Shown in pieces: positions 1 through 64,000 of a stretch of 64,000 bases of DNA (its first letter is position 1; each line of letters starts with the position of its first letter). The stretch is taken from the NCBI RefSeq assembly GCF_000215935.2, contig NZ_AFNU02000004.1, positions 186,001 through 250,000 on the forward strand, in the 5' to 3' direction. The notes beneath the pieces were generated by a model. That model searched no databases, had not been told where the DNA came from, and worked only from the letters and a program-made list of their open reading frames with translations. The position numbers were made by a program, and so were the translations under genes. The stretch is from Haloplasma contractile SSD-17B. Lineage in GTDB: Bacteria > Bacillota_I > Bacilli_A > Haloplasmatales > Haloplasmataceae.

Positions 1-117
1 AAATGCATAGGAATGTTCATTGTTTACATCTACTATTTTAAAGTACCATCCCTCAAAATAATTATTCTTTTTTCTTCGCCCATGGTATAAATCTGGATTT
101 CTAATTTCTTTAAACAT
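1..117 (-). CDS. tocopherol cyclase-like protein, N-terminal fragment
   Basis: The first 39 codons of a gene that runs off the left edge of the window. The translation starts MFKEIRNPDLYHG and continues with FEGWYFKIVD, a pattern I associate with the tocopherol-cyclase-like family of bacterial proteins (PDxYHG followed by a FEGWYFK segment). The reading frame stays open to base 1. The role in bacteria is not established. Only the extreme N-terminus is visible, so the family call is tentative. Confidence 0.55.
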   Translation of the reverse strand, partial: MFKEIRNPDLYHGRRKKNNYFEGWYFKIVDVNNEHSYAF

Positions 118-207
118 AATTAAACAATAGGAGTAATCCTATCTACTACCCCCTTTATATTAAACCTTCTTTATTTTATACGTTTGATCGCTCAATTTTA
201 TTCCTCT

Positions 208-1200
208 TTAGTCCTCTGTTGGATACTTTAGTTTCCATTGAAAGCGAATTTTATCCATTATTTCTAATATACTAACAGTATCTTTTAGAGGATTTACATC
301 ACTTTCTAGTTTTTTGTTTAGAATACAGTCTCCTACTTCCTCTGCCTCATACTCATAACCATTCTTCTTAAATGAACCAATAAACTCTTCAACAATCTCT
401 CCATTTTTTATTAACTTTGCTCTTTCTGCCATAAAGAAATGATCAACTTCAATCTGACCATCTGTTCCGTATATAATTGCTTTTGTACCTATATCTGTTC
501 TTAAAGCAGAGTTAAGAGAACCTATACTACCGTTTTTATATTTTAACAAGATAGACGCTTGTTCATCAACACCTGTTTCTCCTATATCCGCAACACTTAA
601 TATTTGATCTGGATTTAATCCTAGAAACATAGTGGTGTAGGTAACTGGATAAATTCCTACATCTAGTAGTGAACCCCCACCTAAATTCGGATTAAATAAA
701 CGACTCTCAGGTTGTAAGTTACTTCTAAATCCGAAGTTAGCCTGGAGCATTTGAACTTTTCCAATTAGATTATTATTCACCCATTTTTTAACTTCTCTAG
801 TGGTTGGTAAAAATTTCGTCCACATCGCTTCCATTAAAAAAACTTTATGTTTCTTAGCAAGATCAATTACTTCCTTTGCATCATTTGCATTAAGCGTAAA
901 CGGCTTCTCACATAAAACGTGTTTACCATTTTCGATACATAGGATCATGTTCTCCTTATGATAGGTATGTGGTGTTCCAATATATATTACATCAACATCC
1001 GGATTCTTAGCTAATTCTTCATAGCTACCATGTGCTTTTTTTGCAGAAAACGCTTCTTTAAATGTTTCTGCTTTTGATAACGTGCGTGAAGCAACAGCTT
1101 CTAATGTTCCATTCTTAACAACTTTTAAACCTTTTGCAAATTGACTTGCAATCATTCCTGTTCCAATGATACCCCATTTTACTTTAGAATTTTGTTTCAT
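208..1200 (-). CDS. Gfo/Idh/MocA family NAD(P)-dependent oxidoreductase
   Basis: A protein of about 330 residues with an N-terminal Rossmann fold (GIIGTGMIASQFAKGL, residues ~9-25), the EKPFTLN segment around residue 100 that carries the conserved catalytic-region lysine of this family, and a C-terminal alpha/beta substrate domain. Family members oxidise or reduce sugars, inositols or dihydrodiols. The substrate cannot be read from the sequence. I use the ATG at 1200 rather than the GTG at 1209, because AGAGGTGA stands 5 bases before it and overlaps the GTG. It lies downstream of megL but a terminator hairpin separates the two, so it is probably a separate transcript. Confidence 0.85.
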   Translation of the reverse strand: MKQNSKVKWGIIGTGMIASQFAKGLKVVKNGTLEAVASRTLSKAETFKEAFSAKKAHGSYEELAKNPDVDVIYIGTPHTYHKENMILCIENGKHVLCEKPFTLNANDAKEVIDLAKKHKVFLMEAMWTKFLPTTREVKKWVNNNLIGKVQMLQANFGFRSNLQPESRLFNPNLGGGSLLDVGIYPVTYTTMFLGLNPDQILSVADIGETGVDEQASILLKYKNGSIGSLNSALRTDIGTKAIIYGTDGQIEVDHFFMAERAKLIKNGEIVEEFIGSFKKNGYEYEAEEVGDCILNKKLESDVNPLKDTVSILEIMDKIRFQWKLKYPTED

Positions 1201-1267
1201 TTTAATCACCTCTCTTATTATATTAACTTATTTTTCATATTCAATCTATAAAACTACATAAAAATAT

Positions 1268-1304
1268 AAGAGTAACTACTTAATCTTTAATTTAAAGTAG
1301 TTAC
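1268..1304 (-). terminator. hairpin terminator between megL and the oxidoreductase
   Basis: A 12-bp inverted repeat (AGAGTAACTACT and its complement) around a short loop, T-rich on both sides. It most likely ends the megL transcript. Confidence 0.6.
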
Positions 1305-1334
1305 TCTATATTTTATTTATAGGTGAAGTAATGC

Positions 1335-2519
1335 TTATATAGTTGCTAAAGCCTGATCTAGATCAGCTATTATATCATCAACATCTTCAAGTCCAATCGA
1401 TAATCGTATCAATTCGTCTGAAATACCAGATGCCAATCGTTCCTCTTTTGTATAAGGTGAATGGGTCATACTAGCAGGATGTTGTATGAGTGTTTCTAAA
1501 TCTCCCAAAGATACTGCTAGCTTACACAGTTTTGTAGAATTTATTAATTCCTTACCATCTTCAAGACCACCATCTAATTCAAACGATATTATAGCTCCCG
1601 GTCTTTTCATTTGACGTTTAGCTAATTCATATTGTGGATGCGACTCTAGTCCTGGATAATATACACGTTTCACTTTTTTATGTTGTTCAAGATATCTTGC
1701 TACTACTTCTGCTTGTTCACAGTGTTTCTCCATTCTTAATGCCAATGTCTTTACGCCTCTTATTACTAAGAATGCATCAAATGGTGATAATACTGAGCCA
1801 GTCATGTCCTTTAAACCTACATATCGTAAATCAGTTAAAAGTTCTTCCTTTGCACAAATAAATCCACATATTACATCTCCATGCCCATTTAAATATTTCG
1901 TTCCTGAATGAATGACAAGATCAGCACCAAGATCCATAGGTCTTTGTAAATATGGAGTAGCAAATGTATTATCCACCATTAGGTATGCATTATATTCTTT
2001 AGCTATAACTGACATTGCTTTTATATCTACCAGTTTGAGTGATGGATTACTTGGGGTTTCACAATAAATTAGTTTAGTATTTTTCCTCATTGCGTTTTTT
2101 ACTTCATTCGGATTACTTGCATCAACTAATGTTACATCAACTCCAAAACGAGATAAGCCATGCATAAAATATGCAAAAGTACATCCATATAAATTACAGT
2201 CGGATACAATATGATCCCCTTTACTAAGTAATGTCCATATTGGTGTTGATACTGCACTAATTCCGGATGCTGTTGAGATACATCCATCCGCATTTTCTAG
2301 TGATGCTATTTTATCTTCTAAAACCGTTAGTGTTGGGTTCCCTAATCTTGTATAAATATATCCTGGCTCTTCTAACTTAAATCGATTTCCACCCTGATCT
2401 GCATGATCAAAAACAAAAGTTGAAGTCTGATAAATTGGCGTTGCAAGGGTACCATGTTTATTGTCATCGTGTCCTGCATGTATTGCTCGAGTTGAAAATC
2501 CTTTATCTTGTTTGCTCAT
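1335..2519 (-). CDS. megL: L-methionine gamma-lyase (PLP-dependent Cys/Met metabolism enzyme)
   Basis: A 394-residue fold-type I PLP enzyme of the Cys/Met metabolism family. Visible are the YTRLGNPT segment (~55-62), the phosphate-binding/active-site region with [12 protein letters not shown] (~110-121), [12 protein letters not shown] (~182-193) and the PLP lysine in [11 protein letters not shown] (~205-215). The Tyr-Gly-Cys-Thr-Phe segment matches methionine gamma-lyase, where that cysteine helps substrate specificity, better than cystathionine gamma-lyase or beta-lyase. The expected reaction is methionine to methanethiol, 2-oxobutyrate and ammonia. No other sulfur amino acid gene is adjacent. 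A good Shine-Dalgarno (AGGGAGGG) precedes the ATG. Confidence 0.85.
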
Positions 2520-2575
2520 ATAAATCCCTCCCTTAGTACTATATTACCATTATTATGTAAGCGCTTCAATAATTA

Positions 2576-3520
2576 TTAGTTTTTTCTACTTAATTGTTCT
2601 CTAACAATTTTACTCCAGTTTATTTTAAGGTCTTTAAGAAAGGTCTCATGATTCAAATAATTTTCAGTACAATTAAATCCATTTGTATACAACTCTTTTA
2701 TTTGGGTATTACTTAGAGTAAAATCTTTTGTATCAATTTTTTCATTATAATCAATTATTATAGTACGAACTAAATCTTCATTTTTTATAAAATTTGTTTC
2801 ATCACGATTCGTAGTTGTGTCTATTAAATCTTTAATATATGAATAAAATCCATCCTTTCCGTTGTAACTGTTACTCATCACATCTCTAATCTTTAGTCCT
2901 ATAGTTGGCCACTTACTATCTTCATCGAAAAGCCAAATAGGATAACTACTAAGTAATCCACCATCTACAATTAAACTACTTCCTTTTTCATACTCTAATT
3001 TAACTGGAGTGAAGTATAGAGGTATATTACAACTCATACGAACTGCCTTTGCAATACTGAATGTTTTTGGGTTTATTCCGTAATCTACTAAATCATCAGG
3101 TAATACTAGCATCTTTCTTTTTGTAACATCACTTGCTATGATTTTTAATTTGGTATTACCGTTTCTATATACATCTCCAAAACTCTCTATTCCTTTAACT
3201 TTTAATAAGTCATTCAGCCACTCCTCAAGATATCTACTGTCATATAGTCCGTTATTAGTAAATAAAGAGATCCATCGACCTAATAGCGGTAATTTTCCTG
3301 TCTTGGTTTTCTTTGTAAATTTATTGAAGTCTGTGTTCATAATGATTGTTTCTAACTCATCAGGTAAGTACCCAGCCATAATCAAAGATGCTATTATTGA
3401 TCCTGCTGAAGTTCCACCACAACGCTCTATATCAAATCCTTGATTAAACAAAGACTTGTACGCTCCGATAAACGATAAACCTAGAACGCCTCCACCTTCA
3501 AATATTAAGTCTATCTTCAT
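2576..3520 (-). CDS. patatin-like phospholipase
   Basis: A 314-residue patatin-family acyl hydrolase. The oxyanion-hole glycines are in FEGGGVLGLSFIGA (~8-21), the nucleophile serine in GTSAGS (~37-42, the GxSxG motif), and the catalytic aspartate in VDGGLLSSYP (~187-196), so the Ser-Asp dyad is complete. No signal peptide is visible, so a cytoplasmic or peripheral membrane enzyme acting on lipid acyl esters is expected. The substrate is unknown. A ribosome-binding site GGGGGATAT precedes the ATG. It is a separate unit from its neighbours. Confidence 0.85.
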   Translation of the reverse strand: MKIDLIFEGGGVLGLSFIGAYKSLFNQGFDIERCGGTSAGSIIASLIMAGYLPDELETIIMNTDFNKFTKKTKTGKLPLLGRWISLFTNNGLYDSRYLEEWLNDLLKVKGIESFGDVYRNGNTKLKIIASDVTKRKMLVLPDDLVDYGINPKTFSIAKAVRMSCNIPLYFTPVKLEYEKGSSLIVDGGLLSSYPIWLFDEDSKWPTIGLKIRDVMSNSYNGKDGFYSYIKDLIDTTTNRDETNFIKNEDLVRTIIIDYNEKIDTKDFTLSNTQIKELYTNGFNCTENYLNHETFLKDLKINWSKIVREQLSRKN

Positions 3521-3636
3521 CTATATCCCCCCTACTATCATGATATGTTAAAACCATATAATCGACATCCATCATTTGAGGACTTTCTTGATTATGTAAG
3601 CCAATATTCGACATTATTTTTATGCTTTATCATAGC

Positions 3637-3667
3637 AAAAAAGGCATCAACTTATATAGTTAATGCC
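3637..3667 (-). terminator. rho-independent terminator of the DegV gene
   Basis: On the minus strand, GGCATTAACT pairs with AGTTGATGCC (3643-3667) and is followed by six T (3637-3642). It lies about 40 bases after the DegV stop codon. Confidence 0.75.
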
Positions 3668-3709
3668 TTAGTATTTAATAGTTTCGTATTTAGTAGCTAG
3701 TGATCCTAT

Positions 3710-4585
3710 TTATAATTGATTGATATATACCTTTGGTTCTTTATTAAAAAAGAATATACCAATTCCACCGATTCCAATGTGTGTTCCTAATGCACTACCA
3801 ATTGTATCTACAAATGTCTTTATATTTGTAAACTTCTCTTTTAGGAGTTTCTCCACCTGACACGCCATTCCTTCGTCATCAGCATGGCATATACCTACAA
3901 TTTGATTCGGAAACTGTTTTATCTTTTCCTCTACTATTTCAACAATAGTATTTAATAATTTTTTATTTCCTCTTACTTTTTTGTAAATTTTTATTTCACC
4001 ATCTATTACTCTTAGTATTGGTTTTACTCTAAGAACATTACCAATGAATGCCTCTGCCTTTGTGACTCTTCCACTTTTTATAATATACTTTAAATCTGCT
4101 ATTGTAAAAATATGTTCACAATGATTAGAAAGATCATTTAGTACTTCAAGTATTTCATTTTTGTTATATTTTTTTTCAATTAATAGAGCAGCTTGTAATG
4201 CCATTATTCCAGCTATTGCAGATCCACCCTTAGAATCTATAACATGTATACTAGAATCTTTATACTCATCCATTAGTTGATTTGAAACCATATTTATTAC
4301 TTGATGGGTTCCAGATAGTTTAGATGATAAAGTTATAATAATTATGTCATCACCATTTTTCGCGGATTTCTCTAGTACTTTAATAATCTCTAAAGGATTT
4401 GGTTGAGATGTTTTCAAATCTTTACCTTCACGTAATGAGTTATAAACTTCCTCAACTTTGATATTACGTTTGTCTAGATATTCTGTTTCGTCAATGTGTA
4501 CAGATAATGGAATCATATCGATATCATACTGATCAAATAAATCCCGTGGTAAATCAGCGGTACTATCAACCACAATTCTCAACAT
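3710..4585 (-). CDS. DegV family fatty-acid-binding protein
   Basis: A 291-residue DegV protein. The diagnostic N-terminus is present (VDSTADLPRDLFDQYDIDMIPL), as are the TSQPNP segment (~59-64) and the GSALGTHIGIGGIGIFF segment near the C-terminus, which holds lipid-contacting residues. DegV/FakB proteins bind a fatty acid and, where a FakA kinase exists, present it for phosphorylation and entry into phospholipid synthesis. No fakA is nearby, so this role is family inference. A Shine-Dalgarno (TAGGAGG) lies before the ATG. Confidence 0.9.
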   Translation of the reverse strand: MLRIVVDSTADLPRDLFDQYDIDMIPLSVHIDETEYLDKRNIKVEEVYNSLREGKDLKTSQPNPLEIIKVLEKSAKNGDDIIIITLSSKLSGTHQVINMVSNQLMDEYKDSSIHVIDSKGGSAIAGIMALQAALLIEKKYNKNEILEVLNDLSNHCEHIFTIADLKYIIKSGRVTKAEAFIGNVLRVKPILRVIDGEIKIYKKVRGNKKLLNTIVEIVEEKIKQFPNQIVGICHADDEGMACQVEKLLKEKFTNIKTFVDTIGSALGTHIGIGGIGIFFFNKEPKVYINQL

Positions 4586-4759
4586 ATTATTACCTCCTAT
4601 AATTATCCTTTTAGTTGATATTATTCTTGTATATATAATATCATAAAATAATAGATATATTCTATCAAATAGACATATTATCTATATTTCTATAAACTTA
4701 GTTATTATATATTAATGTTTGTAATATATTATATATGTTCACTAGTAGTCTTTATGCAT

Positions 4760-4800
4760 AAAAAAAAGTCAAAATAATCACTATTACTTTGACTTTTTTT
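4760..4800 (-). terminator. bidirectional-looking terminator after the encapsulin gene
   Basis: AAAAAAAGTCAAA pairs with its complement around a short AT-rich loop, with T-runs on both strands. It lies immediately downstream of the encapsulin stop codon. Confidence 0.7.
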
Positions 4801-4807
4801 ATTTTTT

Positions 4808-5596
4808 CTATAATGAATAATTAATAATTAATGATGGATCAAGTGTTCGATGTGTAAATGATTCAGTAATAAAAAGTCTTACTGTTTTAACATCACTTGA
4901 TTGAAAACCAATCGATAGATCTTTACCAATTGTCATCTCTAAATCTTCATGATCATATGGAACTAGTAAAGCTCCATCAACAACATGACTATATACAATG
5001 TCTGTTCCTGTTAAGTTTTCAATTCTATCCTTTAGAGGAACACCTTCTATTTTTTGATTAATTAGCTTCATTGCTTTATCCCCTACAATTAATGTATAGG
5101 GGGTGTCTACATAGTTCTTTTTAAGTCTTAGTATACCATCGGTAATTGCATCCATTATTGAAGACCCATCTTTTCCAAATTCGATTACTTGATTTTCAGA
5201 GTCATTAATTAAACCATTTATTCCTGCACCTTCAATTCCATTATAGAGTGCATTTTCTTCAAATAACGCAATCTCTTTGACAGCTTCCTCAAGAGGTTCA
5301 AGATTTACATCCTTAGCACCTCTTATAAGGTTATCAATCTCCCAACGATCTAAATCAAATTCAACTCTAGTTTCAACCAAAGGTTTAACTTTGTATAAAC
5401 CGTATCTAGTATCGTTATTATATTCCTTAACCTCATTTAACCGACCTTCTTCAACAACAGTATAATTCCAACCCTTTGGTCCGTCTACATGCAATACCCT
5501 TCTCGCAGATAAATAAGTATTCAAGACATCTTTTGCACGAGAATCAATTTCATTCCATTGCTCACTATTTAGTGGTGCAACATTTCGTTTTAACAT
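4808..5596 (-). CDS. encapsulin shell protein (type 1, linocin-M18-like)
   Basis: A 262-residue HK97-fold shell protein of encapsulin nanocompartments. The start LKRNVAPLNSEQWNEID and the segment ETRVEFDLDRWEIDNLIRGA are characteristic of type 1 encapsulins, as are the length and the C-terminal ESFTHRTLDPSLII. Many copies self-assemble into a hollow icosahedral particle that captures cargo through a C-terminal peptide. The gene directly upstream in the same direction, 30 bases away, encodes the ferritin-like cargo, so the pair should form an iron-storing compartment in the cytoplasm. Shine-Dalgarno AAGGAGGAATAAAG precedes the ATG. Confidence 0.93.
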   Translation of the reverse strand: MLKRNVAPLNSEQWNEIDSRAKDVLNTYLSARRVLHVDGPKGWNYTVVEEGRLNEVKEYNNDTRYGLYKVKPLVETRVEFDLDRWEIDNLIRGAKDVNLEPLEEAVKEIALFEENALYNGIEGAGINGLINDSENQVIEFGKDGSSIMDAITDGILRLKKNYVDTPYTLIVGDKAMKLINQKIEGVPLKDRIENLTGTDIVYSHVVDGALLVPYDHEDLEMTIGKDLSIGFQSSDVKTVRLFITESFTHRTLDPSLIINYSL

Positions 5597-5626
5597 AAAA
5601 CTTTATTCCTCCTTATAAATATTATC

Positions 5627-5953
5627 TTATTTCATATTTTTTAGATTACCAATATTCAAACTATCATTCTCATTTGTTTCATCTGTTTTATCCTCTTTAA
5701 AAAGATTTCGTCGCATCTCTTCGTCCCATCCTGGCATATTTTTTCGCAACCATTCTAACGCCATACATGCATGTTCAATCTCTTCATTTCGATTATGCTC
5801 AAGTATATGTTTCAAGTCTTCATCATTAGACGCAGCTATTCGTTGATGATACCAATTTACTGCCTCAACTTCTTCCATTAAACTTTTTAATGCCCTTACA
5901 CAATTAAGCGCATGCTCATCAAGTTTTTCAATTGGTTCATGATAATCATTCAT
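5627..5953 (-). CDS. encapsulated ferritin-like protein (EncFtn) with cargo-loading peptide
   Basis: A 108-residue two-helix protein. Glutamate- and histidine-rich segments LMEEVEAVNWYHQR (~26-39) and NRNEEIEHACMALEW (~55-69) supply the ExxH-type ligands used by EncFtn for its di-iron ferroxidase site, formed at a dimer interface. After an acidic linker, the C-terminus reads DSLNIGNLKNMK, an encapsulin targeting peptide (hydrophobic-Ile-Gly-x-Leu pattern). It is the first gene of the operon with the shell protein. Expected role: oxidise Fe(II) and store iron inside the encapsulin. No iron-responsive operator was recognised upstream. Confidence 0.92.
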   Translation of the reverse strand: MNDYHEPIEKLDEHALNCVRALKSLMEEVEAVNWYHQRIAASNDEDLKHILEHNRNEEIEHACMALEWLRKNMPGWDEEMRRNLFKEDKTDETNENDSLNIGNLKNMK

Positions 5954-6246
5954 ATAACCACTCCTTCTGTTCGGTATTGTTAAACCAATATTTGGTAATG
6001 TTTCTATTTTAATGCTAACTTATATTACTGCTTATGTCAAACGTAACACTGTATGCTAAATCTGTACAATTAATATTTTATGTTACTAATTAATTATTTA
6101 TGACATATATCGATAGTTTTACAATTACAGTTGACCTATATTATTTCGGATCCATATCACTTGATATATTTTACATATATTAACAAAGAATATCTTTACA
6201 ACTGTACATATTAGATCTAATTTCTTTATAGCAAGAAAGGGGAGAT

Positions 6247-6564
6247 ATGATGGAAACAATGATTAATACTTATAAAGATTTTTGGGTAAGATATGTAGAT
6301 TTTCAAGGCTTAAGTAGTAGACCTCAATATTGGTATGTTGTACTAATTAATTTCATACTTGGGCTTATAATAGCTTTTCTACCTGAAACTAATTCAAGCA
6401 TTTATGGTATAGCAACCTTCATTCCAGGTATAGCATTAACAGTTAAACGATTACATGATACTGATCGCAGTTGATGGATTATATTATGGGTGTTTCTACC
6501 AATAATCGGATTCATTGTACTAGTTGCATTCTTAGTTCAGCCTTCAAAAGCAACAATATATTAA
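6247..6564 (+). pseudogene. DUF805 membrane protein with an in-frame TGA codon
   Basis: The first 75 codons encode a DUF805-type membrane protein: an N-terminal YKDFWVRYVDFQGLSSRPQYWY segment, two hydrophobic helices, and the family signature KRLHDTDRS. A TGA (6472-6474) then interrupts the frame, but the same frame continues with a Trp and a hydrophobic helix (WIILWVFLPIIGFIVLVAFL) to a TAA at 6562-6564, giving the usual ~105-residue family length. In relatives the signature is followed by Gly-Trp-Trp, so the TGA replaces either a GGA Gly or a TGG Trp codon. Because UGA ends other genes here, this is a nonsense mutation or a readthrough site. A Shine-Dalgarno (AAGGGGAG) and a terminator flank it. 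Confidence 0.75.
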
Positions 6565-6576
6565 AAAAATTAATTC

Positions 6577-6619
6577 AAAAAAGAGTTGAAGTTTATTAAT
6601 AAATTTCAACTCTTTTTTT
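6577..6619 (+). terminator. terminator of the DUF805 gene
   Basis: AAAAGAGTTGAA pairs with TTCAACTCTTTT around a ~14-base loop and is followed by seven T. It supports this locus having been an independent transcription unit. Confidence 0.8.
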
Positions 6620-6793
6620 ATATCATATTTCCTATGTTAAATGTTTATACACTATTAATCTACTCTTATATACAGACTTATAATGATTTCTTCTCTTTTC
6701 TATCTTTACTGTGACTTTAACATAGGCATAACTATAAAAAACGAATAACTTATTATATAGCATCAATTTTAAACTATGTAGGAGGTCTAAATA

Positions 6794-7822
6794 ATGGCAT
6801 CTATAATCACTGCTTGTAGTGAGTTTATGTTACCCGGATCTAAAAATATTAAAGTATCAGGTCGTACTATGGATTGGAAGGATCATTTGGATTCGAGCTT
6901 TATTGTTGTACCTAGGGGCACTCAAATTCATAGTTATTATGATGGAGAAGATAAGAATAAAGTACCATTTAAACAAGGTATGAAATGGGTAACAGAATAT
7001 GGTTATGTTGGAATAAATGTATTTCATTTACCTTTACTATTTGATGGTCTTAATGAATATGGTTTATCTGCAGCTTTATTATTTTTAAAGGACGTTAAGT
7101 ATCCACAACCTGACAATAATCCAGAGAATAATATTTCTATGATTTATTTATTGCAATATATTCTAGGAAAGTGTAAAACCGTTAAAGATGTAATCAAATT
7201 TTTGAATAAGGATAAGGTGACTGTTTGTGGTTTGCATGCTTTAGAACTGTCAGGTAATCGCAACATTCACTTAATCATACATGATTCAACTGGTAAAAGT
7301 TTAGTACTAGAGGCGGAAGATGGTGTAATCAAACAATATCATGATGATGATGCATCTGTCTTAACTAACTCTCCGTTTTTACACTGGCACTTAACTAATA
7401 GGAGAAATTATTGTAATTTAACTAGTAAAGATCCATCAACTGAAATACCTTGGACTTCATTTGGTCATGGTAGTGGAATGCAAGGACTTCCCGGTGATTC
7501 ATCACCTCCATCTAGATTTGTTCGTTTATCAGTTTTTAGAACTAATTCACCAATTAGTAATACTGTACACGAGGAAATTCAACAGGCATTTCATATTATT
7601 AATCGTGTTACATTGGTTAATGGTGAAAACAAAGTAGATCGTACCCAGTGGGAGGTAGTCAGAGATCATATTAATAGAATCTATTATCTTCGTACAAATC
7701 AAAACCAATCAATAAGATCCATTAATCTCAATAGGATAGATTTCAGTGCAAATAAAAAATATAATCCTTTACCTTTAGATACGGGTAAGTTGCATGAAGA
7801 TATTACACCATTTTTTTCATAG
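6794..7822 (+). CDS. linear amide C-N hydrolase (choloylglycine hydrolase / penicillin V acylase family)
   Basis: A 342-residue Ntn hydrolase. Cys8, Arg24 (GRTMDW) and Asp27 keep the spacing of the catalytic Cys2, Arg18 and Asp21 of bile salt hydrolases. Asn-Ser-Pro (LTNSP) and GLPGDSSPPSRFVR, which carry the conserved Asn and Arg, are also present. The nucleophile must become the N-terminal residue, so the first seven residues (MASIITA) would have to be removed, as known for Bacillus penicillin V acylase with its short propeptide. No alternative start lies at Cys8. Substrate unknown: bile salts, penicillin V or acyl-homoserine lactones are possible. AGGAGG precedes the ATG. Confidence 0.85.
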   Translation: MASIITACSEFMLPGSKNIKVSGRTMDWKDHLDSSFIVVPRGTQIHSYYDGEDKNKVPFKQGMKWVTEYGYVGINVFHLPLLFDGLNEYGLSAALLFLKDVKYPQPDNNPENNISMIYLLQYILGKCKTVKDVIKFLNKDKVTVCGLHALELSGNRNIHLIIHDSTGKSLVLEAEDGVIKQYHDDDASVLTNSPFLHWHLTNRRNYCNLTSKDPSTEIPWTSFGHGSGMQGLPGDSSPPSRFVRLSVFRTNSPISNTVHEEIQQAFHIINRVTLVNGENKVDRTQWEVVRDHINRIYYLRTNQNQSIRSINLNRIDFSANKKYNPLPLDTGKLHEDITPFFS

Positions 7823-7871
7823 GTTATTTATATATAATGGTTAGCAAACTAATCACTACCTAGAACGGAGT

Positions 7872-7896
7872 GAGACTAGATGTACGTGTTAGTCTC
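7872..7896 (+). terminator. terminator of the amide hydrolase gene
   Basis: GAGACTA pairs with TAGTCTC around an 11-base loop. The downstream strand is T-rich without a continuous T-run. Confidence 0.5.
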
Positions 7897-8077
7897 TACT
7901 ATTTATTTTCTGACCATTTATTAAAATAAGTATACAATTTTACTAGTCCTCATAAAGTTGCTTATAACACATTTAACTGTTTTCAATTTTATAGTACATA
8001 TGTCACTTAGATTTTATATATAATTTTTAAATTCTCATATAATTATTTTTTATTCTTATATATCGTAAGCTACACTT

Positions 8078-8124
8078 TTAAAAAGCATGTTGTAATCAAT
8101 TCATGATTACAACATGCTTTTTAA
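8078..8124. repeat. 21-bp perfect inverted repeat in a 500-bp gene-free stretch
   Basis: Bases 8078-8098 are the exact reverse complement of 8104-8124, with a 5-base loop. The core is AAAAGCATGTTGTAATCA. It has the form of a bidirectional terminator. No gene is visible on either side (7897-8406), and the rest of that stretch shows nothing I can name. Confidence 0.7.
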
Positions 8125-8406
8125 GTTAACTATGTAAATTTCAGGCTTAATCTGAATTACTTTATCAAACAATTTATATTATTTATATAGAACTTATTTT
8201 TCTAGTTTATCCTAGTTACCTTTCCTAACAATTTATGATTCGATTCACCTTTACGCAGTTTATCAGCAAAGAAACTAATAGATACTATAGTGTAAAAAAT
8301 TTATGTTCTACAGTAATCTTAATTATTAGCTTGTATGCTATACTGATTCATTATTTCAATACTCTCATCTAATGATTTTTCAACCATACTGTCCAATATA
8401 TTAATA

Positions 8407-8673
8407 TCAACTTTCAACTTTAAGTAATCTAGAGTTTAATTTAAATATTCTAACCCACTTTATATGATATGGAGATATAAAGAATAAGCTAAACCCAACT
8501 AATGATATGGTTAATCCAATTGATATAGAACCTATTAATTTATTTCTTTCAGGGTAAATATTAACATCATGTACCATATATAGCGATCGAGAAAGTTCAT
8601 TCTCTTTTTGAATAGATTTAAATCTATTTTCACTATAACTCAGGATTTTACCTTTAATAATTAAACATAACAA
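8407..8673 (-). CDS. doubtful small membrane protein
   Basis: An 88-codon frame with one clear hydrophobic helix (SISIGLTISLVGFSLFFIS, about residues 48-66). It opens with TTG inside the terminator hairpin and has no convincing ribosome-binding site. The first ATG with useful length is at about codon 33. No family was recognised. It lies just outside the left end of the integrated element, downstream of the original rlmH terminator, and could be a gene remnant. Confidence 0.25.
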   Translation of the reverse strand: MLCLIIKGKILSYSENRFKSIQKENELSRSLYMVHDVNIYPERNKLIGSISIGLTISLVGFSLFFISPYHIKWVRIFKLNSRLLKVES

Positions 8674-8708
8674 AAAGCTATTCCGACTATTAATGGAATA
8701 GCTTTTTG
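8672..8708 (-). terminator. probable native rlmH terminator, displaced from its gene
   Basis: AAAAAGCTATTCC and GGAATAGCTTTTT form a 13-bp perfect stem around a short loop, with T-runs on both strands. It begins 7 bases beyond the TAA that ends the left copy of the rlmH terminal codons. That is where an rlmH terminator would lie if the element were absent. Confidence 0.7.
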
Positions 8709-8717
8709 TTATACGTT

Positions 8718-8734
8718 ATTTGTGATACGGTTCA
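8718..8734 (-). repeat. left attachment site (duplicate of the rlmH 3' end)
   Basis: Seventeen bases, ATTTGTGATACGGTTCA, identical to 19325-19341 inside rlmH. Read on the minus strand it encodes Glu-Pro-Tyr-His-Lys followed by TAA (8716-8718), the last residues of RlmH. No other rlmH sequence stands here, so this is an attachment-site copy and not a gene duplicate. Confidence 0.85.
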
Positions 8735-8791
8735 CTGTAACGCACTTTAGGTATAAAATTAATCTAATTATTGGTATTTACCAATAATCAC

Positions 8792-9499
8792 TTATTCGTA
8801 TTGATGATTATTTTTTATTTTATTAGCTTTTTTCCTAACATGACCATCTTTATCATTTAGTAAATCTCTAATAATATAAATAACAGATTCATCCCAATAA
8901 ATATCTATCAACTCTAAAGCCCATTCCCTGTGTCTGGCTAATTTACCTTTTGATAATATTTCAACAGCCTGCTTCCAATTATTTTCACATGCTCTTTGTC
9001 GTATAAACCAAGCCGCAACATCTTTTACTTGATTTGATTGATCATAAGAATATATATGTATTACTAACTGAAAATCATCTACTGATCCTACCTCGCAAAG
9101 ACATTCTACAGCTTCTTTCCTTACTTCTTCAATTAATGATTTTGTTAATTCTATAACTTTATTATATGCTTCTTTAATGCAATGAACTTTAATAGTTCTA
9201 AGAGTTGTAATAACTACATACTTTGATGTATCATCAAGTAGTTTAATTAACTCATTCTTTAACGAATATGCCATTTTATGATAGCTTAGTGCCTCAATTG
9301 CTAACCTTCTTTTACACCAATCTTTATCTAGTAAAACCTCTGATAATAGTTTTAAAGACTTTTCATCACCTTTATATCCTAGAGCAATACAAGCTACATT
9401 AAAATAGGCCATTTCCATATCCAACATTTTTTCTAATTCTAATATACTTTTATCACATGGGATTTTCACTCCATTAATAGATTCTGTCCTTTGATTCAT
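8792..9499 (-). CDS. HEAT-repeat protein, element cargo
   Basis: A 235-residue, all-helical protein made of HEAT-like repeats, for example LLDDTSKYVVITTLRTIKVH, LIEEVRKEAVECLCEVGS and LLNDKDGHVRKKANKI. No catalytic motif, signal peptide or membrane helix is seen. HEAT proteins are scaffolds for protein or nucleic acid partners. It follows the 251-residue gene by 44 bases in the same direction, which suggests an operon and possibly a functional pair. Function unknown. Confidence 0.75.
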   Translation of the reverse strand: MNQRTESINGVKIPCDKSILELEKMLDMEMAYFNVACIALGYKGDEKSLKLLSEVLLDKDWCKRRLAIEALSYHKMAYSLKNELIKLLDDTSKYVVITTLRTIKVHCIKEAYNKVIELTKSLIEEVRKEAVECLCEVGSVDDFQLVIHIYSYDQSNQVKDVAAWFIRQRACENNWKQAVEILSKGKLARHREWALELIDIYWDESVIYIIRDLLNDKDGHVRKKANKIKNNHQYE

Positions 9500-9543
9500 T
9501 TGTTAACCCCCTGTTTTTTTAAAATCAACTTATCCTAATAACA

Positions 9544-10299
9544 TTATTTAATTGTTCTATAGCTTAAACCTTCTGAAAAGTTATATTTTCCATTCATAAT
9601 ATCGTCTTTAGTTTGTTCATCAACTTTTATTCTTCTAGCAAAAAAATCTGATAACCATTTTATAGGTTCACTTACTTCACCTGTATATAAATCTATATCC
9701 TCTTCATGAAAATGGTTATGTACTCCATAATCATAGTAACCATTATCGCATATATAGCCAACATTATAGTAATTACTAAATGGCTTTATTTCCTTACTAG
9801 GACAAGCTGTTATGATATAAAGTTTCTTATTCTCTTTATTTTTATTATCTTTAACGATATCACCAATTTTAAATTTAGTGCCTGCATTTGCATTCAAATC
9901 ATCTGGCCTTATATCATAACTGCAATTATCATCAACATAGATATTTCTACTCAATAAATCACCTTGTAAGTTAAAATCCCAAACTATTTTAAAAGGATTT
10001 GATACTATACTTTCTTCATCTAAAGAAGTATAGTTATCATTAACATTAGGGTCTATCTCCTCTACTTCAAAAATAAAAGAAATACAATCTAATGTAAATT
10101 CTTTAAGTGAACACACATCTCTAAACTCATAGTTATTGTATAGATTTTTAATTTGATCTTGTAATGTTGTTTTTCCAGTACTTATAGCTAACTCTAAACT
10201 TGAAAATACCTCTGCTTTATATTCATATGGATCACACTTTGCATTAAAATTGTCATTAGTTTTATTAAATGCTACTGCTCGTAATAAAAATACTTTCAT
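9544..10299 (-). CDS. uncharacterised 251-residue protein, element cargo
   Basis: Not recognised. It is a soluble, acidic protein with no signal peptide or membrane helix. It starts MKVFLLRAVAFNKTNDNFNA. A middle part reads GTKFKIGDIVKDNKNKENKKLYIITACPS, which looks like a small beta-barrel (KOW/SH3-like) segment, followed by an aromatic stretch YICDNGYYDYGVHNHFHEEDIDLYTG. The C-terminus is helical. A Shine-Dalgarno (AAAGGAGGGCAA) supports the start. It is first in a two-gene unit with the HEAT protein and is divergent from the small RNA unit. Its function cannot be inferred. Confidence 0.75.
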   Translation of the reverse strand: MKVFLLRAVAFNKTNDNFNAKCDPYEYKAEVFSSLELAISTGKTTLQDQIKNLYNNYEFRDVCSLKEFTLDCISFIFEVEEIDPNVNDNYTSLDEESIVSNPFKIVWDFNLQGDLLSRNIYVDDNCSYDIRPDDLNANAGTKFKIGDIVKDNKNKENKKLYIITACPSKEIKPFSNYYNVGYICDNGYYDYGVHNHFHEEDIDLYTGEVSEPIKWLSDFFARRIKVDEQTKDDIMNGKYNFSEGLSYRTIK

Positions 10300-10379
10300 T
10301 TATTGCCCTCCTTTAGGTTATTTATTACATCATCTCTATAAATTATTGGTTTTATTATTTTAGAATATCAAAAATATAA

Positions 10380-10408
10380 TTGCATACAAACTTAATAAAT
10401 ATTATAAT
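10380..10408 (+). promoter_or_regulatory. promoter of the structured small RNA
   Basis: TTGCAT (10380-10385) and a perfect TATAAT (10403-10408) are separated by exactly 17 bases. Transcription would begin about 6-7 bases later, at the first bases of the closing helix of the RNA. Confidence 0.65.
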
Positions 10409-10412
10409 ATAT

Positions 10413-10593
10413 TTGTGTAGTGCTAATATATCCTGTGCTTTCGCAGGTATACTCATAAAGTAAGCGATTTGTCGCTTGCGGGAGGAGCAACAACATAATT
10501 GTAGCTTGAAAATATTCAAGTCCACTAAATATGTATAGCACTACACAACCATATTTACTGATAATGCTGGTCGAATTTCGATCCAGCTTTTTT
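10413..10593 (+). ncRNA. candidate structured small RNA (~180 nt), family not recognised
   Basis: The 5' end TTGTGTAGTGCTA (10413-10425) is the perfect complement of 10536-10548, giving a 13-bp closing helix. Inside are three hairpins: CCTGTG/CGCAGG with a 4-base loop (10432-10447), AAGCGA/TCGCTT with a TTTG loop (10462-10477), and CTTGAA/TTCAAG with an AATA loop (10505-10520). A single-stranded purine-rich stretch GCGGGAGGAGCAAC follows the second hairpin. A rho-independent terminator (10566-10593) ends the unit and a near-consensus promoter begins it. No open frame of note lies inside. It does not show the hallmarks I know of 6S, SRP, tmRNA, RNase P or T-box RNAs. No reverse transcriptase is adjacent, so a retron is unlikely. 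Confidence 0.75.
10566..10593 (+). terminator. terminator of the small RNA unit
   Basis: GCTGG/CCAGC outer stem with an inner TCGA/TCGA stem and one bulged base, followed by six T (10588-10593). Confidence 0.85.
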
Positions 10594-10609
10594 ATTTAAG
10601 TTACAAATT

Positions 10610-10861
10610 TTAGGTTTGACTTATAAGAAAAATTGTTCCAGTACAACCAATTATATTAAAGATTATCCATGCAATTTCTCCAATATCATTTTGTATAATA
10701 AACCATATCAATGATGTTGGTATTGAAAATAACGATTTAGTTGCATGAATTAAATTATACTCAATAGTACCCACATCTAAACCTAGCAACAATAGCGAGC
10801 ATATATAAGGAACTAAATTAATAATAAAAAACATTAATGCTATTCCTAATAATTTTCTCAT
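10610..10861 (-). CDS. small membrane protein, element cargo
   Basis: An 83-residue hydrophobic protein with two or three membrane helices: LLGIALMFFIINLVPYICSLL near the N-terminus, SLFSIPTSLIWFII in the middle and IAWIIFNIIGCTGTIFLI at the C-terminus. No family was recognised. It converges on the small RNA unit: its stop codon lies 16 bases from the RNA terminator, and no T-run follows on its own strand, so its transcript probably runs antisense over the RNA. A Shine-Dalgarno (GGGGTGAAAG) precedes the ATG. Confidence 0.55.
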   Translation of the reverse strand: MRKLLGIALMFFIINLVPYICSLLLLGLDVGTIEYNLIHATKSLFSIPTSLIWFIIQNDIGEIAWIIFNIIGCTGTIFLISQT

Positions 10862-11150
10862 ATTCTTTCACCCCGAGTTTTATCCTTCATATCATATAAA
10901 CCTAATATTTATAAAATATACCAAACATATATATAAATTATAGCATAAAATACTAACTTATGAGATATAAATTCCCTATTATTATTCATTTTAACTTCCT
11001 TTAATGACTAATCTATAGTGGTTAAGATTTTATATATTTATGATTAATTTTACTTATCACATATTATATTTTATATTTATATTCAACCTATGGTTGAGTC
11101 ATGGTAACTTAACTTGTTATTGATTCATCCGTTACTTTAGCATAAAATAT

Positions 11151-11170
11151 AATTGTAACCGGTTATAATT
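11151..11170. promoter_or_regulatory. palindromic operator upstream of the XRE-TPR regulator
   Basis: AATTGTAACCGGTTATAATT is a 20-bp palindrome with one mismatched pair, centred on CCGG. It overlaps a TATAAT (11164-11169) and ends 18 bases before the start codon. The position fits an autoregulatory operator for the HTH protein encoded downstream. Confidence 0.6.
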
Positions 11171-11187
11171 TAATTAAGGGGATAACA

Positions 11188-12270
11188 ATGAATATAGGAT
11201 TAAAGATTAAGAGTTTAAGAAGAGAACAAAATGTGACTCAAGAAAAACTGGCTGATTATTTACACATTTCTTATCAAGCTGTTAGCAAATGGGAAAATGA
11301 AACCGCATCTCCGGATATATCTCTAATTGTTCCATTGGCTAATTTTTTTGGTGTGACTACCGATTATTTACTTGATAACACTTCTAACGAAAATTATGCT
11401 GAAATTGAAGCAATCAACGATAAGATTGCATCCCTTCGTAATATCGGCAAGACTACAGAAGCAATAAAGTTGTTAAGTGATAGTCTACTGATCTATCCAA
11501 AGGAGTTTCGGTTTATGTACCTTCTCGCAAATATGTTATCTGGATACCATTCCACACCAGAGCAGGAGAAGCTTGCCAAACTAGAAAAATATGATGAACA
11601 AGCTGTTAAGCTTTGCGAGAAAATTCTAGAGGACTGCAGCGATGAGGAAATCCGAAATAGTGCAAAGATACTTTTATGTTACCAGTATCCAAAAGTCGGT
11701 AAAAGAGACAAAGCAATCGAATTAGCTAAGAAGATGCCTTCATTATATGCGACAGGATCATTGTTATTAGCATCGATTTATGATGGTGAAGAAAAAATTA
11801 AACAGAGACAAGAAAATCTCAAAGATTATCTCACACAGTCTGCGCTTGAACTATTATGGTCAATTTCCAATCAAAATTTGGGTAATGAGCTTAGCAATGA
11901 GGAAAAAATAGTGTATTTAAAAGACGCAATCACAATTATGAACACCTTATTTTATGATGGAAATTTCTTATTTGAACATATCCGCATGTTTGAAATATAT
12001 ATTCGTCTATCCCGGCTCATGGCTGAAACTGATAACTTACCTGAATGCTTAGAATGTCTAAAAAGTGCCAAATTCCATGCCTTACTTTATGATCAACTAC
12101 CAGAGGGTGATATACCTTACACTTCTCGTTACATTAACCGCTTGTCATTTAACCGAAAATCAATCTTAACAAACAGTGAAAACAGCGCAATTACTAATTT
12201 TAAAGAAACCCTAAAAAATAAATGTTTCGATAAATATAGGGATAATGTAGAATTTCTCGATTTATTATAG
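11188..12270 (+). CDS. XRE-family HTH regulator with TPR-like C-terminal domain
   Basis: A 360-residue protein. Residues ~7-62 form a Cro/C1-type helix-turn-helix (IKSLRREQNVTQEKLADYLH, then SYQAVSKWENE), followed by FFGVTTDYLLD. The remaining ~290 residues are helical with TPR-like repeats, the layout of peptide- or protein-sensing regulators (Rgg/PlcR-like) and of standalone XRE-TPR regulators. It is the only long plus-strand gene in the element. Its codon use is slightly less AT-rich than its neighbours', which hints at a separate origin. A palindrome in its promoter region suggests self-regulation. RBS AAGGGGATAAC. Confidence 0.88.
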   Translation: MNIGLKIKSLRREQNVTQEKLADYLHISYQAVSKWENETASPDISLIVPLANFFGVTTDYLLDNTSNENYAEIEAINDKIASLRNIGKTTEAIKLLSDSLLIYPKEFRFMYLLANMLSGYHSTPEQEKLAKLEKYDEQAVKLCEKILEDCSDEEIRNSAKILLCYQYPKVGKRDKAIELAKKMPSLYATGSLLLASIYDGEEKIKQRQENLKDYLTQSALELLWSISNQNLGNELSNEEKIVYLKDAITIMNTLFYDGNFLFEHIRMFEIYIRLSRLMAETDNLPECLECLKSAKFHALLYDQLPEGDIPYTSRYINRLSFNRKSILTNSENSAITNFKETLKNKCFDKYRDNVEFLDLL

Positions 12271-12278
12271 TAAGACAA

Positions 12279-12310
12279 AAGACAAGGAAAAATATATTTA
12301 TCCTTGTCTT
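12279..12310 (+). terminator. terminator-like hairpin after the XRE-TPR gene
   Basis: AAGACAAGGA pairs with TCCTTGTCTT across a 12-base AT-rich loop. The following T-tract is weak (GTTTAC). Confidence 0.5.
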
Positions 12311-12341
12311 GTTTACATTATTTTTTTAAATTAATTCTATA

Positions 12342-13027
12342 CTAAAAATCTTGATTTACTAACCTATATAGAGGTTCAATTTCCTCATTCCATTTTTCTG
12401 TACGTTTTATTTTTTTATTCTTATATACTTTATCAAAATCTAATTTATCTAGATTTTCTAGGATAAACTCTTCTGTAATCTCTTGATACTGAGATATATA
12501 TTTCCATTTTACTTTATTTTTATATTCTAATATAAAATCTTGCGATACTACTTGGTATCTTGAAATATTACTCCAACTAATTTGATTTATATGTTTTCTA
12601 ATAAAATTTTCTGATAATTTTTGATATTGACAGATTAATCGCCAATTTACATCACCTGAATATTTATCAATTATTTCTTCTGTTAACTTTTGATATCTAG
12701 AAATTGTCTTCCAATCAACTTTTTTTGCATTTTGATCTAAAAACTATTAGTTAATTTTTGATATTGACAAATATTAATCCAGTTAACATCGCTAGAATAC
12801 TTTGTAATCATACCTTCTGTTAATTTTTGTGATCTAGAAACTATTTCCCAATCAAGTTCTTCACAATACTCATCGATAAAATCATCTGACAACTCATAGT
12901 ATTCTAATATGTTTTGCCATCTCTCCCACGTAATATAACCGTAAACCATATCTTCTTTATCTAATATTTCATTTAATTCTTCTGACTCAACAAGGTCAAT
13001 TGAATCATCGTAATAGTCATCTAACAT
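12342..13027 (-). pseudogene. tandem-repeat protein with WxxI.(R/Q)YQ(K)L repeats, frameshifted
   Basis: The N-terminal part (96 codons from 13027) is acidic and then enters repeats of about 24-25 residues with the pattern Trp-x2-Ile-x-(Arg/Gln)-Tyr-Gln-x-(Leu/Val/Ile)-(Thr/Ser)-x2-(Phe/Ile)-Ile. At 12737 the frame ends in TAG, but the repeats resume at once in the -1 frame and run to a TAG at 12342, adding about 130 residues. The junction is a run of five T directly before AG. One more T would join the frames into a protein of ~228 residues. It is either broken, an indel error, or needs a -1 slip. I know similar repeats only from uncharacterised bacterial and giant-virus proteins. Confidence 0.7.
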
Positions 13028-13152
13028 AATTCTATCTCTCCTTAAAATAATTATTTATAATCAATATCGTTATAAGTATAGCATAATTTAGCAAAACGAC
13101 TTATGAAATTTCACAAGTCTTTTGCTATTTTTAGTATTATTTTATCTTGCTT

Positions 13153-14751
13153 CTAAGATTTTTTATATTCAAAAGTTTCACCTTGTGGAAAACTCGGATT
13201 TATTGATCTGTACAATATATCATCAAACTTTAAATCTATTTTCATATCTGCTTTAGATTTATCTATTATTTCAATTTTATCAACAATTAATCCTACAAGT
13301 TCTTTTACCTTTAATCGCTTATTTTCATTTTTAGTATTGAAGAGTATAGAAATATTTTTTAGAAAGGATTTTACATCATCAATTGTTATATCTAATTCTT
13401 CTCGATGTTTGATTTTAGTTTCAATATTTAATTCTTCGATACTTTGCTTATATTGATTAATCTCAGCAGCAATTGTCGCTAAATCTTCTTCAAGTTCTTT
13501 ATCAGTTATTAATTCTTTAATACTCAACTGTCTTAATTTTTGTTTTTTCTTCTCTAGTTCGTCTATTCTAATTTCAAGCCTTCTTAATTGTCCCTTATCT
13601 GAGTCCATATTTATCGTGTTATTTTTTATATATTCATATAAATTTTGAGTCAGTTCTTCTGAATTGAGGTCTTTAGCAATCTTCTTAAATGCTATTTTAT
13701 CGATTAAATCGACTCTAACACCATTTGAATGGCATGCAGTAACACCTTTATTATGAAATTGAGAACATGTATAGTAAAGATGTTCAATTCGCTTTCCTTC
13801 TTTATTCTTTCTTACTGACTTCGTTCCTACTACTTTAGAACCACATTCTGGACAACATAAAACTCCTGCTAAAATATACTTTCCAACAGGAGCTAATTTT
13901 CGCCTAGGATTATTTTTCATTTGTTCTTGCACTTTATCCCAGTCTTCTTTTGCAATAATTGCTTCATGCTCGCCTTCAACAAATATAGGATCTTCTGTTC
14001 TCCCTTTTCTTCTTTTAATATTCCAATCTTTATACTTTCCGTATTGAATGTATCCTGCATACAGTGGGTTAGACAATATAGTTTTAATTGTGTTAATTGC
14101 GAACAAGCTGTTTTTCTTAGTACGATAACCGTTCTTATTTAATCTATTTGCGATTGCTTTATAACCATGTCCACCTAAATACAAATTATAAATTTGTTGT
14201 ATTATCTGTTTCTCTTCTTCATTAACGACAATCTTTGTTTTTCGGCCACTATAATCACGATCATACCCCATAATAGGTCCAGAACCATAAATTTTTCCTT
14301 CTCTTGCTCTTCTTTCTGCACCTGTTCGTGTTTGTTCAATAATAAGGTTTCTTTCCATCTCTGCAAATATGCCCAAGAACTTTGCCATTGCTTCACCCAT
14401 TTGAAGAGATGTATCAATACCATCACCAATTGATTTAAACGTAACATTATTCTTCTTAAATTCATGTAATATGTTCTCAAGGTCTCGTGAATTTCTTGCT
14501 AATCTCGATATTTTTGTGACATATACTGCTTCTAAAATTCCTGCATCAACATCTTCTAACAATCTCTTTAGTTCCATACGGTCATCCGTGTTCTTACCTG
14601 ATATTCCACCATCTTTATATATAATATAATCTTTCTTTTCATAATTTGCTAAACCTATTAGTTTATCCTTTTGAGCTTCTAGTGAAAATCCTTCTTCTAC
14701 TTGTTTATCTGAACTTACTCGAATATATAATCCTATTTTCTTACTTTTCAT
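13153..14751 (-). CDS. large serine recombinase of the element (Ccr-like integrase/excisionase)
   Basis: A 532-residue large serine recombinase. The N-terminal resolvase domain (~1-150) has the nucleophile in IGLYIRVSSDKQ, then VEEGFSLEAQK, ISGKNTDDRMELKRLL and the catalytic-region ISRLARNSRDL. A recombinase domain follows (GYDRDYSGRKTKIVVNEEEKQII onward). The zinc ribbon is LCCPECGSKVVGTK with a second Cys pair at YTCSQ and ACHSNG, then a coiled coil (~380-450) and a C-terminal tail. It should catalyse integration and excision at the 17-bp rlmH sites. I chose the ATG at 14751 because AAAGGAG lies 9 bases upstream. The frame extends further upstream, but that part overlaps a small leader gene. 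Confidence 0.93.
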   Translation of the reverse strand: MKSKKIGLYIRVSSDKQVEEGFSLEAQKDKLIGLANYEKKDYIIYKDGGISGKNTDDRMELKRLLEDVDAGILEAVYVTKISRLARNSRDLENILHEFKKNNVTFKSIGDGIDTSLQMGEAMAKFLGIFAEMERNLIIEQTRTGAERRAREGKIYGSGPIMGYDRDYSGRKTKIVVNEEEKQIIQQIYNLYLGGHGYKAIANRLNKNGYRTKKNSLFAINTIKTILSNPLYAGYIQYGKYKDWNIKRRKGRTEDPIFVEGEHEAIIAKEDWDKVQEQMKNNPRRKLAPVGKYILAGVLCCPECGSKVVGTKSVRKNKEGKRIEHLYYTCSQFHNKGVTACHSNGVRVDLIDKIAFKKIAKDLNSEELTQNLYEYIKNNTINMDSDKGQLRRLEIRIDELEKKKQKLRQLSIKELITDKELEEDLATIAAEINQYKQSIEELNIETKIKHREELDITIDDVKSFLKNISILFNTKNENKRLKVKELVGLIVDKIEIIDKSKADMKIDLKFDDILYRSINPSFPQGETFEYKKS

Positions 14752-14845
14752 TGTTCTCTTCTCCTTTATTATCTTCATTAATTGACTCCAATAACAATTC
14801 ATATAATAACTCTAAAATTTTATTATCCTTATTTTTATTTACCAT
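14741..14845 (-). CDS. 34-residue leader protein overlapping the recombinase start
   Basis: A short frame starting ATG at 14845 behind TAGGTG (6-base spacing) and ending in TAA at 14741, 11 bases inside the recombinase gene. The product is small, acidic and helical (ILELLYELLLESINED). The overlap suggests translational coupling: the ribosome-binding site of the recombinase lies inside this frame. No known family. Confidence 0.5.
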   Translation of the reverse strand: MVNKNKDNKILELLYELLLESINEDNKGEENNEK

Positions 14846-14859
14846 TAGTTACACCTACC

Positions 14860-14891
14860 ATCATTAATTCGATAAATTTATCGTTAATGAT
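14860..14891. promoter_or_regulatory. palindrome upstream of the recombinase unit
   Basis: CGATAAATTTATCG (14870-14883) is a perfect 14-bp palindrome, extended by ATCATTAA and TTAATGAT arms with a 2-base bulge on one side. It lies 15-45 bases upstream of the leader gene and is a plausible operator controlling recombinase expression. Confidence 0.5.
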
Positions 14892-14946
14892 TTGTTAGTA
14901 GAATTTTATTAAAATAAAATCCTATCAACAATAAGTGCTCCAATAT

Positions 14947-14978
14947 AAAAAAAGAACCTAGATTTATTATCTAAGTTC
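14947..14978 (-). terminator. terminator after the accessory block
   Basis: On the minus strand GAACTTAGAT pairs with ATCTAGGTTC (one G-T pair) followed by seven T. It separates the accessory genes from the recombinase unit. Confidence 0.75.
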
Positions 14979-15042
14979 CTAGTTATTGAGCTATCGTAAA
15001 TGTGTAATATCAAATTAGAAATAAATAATTTATAATTTAACC

Positions 15043-15417
15043 CTATTTAATGAAGATCCTGCCGTATTTAAGCAAAGAATCCTCTCTGTAAGACCGTTTG
15101 GATGTTTTATATCCTAACGACATAAATATAAATTTTATAAAGCTACCTAAACATCTTTTATCATAAATACTGAGTTCCATATTTTTTATCTCATTACTAT
15201 AATATTCTATAAATGTATGAAGTGGCGCAATATTTAAATCTTGATTGAATATCATTAACTTTATTAATATATCATCTTGAATGGACCTTTTTACAAGATT
15301 CCATAATTCAGATCTATAATAATATTGTCCTAATACTGGTGATCTAGAACTTTCAATATTAAGACATACAATATCTTCTAGTAAATCCTTATCATAAACT
15401 ATTTTATTAAAATTCAT
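15043..15417 (-). CDS. uncharacterised element protein, paralogue of 18568-18975
   Basis: About 124 residues from the ATG at 15417, which has AGGAG at suitable spacing. The C-terminal two thirds resemble the protein at 18568-18975: (E)LWNLVKRSIQDDILIKLMIF matches LLNLWIEFLNDDDKVKMLFW, then LNIAPLHTFIEYYSNE matches LSIAPTHFFSKLYENE, and DKRCLGSFIKFIFM matches ERRCVGYLCSFLMQ, with a similar ending. No catalytic motif or known domain. Two diverged copies flank the accessory block, which suggests a duplication followed by specialisation. Confidence 0.65.
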   Translation of the reverse strand: MNFNKIVYDKDLLEDIVCLNIESSRSPVLGQYYYRSELWNLVKRSIQDDILIKLMIFNQDLNIAPLHTFIEYYSNEIKNMELSIYDKRCLGSFIKFIFMSLGYKTSKRSYREDSLLKYGRIFIK

Positions 15418-15567
15418 ATTCATTTCTCCTATTTTGATTATAATAAAAGCACACAAAATATACAGTATGCTTTGTTATAATAATCAAATCTTATTATATG
15501 ATTATATATAATTGAGTTGACTCTTTATATGTTATCAAAGTGATTATTCCACTTTGTTGTTTAATTA

Positions 15568-15828
15568 TTAATGTCTTATTAAGTATTTACCATTATTTAA
15601 TTCACTTATTTTTGAACTACTATTATTTTTGATATCCATGTACTCTGTTGTTGTTAATTCGGAGAATATTGAACATATTCCTATTACATCTAGTATTTCT
15701 ATTGTATTTATTTTTTTATTTAGTAATATATATATTTCCTTAAGAGCTTCATCACTAAATTGATTTTCTCTTGAGTATCTATGAAACTCATTCTTAAATT
15801 CATCATACTTCAATCTCTTAACAATCAT
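15568..15828 (-). CDS. small uncharacterised element protein (86 aa)
   Basis: Soluble, helical, no known domain. Its C-terminus (KISELNNGKYLIRH) resembles the end of the 148-residue protein at 16180-16626 (ETNQRVLVRHILNN), so the two may be distant relatives. A ribosome-binding site (AAAGGTATGATAGGG) precedes the ATG. Confidence 0.5.
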   Translation of the reverse strand: MIVKRLKYDEFKNEFHRYSRENQFSDEALKEIYILLNKKINTIEILDVIGICSIFSELTTTEYMDIKNNSSSKISELNNGKYLIRH

Positions 15829-15879
15829 TCCCTATCATACCTTTCATATGATTATTTTATAGTCTTAGTAAGTTTAAAT

Positions 15880-16125
15880 GGCGGGGGCCTAAGACCACCA
15901 ACGCCCCGCCTTCGTTGTTCGAGCATTTCTCAGCTCTATGAATTTATTTATTAGTATAAATAAAGTGGTCTTTAGTGTTAGTGTTAGGAAAGTCCCATCA
16001 ATTTGATAACCTATAGAGGGTAAGTTTCCTATCCTCGTATTACCTCACTGACTCAATTATCATTATTTATAATTGATCACTTAACATCCGCTGAACTGGA
16101 AGCAACTTCTCGCACCAGAACTTAT
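15880..16125 (-). ncRNA. structured, locally GC-rich intergenic segment with a possible pseudoknot
   Basis: In a strongly AT-rich region, GGCGGGG (15880-15886) pairs with CCCCGCC (15904-15910). The loop of that hairpin holds CTAAGACCAC (15889-15898), complementary to GTGGTCTTTAG (15965-15975) with one bulge, which would form a pseudoknot. Further pairs: TAGGAAA (15985-15991) with TTTCCTA (16025-16031), CCC with GGG inside it, a GAGC/GCTC hairpin, and CTGG...GAAG/CTTC...CCAG (16095-16117). No open frame of note. Same-strand neighbours suggest a minus-strand RNA, but I see no clear promoter. A DNA-level site such as a transfer origin is the alternative. Confidence 0.5.
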
Positions 16126-16179
16126 TTAATTATTTGTTGTTAACATTTTATTTTATTAAACTATATCCATCTAACTGAA

Positions 16180-16626
16180 TCAGTTATTGAGAATATGTCT
16201 TACTAGAACACGTTGATTTGTTTCTGTCGTAAAGGCTACGCTATCATTATCAATTGTTGCTATATTAATTTTTTTATTTAACATATCTAAGTTTGTATAT
16301 TCATTGTATAATACAATATTGATTAACCTAATAAATCCATTGTGCCCTAATTCATCATATAAATAACAGTAATACAAATGGTCATATGATATATTAGTTT
16401 CAGCTATTAACCATACTGCAAACTTAACATAATCTCTAAACTCATATACATCATGTTGTAAATCTTGAATAGGTTGAATACTATTAAAGATTGTTTCATC
16501 ATAGCCCATTTCAGCAACAATGTTAAACACTTCATCCATTCGAGTTATTATTTCAGGACTAAATACATATTTATTTTGAATCGCTTGTAACTCTTTGGTG
16601 TAAATGTTCTGTAACATTTTAATCAT
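16180..16626 (-). CDS. uncharacterised element protein (148 aa)
   Basis: A mostly helical soluble protein beginning MIKMLQNIYTKELQAIQNKY. No domain recognised. It follows ssb by 36 bases in the same orientation, so it belongs to the accessory operon. An ATG nine bases in (MLQNIY) is a possible alternative start. Confidence 0.65.
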   Translation of the reverse strand: MIKMLQNIYTKELQAIQNKYVFSPEIITRMDEVFNIVAEMGYDETIFNSIQPIQDLQHDVYEFRDYVKFAVWLIAETNISYDHLYYCYLYDELGHNGFIRLINIVLYNEYTNLDMLNKKINIATIDNDSVAFTTETNQRVLVRHILNN

Positions 16627-16662
16627 AATTTACCTCGCTTCCTAACCAATAGTAAGTAGGAA

Positions 16663-17001
16663 CTACCAAGTTTCTGATTGTTTACTTGCAGAAATAAAGG
16701 TTATTTTCTCTCCTAGTATTTCAGGAACATAGATAATCCCTTCATCTGTTTCTTTCGTTACCGAACAAATTCTCGCTTTAACCCCCACTGTTACACCTGC
16801 TTTTAAATGATCATATGCTGTTGAAGTAATCCCCTCTGATAAATCAACAGTCACAAAATCACTATCATACTGCATTGTATCAGGATTTTTAAAACCTCTT
16901 TTGATTTCTAATGTTAACCTTGTTTTCATTTTATTATTATCTAACACTTCCTTAACTGGATTGCCTATTATTTTTCCAACAAGTATTGTTTGGTTTAACA
17001 T
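16663..17001 (-). CDS. ssb: single-stranded DNA-binding protein (short, element-borne)
   Basis: A 112-residue OB-fold SSB. The start LNQTILVGKIIGNPVKEV corresponds to the (x)NxVxLVGRL.xDPE opening of bacterial SSBs, followed by KTRLTLEIKRGF and the aromatic/beta segment FVTVDLSEG. It lacks the long acidic C-terminal tail that chromosomal SSBs use to recruit partners, which is common for plasmid- and element-borne copies. It would bind single-stranded DNA exposed during transfer, replication or repair of the element. It abuts the upstream basic protein without a gap. Confidence 0.85.
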   Translation of the reverse strand: MLNQTILVGKIIGNPVKEVLDNNKMKTRLTLEIKRGFKNPDTMQYDSDFVTVDLSEGITSTAYDHLKAGVTVGVKARICSVTKETDEGIIYVPEILGEKITFISASKQSETW

Positions 17002-17292
17002 CTACTTCTTCCTCCTTTTATCGTAATAGTTATGGTTATTGGTTCTTTGATTTATGTTATCAAAGTTATATGTGAAATTATCATTATTAAAGTCAACCAC
17101 ATTGACGCTCTCCGTAACAATGACAACCTTATCTCTACTATACGTTTCAGTTCTTCTTGTCGCATTCGTCAGATTATTTTGATATCCCTTTTGATATCGT
17201 CCTCTATTCGTTGCAGCGACAGGTCTTGCAATACTGTTATCAGAACGGTGATTACTGTATCTCTTTGTAGGATAATACTTTTGATTAGCCAA
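17002..17292 (-). CDS. small basic, Asn/Arg-rich protein (96 aa)
   Basis: Rich in Asn, Arg, Tyr and Lys, of low complexity and likely disordered (NRGRYQKGYQNNLTNATRRT; NINQRTNNHNYYDKRRKK at the C-terminus). The composition suggests nucleic acid binding. It is directly adjacent to ssb (stop next to start) and preceded by AGGAGGTGAAAAG. No known family. Confidence 0.6.
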   Translation of the reverse strand: MANQKYYPTKRYSNHRSDNSIARPVAATNRGRYQKGYQNNLTNATRRTETYSRDKVVIVTESVNVVDFNNDNFTYNFDNINQRTNNHNYYDKRRKK

Positions 17293-17355
17293 CTTTTCAC
17301 CTCCTACTTATAATTCAAGATTTATTCTAATTTCCCATTTATTATATTTATACGA

Positions 17356-17832
17356 TTAACTAAGATACTTTTCTTCTCTCATACTTAAATACTTCACATC
17401 TAATTCATCGTATTGGTTACCTATGATGATGTGATCGAGAAGCTCTATACCAATTACTTCACCAACTTCACTAAGTCTTTTAGTAACACTTATATCTTGT
17501 TGACTTGGCCGAACATCTCCACTTGGATGATTATGGGCTACTATAATGCTTGCAGAAGATGATAACAATGCAAAGTTAAACACTTCTCTCGGATGTACAA
17601 CTGATTTATTAAGTGAACCAACAAAGGCTGTTTTGACTGCGATTATTTTGTTCTTAGTATCTAAGCAAATAACAATCAAGTGTTCCTGCATCTCACCTTG
17701 TAGATCGAATAACTCGTAAATCAACTTTGCGATTTTATCTGGTGCTGTCACTTGAAAATCATCGTCAACTTTATAATTCATACCATTTTCTTTTACTAAC
17801 ACCATTTTGGTTTTATAATAATTAATACGCAT
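17356..17832 (-). CDS. radC: RadC-type JAB/MPN domain protein (short form)
   Basis: A 158-residue protein containing the complete JAMM metal motif HNHPSGDVRPSQQD (His-x-His-x7-Ser-x2-Asp) and the preceding segments IIAVKTAFVGSLNKSVVHPREVF. It lacks the N-terminal helix-hairpin-helix domain of chromosomal RadC, which is the usual form on mobile elements. The family is often linked to DNA processing or anti-restriction, but its enzymatic activity is not firmly established. Its start codon abuts the stop of the upstream 94-residue gene, so both are co-translated. Confidence 0.88.
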   Translation of the reverse strand: MRINYYKTKMVLVKENGMNYKVDDDFQVTAPDKIAKLIYELFDLQGEMQEHLIVICLDTKNKIIAVKTAFVGSLNKSVVHPREVFNFALLSSSASIIVAHNHPSGDVRPSQQDISVTKRLSEVGEVIGIELLDHIIIGNQYDELDVKYLSMREEKYLS

Positions 17833-18117
17833 TTAATACCACTCTCCTACTCCATGGTAATCAGAAAACAATGTCTCATAATTAAAATCATCTATACTAA
17901 CACCATCTTCAATTAGGTCAGTTATGTATTCTCTAGCACTTTGTGCGACTCCAATTAGCGTTGCATAATCTTTTTTCATATAAACGGAGATACTTAAATT
18001 AATAACACGTAAGATGTTCTCGTCATTTATGTTAGTTAACAAATCTTCTAATTCTCGATAGATGATACTTTTAGATAAAAGTTCGTGTTGTGATAATTGT
18101 TTTATAACAGTTAACAT
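17833..18117 (-). CDS. uncharacterised element protein (94 aa)
   Basis: A helical, acidic soluble protein (MLTVIKQLSQHELLSKSIIYRE...) with no recognised domain. It is placed directly before radC with no gap and belongs to the accessory operon. Confidence 0.6.
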   Translation of the reverse strand: MLTVIKQLSQHELLSKSIIYRELEDLLTNINDENILRVINLSISVYMKKDYATLIGVAQSAREYITDLIEDGVSIDDFNYETLFSDYHGVGEWY

Positions 18118-18187
18118 TCTCTATCACCTACCACAATATTACTTCTTTATTACTAACAAGATCTTTAACAACTTGAATTTCATTAAT

Positions 18188-18505
18188 CTATGAATCTGCG
18201 TCTTTTATGCTGATACCTAACGTTTCGCCTTCCTCATCACATGGCCCCATAATTAACACATTACCGTATAGATACTGATTGGTATCATTAAGTAACATTG
18301 TTAGTTGTGGTTCTGCTTTTAATAGTCCTTCATCATCAATATAGATTGATTTGTCTCTATAACTAACAATGTCAATTAGGTTTACACCTAGATGTTTATA
18401 GATTTGATGCAATTCTGACATATTACTGTTCTTATTAATTTCAACAACACTGATAGCTAATGATTGTTGGTCTTCTGTTCTTTTTATTAAAATTCCTTTT
18501 TTCAT
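18188..18505 (-). CDS. DUF3846-like protein
   Basis: A 105-residue protein with the arrangement I associate with DUF3846: a central IVSYRDKSIYIDDEGLL segment followed by YGNVLIMGPCDEEGETLGIS. DUF3846 proteins are small and frequent on phages, plasmids and conjugative elements, with no known function. A strong ribosome-binding site (TTGGAAGGAGATTAAG) precedes the ATG. Confidence 0.65.
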   Translation of the reverse strand: MKKGILIKRTEDQQSLAISVVEINKNSNMSELHQIYKHLGVNLIDIVSYRDKSIYIDDEGLLKAEPQLTMLLNDTNQYLYGNVLIMGPCDEEGETLGISIKDADS

Positions 18506-18567
18506 CTTAATCTCCTTCCAAAATAAAAAGCCTATCTTTACGATAGACTAAAATAATCTTTACGATT

Positions 18568-18975
18568 TTAAACAAATACTTGTCCATGTTTGATTTTAAA
18601 TACAGAATTAGCAACTCTTACACCCTTAATAAATTTCTTATCCTTTTCCTGTAGCAGTCGACATTGCATTAAGAAGCTACAAAGATAACCGACACATCTT
18701 CTCTCAAATACAATTGCAGTTGCTAACTCATTTTCGTATAGTTTACTAAAGAAATGTGTTGGAGCGATACTTAATTCATCGTTATTCCAAAACAGCATCT
18801 TCACTTTATCATCATCATTCAAGAACTCAATCCATAGATTTAACAGCCAATGATGATCACCTTTATCTTGTTTATCATACAAACATTTGCTTGGACTATT
18901 TGATTTTAAATACATACTCCAAAAGTTATCTCTTAACAGGTCCATATCATAACGATACTTATTAAATAAATTCAT
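18568..18975 (-). CDS. uncharacterised element protein, paralogue of 15043-15417
   Basis: About 135 residues from the ATG at 18975, placed 9 bases after AAAGGAGG. The extended frame would start with TTG at 18984. Shared blocks with the second copy are LLNLWIEFLNDDDKVKMLFW, LSIAPTHFFSKLYENE, ERRCVGYLCSFLMQ and the ending FKIKHGQVFV. No domain recognised. It is the first gene of the accessory operon, next to the rlmH end of the element. Confidence 0.65.
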   Translation of the reverse strand: MNLFNKYRYDMDLLRDNFWSMYLKSNSPSKCLYDKQDKGDHHWLLNLWIEFLNDDDKVKMLFWNNDELSIAPTHFFSKLYENELATAIVFERRCVGYLCSFLMQCRLLQEKDKKFIKGVRVANSVFKIKHGQVFV

Positions 18976-19085
18976 ATCTTTCAACCTCCTTTAATCTTCT
19001 CCTGTTAACATTTTTATAATATGTATTTAAAACATCTGCAAAATCGGATTTAAATCTTAATTATACATTGTCGTGTTAATGAAAC

Positions 19086-19099
19086 ATGTTTTAAAACAT
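19086..19099. promoter_or_regulatory. 14-bp palindrome upstream of the accessory operon
   Basis: ATGTTTTAAAACAT, about 110 bases upstream of the first accessory gene. It is a plausible operator. No protein can be assigned. Confidence 0.35.
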
Positions 19100-19198
19100 T
19101 TCTAATAAGGTTTCAGTAGTCATGTTATAAATATACACCTTGACTCAAAGAACAGTTAGAATACATTGCAAATCGCTTTAAATAATGTAAATACACAA

Positions 19199-19229
19199 AA
19201 AGGAGAAGTGAATATAATCACCTCTCCTT
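19199..19229 (-). terminator. terminator inside the element, downstream of rlmH
   Basis: On the minus strand AAGGAGAGGTGA pairs with TCACTTCTCCTT around a short loop, followed by TTTTTG. It ends the rlmH transcript about 95 bases after the rlmH stop and shields the element's genes from read-through. Confidence 0.75.
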
Positions 19230-19322
19230 GTATTATTATATTTTTCTAAACGACTATTTTTACGGTATTTGATTACAAAATATTTAAAAATTGAAATACA
19301 AATAATTACGCTTTGTTTTAGG

Positions 19323-19802
19323 TCATTTGTGATACGGTTCATTATTATTTATTTTAATAGCTCTGTAGATTTGTTCTAATAAGATTAAACGCATTACCTG
19401 ATGGGGGAATGTCATTTTAGAAAAAGATAAGAGTTCATCTGAACGTTTATAGACTTTTTCACTTAAGCCTAGAGATCCCCCTATAATGAAAGTTATTTTA
19501 GACTTACCATATGTCAACAAGTTATTTAAGTCCATAGCTAGTCTTTCACTACTTTTTTGTTTTCCTTCAATCGCAAGTGAGATTACATATTCGTCCCTTT
19601 TTATATGATTAAGAATTTTTTCTCCCTCTGCATCTTTGACTATTCCCATTTCCTTGTCACTTAACTTCTCAGGTGCTTTTTCATCTTGTAATTCTATAAT
19701 GTTAAACTTACCATAAGGTGTTAATCGTTTCAGATATTCATTTATTCCTTGTTTAAGATATTTTTCTTTGAGTTTGCCTACTGTAATTAATTTAACCTTC
19801 AA
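19323..19802 (-). CDS. rlmH: 23S rRNA (pseudouridine1915-N3)-methyltransferase RlmH
   Basis: A SPOUT-family methyltransferase. Visible are the start [19 protein letters not shown], the SAM-binding knot segment [24 protein letters not shown] in shorter parts ([20 protein letters not shown]), and the ending [14 protein letters not shown]. It methylates pseudouridine 1915 in helix 69 of 23S rRNA. I choose the TTG at 19802: it lies 4 bases after AGGTGA and gives 159 residues, the length of the Bacillus and Staphylococcus proteins. Its last codons are the integration site of the element, which restores the coding end and replaces the original TAA by TGA. Confidence 0.95.
19325..19341 (-). repeat. 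right attachment site inside the rlmH 3' end
   Basis: ATTTGTGATACGGTTCA, identical to 8718-8734. It encodes the last residues of RlmH (Glu-Pro-Tyr-His-Lys) and the first base of the TGA stop. Confidence 0.85.
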
Positions 19803-19959
19803 AATCATCACCTGATTTCACTATATAACGTGATAGTTGATCGCACAATTCACATCTATGACTCTGCTCTGTTTCTTCTACAATAGGTAGTTTATTTAAA
19901 TCCAGTACTTTTTCAATTCCTATATCTGTATGTTCTTCACACACAAAAACCTTATACAT
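19792..19959 (-). CDS. CxxH/CxxC zinc-ribbon-like small protein
   Basis: A 55-residue protein beginning [20 protein letters not shown] and containing CEEH and CELC pairs, a presumptive zinc site. It matches the small CxxH/CxxC protein family found beside rlmH in Bacillus. Its 3' end overlaps the rlmH start by 11 bases, so the two are likely translationally coupled. Function unknown. Confidence 0.75.
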
Positions 19960-19968
19960 TAACATCAC

Positions 19969-20757
19969 CTATATTTCATATATTTCCGTTGCTTTATGTT
20001 GTTCCGTGATCACGATCGAGATATCATTTTCAGATAAATCACATCTATTAATAAAATCATCTTTCATCATTTTTAATAAATCTCTATTATTAGCCTCATC
20101 ACTTATATGGGCTAGAAAGATTAGTTTTGTGTTTTCCCCACGAATCCTTTCTAATACATAAAACGTATCTTCATTACATATATGACCTTCATCGCTTAAT
20201 ATTCTCTGTTTTAAATGCCAAGGTCTATTTGTCATCATTAAAAGTTCAACATCATGATTACATTCTAGGATATACGCATCAGCATTTTTTATTCGACTTT
20301 CTACCTCTTCACTAACATACCCAGTGTCCGTAATATAAACCACTTTTTTATCATAATTCTTTATAATAAATCCGGTTGGTTCGCTAGCATCGTGAGAGAT
20401 AGGAATTGATTGAATAGATACATCATTGATTTCAGTTTTATCGTAATAATTTAAGATTTGTTTGTTTTCATGATGCATAAAGATTGTCCTTGAGGAGTCT
20501 ATTGCTTCATGAGTACCCTTCGTCGTATAGACTGGTATTTGATGTCTTTTTGAGAATGTAGCCATACCTTTTGTATGATCAGCATGTTCATGCGTAATTA
20601 ACAATGCGTCTAATTCTTCTACCTCTATATTTTTCTCTTTTAATTTTATTTTTAATTGCTTATAACTCAGACCAATATCAATTAATATTTTTGTATGTTC
20701 TGTCTCTACAACTGCAGCATTACCTTTACTTCCACTTGCAAGAACTGTTATCTTCAT
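19969..20757 (-). CDS. walJ: MBL-fold metallohydrolase WalJ (YycJ)
   Basis: A 262-residue metallo-beta-lactamase-fold protein: ASGSKGNAAVVETEHTKILID at the start, the metal motif THEHADH (~54-60) and a later ECNHD and LAHISDEANN. Order walJ - CxxH/CxxC - rlmH is as in Bacillus, but the walR/walK/walH/walI genes that normally precede it are absent here and the serS region lies upstream instead. Family members are probable nucleases linked to replication and cell division. The substrate is not established. It stands 9 bases before the CxxH/CxxC gene. Confidence 0.92.
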   Translation of the reverse strand: MKITVLASGSKGNAAVVETEHTKILIDIGLSYKQLKIKLKEKNIEVEELDALLITHEHADHTKGMATFSKRHQIPVYTTKGTHEAIDSSRTIFMHHENKQILNYYDKTEINDVSIQSIPISHDASEPTGFIIKNYDKKVVYITDTGYVSEEVESRIKNADAYILECNHDVELLMMTNRPWHLKQRILSDEGHICNEDTFYVLERIRGENTKLIFLAHISDEANNRDLLKMMKDDFINRCDLSENDISIVITEQHKATEIYEI

Positions 20758-20879
20758 ACTTACACATCCTTTACCAACTTATTTTATCATAAATCAACAT
20801 TTTTTACACTATTATAGTACTGATAACGTTGGCAAATAAATGTAAGAGACTATATATCAATTATAAATACATGTTTAAA

Positions 20880-20905
20880 AAATGACCTCTGTTTAGAGGT
20901 CATTT
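20880..20905 (-). terminator. serS terminator
   Basis: AAATGACCTCT pairs with AGAGGTCATTT around a 4-base loop, followed by T on the minus strand. It begins 3 bases beyond the serS stop. Confidence 0.85.
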
Positions 20906-20907
20906 TT

Positions 20908-22185
20908 TTAAACAATATATTCTTTCCCGCCCATATATGGTTTTAGGACTTCAGGGATTTTAATTGAACCATCTTCTTGTTGATAATTTTCAATGATTGC
21001 AGCAACTGTTCTACCTACTGCTAAACCTGAACCATTTAATGTATGTACATACTCGGGTTTACTTTTTTCTCCCCTTCTAAATTTAATATTAGCTCTTCTT
21101 GCTTGGTAATCTTCGAAATTACTACATGAAGAGATTTCTTTATATTCTCCATAAGAAGGTAACCATACTTCAATATCATATGTTTTTGCTGAAGTGAACC
21201 CTAAATCACCTGTACAGAGTTCAATAACACGATATGGTAATTCAAGTCTCTTTAGTATTGTTTCAGCATGACCTGTTAATTTTTCTAAATCGTTATATGA
21301 GTCTTCTGGTTTTGTAAACTTTACAAGTTCAACTTTATTAAATTGATGTTGACGTATAATTCCTCTAGTATCTCTTCCTGCTGACCCTGCCTCTGCTCTA
21401 AAACATGGCGAATAGGCTGTATAGTTTATTGGCAATTGATCTATTGATAATATTTCATCACGATGTAAATTAGTTATTGGTACTTCTGCAGTAGGACATA
21501 AGAAGTAATTATGATTGTTTTCTAGTTTAAAAGCATCATCCTCAAACTTAGGTAACTGTCCAGTACCAGTCATGCTATCTCTATTTACAATAGCAGGAGG
21601 TAAGACTTCAGTATAATCATGTTTTTCTGTATGGGTGTCTAACATAAAAGAAATCAATGACCTTTCTAATCTTGCACCCAATTTTTTATAAACAGCAAAC
21701 CTTGATCCAGTTATTTTACCAGCGCGCTCAAAGTCAATAATGTCAAGTTCAGTTACCAAGTCCCAGTGCGGTTTTGCTTTAAAGTCGAATTCAGTAGGTT
21801 TACCATACTCTCTTATAACAACATTGTCATCTTCTGATGTTCCACGTGGAACATTGTCATATGGTGTATTAGGAATGTGTAGAAGTAAATCTTGTATTTT
21901 TAAGTCATATTCTTTTAATTTTTCATCTAAATCTTTAATTTTATCATTAGATGTGTTCACTTTTTCCAGAATTGGTTTTACATCTTTGCCTTCTCTTTTA
22001 TATTGACCAATCATTTTTGAAGTGTTATTTCGATCAGCTTTCAGCTTTTCTACCTCTATTATTACTTCTCTACGCTTTTCATCAAGTTCAATAATCTGAT
22101 CTAACTCAGAAAACTCGCCACCTCTGGTTTGTAAAAGTTCTTTAACTGATTTAAAGTGTTCTCTAATTTGTTTTAAGTCAAGCAT
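20908..22185 (-). CDS. serS: seryl-tRNA synthetase
   Basis: A 425-residue class II aminoacyl-tRNA synthetase. N-terminal coiled-coil arm (~30-100), then motif 2 ([25 protein letters not shown] in pieces: [23 protein letters not shown]) and motif 3 ([20 protein letters not shown]). It charges tRNA-Ser. The ATG at 22185 sits 8 bases after GGAGG, so longer frames are not used. It is preceded by a T-box leader. Codons for VPRGT contain a full parS site (21838-21853). Confidence 0.97.
21838..21853. promoter_or_regulatory. parS site (ParB/Spo0J-binding centromere site) within serS
   Basis: TGTTCCACGTGGAACA fits the parS consensus TGTTNCACGTGNAACA and is a perfect 16-bp palindrome (18 bp with flanking A/T). 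It lies inside the coding sequence of serS. The cognate ParA and ParB are encoded at 57.7-59.3 kb. Confidence 0.9.
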
Positions 22186-22249
22186 TATTATTACCTCCAA
22201 TTTTATAATAGTATTAATAAATCATTCTTCGAAAAAATATTTAAGCAAA

Positions 22250-22480
22250 TAAAAAAACCCATCCCTTAGATAAGGGACGAGTTTACCCGCGTTGCCACCC
22301 TAGTTAGATTATTAATATATTAGTAACCTCAACTTTATACGATAACGGATTGAACCGGAAATGTTTACTTTATTTTTCGCATTTCACTCAGAGGGCGATT
22401 CATATTGTCATTACTTCAGTTCTCACCAACCACTGACTCTCTGTACCTAATAAACAATATTACTAATCCTCTTCACTGAT
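22250..22480 (-). promoter_or_regulatory. T-box leader of serS
   Basis: The T-box sequence AGGGTGGCAACGCG (minus strand, 22288-22301) is followed by the terminator stem CCCTTATC/TAAGGG and a run of T (22250-22257). Upstream is a Stem-I-like region with GAATCGCCC, in which TCG would be the serine specifier. Uncharged tRNA-Ser should stabilise the antiterminator and allow serS transcription. Confidence 0.88.
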
Positions 22481-22501
22481 TTATTATTATTTAAATCTAT
22501 T

Positions 22502-23074
22502 TTATGCTTGTTCTTTGTGTTTGTCAACCATATTTATAAAATATTCAGCAATTTTATAATCATCAGTTAACTCAGGATGGAATGAGGTTGCTAAAATATT
22601 TCCTTGTTTAACAGCTACAACATGTTCTTTATGTTTACCAATGACTTCAACTTGATTTCCTACATGTTCTATGTAAGGAGCTCTTATATAGACACCTTCA
22701 ACAGGACCAACACCTGTAACCTCTACATCTTCTTCAAAACTATCAACTTGTCTACCAAATGCATTTCTTCTCACCCTAACATCAAGAATACCAATATGCG
22801 TAGGATTATCAATTACCTCTTTAGCCAAGATAATCATACCAGCACAGGTTCCAAATACGGGCTTTTGTTTGCAGAATGACTTTAGTTCATCCATGAATTT
22901 ATACTTATCTATTAAACGTCTCATAGTAGTGCTTTCTCCACCAGGAATGATGAGTGCATCAATATCTTTCAACTGTTCTGGTTCCTTTACTAATATAGTG
23001 TCTTCGTTTAATTTAGAAAAATACTTTAAATGGTCAATATATGAACCTTGTAATGCTAATACTCCTAATTTCAT
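22502..23074 (-). CDS. pdxT: pyridoxal 5'-phosphate synthase glutaminase subunit
   Basis: A 190-residue class I glutamine amidotransferase subunit: KLGVLALQGSYIDHL at the start, PGGESTTMRRL, the nucleophile in FGTCAGMI and the His-Glu pair in SFHPELTDD. It supplies ammonia to PdxS for PLP synthesis. I start at the ATG at 23074, nine bases after GAGGA. The frame extends further upstream without support. In Bacillus pdxT directly follows pdxS. Here 8.8 kb separate them, and pdxT has a promoter of its own. Confidence 0.95.
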   Translation of the reverse strand: MKLGVLALQGSYIDHLKYFSKLNEDTILVKEPEQLKDIDALIIPGGESTTMRRLIDKYKFMDELKSFCKQKPVFGTCAGMIILAKEVIDNPTHIGILDVRVRRNAFGRQVDSFEEDVEVTGVGPVEGVYIRAPYIEHVGNQVEVIGKHKEHVVAVKQGNILATSFHPELTDDYKIAEYFINMVDKHKEQA

Positions 23075-23123
23075 TGTTATCATTCCTCTTCTTTCATATC
23101 TGTTATGATTAATCGATAAGATT

Positions 23124-23152
23124 ATTTTACTTAATGTAAAGTCTAATGTCAA
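23124..23152 (-). promoter_or_regulatory. promoter of pdxT
   Basis: On the minus strand TTGACA (23147-23152) and TAAAAT (23124-23129) are spaced by 17 bases, a near-consensus sigma-70-type promoter ~50 bases before the start codon. Confidence 0.75.
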
Positions 23153-23164
23153 TATAAAACAAAA

Positions 23165-23180
23165 TGTTCCACGTGGAACA
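23165..23180. promoter_or_regulatory. parS site upstream of pdxT
   Basis: TGTTCCACGTGGAACA, identical to the copy in serS 1.3 kb away. It lies 12 bases upstream of the pdxT -35 element, at the edge of the gene desert. Confidence 0.92.
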
Positions 23181-26100
23181 TGATATGATAATTGCTTGTG
23201 TGAACAAATATATATCTAGAATGATATAAAATTTAGTAGTCAATTAAGGTGTATTTGTAAAATGATTCTTCGTTAAAAATACGAATGTAATACAATAACA
23301 ATAGTAGGTTATAGATAAACTTTATAGACCGTGATTATGCAACTCAGGATGTGTTAGTCGTGAGTCTGAAAATATAAATGATAATAATAGTTCTGTATTG
23401 ATTTAAATATGTGGTTAGTTATGATGGATTAAAATGTATACTCTGTTATGTATTCTATAGAAAATATAATTGTATATACTATACGAATACATGCTGAAAA
23501 TATGTTTACCTTTTCAAAACTTAAGAATAAGTGTCTAACCTATATATATGTTAATTTTTTGTGCTCATAACCTCACTCTCACTATATAAGAAGGTCTATT
23601 AATTACACTATGTTCCAGATTTCATTACCGCACCAGTATTGTTAGTTAGGTAAAACTAAAATAAAAATAAGTAATAAAAAAAGACTATCATTCTGCATTT
23701 GGTTTTCTTTTATAATCTTACTGATATTTTCAACTTATCACGATAATCAACTTTCACTATATGTTTTTTAATGTATAATCATTTAATTCGTTTGACAATT
23801 ACACTGACCATTCTAAATTTAGGTATTATTTATCTTTTTAAAAGTAAAAGAACTCAATGTTATTAATTAAATATTATCGATCTGCGATTTAACTCTAGAT
23901 ATCATAAATAAAATACTCTGTTAAGTATGGCTTAAATCCTTTTTCTTTGCTATGTTAGTTTATCATTATAATCGATATTACATACAGAAAATTATGTTTT
24001 GGATAATGAAATTTTATTAGAACATGAAATGTGTTCATATTTACAATAGTCGAAATAAATATTCACATTAACTTAAATGTAGTTACAAACAACTTAATTA
24101 CTTACTCTGATAAACTAATAATTTTTAATTGACTCTTTTGAAGGAGAAGATAGCTAGATAGAAATTGAGTTTAATTAGCTCTGATCATATTTTATTTATT
24201 GTTTGTCCCACGTAGTACAGATTTTAAACTATGAAATGGAAAGAAAATAATTATTATCTCTGACTCTAACTAACTGCTACTTACTTAACTGTGTTATTAT
24301 ATATTAATTAAATGCTCTGCTTACGATCCTATTAGGTTCTTAAATCTGACAAATTAAATCATTAAGTAACAAGTCTCGTCTTGATATAATAGTTAACTAT
24401 ATTCATAAACAGAAACGTTTAATATCAACAGATTTTTACTGTTTATGATTAGATAAGAGATAAGAATATATGTCTGTATGTAGATGAAACTTAATTATTA
24501 ATAAATTGACATATACATTATTAAATGTAGTCTATAATGTCTGTATAAAGTATTGATCATTTAATTTTTATAAGACTACAATGCTACATTTATGTTAACC
24601 TTAGCAAAAAACTATTGCGAATCACTCCAGGCATTTTTATAAATATTATAATAAAATTCCTAATATTAACTGTATACTCCTTTTTAACTATATTCGATCA
24701 AAGACTAGTAACTTCATATCATGAACAGAGATAATTATTGGATACTTTTAAGCATTAACTCATTTCCAAATAAGTAATCTGGAACAGAGTAATAATTTGA
24801 TTTAACATAAATCAAACTGTATTTATCATCTTTAGAAGTTTTTGTAACCCCAACATCCATCATGATGCGAGTTGGTTGAAGAAACTTCTTTTCTTGAGCA
24901 AACACAGTATCAGCACCTTTTGCAGTTCTTTGCTTAGTTACGTTATTCAATTCATACACAGGTAGTTTAATGAAGCAACAGCCTCTTCATAATAATCAAA
25001 GTATTGTTGTTCGCAAAATGCATTTCGTTTAAAAACATCTACTGCTTATATGACATGTCCTTTTTTTCCGGAGTTCTATTTGTGATTCGATGATAAAATC
25101 AATGTTAGTTTGTTAATGAAGCGAGAGTGTCTGTAAAAAACTTTTCTGTACCTATAAGCTTTTTCACTTACACTTACTCTTTTCTATTAGAAATTTAATG
25201 TTTTGAATTTTTATTTAACTGACTGGATAATTAATTCAGCTATTTCTCACTAATTTTAACTTGTTCAATTCAATACATATTTTTTAATATCATGTAATTA
25301 CTTTCTTACAATTGATCTAGTCTAGCTATAGAAGTACTAGTTTACCATTGTATTGATCTTGAGGATATAATCTTATAACTGTATTATCTTCTTAAATCTT
25401 AGTACTCTTGATTGGAAAATTATTATTAGAATACCATAAACATATTGTTAAACAATTATGTTAATAAATCTCAATAGTTTACTAAAACTACACTTAAGAA
25501 ATTAAAGTCTTGATTAGTTTTGTGGAATTGACCGTTTATTTATGACGATTAAAACCGTATACGAAAATATAAACAAATTTGTCTCAAATCTTATCTCCTT
25601 AAACAATAATATATAATTAATCTGTCTTTTTTTTGTTTTGTCTTTAATTAATCATAAGAACAGAATTTAATGATAAATTTCGATTAGAAACATCTCTATA
25701 ACTATTAATAAAGATTTACATTATTTTTGAATCTATTCGTAGTTAAAATAAATAAATATATTGATTAATTTAATATAATCATATTAATTATATATGTTAC
25801 ATAATTTGACATAGTAAAACATAATCATATTATGTAAATGAATTAAATTAGGGGTGATTAATATGTTGAACATTTTTTTAAAATAATGTCTTTCTTTGAT
25901 TTATTGTTTCATCCATTAATTGAATGAATCTCTATATAGAAATAACTTAAATTCTTTGTAATGTTAATTTCAGTATTTTTTAAAAAACGTATCTGTAAAT
26001 ATATAAAAAAGCGAGTAAGAGGAATTTAATATTGTTCTATTGTACTACAGTTTTATAATAATAATAAACGCCATTTCGTTTGCGCGAACAAAATCGTTAC

Positions 26101-28981
26101 TTTAAGGTAATATTCAAGTTCTAATATAATTCTAATGATCTTGCTATCTTTTCTTCTAAATAATTGTAGTATTTAGAATTAAACTATTACTTACTGTATT
26201 GTATCTACTATTAGTATTTTCCTAATTAACACCTAGCTAACTTAATGTGGACGGTCATATAGTTCATCAACTATCTTAAAACTTTTGTTACATAAACATA
26301 TTCGAGCCTGCCCTTTTGTCATATTAAGAAAGATATTTGACATAAAAAAAAGACATGTTTCCAGGTCTAAAAACTTGTCTCTACTCTCTGCTTCAAATAA
26401 ACTTCTAATAATACGGTTAATTAAATTAAGAATAAAATCTTCTCTAACTAATATTATGAGGATTGTATTAAAAAAATTATTTTAAATTTGAACCATGTGT
26501 TTGTTATCATTGTAATGTCAATAGGAAAATATATGCAAGGACTTCTTTAAAATGTCATATCATAACTATTAATGACAAAGTCGAAAATGAGATCTTATAA
26601 TAATCACATGATTAATGCATTTGTCTTTTACTAATTTCATCGATGTTTCATGAATATTTATTAAAATATTAATCTTAAATGTCTGTTTTATCTCGAGTTC
26701 TTAACACAATTACCCTATGCCAAGTTAGGATTAAGTGTTGATGTAAATGTCTGATATCAAAGTTTTTATCAAGTTCTAGAAATTGAGTGAATGAACCAAT
26801 ACTTTTAATATCCTTGAGATAAAATTTCTAAATGAGAAGTAATTATATTTAATTCTCTTCTAGTGTTCTATAAACCGTATCCAATGGACAGAGAACAAAT
26901 TAAGGAGTTTAAGATCAATGCATATAAACTCAGCATTAATTAAATAAGATAAAATAAATACGATTTCTCAAAATTAAAAAGATAGAGTCAATAAAGTAAA
27001 GACGATAGTATGAATTGGAAAGTAGTGTTTAATGTGCAAACCTAAAATTGATACCTGTTTGAAGACTTTTAAATTTTATGTTCATTACTTATTCTCCGCT
27101 CTTTAATTTTCAAATTAAAACATAAAGATTGTTTCAATAATATTTCAATTAATATAGTTTCGTCTGACCAGTACATTTTATAAACTCATCTATTATATTT
27201 CTCATGCTTTTACTCTAGGTATTAATTCTATATTTAATATAAATATATTTTTTTTTGAGTTTCATTAAAATTTGTACGTTATATTTAGTTTTCATTTTAT
27301 TCAAGTTTTCGTTACTATTGTGTTTATTATAAATACAATAGTATTTTAAAATAAGAAGCAAATAATCATTTATAATAATACTTTTGTAATTAGAAAATAC
27401 ACTACCGTTAGTATTTTTAAAAACATTACAATAATCATATTTTAGAATTTAAAACCTGACAAACGTTCGAGTATTTATTAATAGCTTTATTGATTACAAT
27501 TTTTTTCTCTTCTGATTAATTATTCTGATATGAACATTAATTTTAGTATACTATCATTGGCGTTAGACTTACCCATTATTAAAGTATACATATAACTTAT
27601 ATTCCAGATCATCACCTCTCTTGATATAAGTTTATTTTTAAACTATTACCATTTAAATTTATAATAATTCATATTGTTTTAATACAGTGTGCATAAATAT
27701 GAAAGTAAATAAAGTATAGTAAATTACACAGGCTATATCATTAATGTATCTATTTTCCGACAATATATTATATCTATCTAACTGACTTATTTTCAAAAAT
27801 TTGATATACATATAATAAACAAAAATACTACTGACACATTTTTAAATATGGTCATATAAGAACACATGAATATTATAAAGTTATAAAAATATTAATTAAA
27901 GTCGTGTAAAGTATACAATTATATTAATTTGATGTTAATTAATTGTATAGTGTCTATATCATAGTGATTTAACCTCAGTATTATAGATAACAGAATCAAC
28001 TATATAATGAACAAATGTCAGTTATAATTTATTACATCTTTTAAACTATATAATGTTTCATATGTCCAATCAATAACTCTATTAGTACGTGTCCCAACAG
28101 TTACCTCTTCGACTGAATTAAAATCATATGTTATTTTACTTATTTTTAGAACTTAGATTAGTATAATAGCATTTTAAAAATATCAATATAATCTAACTGT
28201 TCAAGTGTATCTAAATATTAGTCAATGGTATAGATAATTAATGCCTTATAATATCTTCCATCTAATTGCGTAGATAAATAAGCAATCGTATTATTGTATA
28301 TTAAATACCTTATATAGTGTGTTGATCAATTTTTCTATCTAAATGAAAATTATGTGTTTATTTATTTTAAGTGTCTACATTCTACATTTTTTATAAAGGA
28401 TTTTATTTTCTCAGCTAACACATTAGGAGATATCTAAACTTTATGGTCATATTGTATTATACTTGTTTAGTCTCCTATTTCTGTTCACTGAATCTTTTTT
28501 TCTTATTAAGACCATATCGTTTATCTTAGAAAATTTTACTTTCCTTTATTTTCACATGAATTTTCTGCATTAAAATTATAATACTTTCACTTCGTTTATG
28601 TTGAGTTTTTAGATCATCTTTCATATTTTATTTATAACATTTAATCTCTCCGCTCTATTTCATGTTCAGTAGATTGTATTTCTATTTTAAAGCTACAACA
28701 ATTATTTTTACAAGAATCGATTGGTGATATAACTCCACCTTATTTATAGTCATTATTTCATCTAGTTGAACACTCTTTTATTCAATCCAATTATATATAT
28801 GATATTATCAATCAAAGCATGTTCTTTAAAAATATGATGTGTGATTTTTTAACATCCATATCATATATTTAATTGATTTACTCATTACATGTTTTAAGAT
28901 GGGAATTATTTTATTATACTAAAATTTGTTTTGTAGATACCTTTATACTCAGCAATATAACTATCTATTAAATTGATTTAG
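23181..28981. other. AT-rich gene desert
   Basis: About 5.8 kb with no frame that I can support except a transposase remnant (24735-25035). Stops are dense in all six frames, the composition is more AT-rich than the genes around it, and I saw no tandem repeats, tRNA, or long inverted repeats. The isolated 66-codon frame at 26285-26485 has no recognisable product. The most likely explanation is old, decayed mobile DNA inserted between pdxT and pdxS. Confidence 0.8.
24735..25035 (-). pseudogene. IS21-type transposase (IstA) C-terminal remnant
   Basis: A 74-codon frame contains AKGADTVFAQEKKFLQP and DKYSLIYVKSNYYSVPDYLFG, the C-terminal part of IstA-like transposases, where the YSVP motif is typical. 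Upstream, in another frame, RNAFCEQQYFDYYEEAVASLN continues the protein, so a frameshift is present. No istB or complete copy is visible. It is a decayed fragment. Confidence 0.6.
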
Positions 28982-29040
28982 AAAAATACCCTACAGTTGA
29001 CACTTATCCTATTTAAAGTGTTCAGACCTATAGGGTATTT
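28982..29040 (-). terminator. terminator of the metallophosphoesterase locus
   Basis: AAATACCCTA pairs with TAGGGTATTT, with an inner AACACTT/AAGTGT pairing, followed by T on the minus strand. Confidence 0.6.
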
Positions 29041-29101
29041 GTTATAGAAGTCTTTCTATCATCAGTAACCTAAATTCTCCGGAATAAAATTTTTTATCAA
29101 T

Positions 29102-29817
29102 TTACTTTTTCAAACCATAGAATACTTTTGATATGAATTCTTTGTCAGGAACATTTCTATCAATAAGTTCTCTAATAACAGTATCCTTATCATATTCTAT
29201 TTTAATGAGTTGATAATTGAAATCTACATTATTAAATTCTACTATTGAACAGTGTGTGAAATTATATTTTGTGCAACCACTAGATCCAACATTGATATAA
29301 TGCTTTTTACCACTGATGTAAATTGGTTTATGATCGTGCCCATAAAATATAATCTCTGCATCTACTTTATCAAATACTTTATCTAATTTTTCAGCCGTTA
29401 ACTGCTTCTCAACAACTTTGAAACTTTTGTTGTTTTCGGATTTATCAAGTGCGTAGTGCATAAATGCTACATTAAAATTATTTATTTTCTCCACTAAAAA
29501 TAAGGAAAGTTACTTATTTTCTTCTTTATCTTATTGTCTAAGAAAGTAGAAACCCATTTTTGATGTGCTATTTCCCCCTTGCTCATTGCATCATATTCTT
29601 CAATTCCTTTTACGAAATACTCCTCGTGATTACCCATCACGAATTTAATATTTGGTAAGGAAAATAATAAATCAATACATTCTCTTTGATAAGGACCGAT
29701 ACCCAATATATCCCCCAAACAATATATATATTCACAACCTTCTTTTTTGAGTCTATTAATAATTGATTCTAGTGCTATTAAATTACCATGAATATCAGAA
29801 AAAATACCTAATTTCAA
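29102..29817 (-). pseudogene. calcineurin-like metallophosphoesterase (YfcE type), frameshifted
   Basis: The first 107 codons give the N-terminal half: GIFSDIHGN (metal motif), YCLGDILGIGP and VMGNHEE. The frame ends at TAG, but the C-terminal half follows at once in the -1 frame (FMHYALD, IIFYGHDHKPIY, YINVGSSG), so all metal ligands of the family are present across the two pieces. The junction is a run of five T before AG. An extra T would restore one protein of ~238 residues. It is a recent break, an indel error, or a slip site. It is the only near-intact gene in the desert. Confidence 0.75.
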
Positions 29818-30479
29818 TGCAAATCCCCCTTAAACTTATATAGTTTTATTTATATTACCAATTTTAAAATAATAGTAAATATATATAAAGGATATTCTGT
29901 AAACCATATGGAATGATTATGCGCTAAAAACGACTGTTTTATTAAATTATACAACAGCATTTTGACAACTTCATCTGCACGTAAGTCAGAAACGCTCAAC
30001 CATCATAACAACAAGTATTCAGTTCTCTAAGTGAACTAATACATTTAATGATTCAATCATTGCTAATGCGATTCTTGATCGCTTACTACATCATAGCCAC
30101 ATTATTAGGATAACTGGAAAGTCTTATAGAACTAAAAACAAAATAGAACAACCGAAGACGAAAGGAGATTAGTGATCGTTTTTCTACATTATTATTTGAG
30201 CGAAGTTGTACATTTATATATTGACATTAACAAATACAAACGTATTGTTACAATTGATTATCTACAGTAATAAGTATTATACGTACAATAAAATTATTAT
30301 TAATCAAAATCCTATCAATATTTAAATTTAATAGAACTTGTCTAGTTTATTTTCCTAGTGTTATATAATTATTTAATAATTTCAATTAGTTAACCAATTT
30401 ATATAATAGTTAATTTATAATAAATAAAATGGTAACTATTATTAGACATTCTAATACTGAAGGTTGTCTTATTTTTTTT
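29818..30479. other. gene-free stretch before the IS3 remnant
   Basis: AT-rich, with no supportable frame, RNA or strong hairpin. Confidence 0.6.
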
Positions 30480-31520
30480 CATCGATATAAAATAAGTAGT
30501 ATTCTTTTTTAAAGCAGTATTTCTAATGTTCATTTCAAATTCATGTGAGGGAATATTTCCGATAATTCCATGAATTCTATGTCTGTTATACCAACCTTCG
30601 ATGTAATCAAAGCAGCCTAACCGTGCCTCCTCATATGTTCTAAACGTAGTATGATAGATATACTTCTTCTTGATAATGGAGTGTAACGATTCGATACATG
30701 CATTGTCGTATGGTGTCCTTTGTTGCTCAGTGAATGAATCATCTTGTATTGTTTCAGTTTATCTGTAAAGTCTTTACTTGTATACTGGGTACCTCTATCA
30801 ATGTAGAATTTTTGTCCGGGTTTAGGATCTTGCATCTTGTAAGCTTTATCTAAAGCGCTCAACCCCCATTCCTGTAACCATGGTTTTAGAGAACTCTGCA
30901 CCTACTATCTTTTGAGAGTGTAGTGTAGATCTAGTACTGATGCTAAGTAGGACCAACCATAGTTTACTGTGTAGATGTATGTGATATCAACAACCCATTT
31001 CTGGTTTATATCAGTTGTTGTGAAGTCTCTATCTAACAGATTATATCCATCTTCATACATACTTGATTTACTATGTGTTTTAAACTTCTTAACAACGATA
31101 GACTTGATACCTAACTGATTCATTAAACGACGTTGTACACGTTTTATACTAACGGTTGTACGCCCCTCAGACTTAAGTTTCTTATTTAGAAGATTGAGTG
31201 TCTTAGTGGCACCATATAACGGTGTTGACTAAGATAGATTTTCTTAATCTTTGATTTAAGTATCTATTCTCTTTAATCCTATTTGATTCTGGTCTGATCT
31301 ATTCAATTTATCATAGTACGTACTCTTAGGAGCACCTAGTACATCGCACATTGTTTTTACATCTTGGTAATCTTTATTATCGCATATGAACTGATAAATA
31401 TCATTACTGTCTATTTCGTTAATATGGCTATAGCCTTTTTAAATATTTCATTTTCCTCTTTTAACTTTTCCATTTGTTTATTCATTTCTAATAATTCCTT
31501 ATTAGTCATTGTTGTATCTT
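30480..31520 (-). pseudogene. degenerate IS3-family element (orfA 3' part and orfB)
   Basis: On the minus strand the pieces in order are: MTNKELLEMNKQMEKLKEE with a leucine-zipper-like end (orfA C-terminus), a start of orfB (DSNDIYQFICDNKDYQDV), NQLGIKSIVVKKF and NQKWVVDITYI (first catalytic Asp), KFYIDRGTQYTSKDF (second Asp), and YEEARLGCFDYIEGWYNRHRIHG (orfB C-terminus). Several frameshifts and stops separate them, so no active transposase can be made. Clear terminal inverted repeats were not found. Confidence 0.8.
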
Positions 31521-31824
31521 CATCTACTTAAATTTAACTATAATGCATGATCCATGTATATATAGTTACCTTGCTCACACCATATTCACGTTCTGGCTCA
31601 CTTACCATTTTATGCTTTATGTTATAAATTTCTACTATCATTTTGTTAAATTCAGTGTCTTAATGCTTTTCTTTATTTTTACTCATATGGACACATATCG
31701 TTGCACTCATCTATTATTTAAAGGAGATAAGTAAATCGTGTCCATCCTTATATACTAACAGCAATAATAAAATCAAAAACGATCTTTAACATAGACATTA
31801 TTTAATATAAATAAAAATAAAAAA
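31521..31824. other. gene-free stretch before pdxS
   Basis: No supportable gene. The plus-strand frame at 31543-31734 (63 codons) has no ribosome-binding site or recognisable product. Confidence 0.5.
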
Positions 31825-31851
31825 ACTGCCCTAGTATTATACTAGGGCAGT
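31825..31851 (-). terminator. pdxS terminator
   Basis: A perfect 12-bp stem (ACTGCCCTAGTA and complement) with a 3-base loop, followed by seven T on the minus strand. It shows that pdxS no longer continues into pdxT. Confidence 0.92.
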
Positions 31852-31867
31852 CCATATTTATTGGTTA

Positions 31868-32752
31868 TTACCAACCACGGTCAGCCATTCGATCTTTAGC
31901 TTCAATTGTAGAAATATCAATACCTTTCATTGCAATTCCAAGGTTCTTAGATAATTCTGCAATTCGTTTATAATCATCGTAATATGTAGTAGCTTCTACA
32001 ATTGCTTTTGCAAATTTAGCAGGATTTTCTGATTTGAAGATACCAGATCCTACGAATACACCATCAGCACCTAATTGCATCATTAACGCAGCATCAGCAG
32101 GAGTCGCAACACCACCCGCAGCAAAGTTAACAACAGGTAACTTACCAAGTTTTTTGATTTCTAGTAATACATGGTATGGAGCACCTGTTTCTTTAGCAAA
32201 TGTCATTAATTCATCTTCACCCATCGCAACAACTTGACGGATTTGTGAGTTAACTTTTCGAATATGTGTAACAGCTTCAACAATGTTTCCTGTACCTGGT
32301 TCACCTTTTGTACGTAGCATTGATGTACCTTCACCGATACGTCTTGCTGCTTCTCCTATATCTTTACATCCACATACAAATGGAACAGTATAATCTTTTT
32401 TATTTAAATGGAAACTATTATCTGCAGGAGTTAAAACTTCAGATTCGTCAATATAGTCAACTCCCATTGATTCTAGACAACGTGCTTCCACTATATGTCC
32501 GATACGACACTTAGCCATTACTGGAATTGATACGGCATTCATAACTTCTTCAATTATGGTAGGGTCAGCCATTCTAGCTACTCCACCCTCTTTTCTAATA
32601 TCCGCAGGAACTTTTTCAAGAGCCATTACCGCAACTGCTCCAGCTTCTTCAGCTATCTTTGCTTGCTCAGCATTGACAACATCCATGATGACTCCACCTT
32701 TTTGCATTTCTGCCATTCCGCGTTTTACTCGTTCAGTACCTATGTTTTTCAT
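31868..32752 (-). CDS. pdxS: pyridoxal 5'-phosphate synthase lyase subunit
   Basis: A 294-residue (beta/alpha)8 barrel with the family's strongly conserved segments: [33 protein letters not shown], the second lysine region and [17 protein letters not shown]. It builds PLP from ribose 5-phosphate, glyceraldehyde 3-phosphate and ammonia supplied by PdxT, in a 12+12 complex. Order gyrA-dacA-pdxS is canonical. The following pdxT has been moved away by inserted DNA. Strong ribosome-binding site TAAGGAGGAAA. Confidence 0.97.
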
Positions 32753-32789
32753 TTAAATATTTCCTCCTTAGATGGTTGTTATGTCTATT

Positions 32790-34268
32790 TTAGAATAAAC
32801 TTATTATCCAGTCAACAAAATTAGTAATAGTTTCTGAAATTTCGATACCTATTAGCTTAAAAATATTTGCTCTATTAACATCTTCAGATAGAACAATATC
32901 ATATGTTAAATTTTCTTCTTGATTTTCTGTTATATAATTTATATCAATATTTTTCACTTTAATATTAGCTTGTCCAATAGTAGTACCTTTTTCTAATGGC
33001 GCTATTAGTTTATTTTTATTAAAGAATTGATCATCTTGCTTAATACTTATAGAAAATTCTAGCTGATCAGGATTATCATAGTAAACATATTGCTCGCCAC
33101 TAATTTCATATTTTACGGATTTAGATTTTCCTTTATACACAGGAATCGATAATGTCTCACTATTCTCCGTAAGGCGATCATTGTTAATTATTACTTTTTC
33201 ATAATTTTTTAAATAATCAAGGATTTCAGTTGTAATTCGGAAGCGATCATATGGATCATAATCATCACGAACAATTTGGTCTCCTCTACTTAACTCTTCT
33301 TCAAGATGATTACTTTTAGTACAGACAACCGTTATAAACTTATTATCAGCATCTTGTTCATAATAATTCACATAGGAGTAATAGGTATCCTCACCTTTAT
33401 CCATTTGACCAGTCATAAGTCCAAATACACCAGGGTATTCAAACGGATATGGTAGTATATTAGGTTCATTTTTCAAATCATCCAGTAAACCATTTGAACT
33501 ATAATCTATTCGATTCTGAATTTTTGGATGCTGTACTTCATCCAAAGCAGTATAACTAATTACCTCAGGAAAATCTTTAACCAGTTTATAGGATAGTAGT
33601 GCTACTTCCTTTGCTGATAATTCATTTAAAACATCTTTCTCTATTTCAGGTTCATCTAGTTCATTATAGATATCTCTATTAAGAACCTCATTATTATTTA
33701 ATCCAGTTACGTTATAGAATGTGGAGTCAATCCCCATTAACAATGCACGTTCATTCATATAATTTACAAACTTATTTTCTGAACCTTTTAAATGCTCTGC
33801 AATTGCCACTGAAGCATCATTAGCTGAATAAACCGCAATACTTTCTATTAAACTCTGTAAGTTATAATCAACATCTTTATACATATCCATCGCATTCCAA
33901 TAAGTAAATTGCTCTGAGTATTTCCTTACAATGGATGATGCAGTAACTTTAGATCCAAGATAAAAGTCATTATCCATTTTGTTGATTTCTTCAAACGTTA
34001 TATATAAAAGCATTAACTTTGTTAAACCACCAACAGGAAATTCTGTATCTTCATTTGTTTGAAGTAAAATTTGACCAGTATTTGCATCTATTACTATTGC
34101 ACTAACTAATTGTTCATAATGGCTATCTTCTATACTTGATAATATTTCAGTTTTCCACAAATCATCGCTTGTTTGAGCTTTAGTTTCTAAAGAATGTACA
34201 TCATGCATAGATGCGATCATTAAACTGATTGATGTAATGATAAATAGTGCAACCACTTTCTTAATCAT
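32790..34268 (-). CDS. DacA-like D,D-carboxypeptidase homologue with lost active-site residues
   Basis: A 492-residue secreted protein in the dacA position between gyrA and pdxS. N-terminal signal (KKVVALFIITSISLMIA), a penicillin-binding peptidase S11 domain and a C-terminal amphipathic helix (GIEISETITNFVDWIISLF) as in DacA/PBP5. The SxxK motif reads GLTK: the nucleophile serine is Gly81 (codon 34026-34028). The SxN motif is kept (YSANDASVA), but the KTG motif reads MTG (Met285, codon 33414-33416). It should therefore be unable to trim or bind peptidoglycan covalently. The frame is intact and long, so it is probably kept for a structural or binding role. Fits a lineage without a cell wall. 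Confidence 0.88.
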   Translation of the reverse strand: MIKKVVALFIITSISLMIASMHDVHSLETKAQTSDDLWKTEILSSIEDSHYEQLVSAIVIDANTGQILLQTNEDTEFPVGGLTKLMLLYITFEEINKMDNDFYLGSKVTASSIVRKYSEQFTYWNAMDMYKDVDYNLQSLIESIAVYSANDASVAIAEHLKGSENKFVNYMNERALLMGIDSTFYNVTGLNNNEVLNRDIYNELDEPEIEKDVLNELSAKEVALLSYKLVKDFPEVISYTALDEVQHPKIQNRIDYSSNGLLDDLKNEPNILPYPFEYPGVFGLMTGQMDKGEDTYYSYVNYYEQDADNKFITVVCTKSNHLEEELSRGDQIVRDDYDPYDRFRITTEILDYLKNYEKVIINNDRLTENSETLSIPVYKGKSKSVKYEISGEQYVYYDNPDQLEFSISIKQDDQFFNKNKLIAPLEKGTTIGQANIKVKNIDINYITENQEENLTYDIVLSEDVNRANIFKLIGIEISETITNFVDWIISLF

Positions 34269-34289
34269 ACAATCACCTCAAACTATATT

Positions 34290-36830
34290 TTACTCATCAT
34301 TTGATTCTTTTTCTTCTTCAATGTTATCTATTTCATTGACTTGTTCTTTTTTTACTTCTTCTCCGGTACTTTCTATAATCTCTTCTTCTAACTCATCTTC
34401 ACTTGGTATTATGGCAGCACTCGCTACAAATTGATCATCTTTTAGGTTGATTAGCCTAACTCCAAGTGTAGCACGACCAGTTATTGAGATTTGCTCAATA
34501 GGTGTTCGTATTACCATACCCTTGTTGGTTACAATCATTAAATCATGTTCTCCTGGAGTTACTGCACGTACCGTGACTAACTTACCATTTTTATCAGTTA
34601 TGTTGATTGTTTTTACACCTTTACCACCACGATGTGATAGACGATATTCAGAGATTGGTGTTAGCTTACCATAACCATATTCACTTATTGAAAGAACAAG
34701 TTGATCATCATCTTGTATTGTATCCATTCCGACTGCACATTCATCTTTATCAAGGTTAATACCTCGAACACCTGTAGCTGTACGTCCCATTGATCGAACG
34801 TCTTCCTCAATAAAACGAACAAGTTTTCCATCAGAAGAACCGATTATAACTTCTTTTTCACCATTCGTTAAGCGAACTGCCATAAGTTCATCGTCATCAT
34901 TGATATTAATCGCTTTAATACCGTTAACTCTTATGTTTGCATATAAACTTAATTCGGTACGTTTTACAGTACCATTTCGTGTAGCAAAAACTAGATAGTC
35001 ACGTTCAGTAAAATCTTTTATTGGGATAATAGCATTTAATTTTTCATTTTCTTCAAGGCTTAATAAGTTGACAAGTGGCATTCCTTTAGCATTACGACCA
35101 AATTGAGGGAATGAGAACCCTCTAAGTTTATAAACCTTACCTAAGTTTGTAAATACTAAAATTTTATCGTGAGATGAAGTGAAAATCATATGTTCTACAA
35201 AATCTTCTTCATAAGTAGCCATACCTTTCATCCCTACTCCACCACGATTTTGAGATTTGTAGGTATCAACAGGTAGACGTTTTACGTATCCTCTACTTGT
35301 AACTGTGATAATAATATCTTCTTGAGGAATTAGGTCCTCATCTTCAATATCAAATTCCTCAGACGGAACAATTTCAGTACGACGACCATCATCAAAGCGT
35401 TCTTTCACATCTGTTAATTCCTCACGTACAAGTTGTACAACACGTTCTTCGCTTCCTAATATTTCTTTATAGTCAGCTATTTGTTCAAGTAGTCCTTGGT
35501 ATTCTTTTTCGATTTTATCACGTTCTAATCCTGTAAGACGTCTTAATCTCATATCGACGATTGCTTTTGATTGACGCTCAGTTAAAGCAAATTCATCAAT
35601 TAAATTAGTAATTGCTTCTTGTTCTGTTTGAGAACCTCGAACAATTGCAATAATACGATCAATATTATCAAGTGCAATACGATAACCCTCTAATATATGT
35701 GCACGTGATTCCGCTTTTTCTAAATCATAACGAGTTCGTCTAACAATAATGACTTTTTGATGTTCTAGATAGTGGTATAATGCTTCTTTTAAATTTAATA
35801 CTTTTGGTTGATTATCCACAAGTGCTAGCATATTTACACTAAACGTTGTCTGTAAAGCAGTCTGCTTATATAAATGATTAAGCATAACCTCGGCGTTTAC
35901 ATCTTTTCGTAATTCTATTACAACTCTAATTCCATTTCGATTCGATTCATCTCGTAAATCAGTAATTCCTTCAATTTTCTTTTCTTTAGCTAAATCAGCT
36001 ATTCGTTCGATTAGACGCGATTTATTTACTTGATATGGAATTTCAGTAATTATAATTGTAGACTTACCATTACGGTGTTCAACTATCTCATGCTTTGCTC
36101 GCATGACAATACTTCCTCGTCCATACTCATATGCACGTCTTATACCGCTAAGACCTAAGATATTTGCCCCAGTAGGAAAGTCAGGACCTTTAATGTATTC
36201 CATCAACTCACTAACAGATAATTCAGGATCATGCGATAACGCTAAAACACCATCAATTACTTCACCTATATTGTGAGGTGGTATATTGGTAGCCATTCCT
36301 ACCGCTATACCTGTTGTCCCATTAACTAAAAGATTAGGAAATCTAGATGGTAAGACTTGAGGTTCACGCTCCGATCCATCATAATTGTCACGATAATCGA
36401 TTGTATTTTTATTAATATCTCGCAGCATTTCCATTGATAATTTTGACATACGTGACTCGGTATAACGCATTGCAGCAGCACCGTCTCCATCGATTGATCC
36501 AAAATTACCATGACCATCGACTAACATATAACGATAACTGAATGGTTGTGCCATACGAACCATTGCATCATATATTGATGAGTCACCATGAGGGTGATAT
36601 TTACCCATTACATCTCCGACAATACGTGCTGACTTCTTATATGGTTTATCACTATGCATTCCAGATTCATTCATTGAATATAAAATCCTTCTATGTACGG
36701 GTTTTAAACCATCTCGAACATCAGGTAGTGCTCTTGAAACAATAACACTCATTGCGTAATCCAAAAAAGATGTCTTCATTTCTTTTGATATATTTAGTTC
36801 TTTAATTCGTTCTTTATTTAGCATTTCCAA
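34290..36830 (-). CDS. gyrA: DNA gyrase subunit A
   Basis: An 846-residue type IIA topoisomerase subunit: [21 protein letters not shown], catalytic tyrosine in [11 protein letters not shown], and six C-terminal beta-pinwheel blades. The GyrA-box reads QNRGGVG rather than the usual QRRGG(K/R)G, and a second RGGKG motif occurs later. The C-terminal tail is very acidic ([10 protein letters not shown]..., ending EESNDE). With GyrB it introduces negative supercoils. The TTG at 36830 has the better spacing to AAAGGAG than the ATG six bases later. Confidence 0.96.
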
Positions 36831-36959
36831 AGAAATTCACTCCTTTATAAACCCAAAACGAATACAGAACGTAACGATTGTCTGTCTTTGGTACACACTA
36901 ATCGTTCATGTATTCGCATATATAATTAAAAATGCAACATATGAATAAGTAAAAAGTTC

Positions 36960-38948
<1,989 letters not shown>

Positions 38949-40058
38949 CTACTTAACAAAAATATTAGAATTTTCAATATAAAAAATACTACTCTTATCT
39001 AATAAATCACTTTTAATTCCAGATATGTTGGTTGTTGTAACAAATGTTTGAACTTTCTCTTTAATACAATCTAAAAGTTGTGTTTGTCTTAAGTCATCTA
39101 GTTCACTTAGGACATCATCTAACAGTACAATTGGAAATTTCCCTGTTTCATCCTTAATGAAATCAATTAAAGACAGTTTTGTAGATAAAGCAGTCGTACG
39201 TTGTTGCCCTTGAGACCCAAAACTACTAACATCTAGATTATTTACCGAGAATAAAAGGTCATCTCGGTGGGGGCCTAATGAGGTCGTTCCTTTATAAAGA
39301 TCACTTTGATACTTGTCCGTATATTGCTTATAAATAGATTCTCTACTCAAGTCATGACTATCATCATACTTAATGCTGCATTGATAGTTAATAATTAATT
39401 CCTCTTTATGACCTGAAATAAAACGATGTAAATTATTGGCATAATGATTGAGCTTTTTAATGAAGTCTATTCGCCTTATAATAATTTTATAGGCTACGTC
39501 AGATAATTGCTCGGTTAACACGTCTAAAAAACTAGTGTCTTGTTTTGTTCTATAATCCATTTGTTTTAATAATTCATTACGCTGTCGTAAAATTTTGTTG
39601 TACGTATTCAATTCACTAATATAGATTGGGGATATTTGTCCAATCTCTACATCTATAAATTTTCGACGTACTTGTGGAGAACCTTTGACTATATTTAAAT
39701 CCTCAGGTGCAAACATAACAACATTAAATGCACCGATATAATCACTCATCTTTGTCTTCTCTACATTATTAATAAGCGCTTTTTTACCCGACCTTGATAA
39801 AATAAGGTTTAAACGTTTAAAATCATCATCGTCTAAAAGTTTAGCAGATACTTTGGTGAACTCTTGATCAAACTTTATTAATTCTTTATCTTTATGAGTT
39901 TTATGAGATTTAGATATTGCAAGAAAGTAAATGCTCTCTAATAAACTAGTCTTTCCTTGCGCATTATTCCCAATGAAGATATTGATTTTTTGGTCAAATG
40001 TAATATCTAATCGATCATAGTTTCTAAAATTAACAAGACTTAATTCCTTTATATCCAT
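38949..40058 (-). CDS. recF: DNA replication/repair protein RecF
   Basis: A 369-residue SMC-like ATPase. Walker A GNNAQGKTSLLE (~30-41), signature and Walker B region (SLGPHRDDL, GSQGQQRTTALSTKLSL, LLDDVLSELD). It helps load RecA at single-strand gaps. It overlaps the upstream S4-domain gene by one base, so translation is coupled, and is followed directly by gyrB. Confidence 0.96.
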   Translation of the reverse strand: MDIKELSLVNFRNYDRLDITFDQKINIFIGNNAQGKTSLLESIYFLAISKSHKTHKDKELIKFDQEFTKVSAKLLDDDDFKRLNLILSRSGKKALINNVEKTKMSDYIGAFNVVMFAPEDLNIVKGSPQVRRKFIDVEIGQISPIYISELNTYNKILRQRNELLKQMDYRTKQDTSFLDVLTEQLSDVAYKIIIRRIDFIKKLNHYANNLHRFISGHKEELIINYQCSIKYDDSHDLSRESIYKQYTDKYQSDLYKGTTSLGPHRDDLLFSVNNLDVSSFGSQGQQRTTALSTKLSLIDFIKDETGKFPIVLLDDVLSELDDLRQTQLLDCIKEKVQTFVTTTNISGIKSDLLDKSSIFYIENSNIFVK

Positions 40059-40276
40059 TATTGTTTCTCTATTATATACACACCAAAGTCTTCAATTTCT
40101 ACTACATCTTTAGGGTAAAGTTTTTTTCCTCGGCGATTATCTAATTCTCCGTTGATTTTTATTTGGTATTCACTTAAAAATATTTTTACCATTCCACCAG
40201 ATTCACATATGTTTTCAAACTTCAAAAACTGACCTAGTGTAATATAATCAGAATTTATATAGACTTTTGTTTCCAT
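40058..40276 (-). CDS. yaaA: S4-domain RNA-binding protein YaaA
   Basis: A 72-residue protein with a single S4 fold (ITLGQFLKFENICESGGMVK, then KINGELDNRRGKKLYPKDVVEI). In Bacillus it is linked to ribosome assembly (RlbA). It sits between dnaN and recF as usual and overlaps recF by one base. Confidence 0.9.
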   Translation of the reverse strand: METKVYINSDYITLGQFLKFENICESGGMVKIFLSEYQIKINGELDNRRGKKLYPKDVVEIEDFGVYIIEKQ

Positions 40277-40703
40277 TTTATCACCCTTAAATACGTATTT
40301 ATCCTTATAAATTATATCATATTATTACCGTTTATAATAGTTATTTTTGTCAACTCGATAAGAAATAAAAGAGAATTTAATTTGATTCGTATATTCATTC
40401 TATTTCTTAACAAATGCTCTCTTAATTGCCTTTATTCTATATGACAAATTAGAGCAAAATATTTATAATAAATAAAAAGTTCCAAATAAATCCCATTAGT
40501 AATTATTTAAAATACTAACCTTGAAAATTAATAATCATTTTAAAATAGTTTGTAGTCTCAAGTTTTTTTTATAAGAAATATTAATATAGTAAGATTCTAT
40601 CCTTTAGCAACTTGACTAGGCAAACAAATGAAAAGAGGAAAACGGTTATTATGTTTTCCCCTATCTTATTAATATATATACATAATTTTGAAAATTATAC
40701 CAA
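40277..40703. other. gene-free stretch between yaaA and dnaN
   Basis: 427 AT-rich bases. The only clear element is the dnaN terminator at 40635-40661 (stem GAGGAAAAC/GTTTTCCCC with G-T pairing, T-rich on the minus strand). A promoter for the yaaA-recF-gyrBA operon is expected here, but I could not fix one with confidence. Confidence 0.55.
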
Positions 40704-41834
40704 TTACTCTATTCTTACAGGTAAAATTAGTTGAATAACTGAATCATCATCGGTTTTTAATATGAATGGTCTAACTTCTCCTGTGAACTGAATTTTAATA
40801 ACTTCAGACTCTAATACTTTAAGAGCATCTAATAAGTATTTAGAATTAAATCCAATTCTGATTGGTGAGCCTTCTTGACTAGTTGAATGGAGTTCTTCAA
40901 CGACACGTCCTACTTCTGGAGAGTCAAGTGAGACAATTGTTTTTTCATCATATATATCAAACTTAATGATATTAGTTGCCCCTTCACGTGATAATAATGA
41001 TACCCTGTCGATCACATGTATTAATTCGCTACGATTAAATTCAGTTGTAAGTCCAAATTCTTTCGGTATTAAACGAGATGTTTCAGGGTAATTTCCATCT
41101 AGTAATCTAGACTGGAATGTTAGGTTATTAATTTTAAATGACACAATATTAGGTGTTGAGTGTAATTCAACATTTCCACTCATTCCAGATAATATTTTTT
41201 CAAGTTCAATTAAACTTTTACCAGGAATGACGATATTAAGAGGTTCACTTGTATTGTTATCTAATTGAATCATTTTTTGAGATAATCGATAACTATCAGT
41301 AGCAATACATGTCAACATTTGATTCTCTAGTTTAAAATTAATACCTGTTAAAATCGGTCTATTTTCTGATAATGAAATAGAAATAGATGTTTGTTTAATT
41401 AATTCATTTAAATCCGCTATATTAATAGGAATCGGATTTTCTGCGCTGATTAATGATATATCTGGATATTCTCTAACATCTAAACAATTTAATGTGTAGT
41501 CAGAGTGACCAAAGTTAACTTTAATAAATTTATTTTCATAAAGAGCTATTTCAATGTTCTCATCTGTTACCTTTTTTAGCATGTCTAACATTAGACGTCC
41601 TGGTACTGCAGCTTCTCCCTCTTCTTCAACAAATATTTTTGTCGTATCGTGATCCTCAGTTGGTAAAAAATATTTAATTGTTATATTAGAATCACTCGCC
41701 ATTAATGTTATTCCCTGATTTGATGTTGAAATTTTAATTGATTTTAGTATAGGCATCGGTGTCTTAGTTGATAATGCTTTACTTACAATATTGATACCTT
41801 TAGCAAAATAATTACTCTTAATTTTAAACTTCAT
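40704..41834 (-). CDS. dnaN: DNA polymerase III sliding clamp (beta subunit)
   Basis: A 376-residue clamp with three similar domains: KFKIKSNYFAKGINIVSKALS at the start, the central segment RPILTGINFKLENQMLTCIATDSYRL, and the C-terminal end DDSVIQLILPVRIE, which matches the usual LPxR ending. It holds the replicative polymerase on DNA. Start supported by AAAGGAGGAATTCC. Confidence 0.97.
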   Translation of the reverse strand: MKFKIKSNYFAKGINIVSKALSTKTPMPILKSIKISTSNQGITLMASDSNITIKYFLPTEDHDTTKIFVEEEGEAAVPGRLMLDMLKKVTDENIEIALYENKFIKVNFGHSDYTLNCLDVREYPDISLISAENPIPINIADLNELIKQTSISISLSENRPILTGINFKLENQMLTCIATDSYRLSQKMIQLDNNTSEPLNIVIPGKSLIELEKILSGMSGNVELHSTPNIVSFKINNLTFQSRLLDGNYPETSRLIPKEFGLTTEFNRSELIHVIDRVSLLSREGATNIIKFDIYDEKTIVSLDSPEVGRVVEELHSTSQEGSPIRIGFNSKYLLDALKVLESEVIKIQFTGEVRPFILKTDDDSVIQLILPVRIE

Positions 41835-41849
41835 TTAGGAATTCCTCCT

Positions 41850-42003
41850 TTATATATTTATTATCTATTTTTTAATAATAATAGTAATAAGGCTTGTGGA
41901 AATGTGTAAAACAGTGAAAAATCGTGTCATATTTAGGTAATTTATTCAATATGGTGTTGAAATATCTGTATATAATTGTTGATTTTATACACAATCTGTC
42001 AAC
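41850..42003. promoter_or_regulatory. dnaN-dnaA intergenic part of oriC
   Basis: Contains TTATACACA (41985-41993, one mismatch to the DnaA box TTATCCACA), two weaker box-like sequences on the other strand (around 41894-41902 and 41903-41911), and an AT-rich tract with TAAT/TAGT-like triplets near 41865-41890 that could be an unwinding element. In Bacillus the unwinding region lies in this gap. Confidence 0.55.
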
Positions 42004-42005
42004 AA

Positions 42006-43352
42006 TTATTTTAATTTGTCGATTAATGTCTCTAAATCATTACTTAGATTATCATCTATGATTTTAAGCTTATTAATTTTTTGAATCGAATGCATGACGG
42101 TAGTATGATCCTTACCACCAAATTCTTTACCGATTTGTGGAAAAGAGGAACCAGTTAATTCACGACTTATATACATGGCTATTTGTCTAGGAAGCACAAA
42201 CTTAGCCTTTCGTGACTTTGATATCAATTGCTCAAATGGAATATTATAGTATTCGCAAACTTCTCGTTGAATATTAGTAATACTTACACTACCTAAACTC
42301 TGTACTTTAGGCAATATGTCTTTAAGGGCTTCTTTTGTAAGTTCTAGTGTGATTTCATTATTCATCATCGTGGCGTAAAATAGAACTCTCTTTAATGCAC
42401 CCTCTAATATTCTAATATTTGTTGAAAAGTTAGATGCAATGTATTCTAATATTTCACTGGGTATTTCATCATGATCAATTCGCTCTGATGCAATTTTTTT
42501 CTTTAATATATCAATACGTGTATGAACATCAGGTGCTTTAATATCTGCCTGTGTACCCCACTCAAAACGAGACGTTAGACGATCCATCATATCCTTTAAT
42601 TCATAAGCAGGGCGATCACTTGTAATAATAATTTGTTTATTTTCATTGTGCATACGCTCAAATATCTTAAAAAATTCAAGCTGTGATTGTTCCTTTTTAG
42701 CTAGGAATTGTATGTCATCTATCAGTAGAACATCTATATTGTTATATTTTTTATTAAACTCAGCATCTTTTTTTGTTTTTATTTTATTTATATAGTCTTC
42801 TATAAAAACTTCTGTTTTAACATATAATACTTTAATATTTTGGTCATTATCCAATATATAATTACCAATTGCTTGCATTAAATGTGTTTTACCAAGGCCT
42901 ACTCCCCCAAAAATATATAAAGGATTAATAATTGTACCAGGTCTATCTGCGACTTGTAGACCTAACATATAAGCAAAACGATTATTAGCACCAACGACAT
43001 AATTATCGAATGTATAGGTAGCTTTTAAATTATGTCTATATAGATTAGATATATTGGGATCAACGCTTGTAATATCAACTTTCTTATCTTTATTTATATA
43101 ATCTTCCGTTATAATCTTAACATCATAGGATTCATTTGCAACGATCTGAAGTAAACTTACAACTTTCCGTATATAAAACTGCTCGATCCTAGATTTGTGG
43201 AATTCTGTAGGAGCAACAACATATATTATGTTTTTGTAAAACTTGTATACCCGATCTACAGGTTTAAATATCTCTTCATAGATCTCAGGTTCATATTCTA
43301 TTTTAATTTCTTTTAGGGTTTCATTCCATAATGTTTGATACTTTTCATACAT
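42006..43352 (-). CDS. dnaA: chromosomal replication initiator DnaA
   Basis: A 448-residue initiator. N-terminal interaction domain, AAA+ domain with Walker A GGVGLGKTHLMQ and Walker B VLLIDDIQF, sensor LTSRFEWG, and domain IV with the box-binding GGKDHTTVMHSIQKI. The ATG at 43352 has AAAGGAG 8 bases upstream and gives the normal family length, while the frame's upstream extension has no support. It binds DnaA boxes on both sides of its own gene and opens the origin. Confidence 0.97.
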   Translation of the reverse strand: MYEKYQTLWNETLKEIKIEYEPEIYEEIFKPVDRVYKFYKNIIYVVAPTEFHKSRIEQFYIRKVVSLLQIVANESYDVKIITEDYINKDKKVDITSVDPNISNLYRHNLKATYTFDNYVVGANNRFAYMLGLQVADRPGTIINPLYIFGGVGLGKTHLMQAIGNYILDNDQNIKVLYVKTEVFIEDYINKIKTKKDAEFNKKYNNIDVLLIDDIQFLAKKEQSQLEFFKIFERMHNENKQIIITSDRPAYELKDMMDRLTSRFEWGTQADIKAPDVHTRIDILKKKIASERIDHDEIPSEILEYIASNFSTNIRILEGALKRVLFYATMMNNEITLELTKEALKDILPKVQSLGSVSITNIQREVCEYYNIPFEQLISKSRKAKFVLPRQIAMYISRELTGSSFPQIGKEFGGKDHTTVMHSIQKINKLKIIDDNLSNDLETLIDKLK

Positions 43353-43389
43353 ATATATTACTCCTTTGATACTATTTGATATAATTTTA

Positions 43390-43640
43390 CTATCTTTTTG
43401 TGGAAAAATAAACAATAAAGACTAAAAAAGTATAAATAAGTATAATTTATCCACATGTTTTGGATAATATATATAGAAGAAAGATACGTTTTACATTGTA
43501 TGGGAATAAAATAAATAGATATAGCATTATGTAAACGTTTTTTCCACTTTTCAACAGAATTGTGAATTAACAAGCTGTTATTAATGTATAAATCTGTTGA
43601 AAAATGAAATAAGTAATGATCTATATAATTTAATCTGTTA
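43390..43640. promoter_or_regulatory. dnaA-rpmH intergenic part of oriC with DnaA boxes
   Basis: A perfect DnaA box TTATCCACA (43447-43455), TGTGGAAAA on the opposite strand (43399-43407, one mismatch), TTTTCCACT (43540-43548) and further weak boxes, in AT-rich DNA. Genes diverge from here. Together with the dnaN-dnaA gap this is the likely bipartite replication origin. Confidence 0.8.
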
Positions 43641-43646
43641 AATAAG

Positions 43647-43675
43647 TTGACAATATAACAAAAAACACTTATAAT
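43647..43675 (+). promoter_or_regulatory. promoter of rpmH
   Basis: Perfect TTGACA (43647-43652) and TATAAT (43670-43675) with 17 bases between them. Confidence 0.92.
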
Positions 43676-43712
43676 GTGTAGCGTATGTTTCTTATACGGA
43701 GGTGTATTTACA

Positions 43713-43847
43713 ATGAAAAGAACATGGCAACCGAATAAACGTAAACGTAATAAAACGCATGGATTCCGTGCTAGAATGTCAACTCCTACTGGTCGTCGAG
43801 TATTAGCTCGTAGACGTAAAAAAGGTAGAAAGAAGCTGACAGTTTAA
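43713..43847 (+). CDS. rpmH: 50S ribosomal protein L34
   Basis: A 44-residue, highly basic protein. It begins [18 protein letters not shown] and ends KKGRKKLTV, all family-typical. Ribosome-binding site GGAGGTG. It precedes rnpA as in nearly all bacteria, but a strong terminator stands between them. Confidence 0.98.
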
Positions 43848-43878
43848 AGACCACTGCTATAAATACAGTGGTCTTTTT
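43847..43878 (+). terminator. rpmH terminator
   Basis: AAGACCACTG pairs with CAGTGGTCTT around a 9-base loop, followed by T. It would attenuate transcription into rnpA. Confidence 0.88.
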
Positions 43879-44009
43879 AGCAGTAATAGATCTTTTAAAG
43901 GATTAATGCATAAAAATGAACGATATGAAAAATTCTAATCAGGATTATAAATTTTAAAGTTAGAAAAAAATCAGTTCATTTAAATTAGCATTAATTTACT
44001 GGTGATAAA

Positions 44010-44348
44010 ATGAAAAAAGAATATATGATTAAAAAAAATTATGATATAAGTTATATAATAAAGAAAAAGAACTCTGTTGCTAATAAGTATTTTGTTATGT
44101 ACAAATTACAAAACAAGCAAACAGAGCATTTTCGCATTGCTGTATCTGTAAGTAAAAAAATAGGGAATGCAGTTGTGAGAAATAGATTAAAGAGGCAAAT
44201 AAAATCAGTAATTTATAACAATCGATTTCATATTAATAAAAACTATGATATATTAATTATAGCAAGAAAGGGAATAGAAGATTTAGAGTTTTCTAAACTA
44301 CAAGAATCCCTTATCAACTGTTTAAAAAAAGCAAAACTATATGATTGA
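44010..44348 (+). CDS. rnpA: ribonuclease P protein component
   Basis: A 112-residue basic protein with the RNR motif in KKIGNAVVRNRLKRQIK (~50-66) and the typical start KKEYMIKKNYDISYIIKKKN. It assists RNase P RNA in 5' processing of tRNA precursors. It ends in TGA, one of the genes showing that UGA is a stop here. It is 14 bases upstream of yidC. Confidence 0.95.
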   Translation: MKKEYMIKKNYDISYIIKKKNSVANKYFVMYKLQNKQTEHFRIAVSVSKKIGNAVVRNRLKRQIKSVIYNNRFHINKNYDILIIARKGIEDLEFSKLQESLINCLKKAKLYD

Positions 44349-44362
44349 GAGGATAGAATAAA

Positions 44363-45229
44363 ATGAAAAACAAGTTAAGGAAATTAAGTTTGTTAGCAAT
44401 CACTTTAATAGGACTAGCTTCAATGACAGGTTGTAGTCCTTACCAAGATGGTGACAGAAATTTACCACGAACAGAATTTAATGGTTTTTGGGATAATTAT
44501 TTAGTTCAACCTATTTCTTGGGTACTACACCAAATGTCTGAAAATACTGGGGAATTTGCAATAGGTATTATTCTGACTACTATAATCGTAAGAACAGTAT
44601 TATTCCCAGTTTATACAAAAACGAACGAATCGTCACAAAAAATGCAGGAAGTTCAACCACAAATGAAAAAACTTCAGGCAAAATATGCAGGGAAAACAGA
44701 TCCTGAATCAAAACAAAAAATGCAAGTGGAAATGATGGCTTTATATAAAGAACATGGTGTAAATCCTTTAGCCGGATGTATTATGCCGTTTCTACAAATG
44801 CCAGTCTTCATGGCAATGTATCACTCAGTGGTAAGAACACCAACGATACAGAAATTTGGTCCATTTATCGATAAAACAGATACAATGCATTTCTTAGGAT
44901 TAAACTTAAGTGATTCTCCAATTGTAACTGGTGATGGTTTTACAATAACAGGTATTGAATACTTAATATTACCAATATTAGTTGCTGCTACCTCTATCTT
45001 AATGCAACGTGTATCAATGTATGGAATGAGCGAGGAAGCTAAAAACAATCCAATGATGAAAAATATGTTATTTATCATGCCGGTTATGATGTTAGTGTTC
45101 TCATCTATTCAACCAATTGCACTGGCATTATATTGGTTCGTAGGTAATATTTACTCTACACTACAAATTGTCTTTGTTAAAAACCCATTTGATTTTAAAA
45201 TAATCGAAAAATTAAAGTTTAAAAAGTAA
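44363..45229 (+). CDS. yidC: membrane protein insertase YidC/Oxa1 (SpoIIIJ type)
   Basis: A 288-residue lipoprotein-type insertase: signal peptide with lipobox LASMTGC (Cys ~24), the hydrophilic-groove helix region AIGIILTTIIVRTVLFPVYT with the conserved Arg, the coiled-coil hairpin (MQEVQPQMKKLQAKY), GCIMPFLQMPVFMAMYHSV and three further helices. It inserts and folds membrane proteins. Operon rnpA-yidC-jag as in Bacillus. Confidence 0.96.
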   Translation: MKNKLRKLSLLAITLIGLASMTGCSPYQDGDRNLPRTEFNGFWDNYLVQPISWVLHQMSENTGEFAIGIILTTIIVRTVLFPVYTKTNESSQKMQEVQPQMKKLQAKYAGKTDPESKQKMQVEMMALYKEHGVNPLAGCIMPFLQMPVFMAMYHSVVRTPTIQKFGPFIDKTDTMHFLGLNLSDSPIVTGDGFTITGIEYLILPILVAATSILMQRVSMYGMSEEAKNNPMMKNMLFIMPVMMLVFSSIQPIALALYWFVGNIYSTLQIVFVKNPFDFKIIEKLKFKK

Positions 45230-45255
45230 CAACCCTATAGAAAGAAGGTCTTGTC

Positions 45256-45873
45256 ATGAAAAAGAGAATCTTAGAAGCGAAAAACCTTGATGAAGTAAAA
45301 AAAGAATCGATATCTATATTCAATGTTTCACTCGATGATCTTTCTTTTGAGGTAATCAAAGAGAAAAAAGGAATTTTAGGAATTGGTTCTTCTGTTACAG
45401 TAGAAGTTACTCTAAATATTGATCCGTTTGAAGAAACATTAAAGTATCTAAATGCTATAATGGAACAAATGGATATTGATGCTAAAATTGAAATGATTAC
45501 ATCTAATAAAGAAGTAAAATATAATATTTTTACTAATCATAATCCAATATTAATTGGTAGGGAAGGTCGAACACTAGACTCTTTACAACACATAACAAGA
45601 CAAGTCATCAATCGCTTCTCAGATGAACGAATTATATGTTCAGTAGATATTGGTGGATATAAACAAAAGCGAATTACGCAATTAGAAATTTTAGCAACTA
45701 AAACTGCTAAAGAAGTTGCAAGAACAAAAGTTCCTGTAAAATTAGATCCAATGAATTCATATGAAAGACGTATCATTCATACGAAACTAGCTGAATGGCG
45801 AGATGTCTATACCGAATCAGTAGGAGAGAGTCCGAATAGACGTTTAATTATAAAACCGAGACGAAAAAGATAA
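45256..45873 (+). CDS. khpB: RNA-binding protein Jag/KhpB
   Basis: A 205-residue protein with a Jag N-terminal domain (KKRILEAKNLDEVKKESI...GILGIGS), a KH domain with the GREG loop (NPILIGREGRTLDSLQHIT) and a C-terminal R3H domain (YERRIIHTKLAEWRDV). KhpB pairs with KhpA as a small-RNA/mRNA-binding complex linked to cell division and envelope control in other Firmicutes. It follows yidC by 26 bases. Confidence 0.93.
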   Translation: MKKRILEAKNLDEVKKESISIFNVSLDDLSFEVIKEKKGILGIGSSVTVEVTLNIDPFEETLKYLNAIMEQMDIDAKIEMITSNKEVKYNIFTNHNPILIGREGRTLDSLQHITRQVINRFSDERIICSVDIGGYKQKRITQLEILATKTAKEVARTKVPVKLDPMNSYERRIIHTKLAEWRDVYTESVGESPNRRLIIKPRRKR

Positions 45874-46078
45874 TAAACGATAAACTGCGTCGATTGATGC
45901 AGTTTTTTCTATATGTAGCGAGTAGAACAGCAAAAATTAAAGAATAGAATTATAGGTTAACACTTAGCATATAGACTAGTTAAGAACGATAAAAAAAGAA
46001 ATAATAAATATTTATGTACGATATACAACAAACTAAACTATATATATAATCTTATAACTTAATAAGTAGGTGAACGTA

Positions 46079-47437
46079 ATGTTTGATGATACAATCGTTG
46101 CAATATCAACTGCACTAGGAGAAGGAGCAATATCCATTGTAAGGTTAAGTGGGCCTGATTCAATTGAAATTGCGAATAAACTATTTAAAGGGAAAGACTT
46201 AATGGATGTAAAAAGCCATACCATCCATTATGGTCATATATATGAACCTGAGACAGACTCTATTCTTGATGAGGTTATGTTGACTGTTTTAAAAAGCCCA
46301 AGAACGTATACAAAAGAAGATATTATAGAAATTAATTGCCACGGTGGAATATATATTACGAACAAGGTATTAGAATTAACTTTAACGATGGGGGCTCGTT
46401 TAGCAGAACCAGGCGAATTTACAAAACGAGCATTCTTAAATGGTAGAATAGATTTAGCACAAGCTGAATCAGTTATGGATTTAATAAATGCCAAGACGGA
46501 AGAATCACTAACAGTTGCTATGAAAGGTGTTGACGGTAGGGTATCTAAACTCGTTACTCATCTAAGAGAGCAAGTCTTGCAAGTAATCGCTAATATAGAA
46601 GTGAATATAGATTATCCTGAATATGATGATGCAATTGAAATGTCAAATGAACTGTTAAAGCCTCTCATAAACAATGTTATATTAGAACTAAATCGTATTT
46701 TAGAAGTTGCGAAAACAGGAAAAATTATTAGAGAAGGAATTAAAACAGCGATTATTGGAAGACCTAATGTTGGAAAATCAAGTCTATTAAATAAATTAAT
46801 GCGAGAAGAGCGAGCTATTGTAACTGAAATTGCAGGAACCACGCGTGATGTCATAGAAGGATTTATTAATATTGGTGGAATCGCACTAAAACTAGTTGAT
46901 ACTGCAGGAATTAGAGAGACGGAAGATCTTGTTGAAGCAATTGGTGTAGAACGGTCGAAGCAGGCGATAAGTGAAGCTGAACTTGTACTTTTAGTACTTA
47001 ATAATAGTGAACCATTAACGGAGGAAGATCGTTTACTACTTGACTTAACCAAGGACAAGCAACGGATTATTTTAATTAACAAGTCAGACTTAGAGTCAAA
47101 GATTGATAAGTCAAAACTTAATAATTTTATAGAAACATCAATGGTCGAGGATATTGGTATTGAGGACATTGAAGAAAAAGTAAAACAACTCTTTGATTTA
47201 GGTGAGATTAAAACAAAGGATATGACCTATATTTCAAATACTCGCCATATTGCAAAGCTAAGAATTGCAAGAGAATCACTTGAAAATGCTAGTCGAGCAA
47301 TTGAGATGGAAGTACCAGTCGACATGGTAGAGGTTGATGTCAAGGAAGCGTGGATTGCTTTAGGCGAAATTTTAGGAAAAGAAGTAGGAGATTCGCTACT
47401 TGATGAACTTTTCAGTAAATTCTGCTTAGGAAAGTAA
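46079..47437 (+). CDS. mnmE: tRNA modification GTPase MnmE
   Basis: A 452-residue protein: N-terminal formyl-THF-binding domain (DDTIVAISTALGEGAISIVRLSG), helical domain, and an inserted G domain with GRPNVGKSSLLN, DTAGI and NKSD. The C-terminal FCLGK carries the catalytic-region cysteine. With MnmG it makes the (carboxymethyl)aminomethyl group at U34 of some tRNAs. I use the ATG at 46079 behind AGGTGA rather than the GTG at 46070. Its usual neighbour mnmG is 5.3 kb away. Confidence 0.96.
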   Translation: MFDDTIVAISTALGEGAISIVRLSGPDSIEIANKLFKGKDLMDVKSHTIHYGHIYEPETDSILDEVMLTVLKSPRTYTKEDIIEINCHGGIYITNKVLELTLTMGARLAEPGEFTKRAFLNGRIDLAQAESVMDLINAKTEESLTVAMKGVDGRVSKLVTHLREQVLQVIANIEVNIDYPEYDDAIEMSNELLKPLINNVILELNRILEVAKTGKIIREGIKTAIIGRPNVGKSSLLNKLMREERAIVTEIAGTTRDVIEGFINIGGIALKLVDTAGIRETEDLVEAIGVERSKQAISEAELVLLVLNNSEPLTEEDRLLLDLTKDKQRIILINKSDLESKIDKSKLNNFIETSMVEDIGIEDIEEKVKQLFDLGEIKTKDMTYISNTRHIAKLRIARESLENASRAIEMEVPVDMVEVDVKEAWIALGEILGKEVGDSLLDELFSKFCLGK

Positions 47438-47590
47438 ACTATGTAATTATTATAATAAAAATTGCATAGGATAATAATGTATAATCGATTTATAAGAAGT
47501 TACAGCCATATATAATAAAAATTAGTTGCAACGAAAATTAAAACTGTTTGCATAGAATCACGCAATATTTTATTATTAATCTCAAAATGG

Positions 47591-47619
47591 TTGACAAAAT
47601 TTTTATTATAGTGTAAAAC
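47591..47619 (+). promoter_or_regulatory. promoter of the rmuC-asnS T-box transcript
   Basis: Perfect TTGACA (47591-47596) and TAAAAC (47614-47619) with 17 bases spacing, ~25 bases before the T-box leader begins. Confidence 0.7.
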
Positions 47620-47639
47620 TAATACTATATTATAAGAAC

Positions 47640-47885
47640 TATGAAGAGGATAGTAACTTTTATTGGTCGTTCTAGCGAGTTAGGGATGGTGTGAGCCTAA
47701 TACAGATATAAAAGTGAATAACACCTTGGAGTTTCTTACCGAAATTAGATATCTAAGAGTAGGATAAGACGGTTTCCTACCGTTAAAAAGGTTCCTAAAG
47801 TGGTCACTTTTTGACAACTAGGGTGGTACCGCGGATTTTACAGCCATTCGTCCCTATCTATAATACGGGAGTGGCTGTTTTTTTA
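47640..47885 (+). promoter_or_regulatory. T-box leader (Asn specifier) of rmuC-asnS
   Basis: Stem I region with GTGAATAACACC, in which AAC is the asparagine specifier codon, then the T-box AGGGTGGTACCGCG (47820-47833), and the terminator CAGCCA/TGGCTG with eight T (47841-47885). Uncharged tRNA-Asn should permit read-through into the genes downstream. The first gene is rmuC, so a DNA-maintenance gene is placed under asparagine-charging control. Confidence 0.92.
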
Positions 47886-48031
47886 TTGGAGTAAATTCCT
47901 ATCATACAACATTTATTTTTAAAGTTAACATAGGAATCATCACAGGGTGATATCATTATTAGTAAAAAGAAAATGGTTGAGATGTGAGTCGAGTTGATTA
48001 TTCAGCTAATCTATTATAAAGGTGTGAGGGA

Positions 48032-49366
48032 ATGGAGTCTATTTTACAAGGTCTTAATACGGTACTATTGATTGTTGTTATAATCTTACTTCTTATAAGC
48101 ATAGTAAAGAAATCTAGTCACCGTATACAGTTAAATCAAGATCAATTAATTGATTTAAGTAAAACAATTGAATCAAGTCAACAAGAACATTTATACAAAC
48201 TACAGAAATCAATTTCAGAAGATTTTGCATTATTAAGAGAAAACATTGTAAAAAACATTGCGCATTATAATAGTCAAACGAATAAAGAAATGTATGATTT
48301 TCAAAATAAACTCTATCAAGAAATGGAGAAAGTGATCAAAAACTTAAATGACTTTGCGGTTTATACTCATAAGGAATTGTTGAAATTTCAAAATGGCTTA
48401 AATAAAGATCAAAATCACTTTAAGGATGGACTTAGAAAAGAAATTAACTATCACTTTGAACGATTAAATAGAAATTTAGACAAAAACTTAGAAATGATTA
48501 ATAATAAAGTAGAAACTAGATTGAATGAAGGTTTAGAGAAGACTCATAAAACATTTAATAGTATACTCGAACGATTAAGTAAAATAGATGAAGCACAGAA
48601 AAAAATAGAAAGTTTATCAACGAATATCGTATCATTACAAGATATTTTAACTGATAAGAAAAGTAGAGGTACATTTGGTGAAATTCAATTAAGTCAAATT
48701 TTATCCTCTATATTCGGACAAAATAATCAAAAGATTTATGAGAATCAAAAACGTTTATCAAACGGAAGTATTGTTGATGTAATGTTACATACTCCAGAGC
48801 CACTAGGACACATAGCAATTGACTCAAAGTTTCCACTAGAAAATTATAAAAGGATGACCGAGCAAACATTAAGTGATTCTGAAAGAATGAGAGCTAAGCG
48901 TATATTTAAACAAGATTTAAAGAAACATATAGACGATATTAATAGCAAGTACATTATACCGAATGAAACAGCAACTCAAGCTATTATGTTTATACCTGCC
49001 GAGGCTGTTTTTGCAGAGATTAATGCGTATCATCATGATATTATTGAATATTCACAACAAAAACGGGTTTGGATCACATCGCCTACTACTTTAATGTCTT
49101 TACTTACAACCGTTCAAGTTGTTTTAAGAAACTTAGAACGTGATAAATACACGACGATTATTCATGAAGAATTAAATAAGTTAGGATCGGAATTTAAACG
49201 CTATAAATCAAGATGGGATAAACTATCAAAGAATATCGATCAAGTATCGAAAAATGTAAAAGAGCTTCATACAACATCAGATAAAATTAATCATCGTTTT
49301 AATTCAATATCAAAAGTAGATTTAGAAGAACTGAATAATTCAGATTATCTAGATATAAATAATTAA
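48032..49366 (+). CDS. rmuC: DNA recombination protein RmuC
   Basis: A 444-residue protein with an N-terminal membrane helix ([19 protein letters not shown]), a long coiled coil (~35-205), and the RmuC nuclease-like core: [31 protein letters not shown], and [19 protein letters not shown]. The PD-(D/E)XK-like residues Asp-Ser-Lys are kept. RmuC limits DNA inversions at short repeats in E. coli. Here it lies 13 bases upstream of asnS in the T-box operon. Confidence 0.92.
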
Positions 49367-49379
49367 GGAGGAGTTTAAA

Positions 49380-50774
49380 ATGGAACAAGTAACAGTTAGA
49401 CAGCTGTATAGAAACCTAAGCCGTTACGAGGACAAAGAAGTAGAAATAAGAGGTTGGGTGAGAAACAATCGTGCACAAAAGAAATTTGGATTTTTAATGA
49501 TTAATGATGGAACATTCTTTGAAACAATTCAAGTTGTATATGAAGATGAATTCCTATCTAACTTTAAAGAAGCAAGTAAGATTCGTGTAGGATCAGCTTT
49601 GAAGATAAGTGGGATTGTAATCAAGACCGAGGGTGCAAAGCAGCCGTTTGAAATAAAAGCTAGAGAAGTACACATCGAAGGGGACAGCCCTGAAGACTAC
49701 CCTATGCAACCAAAGAGACACTCGAGAGAGTTCTTACGAGAAGTCGCACACTTGAGACCAAGAACCAATTTATTTACAGCAGTGTTTAGAATACGATCAC
49801 TTGCTTCGCATGCTATTCACTCATTCTTCCAAGAAAAGAACTTTGTTTATGTTCATACTCCAATCATTACATCTTCTGATGCAGAAGGAGCAGGCGAAAC
49901 ATTCCGAGTAAGTACATTAGATTTAAATAATGTGCCAATGACAGAAGAAGGCACAATTGACTTTAAGCGTGACTTCTTTGGAAAACCTTCAAACCTTACC
50001 GTTTCTGGTCAATTAGAAGCTGAAATATTTGCGCTTGCTTTTAAGGATGTATATACATTTGGACCTACATTTCGTGCTGAAAAATCAAACACATCGCGTC
50101 ATGCTTCTGAATTCTGGATGGTCGAACCTGAAATTGCTTTTGCTGATTTAGAAGATGATATGTATCTTGCAGAAGATATGGTAAAATATATCATTAAGTA
50201 TGTATTAGAAAAAGCACCTGAGGAAATGGCTTTTTTAAATAAATTTGTGGACAAAGGATTATTAAAGCGATTAGATTCAGTTGTGAATAGTAAGTTTAAG
50301 CGAATTGCCTATACGGAGGCTATTGAAATATTAAAAAAAGCGGATAAAACGTTTGAAAATAATGTAGAGTGGGGAATTGACTTAGCCACTGAACATGAAC
50401 GCTATCTAACTGAGGAACACTTCAATGCCCCTGTTTTTGTTACAGATTGGCCTAAAGATATTAAAGCCTTCTATATGCGCATAAATGACGATAACAAAAC
50501 AGTAGCTGCTATGGATTTATTAGTACCAGGCAGTGGTGAACTAATAGGAGGATCACAACGTGAAGAGCGTTTAGAGGTACTAGAAAAACGCATGGAAGAA
50601 ATGAATGTTCCGAAGGAAGATTTATGGTGGTACTTAGACTTGCGTAAGTATGGTGGTGTAAAGCATGCTGGTTATGGATTAGGTTTTGAACGTATGCTTA
50701 TGTATTTAACAGGGGTAGAAAACATCCGTGACGTAATTCCATTTCCACGTACGCCTAATAACATTGAATTTTAA
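49380..50774 (+). CDS. asnS: asparaginyl-tRNA synthetase
   Basis: A 464-residue class IIb synthetase. N-terminal OB anticodon-binding domain ([24 protein letters not shown]), then motif 2 ([25 protein letters not shown] in parts: [17 protein letters not shown]) and motif 3 ([29 protein letters not shown]). The HASEFWM-E pattern and the long spacing in the catalytic domain fit AsnRS rather than AspRS. The Asn T-box upstream supports this call. Strong AAGGAGGAG before the ATG. Confidence 0.96.
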
Positions 50775-50793
50775 AAAGCAAATCATACAAGAC

Positions 50794-50823
50794 AAAAACT
50801 CATGATTAAATCATGAGTTTTTT
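50794..50823 (+). terminator. asnS terminator
   Basis: AAAACTCATGA pairs with TCATGAGTTTT around a short loop, followed by T. Confidence 0.88.
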
Positions 50824-51022
50824 AATGCCTTTCTAAGTAAATTATAATGTCAAAGTCTTATAAAATTATGCACTGTTTAAACTATTTATAGATTTTTTTA
50901 GCGCCATATACTTGGTATTTGATACAAAAATATCCCTTAGGGTCTTTATAAAAATGCTCTCTTTTAGTATAGACAATAGTGGGTATAATTGGTAAAATAA
51001 AAAAAAGAGGTGGTGGTGTATT

Positions 51023-51436
51023 ATGAGTAACTTAAGTCAGAAGAAACAAGAGGAATTTTATTTATACTTATATTTATTTTTATTAATTCTATTTACAGGC
51101 CTAATGATTAAAGGTTTTTATGAAGTAAGTGAATATTTCAAGAATCCTTATCCTACCTTTATCGACTCAATATCAAGAATGAACGGTGGTCTTAAAATTA
51201 CTTTATCAAGATTAAAAGTAGGAAGACTCATCTATGTTACAGGTTTTATTGGATTAGTCTCATGTAATATTATCTATTTTCGGTATAAAGGAAAACAAAA
51301 ACAACTAAAATTTATGCGTATAAGTGCTACCCATAATTTAAAGAAGAAAGTTCCAATAGAGCGTGTCGCACAAAGGACAAAGCTCCCAATAGAGGAATTA
51401 ATTTTTATTAGGGATGAATTAGATAAAAATGAATAA
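51023..51436 (+). CDS. small two-helix membrane protein, unknown
   Basis: A 137-residue protein: a membrane helix (~14-34, YLYLFLLILFTGLMIKGFY), an outside loop of ~45 residues, a second helix (~76-94, IYVTGFIGLVSCNIIYF), then a basic cytoplasmic tail with a helix-turn-helix-like LKKKVPIERVAQRTKLPIEEL. The tail could bind DNA or a partner, but no family is recognised. RBS AAAGAGGTGGTGG. Confidence 0.65.
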   Translation: MSNLSQKKQEEFYLYLYLFLLILFTGLMIKGFYEVSEYFKNPYPTFIDSISRMNGGLKITLSRLKVGRLIYVTGFIGLVSCNIIYFRYKGKQKQLKFMRISATHNLKKKVPIERVAQRTKLPIEELIFIRDELDKNE

Positions 51437-51591
51437 TAGATAACCAACAAAATAAAGTAGCGACTTCTTATAAACGTTCGGAGTTGCGAGTTCATTTTGG
51501 GGTCATTTAATGATAAAACATATATTATTATCATCAAATTTCTGTAACAGAGCCAAAACTATTTATAAAAGATAACAAATATCTCAATTAC

Positions 51592-51630
51592 AAAAACACC
51601 TACTAGTTAGAAAATTAGCTAGTAGGTGTT
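51592..51630 (-). terminator. ridA terminator
   Basis: AACACCTACTAG pairs perfectly with CTAGTAGGTGTT around a 12-base loop, followed by five T on the minus strand. Confidence 0.88.
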
Positions 51631-51684
51631 TCTATATAAAAATCATTACATATAGTGCTTGAAAATGTTAAGGCTATAAAGGAA

Positions 51685-52065
51685 TTACTTGATTGCTATT
51701 GCGTCAATTTCAACTTTTACATCTTTAGGTAAACGGGACACTTCTACTGTTGCTCTTGCCGGTTTATTTTCTGAAAAGATTGTTGCATAGACTTCATTTA
51801 CTTGACTAAAATCATTCATATCGCTTATATAAATCGTTGTCTTTACAACATCATCAAAGGAATAGTTTGCTTTTTCTAATATAGCCCTAAGATTTTTTAA
51901 TACTTGTTCTGTCTGTTTACTAACGTCATCTGATATTAGTGTCATCGTCTCTGGGATAAAAGGAATTTGTCCCGATATAAATAACATATTTCCCTTTTTA
52001 ATAGCTTGGGAATAGGGACCAATAGCTCTTGGTGCATGTTCTGTAAAAATCATTTCGTTACTCAT
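51685..52065 (-). CDS. ridA: RidA family enamine/imine deaminase
   Basis: A 126-residue RidA/YjgF protein: [26 protein letters not shown] at the start, and [21 protein letters not shown] at the end with the conserved catalytic-pocket arginine. Active RidA proteins hydrolyse reactive enamines made by PLP enzymes, which fits the PLP-linked genes of this genome. It is the only minus-strand gene between rpmH and parB. Confidence 0.95.
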
Positions 52066-52716
52066 ACTATAACCTCCTGTAAAATTATACCGATATTATA
52101 TCACTATTCATTTGACTAGAAAAGAGAAATCGGTAAAGCATTAACATTAAACCATAAACAAAAATAGTGTAACATAGAGGTAGCATACAATTTTTTATGA
52201 GCGTATGAAATAGAATTGATTGATTACTTTAACCATATATGGATATTTTAGTATCGATTAGATATTACATTTATAACTGAAAAACGTTATTCCAATATAA
52301 CGGTGAACCCAGGTATTAATTTAATGTTCTGAATCATAAAGACAAAAACTGGCATCAACTCCACTTTTTTGTACAAATTATAGGGCTAAGTTTATTAGTT
52401 TTTTATGAAACATACCAAATACAAGTTAAAATGGCAAGTTGCTTCTTAAGGAACGTATTTAGAGTTATTTTAACTTATATAAAGCCTCTACAATCTGTTT
52501 AGTTACATTAAACGTAATTGAATGAATGAGAGTATTTTTTTAATTAAGACAAATAATACGAAAACTTATTACAAATTTACAATAAACAATTCATATAGAT
52601 AGGAGATTTTTACTAAATATGTTATATAAACCCTATAAATATGGTAATATATTTATAGTATCTAATTTATAAAAATTGTTTATTTAAATCAATTATTAAA
52701 GGAGAATGAACATTAT
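52066..52716. other. gene-free stretch upstream of mnmG
   Basis: 650 AT-rich bases between divergent ridA and mnmG. I see no gene and no strong hairpin. Promoters for both neighbours are expected but none is clear enough to mark. Confidence 0.55.
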
Positions 52717-54606
52717 ATGTATGACATAATTGTTATAGGTGGTGGTCATGCAGGATGTGAAGCAGCACTTGCTCCTGCTAGAATGGGCGTTAAAACTGCC
52801 ATGATTACCGCTAATATAGATAAAATTGCACATATGCCATGTAACCCTTCTATAGGAGGACCAGCGAAAGGAATTGTTGTTCGTGAAATCGATGCCCTTG
52901 GAGGAGAGATGGCACGTAATACAGACAAATCTCATATTCAAATGAAGCTTCTAAATACAGGAAAAGGACCTGCTGTAAGGGCGTTACGTGCACAGGCTGA
53001 TAAAGTTGATTATCCAAAAGAAATGATTAACACAATCATGAACCAAGAAAATTTAGATGTGATAGAAGAAATGGTTGATGGGTTAATTATAGAAGATGAA
53101 GCTATAAAAGGTGTCTATTTAGAAGGTGGACGAGAAATACATGCCAAGGCTGTTATCATCACAACAGGTACCTATATGCAAAGTAGAATATTAGTTGGAA
53201 GTGAATCAACAGAAAGTGGACCTGATGAAGAACGGCCATCTAAAAATTTATCGGATAATCTTAGACAATTGGGATTCAATACATTTAGATTAAAAACGGG
53301 TACACCACCAAGAGTAGCAATAGATACAATCGACTATAGTAAAACTGAAATTCAACCAGGAGATGACGTATACCGGTCGTTTAGTTTTGATACAGTGGAA
53401 TTTAAACCAATTGAGGAACAAGTTCCATGTTATTTAACCTATACGAATGAAGGAACACATGACTTAATAAAATGTAATTTAGAAAAATCATCTATGTACG
53501 GAGCTGTTAAAGATGTAACTAGTACAGGTCCAAGGTATTGTCCTTCTATAGAGGATAAAATTGTGCGTTTTAGTGATAAACCAAGACATCAAATTTTTTT
53601 AGAACCAGAGAGCAAGCACATTAACGAAATTTACGTTCAAGGATTTTCAACAAGTCTACCAAAGGAAGTACAAGAAGAAATGATTCAAACAATAGTAGGG
53701 CTTGAGAATTGTAAGATTGTACGCTATGCCTATGCAATTGAGTATGATGCTGTTGACCCTAGACAACTGTGGCCTACTTTGGAATCAAAAGTTTTAGAAG
53801 GCCTATACCTGGCAGGTCAAATAAATGGGACCAGTGGCTATGAAGAAGCAGCAGGTCAAGGCTTAATGGCAGGTATTAATGCTGCACTTAAAATTACGGG
53901 AAAAGAACAACTTGTTCTAAAGCGAAATGAAGCCTATATAGGTGTATTGATTGATGATCTAGTAACAAAAGGGACAATAGAACCTTACAGATTACTAACA
54001 TCAAGAGCTGAATTTAGGTTATTATTAAGACACGATAATGCAGATATCAGACTACGAGAATATGGACATAAGATTGGTTTAATTGATGATGAACGGTACA
54101 TGAGATTTAAAAAGAAACTTACGTCTATTGAAAATGAAAAGAAGAGATTACAGAAGATAAAACTTACGCCTACAGATTCTATTAATAGTTATCTTGAATC
54201 GATTGAATCATCCCCATTAAAGGATGGAATTACAGCGTATAACATAATGAAACGTCCTGAAATAAACTATACACATGTTCTTAAAATGTTAGGTGAGGAA
54301 CAACGATTAAGTCAGGAAGAAGTTGAACAAGTAGAGATTCAAATAAAATATGAAGGATATATCAAGAAGACTCTTAAACAGGTTGAAAAGAAAGAAAAGT
54401 CAGAAAATAAACAGATTCCTAAAGATATAGATTATAACAAGGTATCGAATCTTGCGCTTGAGGCTAGACAAAAGTTAATAGAAATAAGACCTTTAACGAT
54501 AGGACAAGCTAGTCGAATATCTGGCGTCAATCCATCAGACATTCAAATATTACTTATTTATTTAGAAACATTTAATAGACGAAGTAAGGGGGAACATAAT
54601 GAATAA
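52717..54606 (+). CDS. mnmG: tRNA uridine 5-carboxymethylaminomethyl modification enzyme MnmG
   Basis: A 629-residue FAD-dependent enzyme: dinucleotide-binding [43 protein letters not shown] in parts, [14 protein letters not shown]-like [16 protein letters not shown], and the C-terminal helical domain that binds MnmE. It acts with MnmE on U34 of tRNAs. It overlaps rsmG by eight bases. RBS AAAGGAGAATG. Confidence 0.97.
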
Positions 54607-55306
54607 ACAACAATTTATACAAGAACTCGAAAAAGATAATATTACTATAAGTCAAGAACAAATCCTGCTCCTAGATCAATATTATGAACATTTAATTGAG
54701 TGGAACAAAAAGATGAATTTAACATCGATCATAGATAAGGAAGAAGTGTATCTTAAGCATTTTTATGATTCGATAACATTAGTTATAAATGCCGACTTAA
54801 GACAAGGAAGTACAATTTGTGATATCGGAGCAGGTGCAGGATTCCCAAGTATTCCAGTTAAAATAGTAAGACCTGATTTAAAAATAACGATTGTTGATTC
54901 ATTAAATAAACGAATTACATTTGTTAATTATGTGATTAAAGAATTAGGACTAACAGATATTGAAGCAAAACATGACCGTGCAGAATCACATGCTGAACGT
55001 TATAGAGAGCATTATGATTATGTTACTGCAAGAGCTGTCGCTAGGTTATCCATATTGTCTGAACTTTGTATACCATTAGTAAGAGAGGGCGGACACTTTA
55101 TTGCTATGAAAGGGCAAACGGGTGAAGAGGAGTTAAAAGAAGCAACTACTGCATATAAAACACTTGGTACAAATATAAAATCAAGTCATATATTTGAGCT
55201 TCCTTTTCAAGGTGGGACAAGAACCATCATAATTTTTAAAAAAATTAAAAAAACCCCTAAAAAATACCCTAGGAATTATGGTAAAATTAAAAAGAAACCT
55301 TTGTAA
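54599..55306 (+). CDS. rsmG: 16S rRNA (guanine527-N7)-methyltransferase RsmG
   Basis: A 235-residue SAM-dependent methyltransferase: [17 protein letters not shown] at the start, SAM motif [16 protein letters not shown], and later [16 protein letters not shown]. The C-terminus has a lysine-rich extension ([17 protein letters not shown]). It methylates G527 of 16S rRNA. Usual partner of mnmG, here translationally overlapped with it. Confidence 0.95.
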
Positions 55307-55424
55307 TAGATTTAGAATTAAAAAGTGTTCTTGATCAGTTATTAATAACAATATATTCAATAATACATGTTTTAAAATTTACTTTGGTAAAATCATTTAA
55401 TAGAAGAATGGTGGAGGTGATTTT

Positions 55425-56678
55425 GTGGCCTATTTATATGAAGATAAAGAACTAGTATATGAACAACGCATGCAATCACTGAGGAAACGTGTGATTCTTG
55501 TCAATAAGGCAATATTTGTAACGAATATTATTGCCACTTTTCTATTATATTTTAATAATAATACAGGGCGGGAACTTGCAGAGATAGTGGGACTTATATT
55601 TATTGTTAATGCAATCATTGGCTATGCAATCGTAATAAATAATGATAGTTTTCAACAGTTATATCTCGCTATGTATACATCAATTATAGGAATTATAGTT
55701 GTTACGATTAATATATTTCTAATGGAGCGAACCCCTACTACTTATTTTTTAATTTATTTAGCTATATCCGTAATTAGTATATATAAGGATAAAAAAGCGG
55801 TAGGAATCGGGTATACCATTATTACGTGTTATGCGACGATTATTCATTTTAAATATATTGATGATTTAGTGGGTAGTGCTGCAAATGGAAATATATATTC
55901 CGCATTTGTTTTTGAAGGGGTACTGCTTGCAATATTAGGAATTCACTTTATTCGTTCATTTTATAATGAGATTGAAATTGATGATTTATATACTAAACTA
56001 GAATCCTACAAAGAACTAGAGTTGAAATATCACTCTACAATTGTAAGTTTACTTGAGAAAGACAGTCAACTAAAATCATATACAGACAAGATAATAAGTA
56101 AAAATACATTTAAAAAGTATGAATACTACATTAACTTATTTAAAGAGAATTATTACCTTAAGGATAACATCGATAATCTATTGATGCGGTATAGTGATTT
56201 ACAACTGACTAGAAATCCTAAAAAAGTTATTAGCAGAAAACTTGGTGGTTATAGGTTAAAAAAAGAAGTGATGCAACTCGAGCAATTCTCCACCTATAAA
56301 TTGTCTAAGATGGTTAGTTTACTAATGACACTATCTTATAAGAAGATGAATGTTAAGCAGGTTGATGAAATCAAGAATTATGAACTCTTATTTGATGACC
56401 CAGACATGGAGTTTGAAACTCAGGTTTTAGGATTTATAATTTTATATGAAAATCTAAGACATACAAAGGGAGGTTACTTTGAATCATTAACACACGAAGA
56501 TATTCTAGAGTTGTTTAAGGAATACCCAATAAGAGATTATGTCAATAAAGAAATATTAGATTTCTTCTACGAGCATGAAGAAAAGTTTAATATGGTTTTT
56601 GAAAACGAAGAACCCCATAACGAACCAATTGATAATGATGAAACGAAGACATTTAATATGGACAAAGAAGAAGAGTAG
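55425..56678 (+). CDS. multi-helix membrane protein with coiled coil and unknown cytoplasmic domain
   Basis: A 417-residue protein starting GTG behind TGGAGGTG. About six membrane helices occupy residues ~20-190, similar in layout to sensor-type membrane domains. A coiled-coil segment follows (~195-245, DDLYTKLESYKELELKYHS), then a helical cytoplasmic domain (~250-385). The part FIILYENLRHTKGGYFESLTHEDILELFKEY recalls the last helices of HD-GYP domains, but the catalytic HD and GYP motifs are missing. An acidic tail ends the protein. It sits between rsmG and noc, where Bacillus has no such gene. Confidence 0.7.
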   Translation: MAYLYEDKELVYEQRMQSLRKRVILVNKAIFVTNIIATFLLYFNNNTGRELAEIVGLIFIVNAIIGYAIVINNDSFQQLYLAMYTSIIGIIVVTINIFLMERTPTTYFLIYLAISVISIYKDKKAVGIGYTIITCYATIIHFKYIDDLVGSAANGNIYSAFVFEGVLLAILGIHFIRSFYNEIEIDDLYTKLESYKELELKYHSTIVSLLEKDSQLKSYTDKIISKNTFKKYEYYINLFKENYYLKDNIDNLLMRYSDLQLTRNPKKVISRKLGGYRLKKEVMQLEQFSTYKLSKMVSLLMTLSYKKMNVKQVDEIKNYELLFDDPDMEFETQVLGFIILYENLRHTKGGYFESLTHEDILELFKEYPIRDYVNKEILDFFYEHEEKFNMVFENEEPHNEPIDNDETKTFNMDKEEE

Positions 56679-56726
56679 GATATAATAACTAATGAAATAA
56701 CCTTATTAGGCGGGGAGAGTGATTTT

Positions 56727-57524
56727 ATGAATATATTTAAGAACCAGAAAGACAAGGTAGTAAATTTAAAACTCGATCAAGTAATCCCAAATAACAGTCA
56801 ACCACGAACAATCTTTGATCAAGAAAAGATAACAGAACTGTCAGAATCGATTAAAGAACATGGAATTATACAACCAATCATTGTCAGGTTTAAAGATGGC
56901 TTGTATGAAATCGTTGCAGGTGAACGTAGGTACAGAGCTTGCAAAGATTTAGGATTTGATATGATTCCTGCAATTGTAAAAGAATATAATGACTCTGAAG
57001 TAGCTTCTGTAGCCGTTATTGAAAATATACAAAGAGAAGATTTAACGGCAATTGAAGAAGCAAGGGCTTATAAACTACTAATGGAAAAACAGAATATGAA
57101 GCAGGAAGAGTTAGCAACTAAACTAGGAAAAGCTCAGTCAACAATTGCAAATAAAATTCGTCTCCTAAACTTACCTATTAATGTTCAAGAAGCGGTACTG
57201 GGAAAAGAGGTCTCAGAACGGCATGCTAGAGCATTGTTATCGGTCAAAGATCATGAATTACAAACAACTATTTTACAGACAATTATCGACAAAGATTTAA
57301 CGGTTAAAGAAACCGAACAGTTAATTAAAAAGAAATTAAATAAAGATACTGAACAGAAAAAAGCAACGATTGTTCAAAAAATTCCCAAGGATGTTCGTAT
57401 TGCAATGAATACATTGAATCACGCAGTTTCAATGATCACTAGAACAGGGTTAGAAGTGGAAACAAATCAGCGAGAAGATGATACAAGTTATACCTTAGAA
57501 ATTAAAATTCCTAAGAGTTCTTAG
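56727..57524 (+). CDS. noc: nucleoid occlusion protein Noc (ParB family)
   Basis: A 265-residue ParB-like protein: QVIPNNSQPRTIFDQEKITELSESI, the CTP-binding motif in IVAGERRYRACKDL, VIENIQREDLTAIEEARAY and the HTH segment TKLGKAQSTIANKIRLLNLP. It begins with an N-terminal amphipathic stretch (MNIFKNQKDKVVNLKL), as in Noc proteins that bind membrane. Position before soj-spo0J supports Noc. I did not find Noc-binding sites (TATTTCCCGGGAAATA) in the window. Confidence 0.88.
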   Translation: MNIFKNQKDKVVNLKLDQVIPNNSQPRTIFDQEKITELSESIKEHGIIQPIIVRFKDGLYEIVAGERRYRACKDLGFDMIPAIVKEYNDSEVASVAVIENIQREDLTAIEEARAYKLLMEKQNMKQEELATKLGKAQSTIANKIRLLNLPINVQEAVLGKEVSERHARALLSVKDHELQTTILQTIIDKDLTVKETEQLIKKKLNKDTEQKKATIVQKIPKDVRIAMNTLNHAVSMITRTGLEVETNQREDDTSYTLEIKIPKSS

Positions 57525-57543
57525 ACTTTTTTCATATAAAACT

Positions 57544-57577
57544 AAAAGTTATCCACAAATAGTGGATAACTTTTTTT
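57544..57577 (+). terminator. noc terminator built from DnaA-box sequences
   Basis: AAAGTTATCCAC pairs with GTGGATAACTTT around a 5-base loop, followed by T. The left arm contains a perfect DnaA box TTATCCACA (57549-57557), and the right arm an inverted near-box. It is both a good terminator and a possible DnaA-binding cluster. Confidence 0.85.
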
Positions 57578-57660
57578 AATTTATATATATTTTTTTTATA
57601 AAGTATGGTAAAATAATGATGAAAATACAAAAAATATGTAGGATAATGTAGGTGAATAAA

Positions 57661-58425
57661 ATGGGTAAAATTATTGCGATAGCGAATCAAAAAGGTGGAG
57701 TAGGAAAGACTACAACTAGTATAAACTTAGCTTCTAGTTTAACGCATTTAGGAGATAACGTATTAGTAGTAGATATAGACCCTCAGGGTAATGCAACAAC
57801 AGGACTTGGGGTAAATCGTGGTGAACTGAAAAGAAGTGTATACGATATTCTATTAGAGGAAACGAATTCAGAAGAGCTAATTATTAATACATCATTTGAG
57901 AACCTAGACCTTATTCCTGCAACAATGGATTTAGCTGGTGCTGAAGTACAACTTGTAGGTGTCGAGAAACGTGAATACCGACTAGCAAATCAATTAAGAA
58001 AATTAAAAGATAAATATGATTATATTATAATTGACTGTCCTCCTTCACTAGGACTACTAACAATTAATGCCTTAACTGCAGCAGATTCTGTAATTATCAC
58101 AGTTCAATGTGAATATTATGCACTAGAAGGTTTAACGCAATTATTAAATACAATTCGAATTACACAAAAATATTTAAATAAAAATCTTGGTTTAGAAGGT
58201 GTACTTCTAACGATGCTAGATGCAAGAACAAATCTAGGTATAGAAGTAACCAAAGAAGTAAAAATGTTTTTCAAAGAAAAAGTATATTCAACAATTATTC
58301 CAAGAAATATACATTTAGCTGAATCTCCGTCACATGGTAAACCAATTATTGAATATGCACCTACCTCAAAAGGGGCTAAAGTGTACTTAGATTTAGCAAA
58401 GGAAGTGAAATCACAAAATGAGTAG
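57661..58425 (+). CDS. soj: chromosome partitioning ATPase ParA/Soj
   Basis: A 254-residue deviant-Walker-A ATPase: ANQKGGVGKTTTSINLASSL, DIDPQGNATTGLG, and YIIIDCPPSLGLLTINAL. ATP-bound dimers bind DNA and are released by ParB. In Bacillus Soj also regulates DnaA. I use the ATG at 57661 behind GTAGGTG rather than the GTG at 57652. It overlaps parB by eight bases. Confidence 0.96.
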   Translation: MGKIIAIANQKGGVGKTTTSINLASSLTHLGDNVLVVDIDPQGNATTGLGVNRGELKRSVYDILLEETNSEELIINTSFENLDLIPATMDLAGAEVQLVGVEKREYRLANQLRKLKDKYDYIIIDCPPSLGLLTINALTAADSVIITVQCEYYALEGLTQLLNTIRITQKYLNKNLGLEGVLLTMLDARTNLGIEVTKEVKMFFKEKVYSTIIPRNIHLAESPSHGKPIIEYAPTSKGAKVYLDLAKEVKSQNE

Positions 58426-59302
58426 TAGATTAGGTAAAGGATTAGGTGCCTTATTTACTGAAAATAATACATTTGAAGAAGAACCACAACAGGGTGAACA
58501 AATATCTCAAATTCCATTAGAAAATTTACGTCCAAATCCATATCAACCGAGAAAAGAATTCGATGAAGAGAAAATAGAAGAATTAAAAACCTCAATAGAA
58601 GAACATGGTGTATTTCAGCCTATAATAGTTCGAAAAATAGAGAACCTTCAAGATAAATTCTATATTGTTGCCGGTGAGAGACGCTTTCGAGCTTGTCGCG
58701 CCTTAGGTCTTGAGACTATACCTGCAATCGTTCGGGATATCGATGATCAAATAATGGCGGAAGTAGCACTACTTGAGAATCTACAGAGAGAGAACTTAAA
58801 TGCTATTGAGGAAGCGATGGCGTTCAAAATGCTTATTGAAAAATATGAGTTAACTCAAAGCGAGGTTGCAAAACGTGTAGGGAAAAGTAGAGCACACGTT
58901 ACCAATATGCTACGGATTCTAAACTTGCCAGTATCGATACAAACATATCTAAATAATGAGCAAATTGATTTTGGACATGCAAAAGTATTAGCTGGATTAG
59001 ACGACCCTGAATTAATGAAAGAACTTGCGAACCAGGTAATTGAAGAGAAACTGTCTGTTAGAGCACTAGAACAATTAACTCGAGAAAAACGTAATAGTGA
59101 CCAGATTGAACAACCTAAATCAAAGACGGTTAAACAACCTGAACGTAATGTAAATACTGTGGCGCTTGAAAATGATTTAATAAGTAAATTAGGAACGAAT
59201 GTTAAAATAAATGAAGGTAAAAATGGTGGAAAATTAGTTATTGATTTTAACGATACTAAAAACTTGAATGATATTCTACTTAAGATGAATTTAATTGATT
59301 AA
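58418..59302 (+). CDS. parB: chromosome partitioning protein ParB/Spo0J
   Basis: A 294-residue CTPase clamp that loads at parS: GKGLGALF at the N-terminus, NPYQPRKEFDEEKIEELKTSI, the CTP site in YIVAGERRFRACRALG, LLENLQRENLNAIEEA, and the HTH VAKRVGKSRAHVTNMLRILNLP. The C-terminal dimerisation domain is present. Two parS sites of this system lie at 21.8 and 23.2 kb. Confidence 0.96.
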   Translation: MSSRLGKGLGALFTENNTFEEEPQQGEQISQIPLENLRPNPYQPRKEFDEEKIEELKTSIEEHGVFQPIIVRKIENLQDKFYIVAGERRFRACRALGLETIPAIVRDIDDQIMAEVALLENLQRENLNAIEEAMAFKMLIEKYELTQSEVAKRVGKSRAHVTNMLRILNLPVSIQTYLNNEQIDFGHAKVLAGLDDPELMKELANQVIEEKLSVRALEQLTREKRNSDQIEQPKSKTVKQPERNVNTVALENDLISKLGTNVKINEGKNGGKLVIDFNDTKNLNDILLKMNLID

Positions 59303-59316
59303 TAGGAGGGCTCCTC

Positions 59317-59511
59317 ATGATTTCTAAGGACTATGAACTAAATGATCTTGTTGTTATGAAGAAACAGCATCCTTGTGGAGCTAATAAATGGAAAATTATA
59401 CGAATGGGCGCTGATATTCGTATAAAGTGTATGAATTGTAATCGAAGTATCATGATGACACGTGGTGACTTTAACCGAAAATTAAAAAACATAATAACAG
59501 ATGATGAATAA
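59317..59511 (+). CDS. DUF951 family protein
   Basis: A 64-residue protein beginning SKDYELNDLVVMKKQHPCG and containing a single Cys plus a CMNC pair, typical of DUF951 (YyzM type), which is often encoded after parB in Firmicutes. RBS AGGAGGGCTCC. Function unknown. Confidence 0.9.
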   Translation: MISKDYELNDLVVMKKQHPCGANKWKIIRMGADIRIKCMNCNRSIMMTRGDFNRKLKNIITDDE

Positions 59512-59535
59512 GGTGAGAAATTTCTTACCTTATTT
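59507..59535 (+). terminator. terminator of soj-parB-DUF951
   Basis: AATAAGGT pairs with ACCTTATT, with further pairing AGAAATTTCT inside, followed by six T. The stem begins in the last codons of the DUF951 gene. Confidence 0.8.
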
Positions 59536-59574
59536 TTTATTTTTAAAATTAGTAACAATAATATGAGTATAAAA

Positions 59575-59609
59575 AAAGTCGAGACTCCATTAATAAGGAA
59601 CTCGACTTT
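59575..59609 (-). terminator. terminator of the two-component operon
   Basis: AAAGTCGAG pairs with CTCGACTTT. Seven T follow on the minus strand. Confidence 0.85.
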
Positions 59610-59626
59610 ACTTAACTGTATTTGAT

Positions 59627-61618
59627 TTAGTTAGAATCTAAGCTTTTCTGTATTCTAAAATAAAAGATGACACCATCATCAGAGTTATAAGCACCAAAAT
59701 CTGAGTTATGCTGTTTTAAAATTAAACTAACGATATATAACCCAAGTCCAGAACTATTAAGATGGCGACTTCTTGAGTCATCTAAGCGATAAAATGGATC
59801 AAATAAGTGTTTAATCTTTTCTTCATCGATATGAGCACCGGTATTTTCAATTTCAAAAAGGATTGAATCGCTGTGGTCGGTTACTGAAATGTTAATTTCT
59901 TCGTCATCATTTGTATATTTAATCGCATTGGTAATAAAGTTTGACATAACCATTTCTATTTTATCACGGTCTCCATAAACATTAATCTCAAGTAAATCCA
60001 AATTTACAGTAAGAGCTTTAGTGTCAGCTAAAGGTTTTAGTTCGGTTAATAAATCATCGATCAATTCTTTAATATTAAATGAACTAAAATGTAGTTCATA
60101 AGTAGGTCTGTCTAAACGATAAATTTGAACCATCTCATTAATTAATTTATTTGTTTTAAAAACTTCCTTGTTAATAGCAGACAGTTGATTCTTTTGATCA
60201 ACAGGATCTGTAAAAATATCCTCTAGTAAGGCTTCGCTGCTTGCCTGTATTACAGCAAGAGGTGTCTTAATTTCATGTGATAATCCTGCAACAAAATCTT
60301 TACGAATTTGTTCATTTTGGTTTTCAAGCTCTAAACTTTCTTTTAGCTGTTTATTTTGATCCTGAAGTTGGTGCAACGATGAACTTAGGTTAGCAGATAC
60401 TATATCTAAACTTTTAGATAATTGACCAATTTCATCCTTTCGTTTCGGGTCACCAGTTGAAGTATAATCAAAATTTAAATTGGCAATTTCATTTGCTTTT
60501 TTATTAAGACTTAATAAAGGTTTAGAAATAATTTTAGAATGAATAACAGTGGTTATAATTAAAAGAATTAAGATAATTCCGAATAATATATAATTAAAAT
60601 TAGCCATTAAACTTATAATTTCATCAGTCTCCTGAAGTGAAACAACAGTAAACAACTCGTAATCCACACCATTACTATTAACAGTATTGATAAATACAAT
60701 ATTTCTACCAATCTCTGTTTCACTAAAATAATAGGTACCTTTGTGATTATCATCAATTGTGTAATGATTTAGGTTGTAATTATCTATTTCTCCATTTATT
60801 TTATCTAGGTAATAATTCATAAGTTCCATAGTAAATACGGTTTCATTACGGTAAGTGGGTTCATTTACTGCGAGAATTGAACCCACTAACATCAATTCTT
60901 CTTGTCTATTAAAATCAGCAAGAATTTTATTTAATACATTTGAATTTAAATCTAAATCTGTCGTATCTAGTTTCTTATCTTTTCCCTCGAGCCCAGGTGG
61001 ATTGTCACCTTTTCCTGGTATATCTCGATCTACATTAGCTTCAGTATCTTCATCATTTTTTTTATCTTTACCATTTCCTTTACCCTGACCACTATTTGTA
61101 GTGCTTAAATTAGTAAATATGTGATCAGTGTATACGTCATTATAAACCTGTTCATTATTATATATAGAGTAAGTATTATTTTGAATCGTTAGCGTCGTTG
61201 CTAAGTAAAGATCCTTCTCTTTATGAGGGACTACATATAAAGTAATAGTTTCACCAATGATTAACTGACCTTCTATATCAAAAGGTATTAATACGTTGAA
61301 AGTGTCCTGATTTGTATCCGTTACTTTTACCATCGTTAAGTTATAATCATCGAGTAAGTCTTCTTGGACCGTATTAATAATTGCATTTGTTGAGTTAGTT
61401 ATTTCTGCAAATTGTGTAATAGTCGTATCAAATTCATCTGGTGGTGTTTCTTCTAAATCGTAAACAAGTGTTGATAAGTGTTCTTTTAATGAGTTTACTT
61501 TATAGTTAATAAAATAATTGTTAAAAAAGATCAGTTGAAAAAAGAGTTGAACGGATAAAAGGATAGCGAATATTAAAAAAGTATTACGAAATATTTTCCA
61601 TACAATACTATTTTTCAT
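59627..61618 (-). CDS. sensor histidine kinase with large extracytoplasmic domain
   Basis: A 663-residue membrane kinase. First membrane helix at ~10-32, an external domain of about 300 residues containing a low-complexity Gly/Lys/Asp/Asn stretch (GKGNGKDKKNDEDTEAN), second helix at ~345-365, HAMP linker, HisKA with the phospho-accepting His in GLSHEIKTPLAVIQ (~448), N box SNFITNAIKYTND, G1 IENTGAHI, F box FDPFYRLDDSR and G2 SSGLGLYIV. Catalytic motifs are complete. It is transcribed after its regulator with 6 bases between. The signal is unknown. Confidence 0.92.
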   Translation of the reverse strand: MKNSIVWKIFRNTFLIFAILLSVQLFFQLIFFNNYFINYKVNSLKEHLSTLVYDLEETPPDEFDTTITQFAEITNSTNAIINTVQEDLLDDYNLTMVKVTDTNQDTFNVLIPFDIEGQLIIGETITLYVVPHKEKDLYLATTLTIQNNTYSIYNNEQVYNDVYTDHIFTNLSTTNSGQGKGNGKDKKNDEDTEANVDRDIPGKGDNPPGLEGKDKKLDTTDLDLNSNVLNKILADFNRQEELMLVGSILAVNEPTYRNETVFTMELMNYYLDKINGEIDNYNLNHYTIDDNHKGTYYFSETEIGRNIVFINTVNSNGVDYELFTVVSLQETDEIISLMANFNYILFGIILILLIITTVIHSKIISKPLLSLNKKANEIANLNFDYTSTGDPKRKDEIGQLSKSLDIVSANLSSSLHQLQDQNKQLKESLELENQNEQIRKDFVAGLSHEIKTPLAVIQASSEALLEDIFTDPVDQKNQLSAINKEVFKTNKLINEMVQIYRLDRPTYELHFSSFNIKELIDDLLTELKPLADTKALTVNLDLLEINVYGDRDKIEMVMSNFITNAIKYTNDDEEINISVTDHSDSILFEIENTGAHIDEEKIKHLFDPFYRLDDSRSRHLNSSGLGLYIVSLILKQHNSDFGAYNSDDGVIFYFRIQKSLDSN

Positions 61619-61624
61619 AATAGA

Positions 61625-62305
61625 CTACTCCACAATAAACTTATATCCTACACCAAAAACAGTTTTGATATAAGTTGCATAGGGTGATCCTAGCTTTTTT
61701 CTTAATGTTTTGATAAATGTATCCACTACACGTTCTAAAGCATCCTTATCATAACCCCAAACAGAGTCAAGTATTTGTTCTCTTGTTAAAGCGATATTTT
61801 TATTAGTAATAAGATATACTAATAAATCAAACTCTGTTTTAGATAAATCAATGAGTTTATCTTTAACAAATACTTCTCTTGATTCCACATCTATTTTCAA
61901 CTGATTGATCGTAATAACATTCTTATTATTATTTAAATTACCTTCATAACGCTCAACTATGTTTTTTACCTTTGCAATCAATAAAGGAGGACTAAATGGC
62001 TTTGGGATATAATCGTCAACTTTTAAGGAATATCCTTTTAAGGCATCTTGGTCACTAGAGAGTGCTGTTAACATTACAATAGGAACATCAGATTCTTCTC
62101 TAATTTGTTTTACAACTTCCCAACCATCTAATTTAGGCATCATGACATCTACACATATACAATTATATTGATTTATTTTGAATAGGTTAATGCCTTCTAG
62201 GCCATCATATGCGTTGTCAACATTAAAACCTTCTTTTTTAAAATAAGCAGTTACTACATTTTGTAATTGTTTTTCATCTTCTATAATTAGTACTTTATAT
62301 GACAA
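61625..62305 (-). CDS. OmpR/PhoB-family response regulator
   Basis: A receiver domain (IIEDEKQLQNVV, phospho-acceptor Asp in CVDVMMPKLDGWE, VMLTAL, VDDYIPKPFSPP) and a C-terminal winged helix (LSKTEFDLLVYLI, RVVDTFIKTLRKKLG, TVFGVGYKF). About 226 residues from the TTG at 62305, which follows GGTGA. Earlier TTG/GTG codons (62317, 62314) are possible. It is the first gene of the operon with the histidine kinase. Confidence 0.93.
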   Translation of the reverse strand: MSYKVLIIEDEKQLQNVVTAYFKKEGFNVDNAYDGLEGINLFKINQYNCICVDVMMPKLDGWEVVKQIREESDVPIVMLTALSSDQDALKGYSLKVDDYIPKPFSPPLLIAKVKNIVERYEGNLNNNKNVITINQLKIDVESREVFVKDKLIDLSKTEFDLLVYLITNKNIALTREQILDSVWGYDKDALERVVDTFIKTLRKKLGSPYATYIKTVFGVGYKFIVE

Positions 62306-62554
62306 AGTATTCACCAACTTTCAAACTTTTTTAAATTTTTAAGGTGGAAATATTGTTCTTATGTATATAATATCATATTAATTTATATTTGATTAACGAT
62401 TTATCTTTATTTTTTAAATAAATAACTTGAAATTATCATAATCTTTTATATAATTTAAGATAATTGCTTAATATAAATATAAGAAAAAACACTTTATTAT
62501 TGTGTCCATTATGTTATAATTAATTAGAAATTGATACCAAGGATTGGTGAGTAG

Positions 62555-62971
62555 ATGATTAAAGATATAGGTATAACATTTAAAATGAAAATTAGTCAAA
62601 ATGGTGATACCGAAGAAATTAACTTTGATGCAAATGCCAAGTTATTAAAAAAGAGAGATACATACTATTTAAAATTTAAAGAACCAGTGATTGATGGGCC
62701 AGGATATAATGATACATTATTTATAATGACACAAGATTCTATTACAATCGAACGTCAAGGTCAGGTTAAGATGAGTCAAGACTATAAAATAAATCAACAT
62801 TGTATTGGTACCTACAAAAACAATTACATAGAAACTCCCATAACAACTTACACAAATGCTTATCTGTTTAATAAACGAAGACTTTATCTAAACTATAACA
62901 TGATTATTAATAAAGAAAATGTAGGACAGTATGAGATGGAAGTAAACTTTAAAGGAGACGATCAGATATGA
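62555..62971 (+). CDS. DUF1934 (YwiB-type) beta-barrel protein
   Basis: A 138-residue small protein: DIGITFKMKISQNGDTEEINFDANA and later YEMEVNFKG. DUF1934/YwiB proteins are lipocalin-like barrels of unknown function, usually encoded directly before argS, as here: its TGA overlaps the argS ATG (ATGA). RBS GATTGGTGAG. Confidence 0.88.
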   Translation: MIKDIGITFKMKISQNGDTEEINFDANAKLLKKRDTYYLKFKEPVIDGPGYNDTLFIMTQDSITIERQGQVKMSQDYKINQHCIGTYKNNYIETPITTYTNAYLFNKRRLYLNYNMIINKENVGQYEMEVNFKGDDQI

Positions 62972-64000
62972 ACTCAGTGTTAGAACTACAAGGTCATATT
63001 AAGAATCATATTAAAGAGATTCTAATTGACTATGGATATGTAGGAGAAGACTTTGAAGTAGTACTTGAAGAACCAAGTAATAAAGAGAATGGAGACTACT
63101 CTACCAATTGTGCAATGCAACTAGCAAAAGTAGCCAGAAAAGCGCCAAGAAAAATAGCAGAAGAAATTGTTGAAAAATTTAATAAAGAAAATTATTTTGT
63201 TTATAATATAGATATTGCAGGGCCTGGTTTTATTAACTTCTATCTTAATCAAACTATTTTAACTACTATTATAAAAGAAGTATTAAATAATGAAAAGACA
63301 TATGGAAGAAGTTTTTTTGGAAAGGGAGAAAAAATAAATATTGAGTTTGTCTCTGCTAATCCAACTGGAGATTTACACTTAGGACATGCAAGAGGAGCTG
63401 CTATTGGTGATACGTTAAGTAGAATACTAGATGCTGCAGGATATGACGTTACTCGTGAGTATTACATTAATGACGCAGGAAAACAAATTCACAACTTAGC
63501 ATTATCAACAATTGCAAGATATTTACAACAATTAGGCAAAGAGGCTGAGATGCCAGAAGATGGTTACCATGGACAAGATATTATTGATATCGCGAATAAC
63601 TTAGTAAGACAGTTTGGTGAAAAGTATATAGAAGAATCTGAAGAACGATATGATTTATTTAAAAACTATGCATTAACATATGAACTTGAGAAAATAAAAC
63701 ATGATTTAGCTAAATTTGCCGTTCATTTTGATGTGTGGTCAAGTGAACAAGCCTTATACGAGCAAAATAAAATACCTCTAGCAATTGAAAAACTCGAGAA
63801 TAAAGGCTATCTATATGAAGAAGATGGTGCTTTATGGTTTAAATCAACAGCCTTTAAAGATGATAAAGATCGAGTTTTAAGAAAAAGTGATGGGTCTTTA
63901 ACATATTTCACACCTGATATTGCATATCATATTGATAAGTTAGAGCGTGGATTTAGTAAATTAATAAACGTATTAGGTGCTGATCACCATGGATATGTTC
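62968..64000 (+). CDS. argS: arginyl-tRNA synthetase, 5' part (runs off the window)
   Basis: The first 344 codons of a class I synthetase. N-terminal additional domain (ELQGHIKNHIKEILIDYGYVG; GDYSTNCAMQLAKVARKAP), then the HIGH-type motif in SANPTGDLHLGHARGAAIGD, and the segments YYINDAGKQIHNLA and LTYFTPDIAYHIDK. It charges tRNA-Arg. ATG at 62968 overlaps the stop of the DUF1934 gene. The 3' end lies beyond the window. Confidence 0.97.
   Translation, partial: MNSVLELQGHIKNHIKEILIDYGYVGEDFEVVLEEPSNKENGDYSTNCAMQLAKVARKAPRKIAEEIVEKFNKENYFVYNIDIAGPGFINFYLNQTILTTIIKEVLNNEKTYGRSFFGKGEKINIEFVSANPTGDLHLGHARGAAIGDTLSRILDAAGYDVTREYYINDAGKQIHNLALSTIARYLQQLGKEAEMPEDGYHGQDIIDIANNLVRQFGEKYIEESEERYDLFKNYALTYELEKIKHDLAKFAVHFDVWSSEQALYEQNKIPLAIEKLENKGYLYEEDGALWFKSTAFKDDKDRVLRKSDGSLTYFTPDIAYHIDKLERGFSKLINVLGADHHGYV

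Follow-up and report, generated by a model that had tools for sequence, protein, structure and literature searches.

What occupies the 10.6 kb behind the rlmH gene of this Haloplasma contractile contig, and how is it related to the SCC elements of staphylococci, which lie at the same gene? The segment is very probably an integrated mobile element of the cassette-chromosome type. In the window (the whole 64-kb stretch of DNA that was analysed), the 17-bp sequence ATTTGTGATACGGTTCA occurs exactly twice, both times in the same orientation and matching the 3' end of rlmH, and the two copies enclose a 10.6-kb segment in which the gene for a large serine recombinase (LSR) lies (Table 1), as the sequence-only reading had proposed with the same coordinates. 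None of 100 dinucleotide shuffles of the window gave a match to this sequence, and about 1e-5 extra copies are predicted from composition. Two hallmarks of SCC are thus present, namely integration at the rlmH 3' end and flanking direct repeats derived from the terminal codons of that gene. The GC content of the element is slightly low (28.6 versus 30%).

Table 1. Features of the element and its flanks, in window coordinates
Feature	Position	Strand	Basis
Terminator-like hairpin native to rlmH, separated from it by the insertion	8667..8712	-	stem count and folding
17-bp core, distal copy, joining the element to the native sequence downstream of rlmH; restores TAA	8718..8734	-	repeat and att model R1
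Element end Lb, rlmH-distal, ..GTGCGTTACAGT	8735..8762	-	comparison with other genomes and R1 scan
HEAT-repeat protein, cargo	8792..9499	-	Pfam HEAT_2 7.8e-16
orf251, cargo	9544..10299	-	no Pfam, NCBIfam or PADLOC match
Single-copy stretch, strong predicted folding	10400..10545	-	z -4.9; no Rfam family
orf83, cargo	10610..10861	-	ORF; no Pfam match
HTH (XRE) protein, weak TPR matches in C-terminal part	11188..12270	+	Pfam HTH_3 6.8e-16
orf96, end of stretch with 137-nt repeats	12737..13027	-	ORF and repeats
Ccr-like LSR	13153..14802	-	Pfam LSR domains; NCBIfam CcrB/CcrC scores; tree; best matches
orf137, helical core-module protein	15043..15456	-	41-46% relatives in three LSR elements
orf86	15568..15828	-	ORF; Pfam matches all sub-threshold
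orf148	16180..16626	-	ORF; no Pfam match
SSB, single-strand DNA-binding protein	16663..17001	-	Pfam SSB 4.3e-8
orf96b, core-module protein	17002..17292	-	52-61% relatives beside SSB in G111, G248, G051; no Pfam match
RadC/JAB protein, core module	17356..17832	-	Pfam 3.6e-41
orf94	17833..18117	-	ORF without Pfam match
orf105, DUF3846	18188..18505	-	Pfam 2e-11; 57% relative in G111
orf138, paralogue of orf137	18568..18984	-	33% identity, 108 columns, E 3e-12; no Pfam match
Terminator-like hairpin carried by the element, in place of the displaced rlmH terminator	19200..19229	-	12-pair stem, T-run
Element end R1, rlmH-proximal, TGACCTAAAACAAAGCG..., similar in relatives	19288..19324	-	comparison with other genomes
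17-bp core, rlmH-proximal copy (rlmH / element)	19325..19341	-	repeat and att model R1
rlmH, target gene, ends TGA within right att site	19323..19811	-	NCBIfam RlmH 250 bits

The sequences around both copies were scored with an att-site model, R1, whose 35 training sites were all drawn from other genomes, the window contributing none; three of the other genomes (G021, G056 and G129) were likewise outside its training set. Scanning of the window with filters off ranked the distal site first (8716-8762, E 1.1e-6) and the rlmH-proximal site second (19323-19366, E 2.5e-5), the third match having an E-value of 0.26; a whole-genome search under stricter filters and without the reversed control returned no site at E<=1e-4 in the genome of the window. 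A crude half-site classifier called the native flank at 8681 an R1 end as well, a label that was set aside. The end sequence itself recurs elsewhere: TGACCTAAAA, exact or with one or two changes, adjoins rlmH-like cores, either at rlmH itself and in the absence of such an LSR (G006 and G303) or away from rlmH (G051, G111, G248, G097 and G283), and the element end in three LSR-bearing genomes is nearly the same as that of the window. Its occurrence in G077, G201, G380 and G004 looks like chance, there being no rlmH-like or R1 continuation, and the reversed control pattern matched in 5 of 395 genomes. When 10 other genomes were compared in pairs over 1.5 kb past rlmH, similarity stopped no more than 82 nt from the core in all but one of the 45 pairs. 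An alternative is that the repeat arose by chance or by homologous duplication of the rlmH end, the LSR acting on another site. Relatives do contain ectopic fragments like the rlmH 3' end, but this explanation is disfavoured, and appears very improbable, because the flanks at both sites resemble element ends in other genomes, each side having its own stop codon and terminator-like hairpin.

At its present end, rlmH reads EPYHK-TGA, and through the distal copy it would read EPYHK-TAA. The stem beyond this TAA starts 3 bases past it (7 bases for the shorter stem, 8672-8708, described earlier), and the stretch 8668-8716 has a folding energy of -21.5 kcal/mol (z -8.6), equalled by 0 of 200 shuffles. 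Sequence and folding therefore agree with the initial proposal that this hairpin is the native rlmH terminator. On the rlmH-proximal side, the folding energy of 19185-19240 is -20.5 kcal/mol (z -5.8), and the proposed exchange of stop codon and terminator is borne out.

The LSR reading frame is intact and retains its domains; comparison with relatives suggests that the true start lies about 17 codons inside the ORF. Against the NCBIfam models, the enzyme scores 330 bits for CcrB, 304 for CcrC and 94 for CcrA, far below the respective cut-offs of 900, 900 and 700 bits, so that a ccr complex with a recognised CcrA, CcrB or CcrC is absent. In controls, genuine S. aureus CcrB and CcrA reach 1136 and 822 bits, S. 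aureus CcrB obtains 271 bits on the CcrC model, and four phage-type LSRs obtain 144-193 bits on the CcrB model; the remaining LSR matches of the genome, all on other contigs, do not exceed 189 bits on CcrB. Outside their own clades, the LSR and S. aureus CcrB are reciprocal best matches at about 293 bits, the next-best match lying at 179 bits from the LSR side and at 226 bits from the CcrB side. By score and by reciprocal best match, the LSR is nearer to CcrB and CcrC than to any other LSR compared outside its own clade, phage LSRs included, in keeping with the enzyme class that had been assigned to it; on these scores it is classed as Ccr-like, and not as CcrA, CcrB or CcrC.

The sequence-only reading called for a phylogeny of the recombinase against CcrA, CcrB and CcrC. 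In the tree obtained, the LSR and its relatives form a clade of their own (support 99/97), and with CcrB/CcrC nearest outside it this fits the separate SCC-like lineage suggested at the outset, but the deep branching of this clade relative to CcrB and phage LSRs is supported at 54/55 only. CcrC is missing from the tree because no CcrC above cut-off was found in 265 genomes of the phylum. Three rows were also left out: one from Paenibacillus and one from MC-10, whose selected ORFs fell short of a full LSR, and a third, L002 of the genome itself, because of a doubtful ORF start. These results leave a small probability that the enzyme is a prophage- or ICE-derived integrase using rlmH by chance, unrelated to cassette chromosomes. 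Phage-type LSRs are 31-34% identical to it over much of the enzyme, and the AU test does not reject a tree that groups it with them (p-AU 0.157). However, outside the clade CcrB is clearly the top match in both directions; Pfam scans of each of the element's 15 ORFs recognised neither phage structural genes nor genes for conjugation; and the element encodes a RadC protein related to the JAB protein of SCC.

This kinship (41% over 81 aa, E 6e-25, in a single comparison with an S. aureus SCC) concerns a companion gene that was observed in a single SCC locus and is no formal criterion. The other companions annotated in the SCC loci compared, DUF927/cch, SAUGI, DUF960 and DUF1643, have no Pfam match among the 15 ORFs; DUF927, DUF1643 and CcrA gave no match by Pfam, or by NCBIfam for nine of the ORFs, and BLASTP detected no pairwise similarity between SCC DUF960 and orf105, nor was any detected between the SCC and window SSB proteins. 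In agreement with the gene set as first read, there is neither a ccr-linked helicase (no DUF927 by Pfam) nor a recognised resistance gene. RadC, SSB and DUF3846 genes, the first with its SCC relative, were not part of that reading. The element's cargo is not called defence, since PADLOC, run on ten element proteins, returned only weak HEAT, 2TM and JAB matches besides the HTH portion of the XRE protein. Rfam gave two matches, both far below gathering scores, and the folded stretch at 10400-10545, considered as a dispersed repeat, has a single copy in the genome and was rejected as such. For orf137, the AlphaFold model (pLDDT 75) had no PDB match at E<=0.001; a 33% relative lies within an rlmH cassette of G021.

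The LSR is present in one of eight genomes of the order. Relatives with 58-60% identity occur in G248 (Candidatus Izimaplasma HR2), G111 and G051, where relatives of SSB, RadC, orf96b and orf137 also lie upstream of the LSR; these three closest LSR elements with readable ends are not beside an intact rlmH, but adjoin the same rlmH-like core. A single-protein search of genome and viral contigs found no relative of the LSR, and an alignment query led to three named loci. It is unlikely, though worth more weight than the other alternatives, that the window element is a decayed, immobile remnant that kept its ends and LSR. The neighbour G006, where an R1-like end persists at rlmH but the 20 kb examined contain no LSR, would be compatible with such decay, but in the window the LSR ORF is intact with its domains, the cores are identical over 17 bp and the module genes are open.

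Is the element, then, an SCC? It shares with SCC the rlmH 3'-end target, direct repeats, an LSR of the CcrB/CcrC kind and a JAB/RadC gene, and its core, TATCACAA, corresponds to TATCATAA as reported for SCC (PMC6222049), where the C of TATC is described as essential. In contrast, it has a single LSR, 34% identical to CcrB and under all Ccr cut-offs, and no CcrA, DUF927 helicase or DUF1643 was found, no pairwise DUF960 match and no recognised resistance gene. That a true staphylococcal SCC was recently transferred here can practically be dismissed: site and enzyme class are the same, but the identity to CcrB falls below the 50.9-92.3% range given for Ccr allotypes (PMC10581047), the SCC companions lack matches, and megablast of the locus against 72,556 plasmid records gave no near DNA match, although SCC are mostly chromosomal.

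An SCC-like element at rlmH outside the staphylococci, as had been claimed for this locus, holds with regard to site and enzyme kinship, but is not new, since the Enterococcus cassette chromosome (ECC) already combines the rlmH site with CcrAB (PMC6222049). According to the same source, ECC att sites are about 50 bp long and contain TATCATAA, and the DUF927 and DUF960 genes of SCC are found in many ECCs. The ECC as described there has a CcrA and CcrB pair, whereas the window element has one LSR and a different module. The CI ccrDE islands, reported in rimL with two recombinases and an SCC-type module of cch2, SAUGI, DUF960 and DUF1643 (PMC10581047), resemble the window LSR in representing a divergent Ccr lineage, but differ from the rlmH element with its single enzyme in site, recombinase number and module; work cited in that paper indicates that ccrDE moves an SCC while itself staying behind. 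The window element extends Ccr-like cassette chromosomes to Bacillota far from staphylococci, and its one-enzyme, helicase-less design bears on the origin of SCC.

For the integrated cassette-chromosome element favoured here, the single Ccr-like LSR would recombine a circular attP (Lb-core-R1) with an attB made of the last rlmH codons and the former downstream sequence. On integration, RlmH would keep its last residues, with TGA in place of TAA as the stop codon of its gene and with another terminator about 93 nt downstream; on excision, rlmH-TAA would again lie next to the terminator native to it. RadC, SSB, orf96b, orf137 and the DUF3846 protein, which make up the module, probably act on the single-stranded form of the element as it enters or replicates, and, as no relaxase was recognised in the module, transfer would depend on mobilisation by other elements.

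Chromosomal integrons carry small co-oriented cassettes separated by short recombination sites, toxin-antitoxin cassettes among them. Comparable rows lie behind rlmH in relatives of the window genome, a subject on which the sequence-only reading was silent: 27 further att-like sites were found downstream of rlmH in 8 of 18 relatives examined, all on the rlmH strand, the cassettes between them being without such an LSR. Many of these sites were in the R1 training set, and their R1 E-values are accordingly not independent. A cassette contains genes for a defence system, for a toxin-antitoxin pair or for other functions; several small ones carry phage-defence genes, and one array contains, in order, PARIS, Thoeris and Gabija. 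The arrays resemble a serine-recombinase counterpart of chromosomal integrons, given their single orientation, small cassettes, short sites and toxin-antitoxin content; in contrast to integrons, their sites are like those of a serine recombinase and are anchored at a housekeeping gene. They are more novel than the element itself. Conserved ends make att sites findable from sequence alone, and this detection exposes rlmH as a landing site, with rows of defence systems behind it in some relatives. A tentative extension, somewhat less probable than its negation, is that the window element represents the autonomous form within an rlmH-anchored cassette-array system of Izimaplasma-like and related bacteria, in which Ccr-like elements would act in trans on LSR-less cassettes lined up in one orientation after rlmH and after ectopic copies of its 3' end, as a functional counterpart of chromosomal integrons with another recombinase class. 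If cassettes are so moved, integrons would be joined by a second natural platform for gene cassettes. Most cassettes have a stop codon at their start and an att half-site at their end, and a terminator-like repeat, as judged by eye, often lies near the start.

The sequence-only reading had placed a 17-bp direct repeat of the rlmH 3' end at 8718-8734 and 19325-19341, and these coordinates hold exactly: the window has two copies of the 17-mer, and 100 shuffles gave none. While the integrated element sets the current end of rlmH, the distal copy would yield EPYHK-TAA, and it is followed by a strong hairpin that starts 3 bases further on with the stem as counted here, or 7 with the shorter stem of the earlier reading. 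Nine terminator-like sites lie between 8400 and 20000, where shuffled sequence gives 2.0 (sd 1.3).

Features of the rlmH junction in the window and related elements in two other genomes
Feature	Coordinates	Strand	Remark
rlmH	19323-19811	minus	ends ...EPYHK-TGA when the element is integrated
Element-side second terminator-like hairpin	19229-19200		~93 nt past the new rlmH stop
G111 element	82599-103397		~20.8 kb
G051 element	1164355 to ~1201460		~37 kb

Both ends were recovered by R1, an att-site model built from sequence only, on an alignment of 35 att-like sites of other genomes and none from the window. When the window was scanned without filters, the claimed sites took the top two ranks (at E 1.1e-6 and E 2.5e-5), and since the third match reached only E 0.26, a further site of this kind is not evident in the window. 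Counting against this site test, a genome-wide R1 search of the window's own genome (3.4 Mb, 34 contigs) under stricter filters returned no site at E ≤ 1e-4.

The large serine recombinase (LSR) of the element has Resolvase, Recombinase and zinc-ribbon domains and scores 330 bits on the NCBIfam CcrB model, 304 on CcrC, 135 on XisF and 94 on CcrA. As controls, S. aureus CcrB reached 1136 bits on the CcrB model and 271 on that of CcrC, and the LSRs of phi105, Javan11, phiKSM96 and a Vagococcus plasmid 144-193 bits on the CcrB model. In BLASTP comparisons among 18 LSRs, the top match of the window enzyme outside its own five-member clade was CcrB (293-295 bits, the rest at most 179), and that of CcrB outside CcrB was the window LSR (293 bits; at most 226 outside the LSR's clade). 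The window enzyme groups in the LSR tree with those of three relatives, Candidatus Izimaplasma HR2, G111 and G051 (support 99/97), and G171 joins next (100/99); deeper nodes are weak, the grouping with CcrB receiving 54/55. Because of these scores, the reciprocal match and the weak deep nodes, the enzyme is classed from its sequence as Ccr-like, without assignment to CcrA, CcrB or CcrC. LSRs of this group were found in one of the eight genomes of the host's order in the search set, all of one family (E ≤ 1e-60), and in 5 of 395 genomes of the class, the window's genome counted (E ≤ 1e-80).

The LSRs of HR2, which belongs to the same class as the window's genome, and of G111 and G051 are 58-60% identical to that of the window. 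In all three, the gene order is orf96b-SSB-orf137-RadC-LSR, with intervening genes and, in G111, an additional DUF3846 gene; in the window it is DUF3846, orf94, RadC, orf96b, SSB, orf148, orf86, orf137, LSR. In the four genomes, an rlmH-like core is followed by the rlmH-proximal end TGACCTAAAA, either unchanged or with 1-2 changes; G006 and G303 have an end of this type, within the same tolerance, directly at rlmH. Searched with up to 3 mismatches, this end pattern matched in 15 of 395 genomes (reversed control, 5), and several of the 15 look like chance matches. Predicted cargo varies among the elements: G111 has type I restriction, whereas G051 has metal P-type ATPases plus a CsoR-like repressor. 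Both of these elements lie away from intact rlmH, which sits elsewhere in each genome; rlmH was searched for and not found in HR2, whose LSR element is not beside an intact copy.

Relatives also carry arrays, rows of small cassettes divided by att-like sites, behind rlmH. The pattern GARCCGTATCACAAA, with at most one mismatch, matched 86 times (11 when reversed), in 26 of the 36 genomes selected from three families. Model R1, at E ≤ 1e-4 and without a reversed control, found 144 sites among 386 genomes of the class. Forty of these genomes have such sites, 21 belonging to family f12, 11 to f22 and 8 to neither; the class-wide counts are lower bounds, 11 candidates being scored per genome. Among 18 relatives whose rlmH neighbourhoods were inspected, mostly over up to 20 kb, eight (G018, G021, G040, G051, G097, G104, G118 and G303) show one or more further sites (E ≤ 1e-6) in the part inspected; the ten others (G001, G002, G003, G004, G006, G007, G009, G029, G075 and G111) have none there at this threshold, with one just past the inspected stretch of G111. 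All 27 further sites in the eight genomes are on the rlmH strand. When 1.5 kb downstream was compared among ten genomes (the eight less G021, plus G029, G075 and G111), DNA similarity through rlmH ran no further than 82 nt from the core in 44 of the 45 pairs, and the remaining pair lost it at 137 nt; in two pairs, a second short match coincides with the position of another att site. At E ≤ 1e-40, G051 matched the CcrB family through its LSR, which lies elsewhere, and G104 through two distant LSRs, while no match was found in G018, G040, G097, G118 or G303; G021 had none at E ≤ 1e-70.

The final 45-60 bp of rlmH, att core included, recur as ectopic copies far from the gene in G018 (C1:1212014 and 1588058), G051 (C1:1164355) and G029 (C1:404393). 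On their rlmH-like side, the G018 copy at 1588058 and that of G051 share 1.4 kb of DNA at 69.5% identity. A degenerate left-end/right-end junction at G006 C1:2319815, away from the other G006 site, reads as if it were the relic of a former cassette junction.

The G040 array holds PARIS (AriA 127 bits, AriB 72), Thoeris (two ThsB; ThsA 556 bits) and Gabija (GajA 510 bits, GajB 319), in this order and with one system between successive sites; 3 of 10 scanned proteins had no match. A type I restriction system occupies a G018 cassette and a HamB-like helicase (143 bits) one of G104, where five other scanned proteins were without match. In G021, within the cassette next to rlmH that comes first, a relative of orf137 (L159:3246-3623; 33% over 114 columns) adjoins an HTH protein and a 1771-aa protein matching the PADLOC candidate PDC-S37 (1139 bits). 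G118 cassettes carry a Phd/ParE pair and a nucleotidyltransferase-HepT pair, both 93% identical to those of G097 (over 740 and 1018 bp); the chromosome directly upstream of rlmH is 75% identical between the two. Distal-side identity of this shared stretch drops right after the att core, and a site at its other end was not evident. Other cassettes hold lipoproteins, an aldo-keto reductase, a P-type ATPase and, in G021, apparent proline-synthesis genes (by eye); therefore, not all cassettes are defence.

Half-sites were typed at 75 sites with core similarity, using crude classifier thresholds. Left halves are of three types: Lr is the 3' end of rlmH, original or copied; La reads AAGTTGCAACTAAATGCGATACAAC; and Lb, with which LSR elements end distally, reads CCCCTAACTGCGATAAACT (CTAAAGTGCGTTACAGT in the window). 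Right halves are either R1, that of LSR elements, or R2, which reads TAATTGCAACTAATGATATG and often has, as judged by eye, a terminator-like repeat after it. The classifier returned 24 La-R2, 14 Lr-R2, 9 Lr-R1, 4 La-R1, 3 Lb-R2 and 3 Lb-R1 sites, with 18 ambiguous, one of the Lb-R1 calls being the window's native flank, mislabelled. Such counts would fit LSR elements (attP = Lb-R1) inserting into Lr-R2 or La-R2 sites. R2-La cassettes themselves are flanked by sites of the same kind, and a serine integrase does not normally pair such sites. In terms of sequence, the comparisons establish the target, the ends, the exchange of stop codon and terminator, the kinship of the enzyme and the common module. 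The LSR would recombine attP with attB directionally, and the SSB/RadC module, of a type common in plasmid leading regions, would serve a single-stranded DNA phase. Transfer of the element would need a helper. Action in trans by Ccr has precedent, because ccrDE moves an SCC without moving along, according to work cited in PMC10581047.

SCC-like elements at rlmH outside the staphylococci are already known, as ECC in Enterococcus (PMC6222049), as are ccrAB(Ent) genes (PMC3068701). The SCC motif TATCATAA, quoted with an essential C in PMC6222049, has TATCACAA as its window counterpart. The part of the literature covered on cassette arrays, hotspots at rlmH and Izimaplasma islands, with few subscription journals, gave no recognised account of such arrays. 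In Listeria monocytogenes NCTC7974, a 'plasmid 5' record that is apparently chromosomal has a broken CcrB-like gene after rlmH (L103:12170-12792; three pieces, matching 45% of S. aureus CcrB at 51.6%), and also a type I restriction system.

Two identical palindromes, ATGTTCCACGTGGAACAT, lie at 21837-21854 and 23164-23181 in the window; we take them to resemble the parS motif, and they suggest that the window is near the replication origin, as rlmH is in staphylococci. Inside the element, inverted repeats border a single-copy stretch with strong folding (10400-10545), possibly a small RNA or a transfer origin, and a 137-nt repeat occurs in tandem at 12603-12876 with 70% identity.

What the first reader, a model, noticed from the sequence alone, without database searches (positions are those of the whole stretch)
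10380..10593. Self-contained structured small RNA unit inside the element
Promoter (TTGCAT-17-TATAAT), a 13-bp perfect closing helix formed by the transcript ends, three clean hairpins, a purine-rich single-stranded stretch and a rho-independent terminator form one unit of ~180 nt. I cannot match it to a known family. Its location among cargo genes (251-residue protein and HEAT protein on one side, membrane protein on the other) suggests a function for the element such as regulation, immunity or toxin control.
Basis: partly seen in the sequence, partly recalled or inferred. Interest (0 to 1): 0.75.

Follow-up and report, generated by a model that had tools for sequence, protein, structure and literature searches.

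The report
Orphan structured RNA in cassette element
A mobile DNA cassette in a Gram-positive bacterium carries what looks like a real gene for a folded, non-coding RNA of about 180 bases; no relative was found anywhere searched, so its function is unproven and its most likely role, antisense control of its neighbours, is an inference.

Summary
At 10413-10593 (+) lies a compact unit: a -10 box next to a 13-bp perfect closing helix, three hairpins, a GGGAGGAG stretch and an intrinsic terminator. It folds far better than shuffles (z -6.9) and is the most structured 180-nt stretch of the window. All three non-Watson-Crick positions in its helices are G-U on the + strand and A-C on the other, which fits an RNA read from +. 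Corrections: the -35 is poor (3 of 6), and the closing helix ends before the terminator. The unit is cargo of a 10.6-kb SCC-like cassette at rlmH: CcrB-like recombinase plus a 17-bp direct repeat of the rlmH 3' end. It has no Rfam match, occurs once in its genome, and no relative was found in samples of up to about 395 related genomes, phages, plasmids or three other elements sharing the core genes. Covariation therefore could not be tested. Best guess: a stand-alone antisense RNA lying opposite the gap between a small membrane-protein gene and a 251-residue protein gene, restraining read-through mRNA, as RatA and SR4 do in type I toxin-antitoxin pairs. It is not a member of those families. 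Real RNA gene: about 0.75; this mechanism: about 0.3.

The parts
10380..10408 (+). putative sigma-70-type promoter: TTGCAT (3/6 of consensus), 17 nt, TATAAT (6/6)
   Evidence: sequence; not listed by consensus scan; unique in window
10413..10593 (+). structured RNA unit, about 180 nt, from near the expected start of transcription to the end of the terminator
   Evidence: fold z -6.9; G+C-corrected -5.1 sd, best of window
10413..10425 (+). 5' arm of 13-bp closing helix UUGUGUAGUGCUA
10428..10450 (+). hairpin 1 (loop CUUU; one G-U pair 10436-10443)
10460..10479 (+). hairpin 2 (loop UUUG; one G-U pair 10461-10478), enclosed by CUC/GAG 10452-10454/10485-10487
10480..10487 (+). purine-rich stretch GGGAGGAG, mostly exposed
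   Evidence: pairing probabilities
10504..10521 (+). hairpin 3 (loop AAUA; one G-U pair 10504-10521)
10536..10548 (+). 3' arm of closing helix UAGCACUACACAA
10566..10593 (+). intrinsic terminator (stem with one-base bulge, then TTTTTT)
9544..10299 (-). orphan 251-aa protein gene, divergent from the RNA
   Evidence: no Pfam/NCBIfam/PHROG/PADLOC match; no relatives
8792..9499 (-). HEAT-repeat protein gene downstream of the 251-aa gene
   Evidence: Pfam HEAT_2 7.8e-16
10610..10861 (-). 83-aa hydrophobic protein gene, convergent with the RNA; stop codon 16 nt beyond the RNA's T-run
   Evidence: no family; hydrophobicity; no relatives beyond two weak matches
13153..14802 (-). CcrB/CcrC-like large serine recombinase of the element
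   Evidence: NCBIfam SCCmet_CcrB 2.6e-98, below the equivalog cut-off
8718..8734 (-). left attachment-site repeat TGAACCGTATCACAAAT
   Evidence: exact copy of the rlmH 3' end
19325..19341 (-). right attachment-site repeat inside the rlmH 3' end

Best explanation
An SCC-like cassette inserted at rlmH carries, among its variable cargo, a stand-alone gene for a non-coding RNA of about 180 nt transcribed from the + strand. Inferred mechanism: it is a cis-antisense RNA. Its whole length lies opposite the gap between the gene of an 83-aa membrane protein and the gene of the 251-aa protein, and no intrinsic terminator separates these two on the minus strand. Minus-strand mRNA reading through the gap would therefore carry the full complement of the RNA. 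The folded RNA would pair with it, starting at exposed loops and the GGGAGGAG stretch, and mark it for RNase III or block its processing, keeping the cargo proteins low. Shown: the structure, the strand bias of its pairs, the position, the element, and the absence of a recognisable minus-strand terminator. Inferred: transcription, read-through, pairing and repression.
For: Fold z -6.9 and -6.4, no shuffle as good; most structured 180-nt stretch of the window after G+C correction. The three helix positions that are not Watson-Crick are all G-U on + and A-C on -; the same set of pairs scores -47.6 kcal/mol on + and -37.6 on -. A perfect -10 box ends 4 nt before the helix, and an intrinsic terminator follows on the same strand. 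No convincing hairpin-plus-T-run terminator on the minus strand between 10615 and 9500. Convergent arrangement with a small hydrophobic protein gene in a mobile element, as in txpA/ratA and bsrG/SR4 (PMC4147584; PMC3531473).
Against: No transcript data. No homologue, hence no covariation. The -35 is weak. The RNA does not overlap either neighbouring coding sequence, so the mechanism needs read-through. The 251-aa gene may have its own promoter (10371-10342). The polarity argument rests on three pairs (1 in 8 by chance), and minus-strand RNA refolds to nearly the same energy. The 83-aa protein matches no toxin family and is longer than the 59-aa TxpA.
Confidence: 0.3

Rival explanations
1. A trans-acting regulatory RNA of the cassette: the exposed GGGAGGAG and adjoining CAACAACAUAAUUGU pair with CU-rich stretches of host mRNAs or soak up C-rich host small RNAs.
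For: Autonomous promoter/terminator layout; the purine-rich stretch is largely unpaired in the ensemble.
Against: Duplex scores with translation start regions of 50 window genes show no outlier among the element's own genes; the best are ordinary host genes within about 3 sd of the mean. Genome-wide target search was not possible.
Confidence: 0.27
2. A structural or guide-like RNA that works in a complex with a cargo protein (for example the divergent 251-aa protein and its HEAT-repeat neighbour), perhaps in defence or immunity.
For: Compact branched fold with three arms on one closing helix; back-to-back with the 251-aa gene; HEAT protein has weak similarity to defence-linked HEAT models.
Against: No reverse transcriptase, nuclease or known defence family in the cargo proteins scanned; the 251-aa protein is an orphan and its single-sequence model is unusable, pLDDT 34.
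Confidence: 0.13
3. Antitoxin RNA of a true type I toxin-antitoxin pair with the 83-aa membrane protein as toxin.
For: Convergent genes, small hydrophobic product, mobile element, structured RNA with terminator.
Against: No Rfam antitoxin match even at E up to 10; no toxin family match; predicted ends do not overlap; the protein has at least two hydrophobic segments.
Confidence: 0.12
4. A DNA-level feature: a small transposon-like repeat with 13-bp terminal inverted repeats, an origin or a protein-binding site, with no RNA function.
For: Perfect terminal inverted repeats; both strands fold well.
Against: Single copy, and nothing else in the genome shares the ends; all three imperfections are G-T in one orientation; terminator and -10 box fitted to the same strand.
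Confidence: 0.13

Closest known systems
RatA antitoxin RNA of txpA/ratA (Bacillus subtilis skin element)
   Same: Structured RNA with its own promoter and terminator, convergent with a small membrane-protein gene, in a mobile element; proposed action through overlap with the 3' part of the mRNA.
   Different: No sequence or covariance match; the 83-aa protein is unrelated by family searches and longer; overlap of the transcripts is only presumed here, about 75-120 nt there (PMC4147584, PMC3531473).
SR4 antitoxin RNA of bsrG/SR4 (SPbeta prophage)
   Same: Convergent antisense layout, mobile element.
   Different: Same points as for RatA; no family match.
Cassette chromosome elements: SCCmec and Enterococcus cassette chromosome (the carrier, not the RNA)
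   Same: Insertion in the 3' end of rlmH, Ccr-type large serine recombinase, direct repeats; reported central att motif TATCATAA (PMC6222049), here TATCACAA.
   Different: A different bacterial family; recombinase below the NCBIfam equivalog cut-off (330 vs 900 bits); a small 10.6-kb element with its own core genes (SSB, RadC, small proteins), also seen in three other genomes.

Membership tests
Any Rfam 15 family | Covariance-model score at or above the gathering score | tested here: not met
   Only T-box leaders elsewhere in the window; at E up to 10 only YenS on the wrong strand, 17.9 vs 80 bits, and mir-133
Type I antitoxin RNA (RatA, SR4 and similar) | Match to a known antitoxin RNA family | tested here: not met
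Type I antitoxin RNA (RatA, SR4 and similar) | Convergent or antisense to a gene for a small hydrophobic protein | tested here: met
   83-aa hydrophobic protein gene, convergent, 10610-10861
Type I antitoxin RNA (RatA, SR4 and similar) | Transcripts overlap | tested here: inconclusive
   Coding sequence ends 16 nt beyond the RNA; no minus-strand terminator found, so overlap is possible
Type I antitoxin RNA (RatA, SR4 and similar) | Protein toxic unless the RNA is present | not testable with these tools
   needs experiment
Retron non-coding RNA | Reverse transcriptase encoded next to it | tested here: not met
   No such family among the ten element and flanking proteins scanned
Transposon remnant with terminal inverted repeats | Ends shared with other copies or with a transposase gene in the genome | tested here: not met
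   only its own two arms match
SCC-like cassette (carrier) | Ccr-type serine recombinase | tested here: met
   CcrB 2.6e-98 and CcrC 2.3e-90, both below equivalog cut-offs
SCC-like cassette (carrier) | Insertion at the rlmH 3' end with direct repeats | tested here: met
   17-bp exact repeat at 8718-8734 and 19325-19341

The most novel reading that the evidence does not exclude
The RNA is the founding member of an undescribed class of cassette-borne RNA that works as a complex with the orphan 251-aa and HEAT-repeat proteins, forming a new RNA-protein defence or immunity module carried by SCC-like elements.
Probability: 0.08. Interest if true: 0.75.

Novelty: new member of a known kind. Interest (0 to 1): 0.35.

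Why it matters
If real, it adds a discrete structured RNA gene to the cargo of SCC-like cassettes outside staphylococci and enterococci, and gives a concrete, easily tested unit: one northern blot and one deletion. As an orphan without covariation it cannot yet support a new class.

Tried and rejected
DNA searches in phages and plasmids gave only A+T-rich chance pieces. DNA matches in two small genomes fall inside a thymidylate-kinase-like gene and lack the helix. The exact closing-helix pattern in viral contigs hit an unrelated sequence without the structure. The exact core GCGGGAGGAGCAACAA gave 21 viral contigs, none with the structure; the best model score (15.3 bits) lies far from the pattern inside a 1001-aa gene. 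A covariance model from the one sequence found nothing in 395 class and 392 phylum genomes (stricter filters) and nothing convincing in other ccr elements with filters off. Relatives of the 251-aa protein: none. The recombinase scans of contig collections failed because the tool chose non-conserved peptides. Small ORFs inside the unit (20-27 aa on +, 49-56 aa on -) were considered; I saw no ribosome site at a fitting distance. A literature search for small RNAs in SCC elements gave nothing relevant. tRNA/tmRNA: none.

Full report
What is there. TATAAT at 10403-10408 is followed at 10413 by UUGUGUAGUGCUA, which pairs perfectly with UAGCACUACACAA at 10536-10548. Inside lie three hairpins (10428-10450, 10460-10479, 10504-10521) and the exposed GGGAGGAG at 10480-10487. 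A terminator stem at 10566-10587 ends in six T. The -35 TTGCAT agrees with the consensus at only three of six positions, and the promoter scan did not list it. Promoter-like matches are no more frequent in the region than in shuffles (37 against 33), so the promoter is plausible, not shown. The motif TTG-N19-21-TATAAT occurs nine times on the two strands of 64 kb; having one end a few bases before the helix is unlikely to be chance, though this was judged after the fact.

Is it more than chance? Yes. The energy is -61.8 kcal/mol against -36.6 +/- 3.65 for shuffles, z -6.9; without the terminator z is -6.4. A scan of the window in 180-nt stretches on both strands, corrected for G+C, puts the exact unit at -5.1 sd; the best stretch elsewhere is -3.9. 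The unit was placed exactly while the scan moved in steps of 20, which favours it somewhat; the nearest scanned stretch (10381) still ranks among the top four places at -3.8. The inverted repeat alone is weaker evidence: four perfect 13-mers with comparable spacing exist in the window, with 0.6 expected.

Which strand? A perfect inverted repeat folds on both strands, and the minus strand has z -6.0. Three facts point to plus: the -10 box, the T-run, and the helix imperfections. All three helix positions that are not Watson-Crick in DNA (10436-10443, 10461-10478, 10504-10521) are G-U as plus-strand RNA and A-C as minus-strand RNA. The same pair set scores -47.6 on plus and -37.6 on minus. By chance three of three would point to plus in one case of eight. 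The pattern also speaks modestly against a pure DNA feature.

Where is it? rlmH is at 19323-19811 (-). A 17-bp exact copy of its 3' end, TGAACCGTATCACAAAT, lies at 8718-8734. Between the copies is a large serine recombinase matching CcrB (2.6e-98) and CcrC (2.3e-90), below the curated equivalog cut-offs. This is the layout of SCC-like cassettes; Enterococcus examples with an att core TATCATAA are described in PMC6222049, and here the core reads TATCACAA. Genes for a 105-aa protein, a 96-aa protein, SSB, a 137-aa protein, RadC and the recombinase are shared, wholly or in part, by elements in three other genomes. The RNA is not in that core; it sits in the variable cargo between the 251-aa gene and the 83-aa gene.

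Relatives. There is no Rfam match. It is a single copy in its own genome. No relative was found by DNA search in 149 relatives or 392 phylum genomes (two chance matches inside one gene), nor by a single-sequence covariance model in 395 and 392 genomes, nor in the shared-core elements with filters off (best 13 bits against 177 for itself), nor in phages and plasmids. Single-sequence models reach only moderate divergence and the genome samples are thin, so this is weak evidence of real absence.

Function. The neighbours give few clues. The 251-aa protein has no family or relative and folded poorly from one sequence. The next protein has HEAT repeats. The 83-aa protein is hydrophobic, without family and with at most two weak distant matches. 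There is no convincing minus-strand intrinsic terminator between the 83-aa gene and the 251-aa gene. A minus-strand transcript that continues would thus be complementary to the whole RNA. In Gram-positive type I toxin-antitoxin loci, convergent RNAs overlapping the 3' part of the mRNA act in this way; RatA chiefly by inducing RNase III decay of txpA mRNA (PMC4147584; PMC3531473). I therefore judge cis-antisense control of the neighbouring cargo the likeliest mechanism, at 0.3, with a trans-acting regulator close behind. It works like RatA on paper; it is not filed as a member, because a family match was tested and not met and toxicity and overlap are untested. Target prediction for the exposed stretch against window genes gave no outlier.

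Verdict. A good candidate for a real, orphan, element-borne structured RNA gene (about 0.75), ordinary in kind, with unproven function.

Noticed in passing
window 14790-14960 (-); L034 about 15080-15260, L026 about 17870-18050, L032 about 17150-17330: Upstream of ccr, a conserved block shared by four elements: a terminator hairpin, an inverted repeat CCATTAACGATA..TATCGAATTAATGATGG (partly lost in two of them), and a conserved small ORF that runs up to the ccr start. The window copy folds with z -5.8. Possibly a control region or recombination-linked site of this cassette family.
   Followed up: partly
window 13153-19300; L026, L032, L034: A distinct SCC-like core (105-aa, 96-aa, SSB, 137-aa, RadC-like proteins plus Ccr) occurs wholly or in part in elements of three other genomes of the class; two of those ccr frames contain in-frame stops.
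   Followed up: partly
window 10862-10985 (-): A small hydrophobic ORF with an in-frame TAA (MNNNREFISHKLVFYAIIYIYVWYIL*ILGLYDMKDKTRGERI) runs up to the 83-aa gene and overlaps its start by ATGA.
   Followed up: no
window about 6250-6562 (+): A DUF805-like reading frame interrupted by an in-frame TGA (by eye).
   Followed up: no
window 4808-5953 (-): By eye, an encapsulin-like protein gene next to a small ferritin-like cargo protein gene.
   Followed up: no
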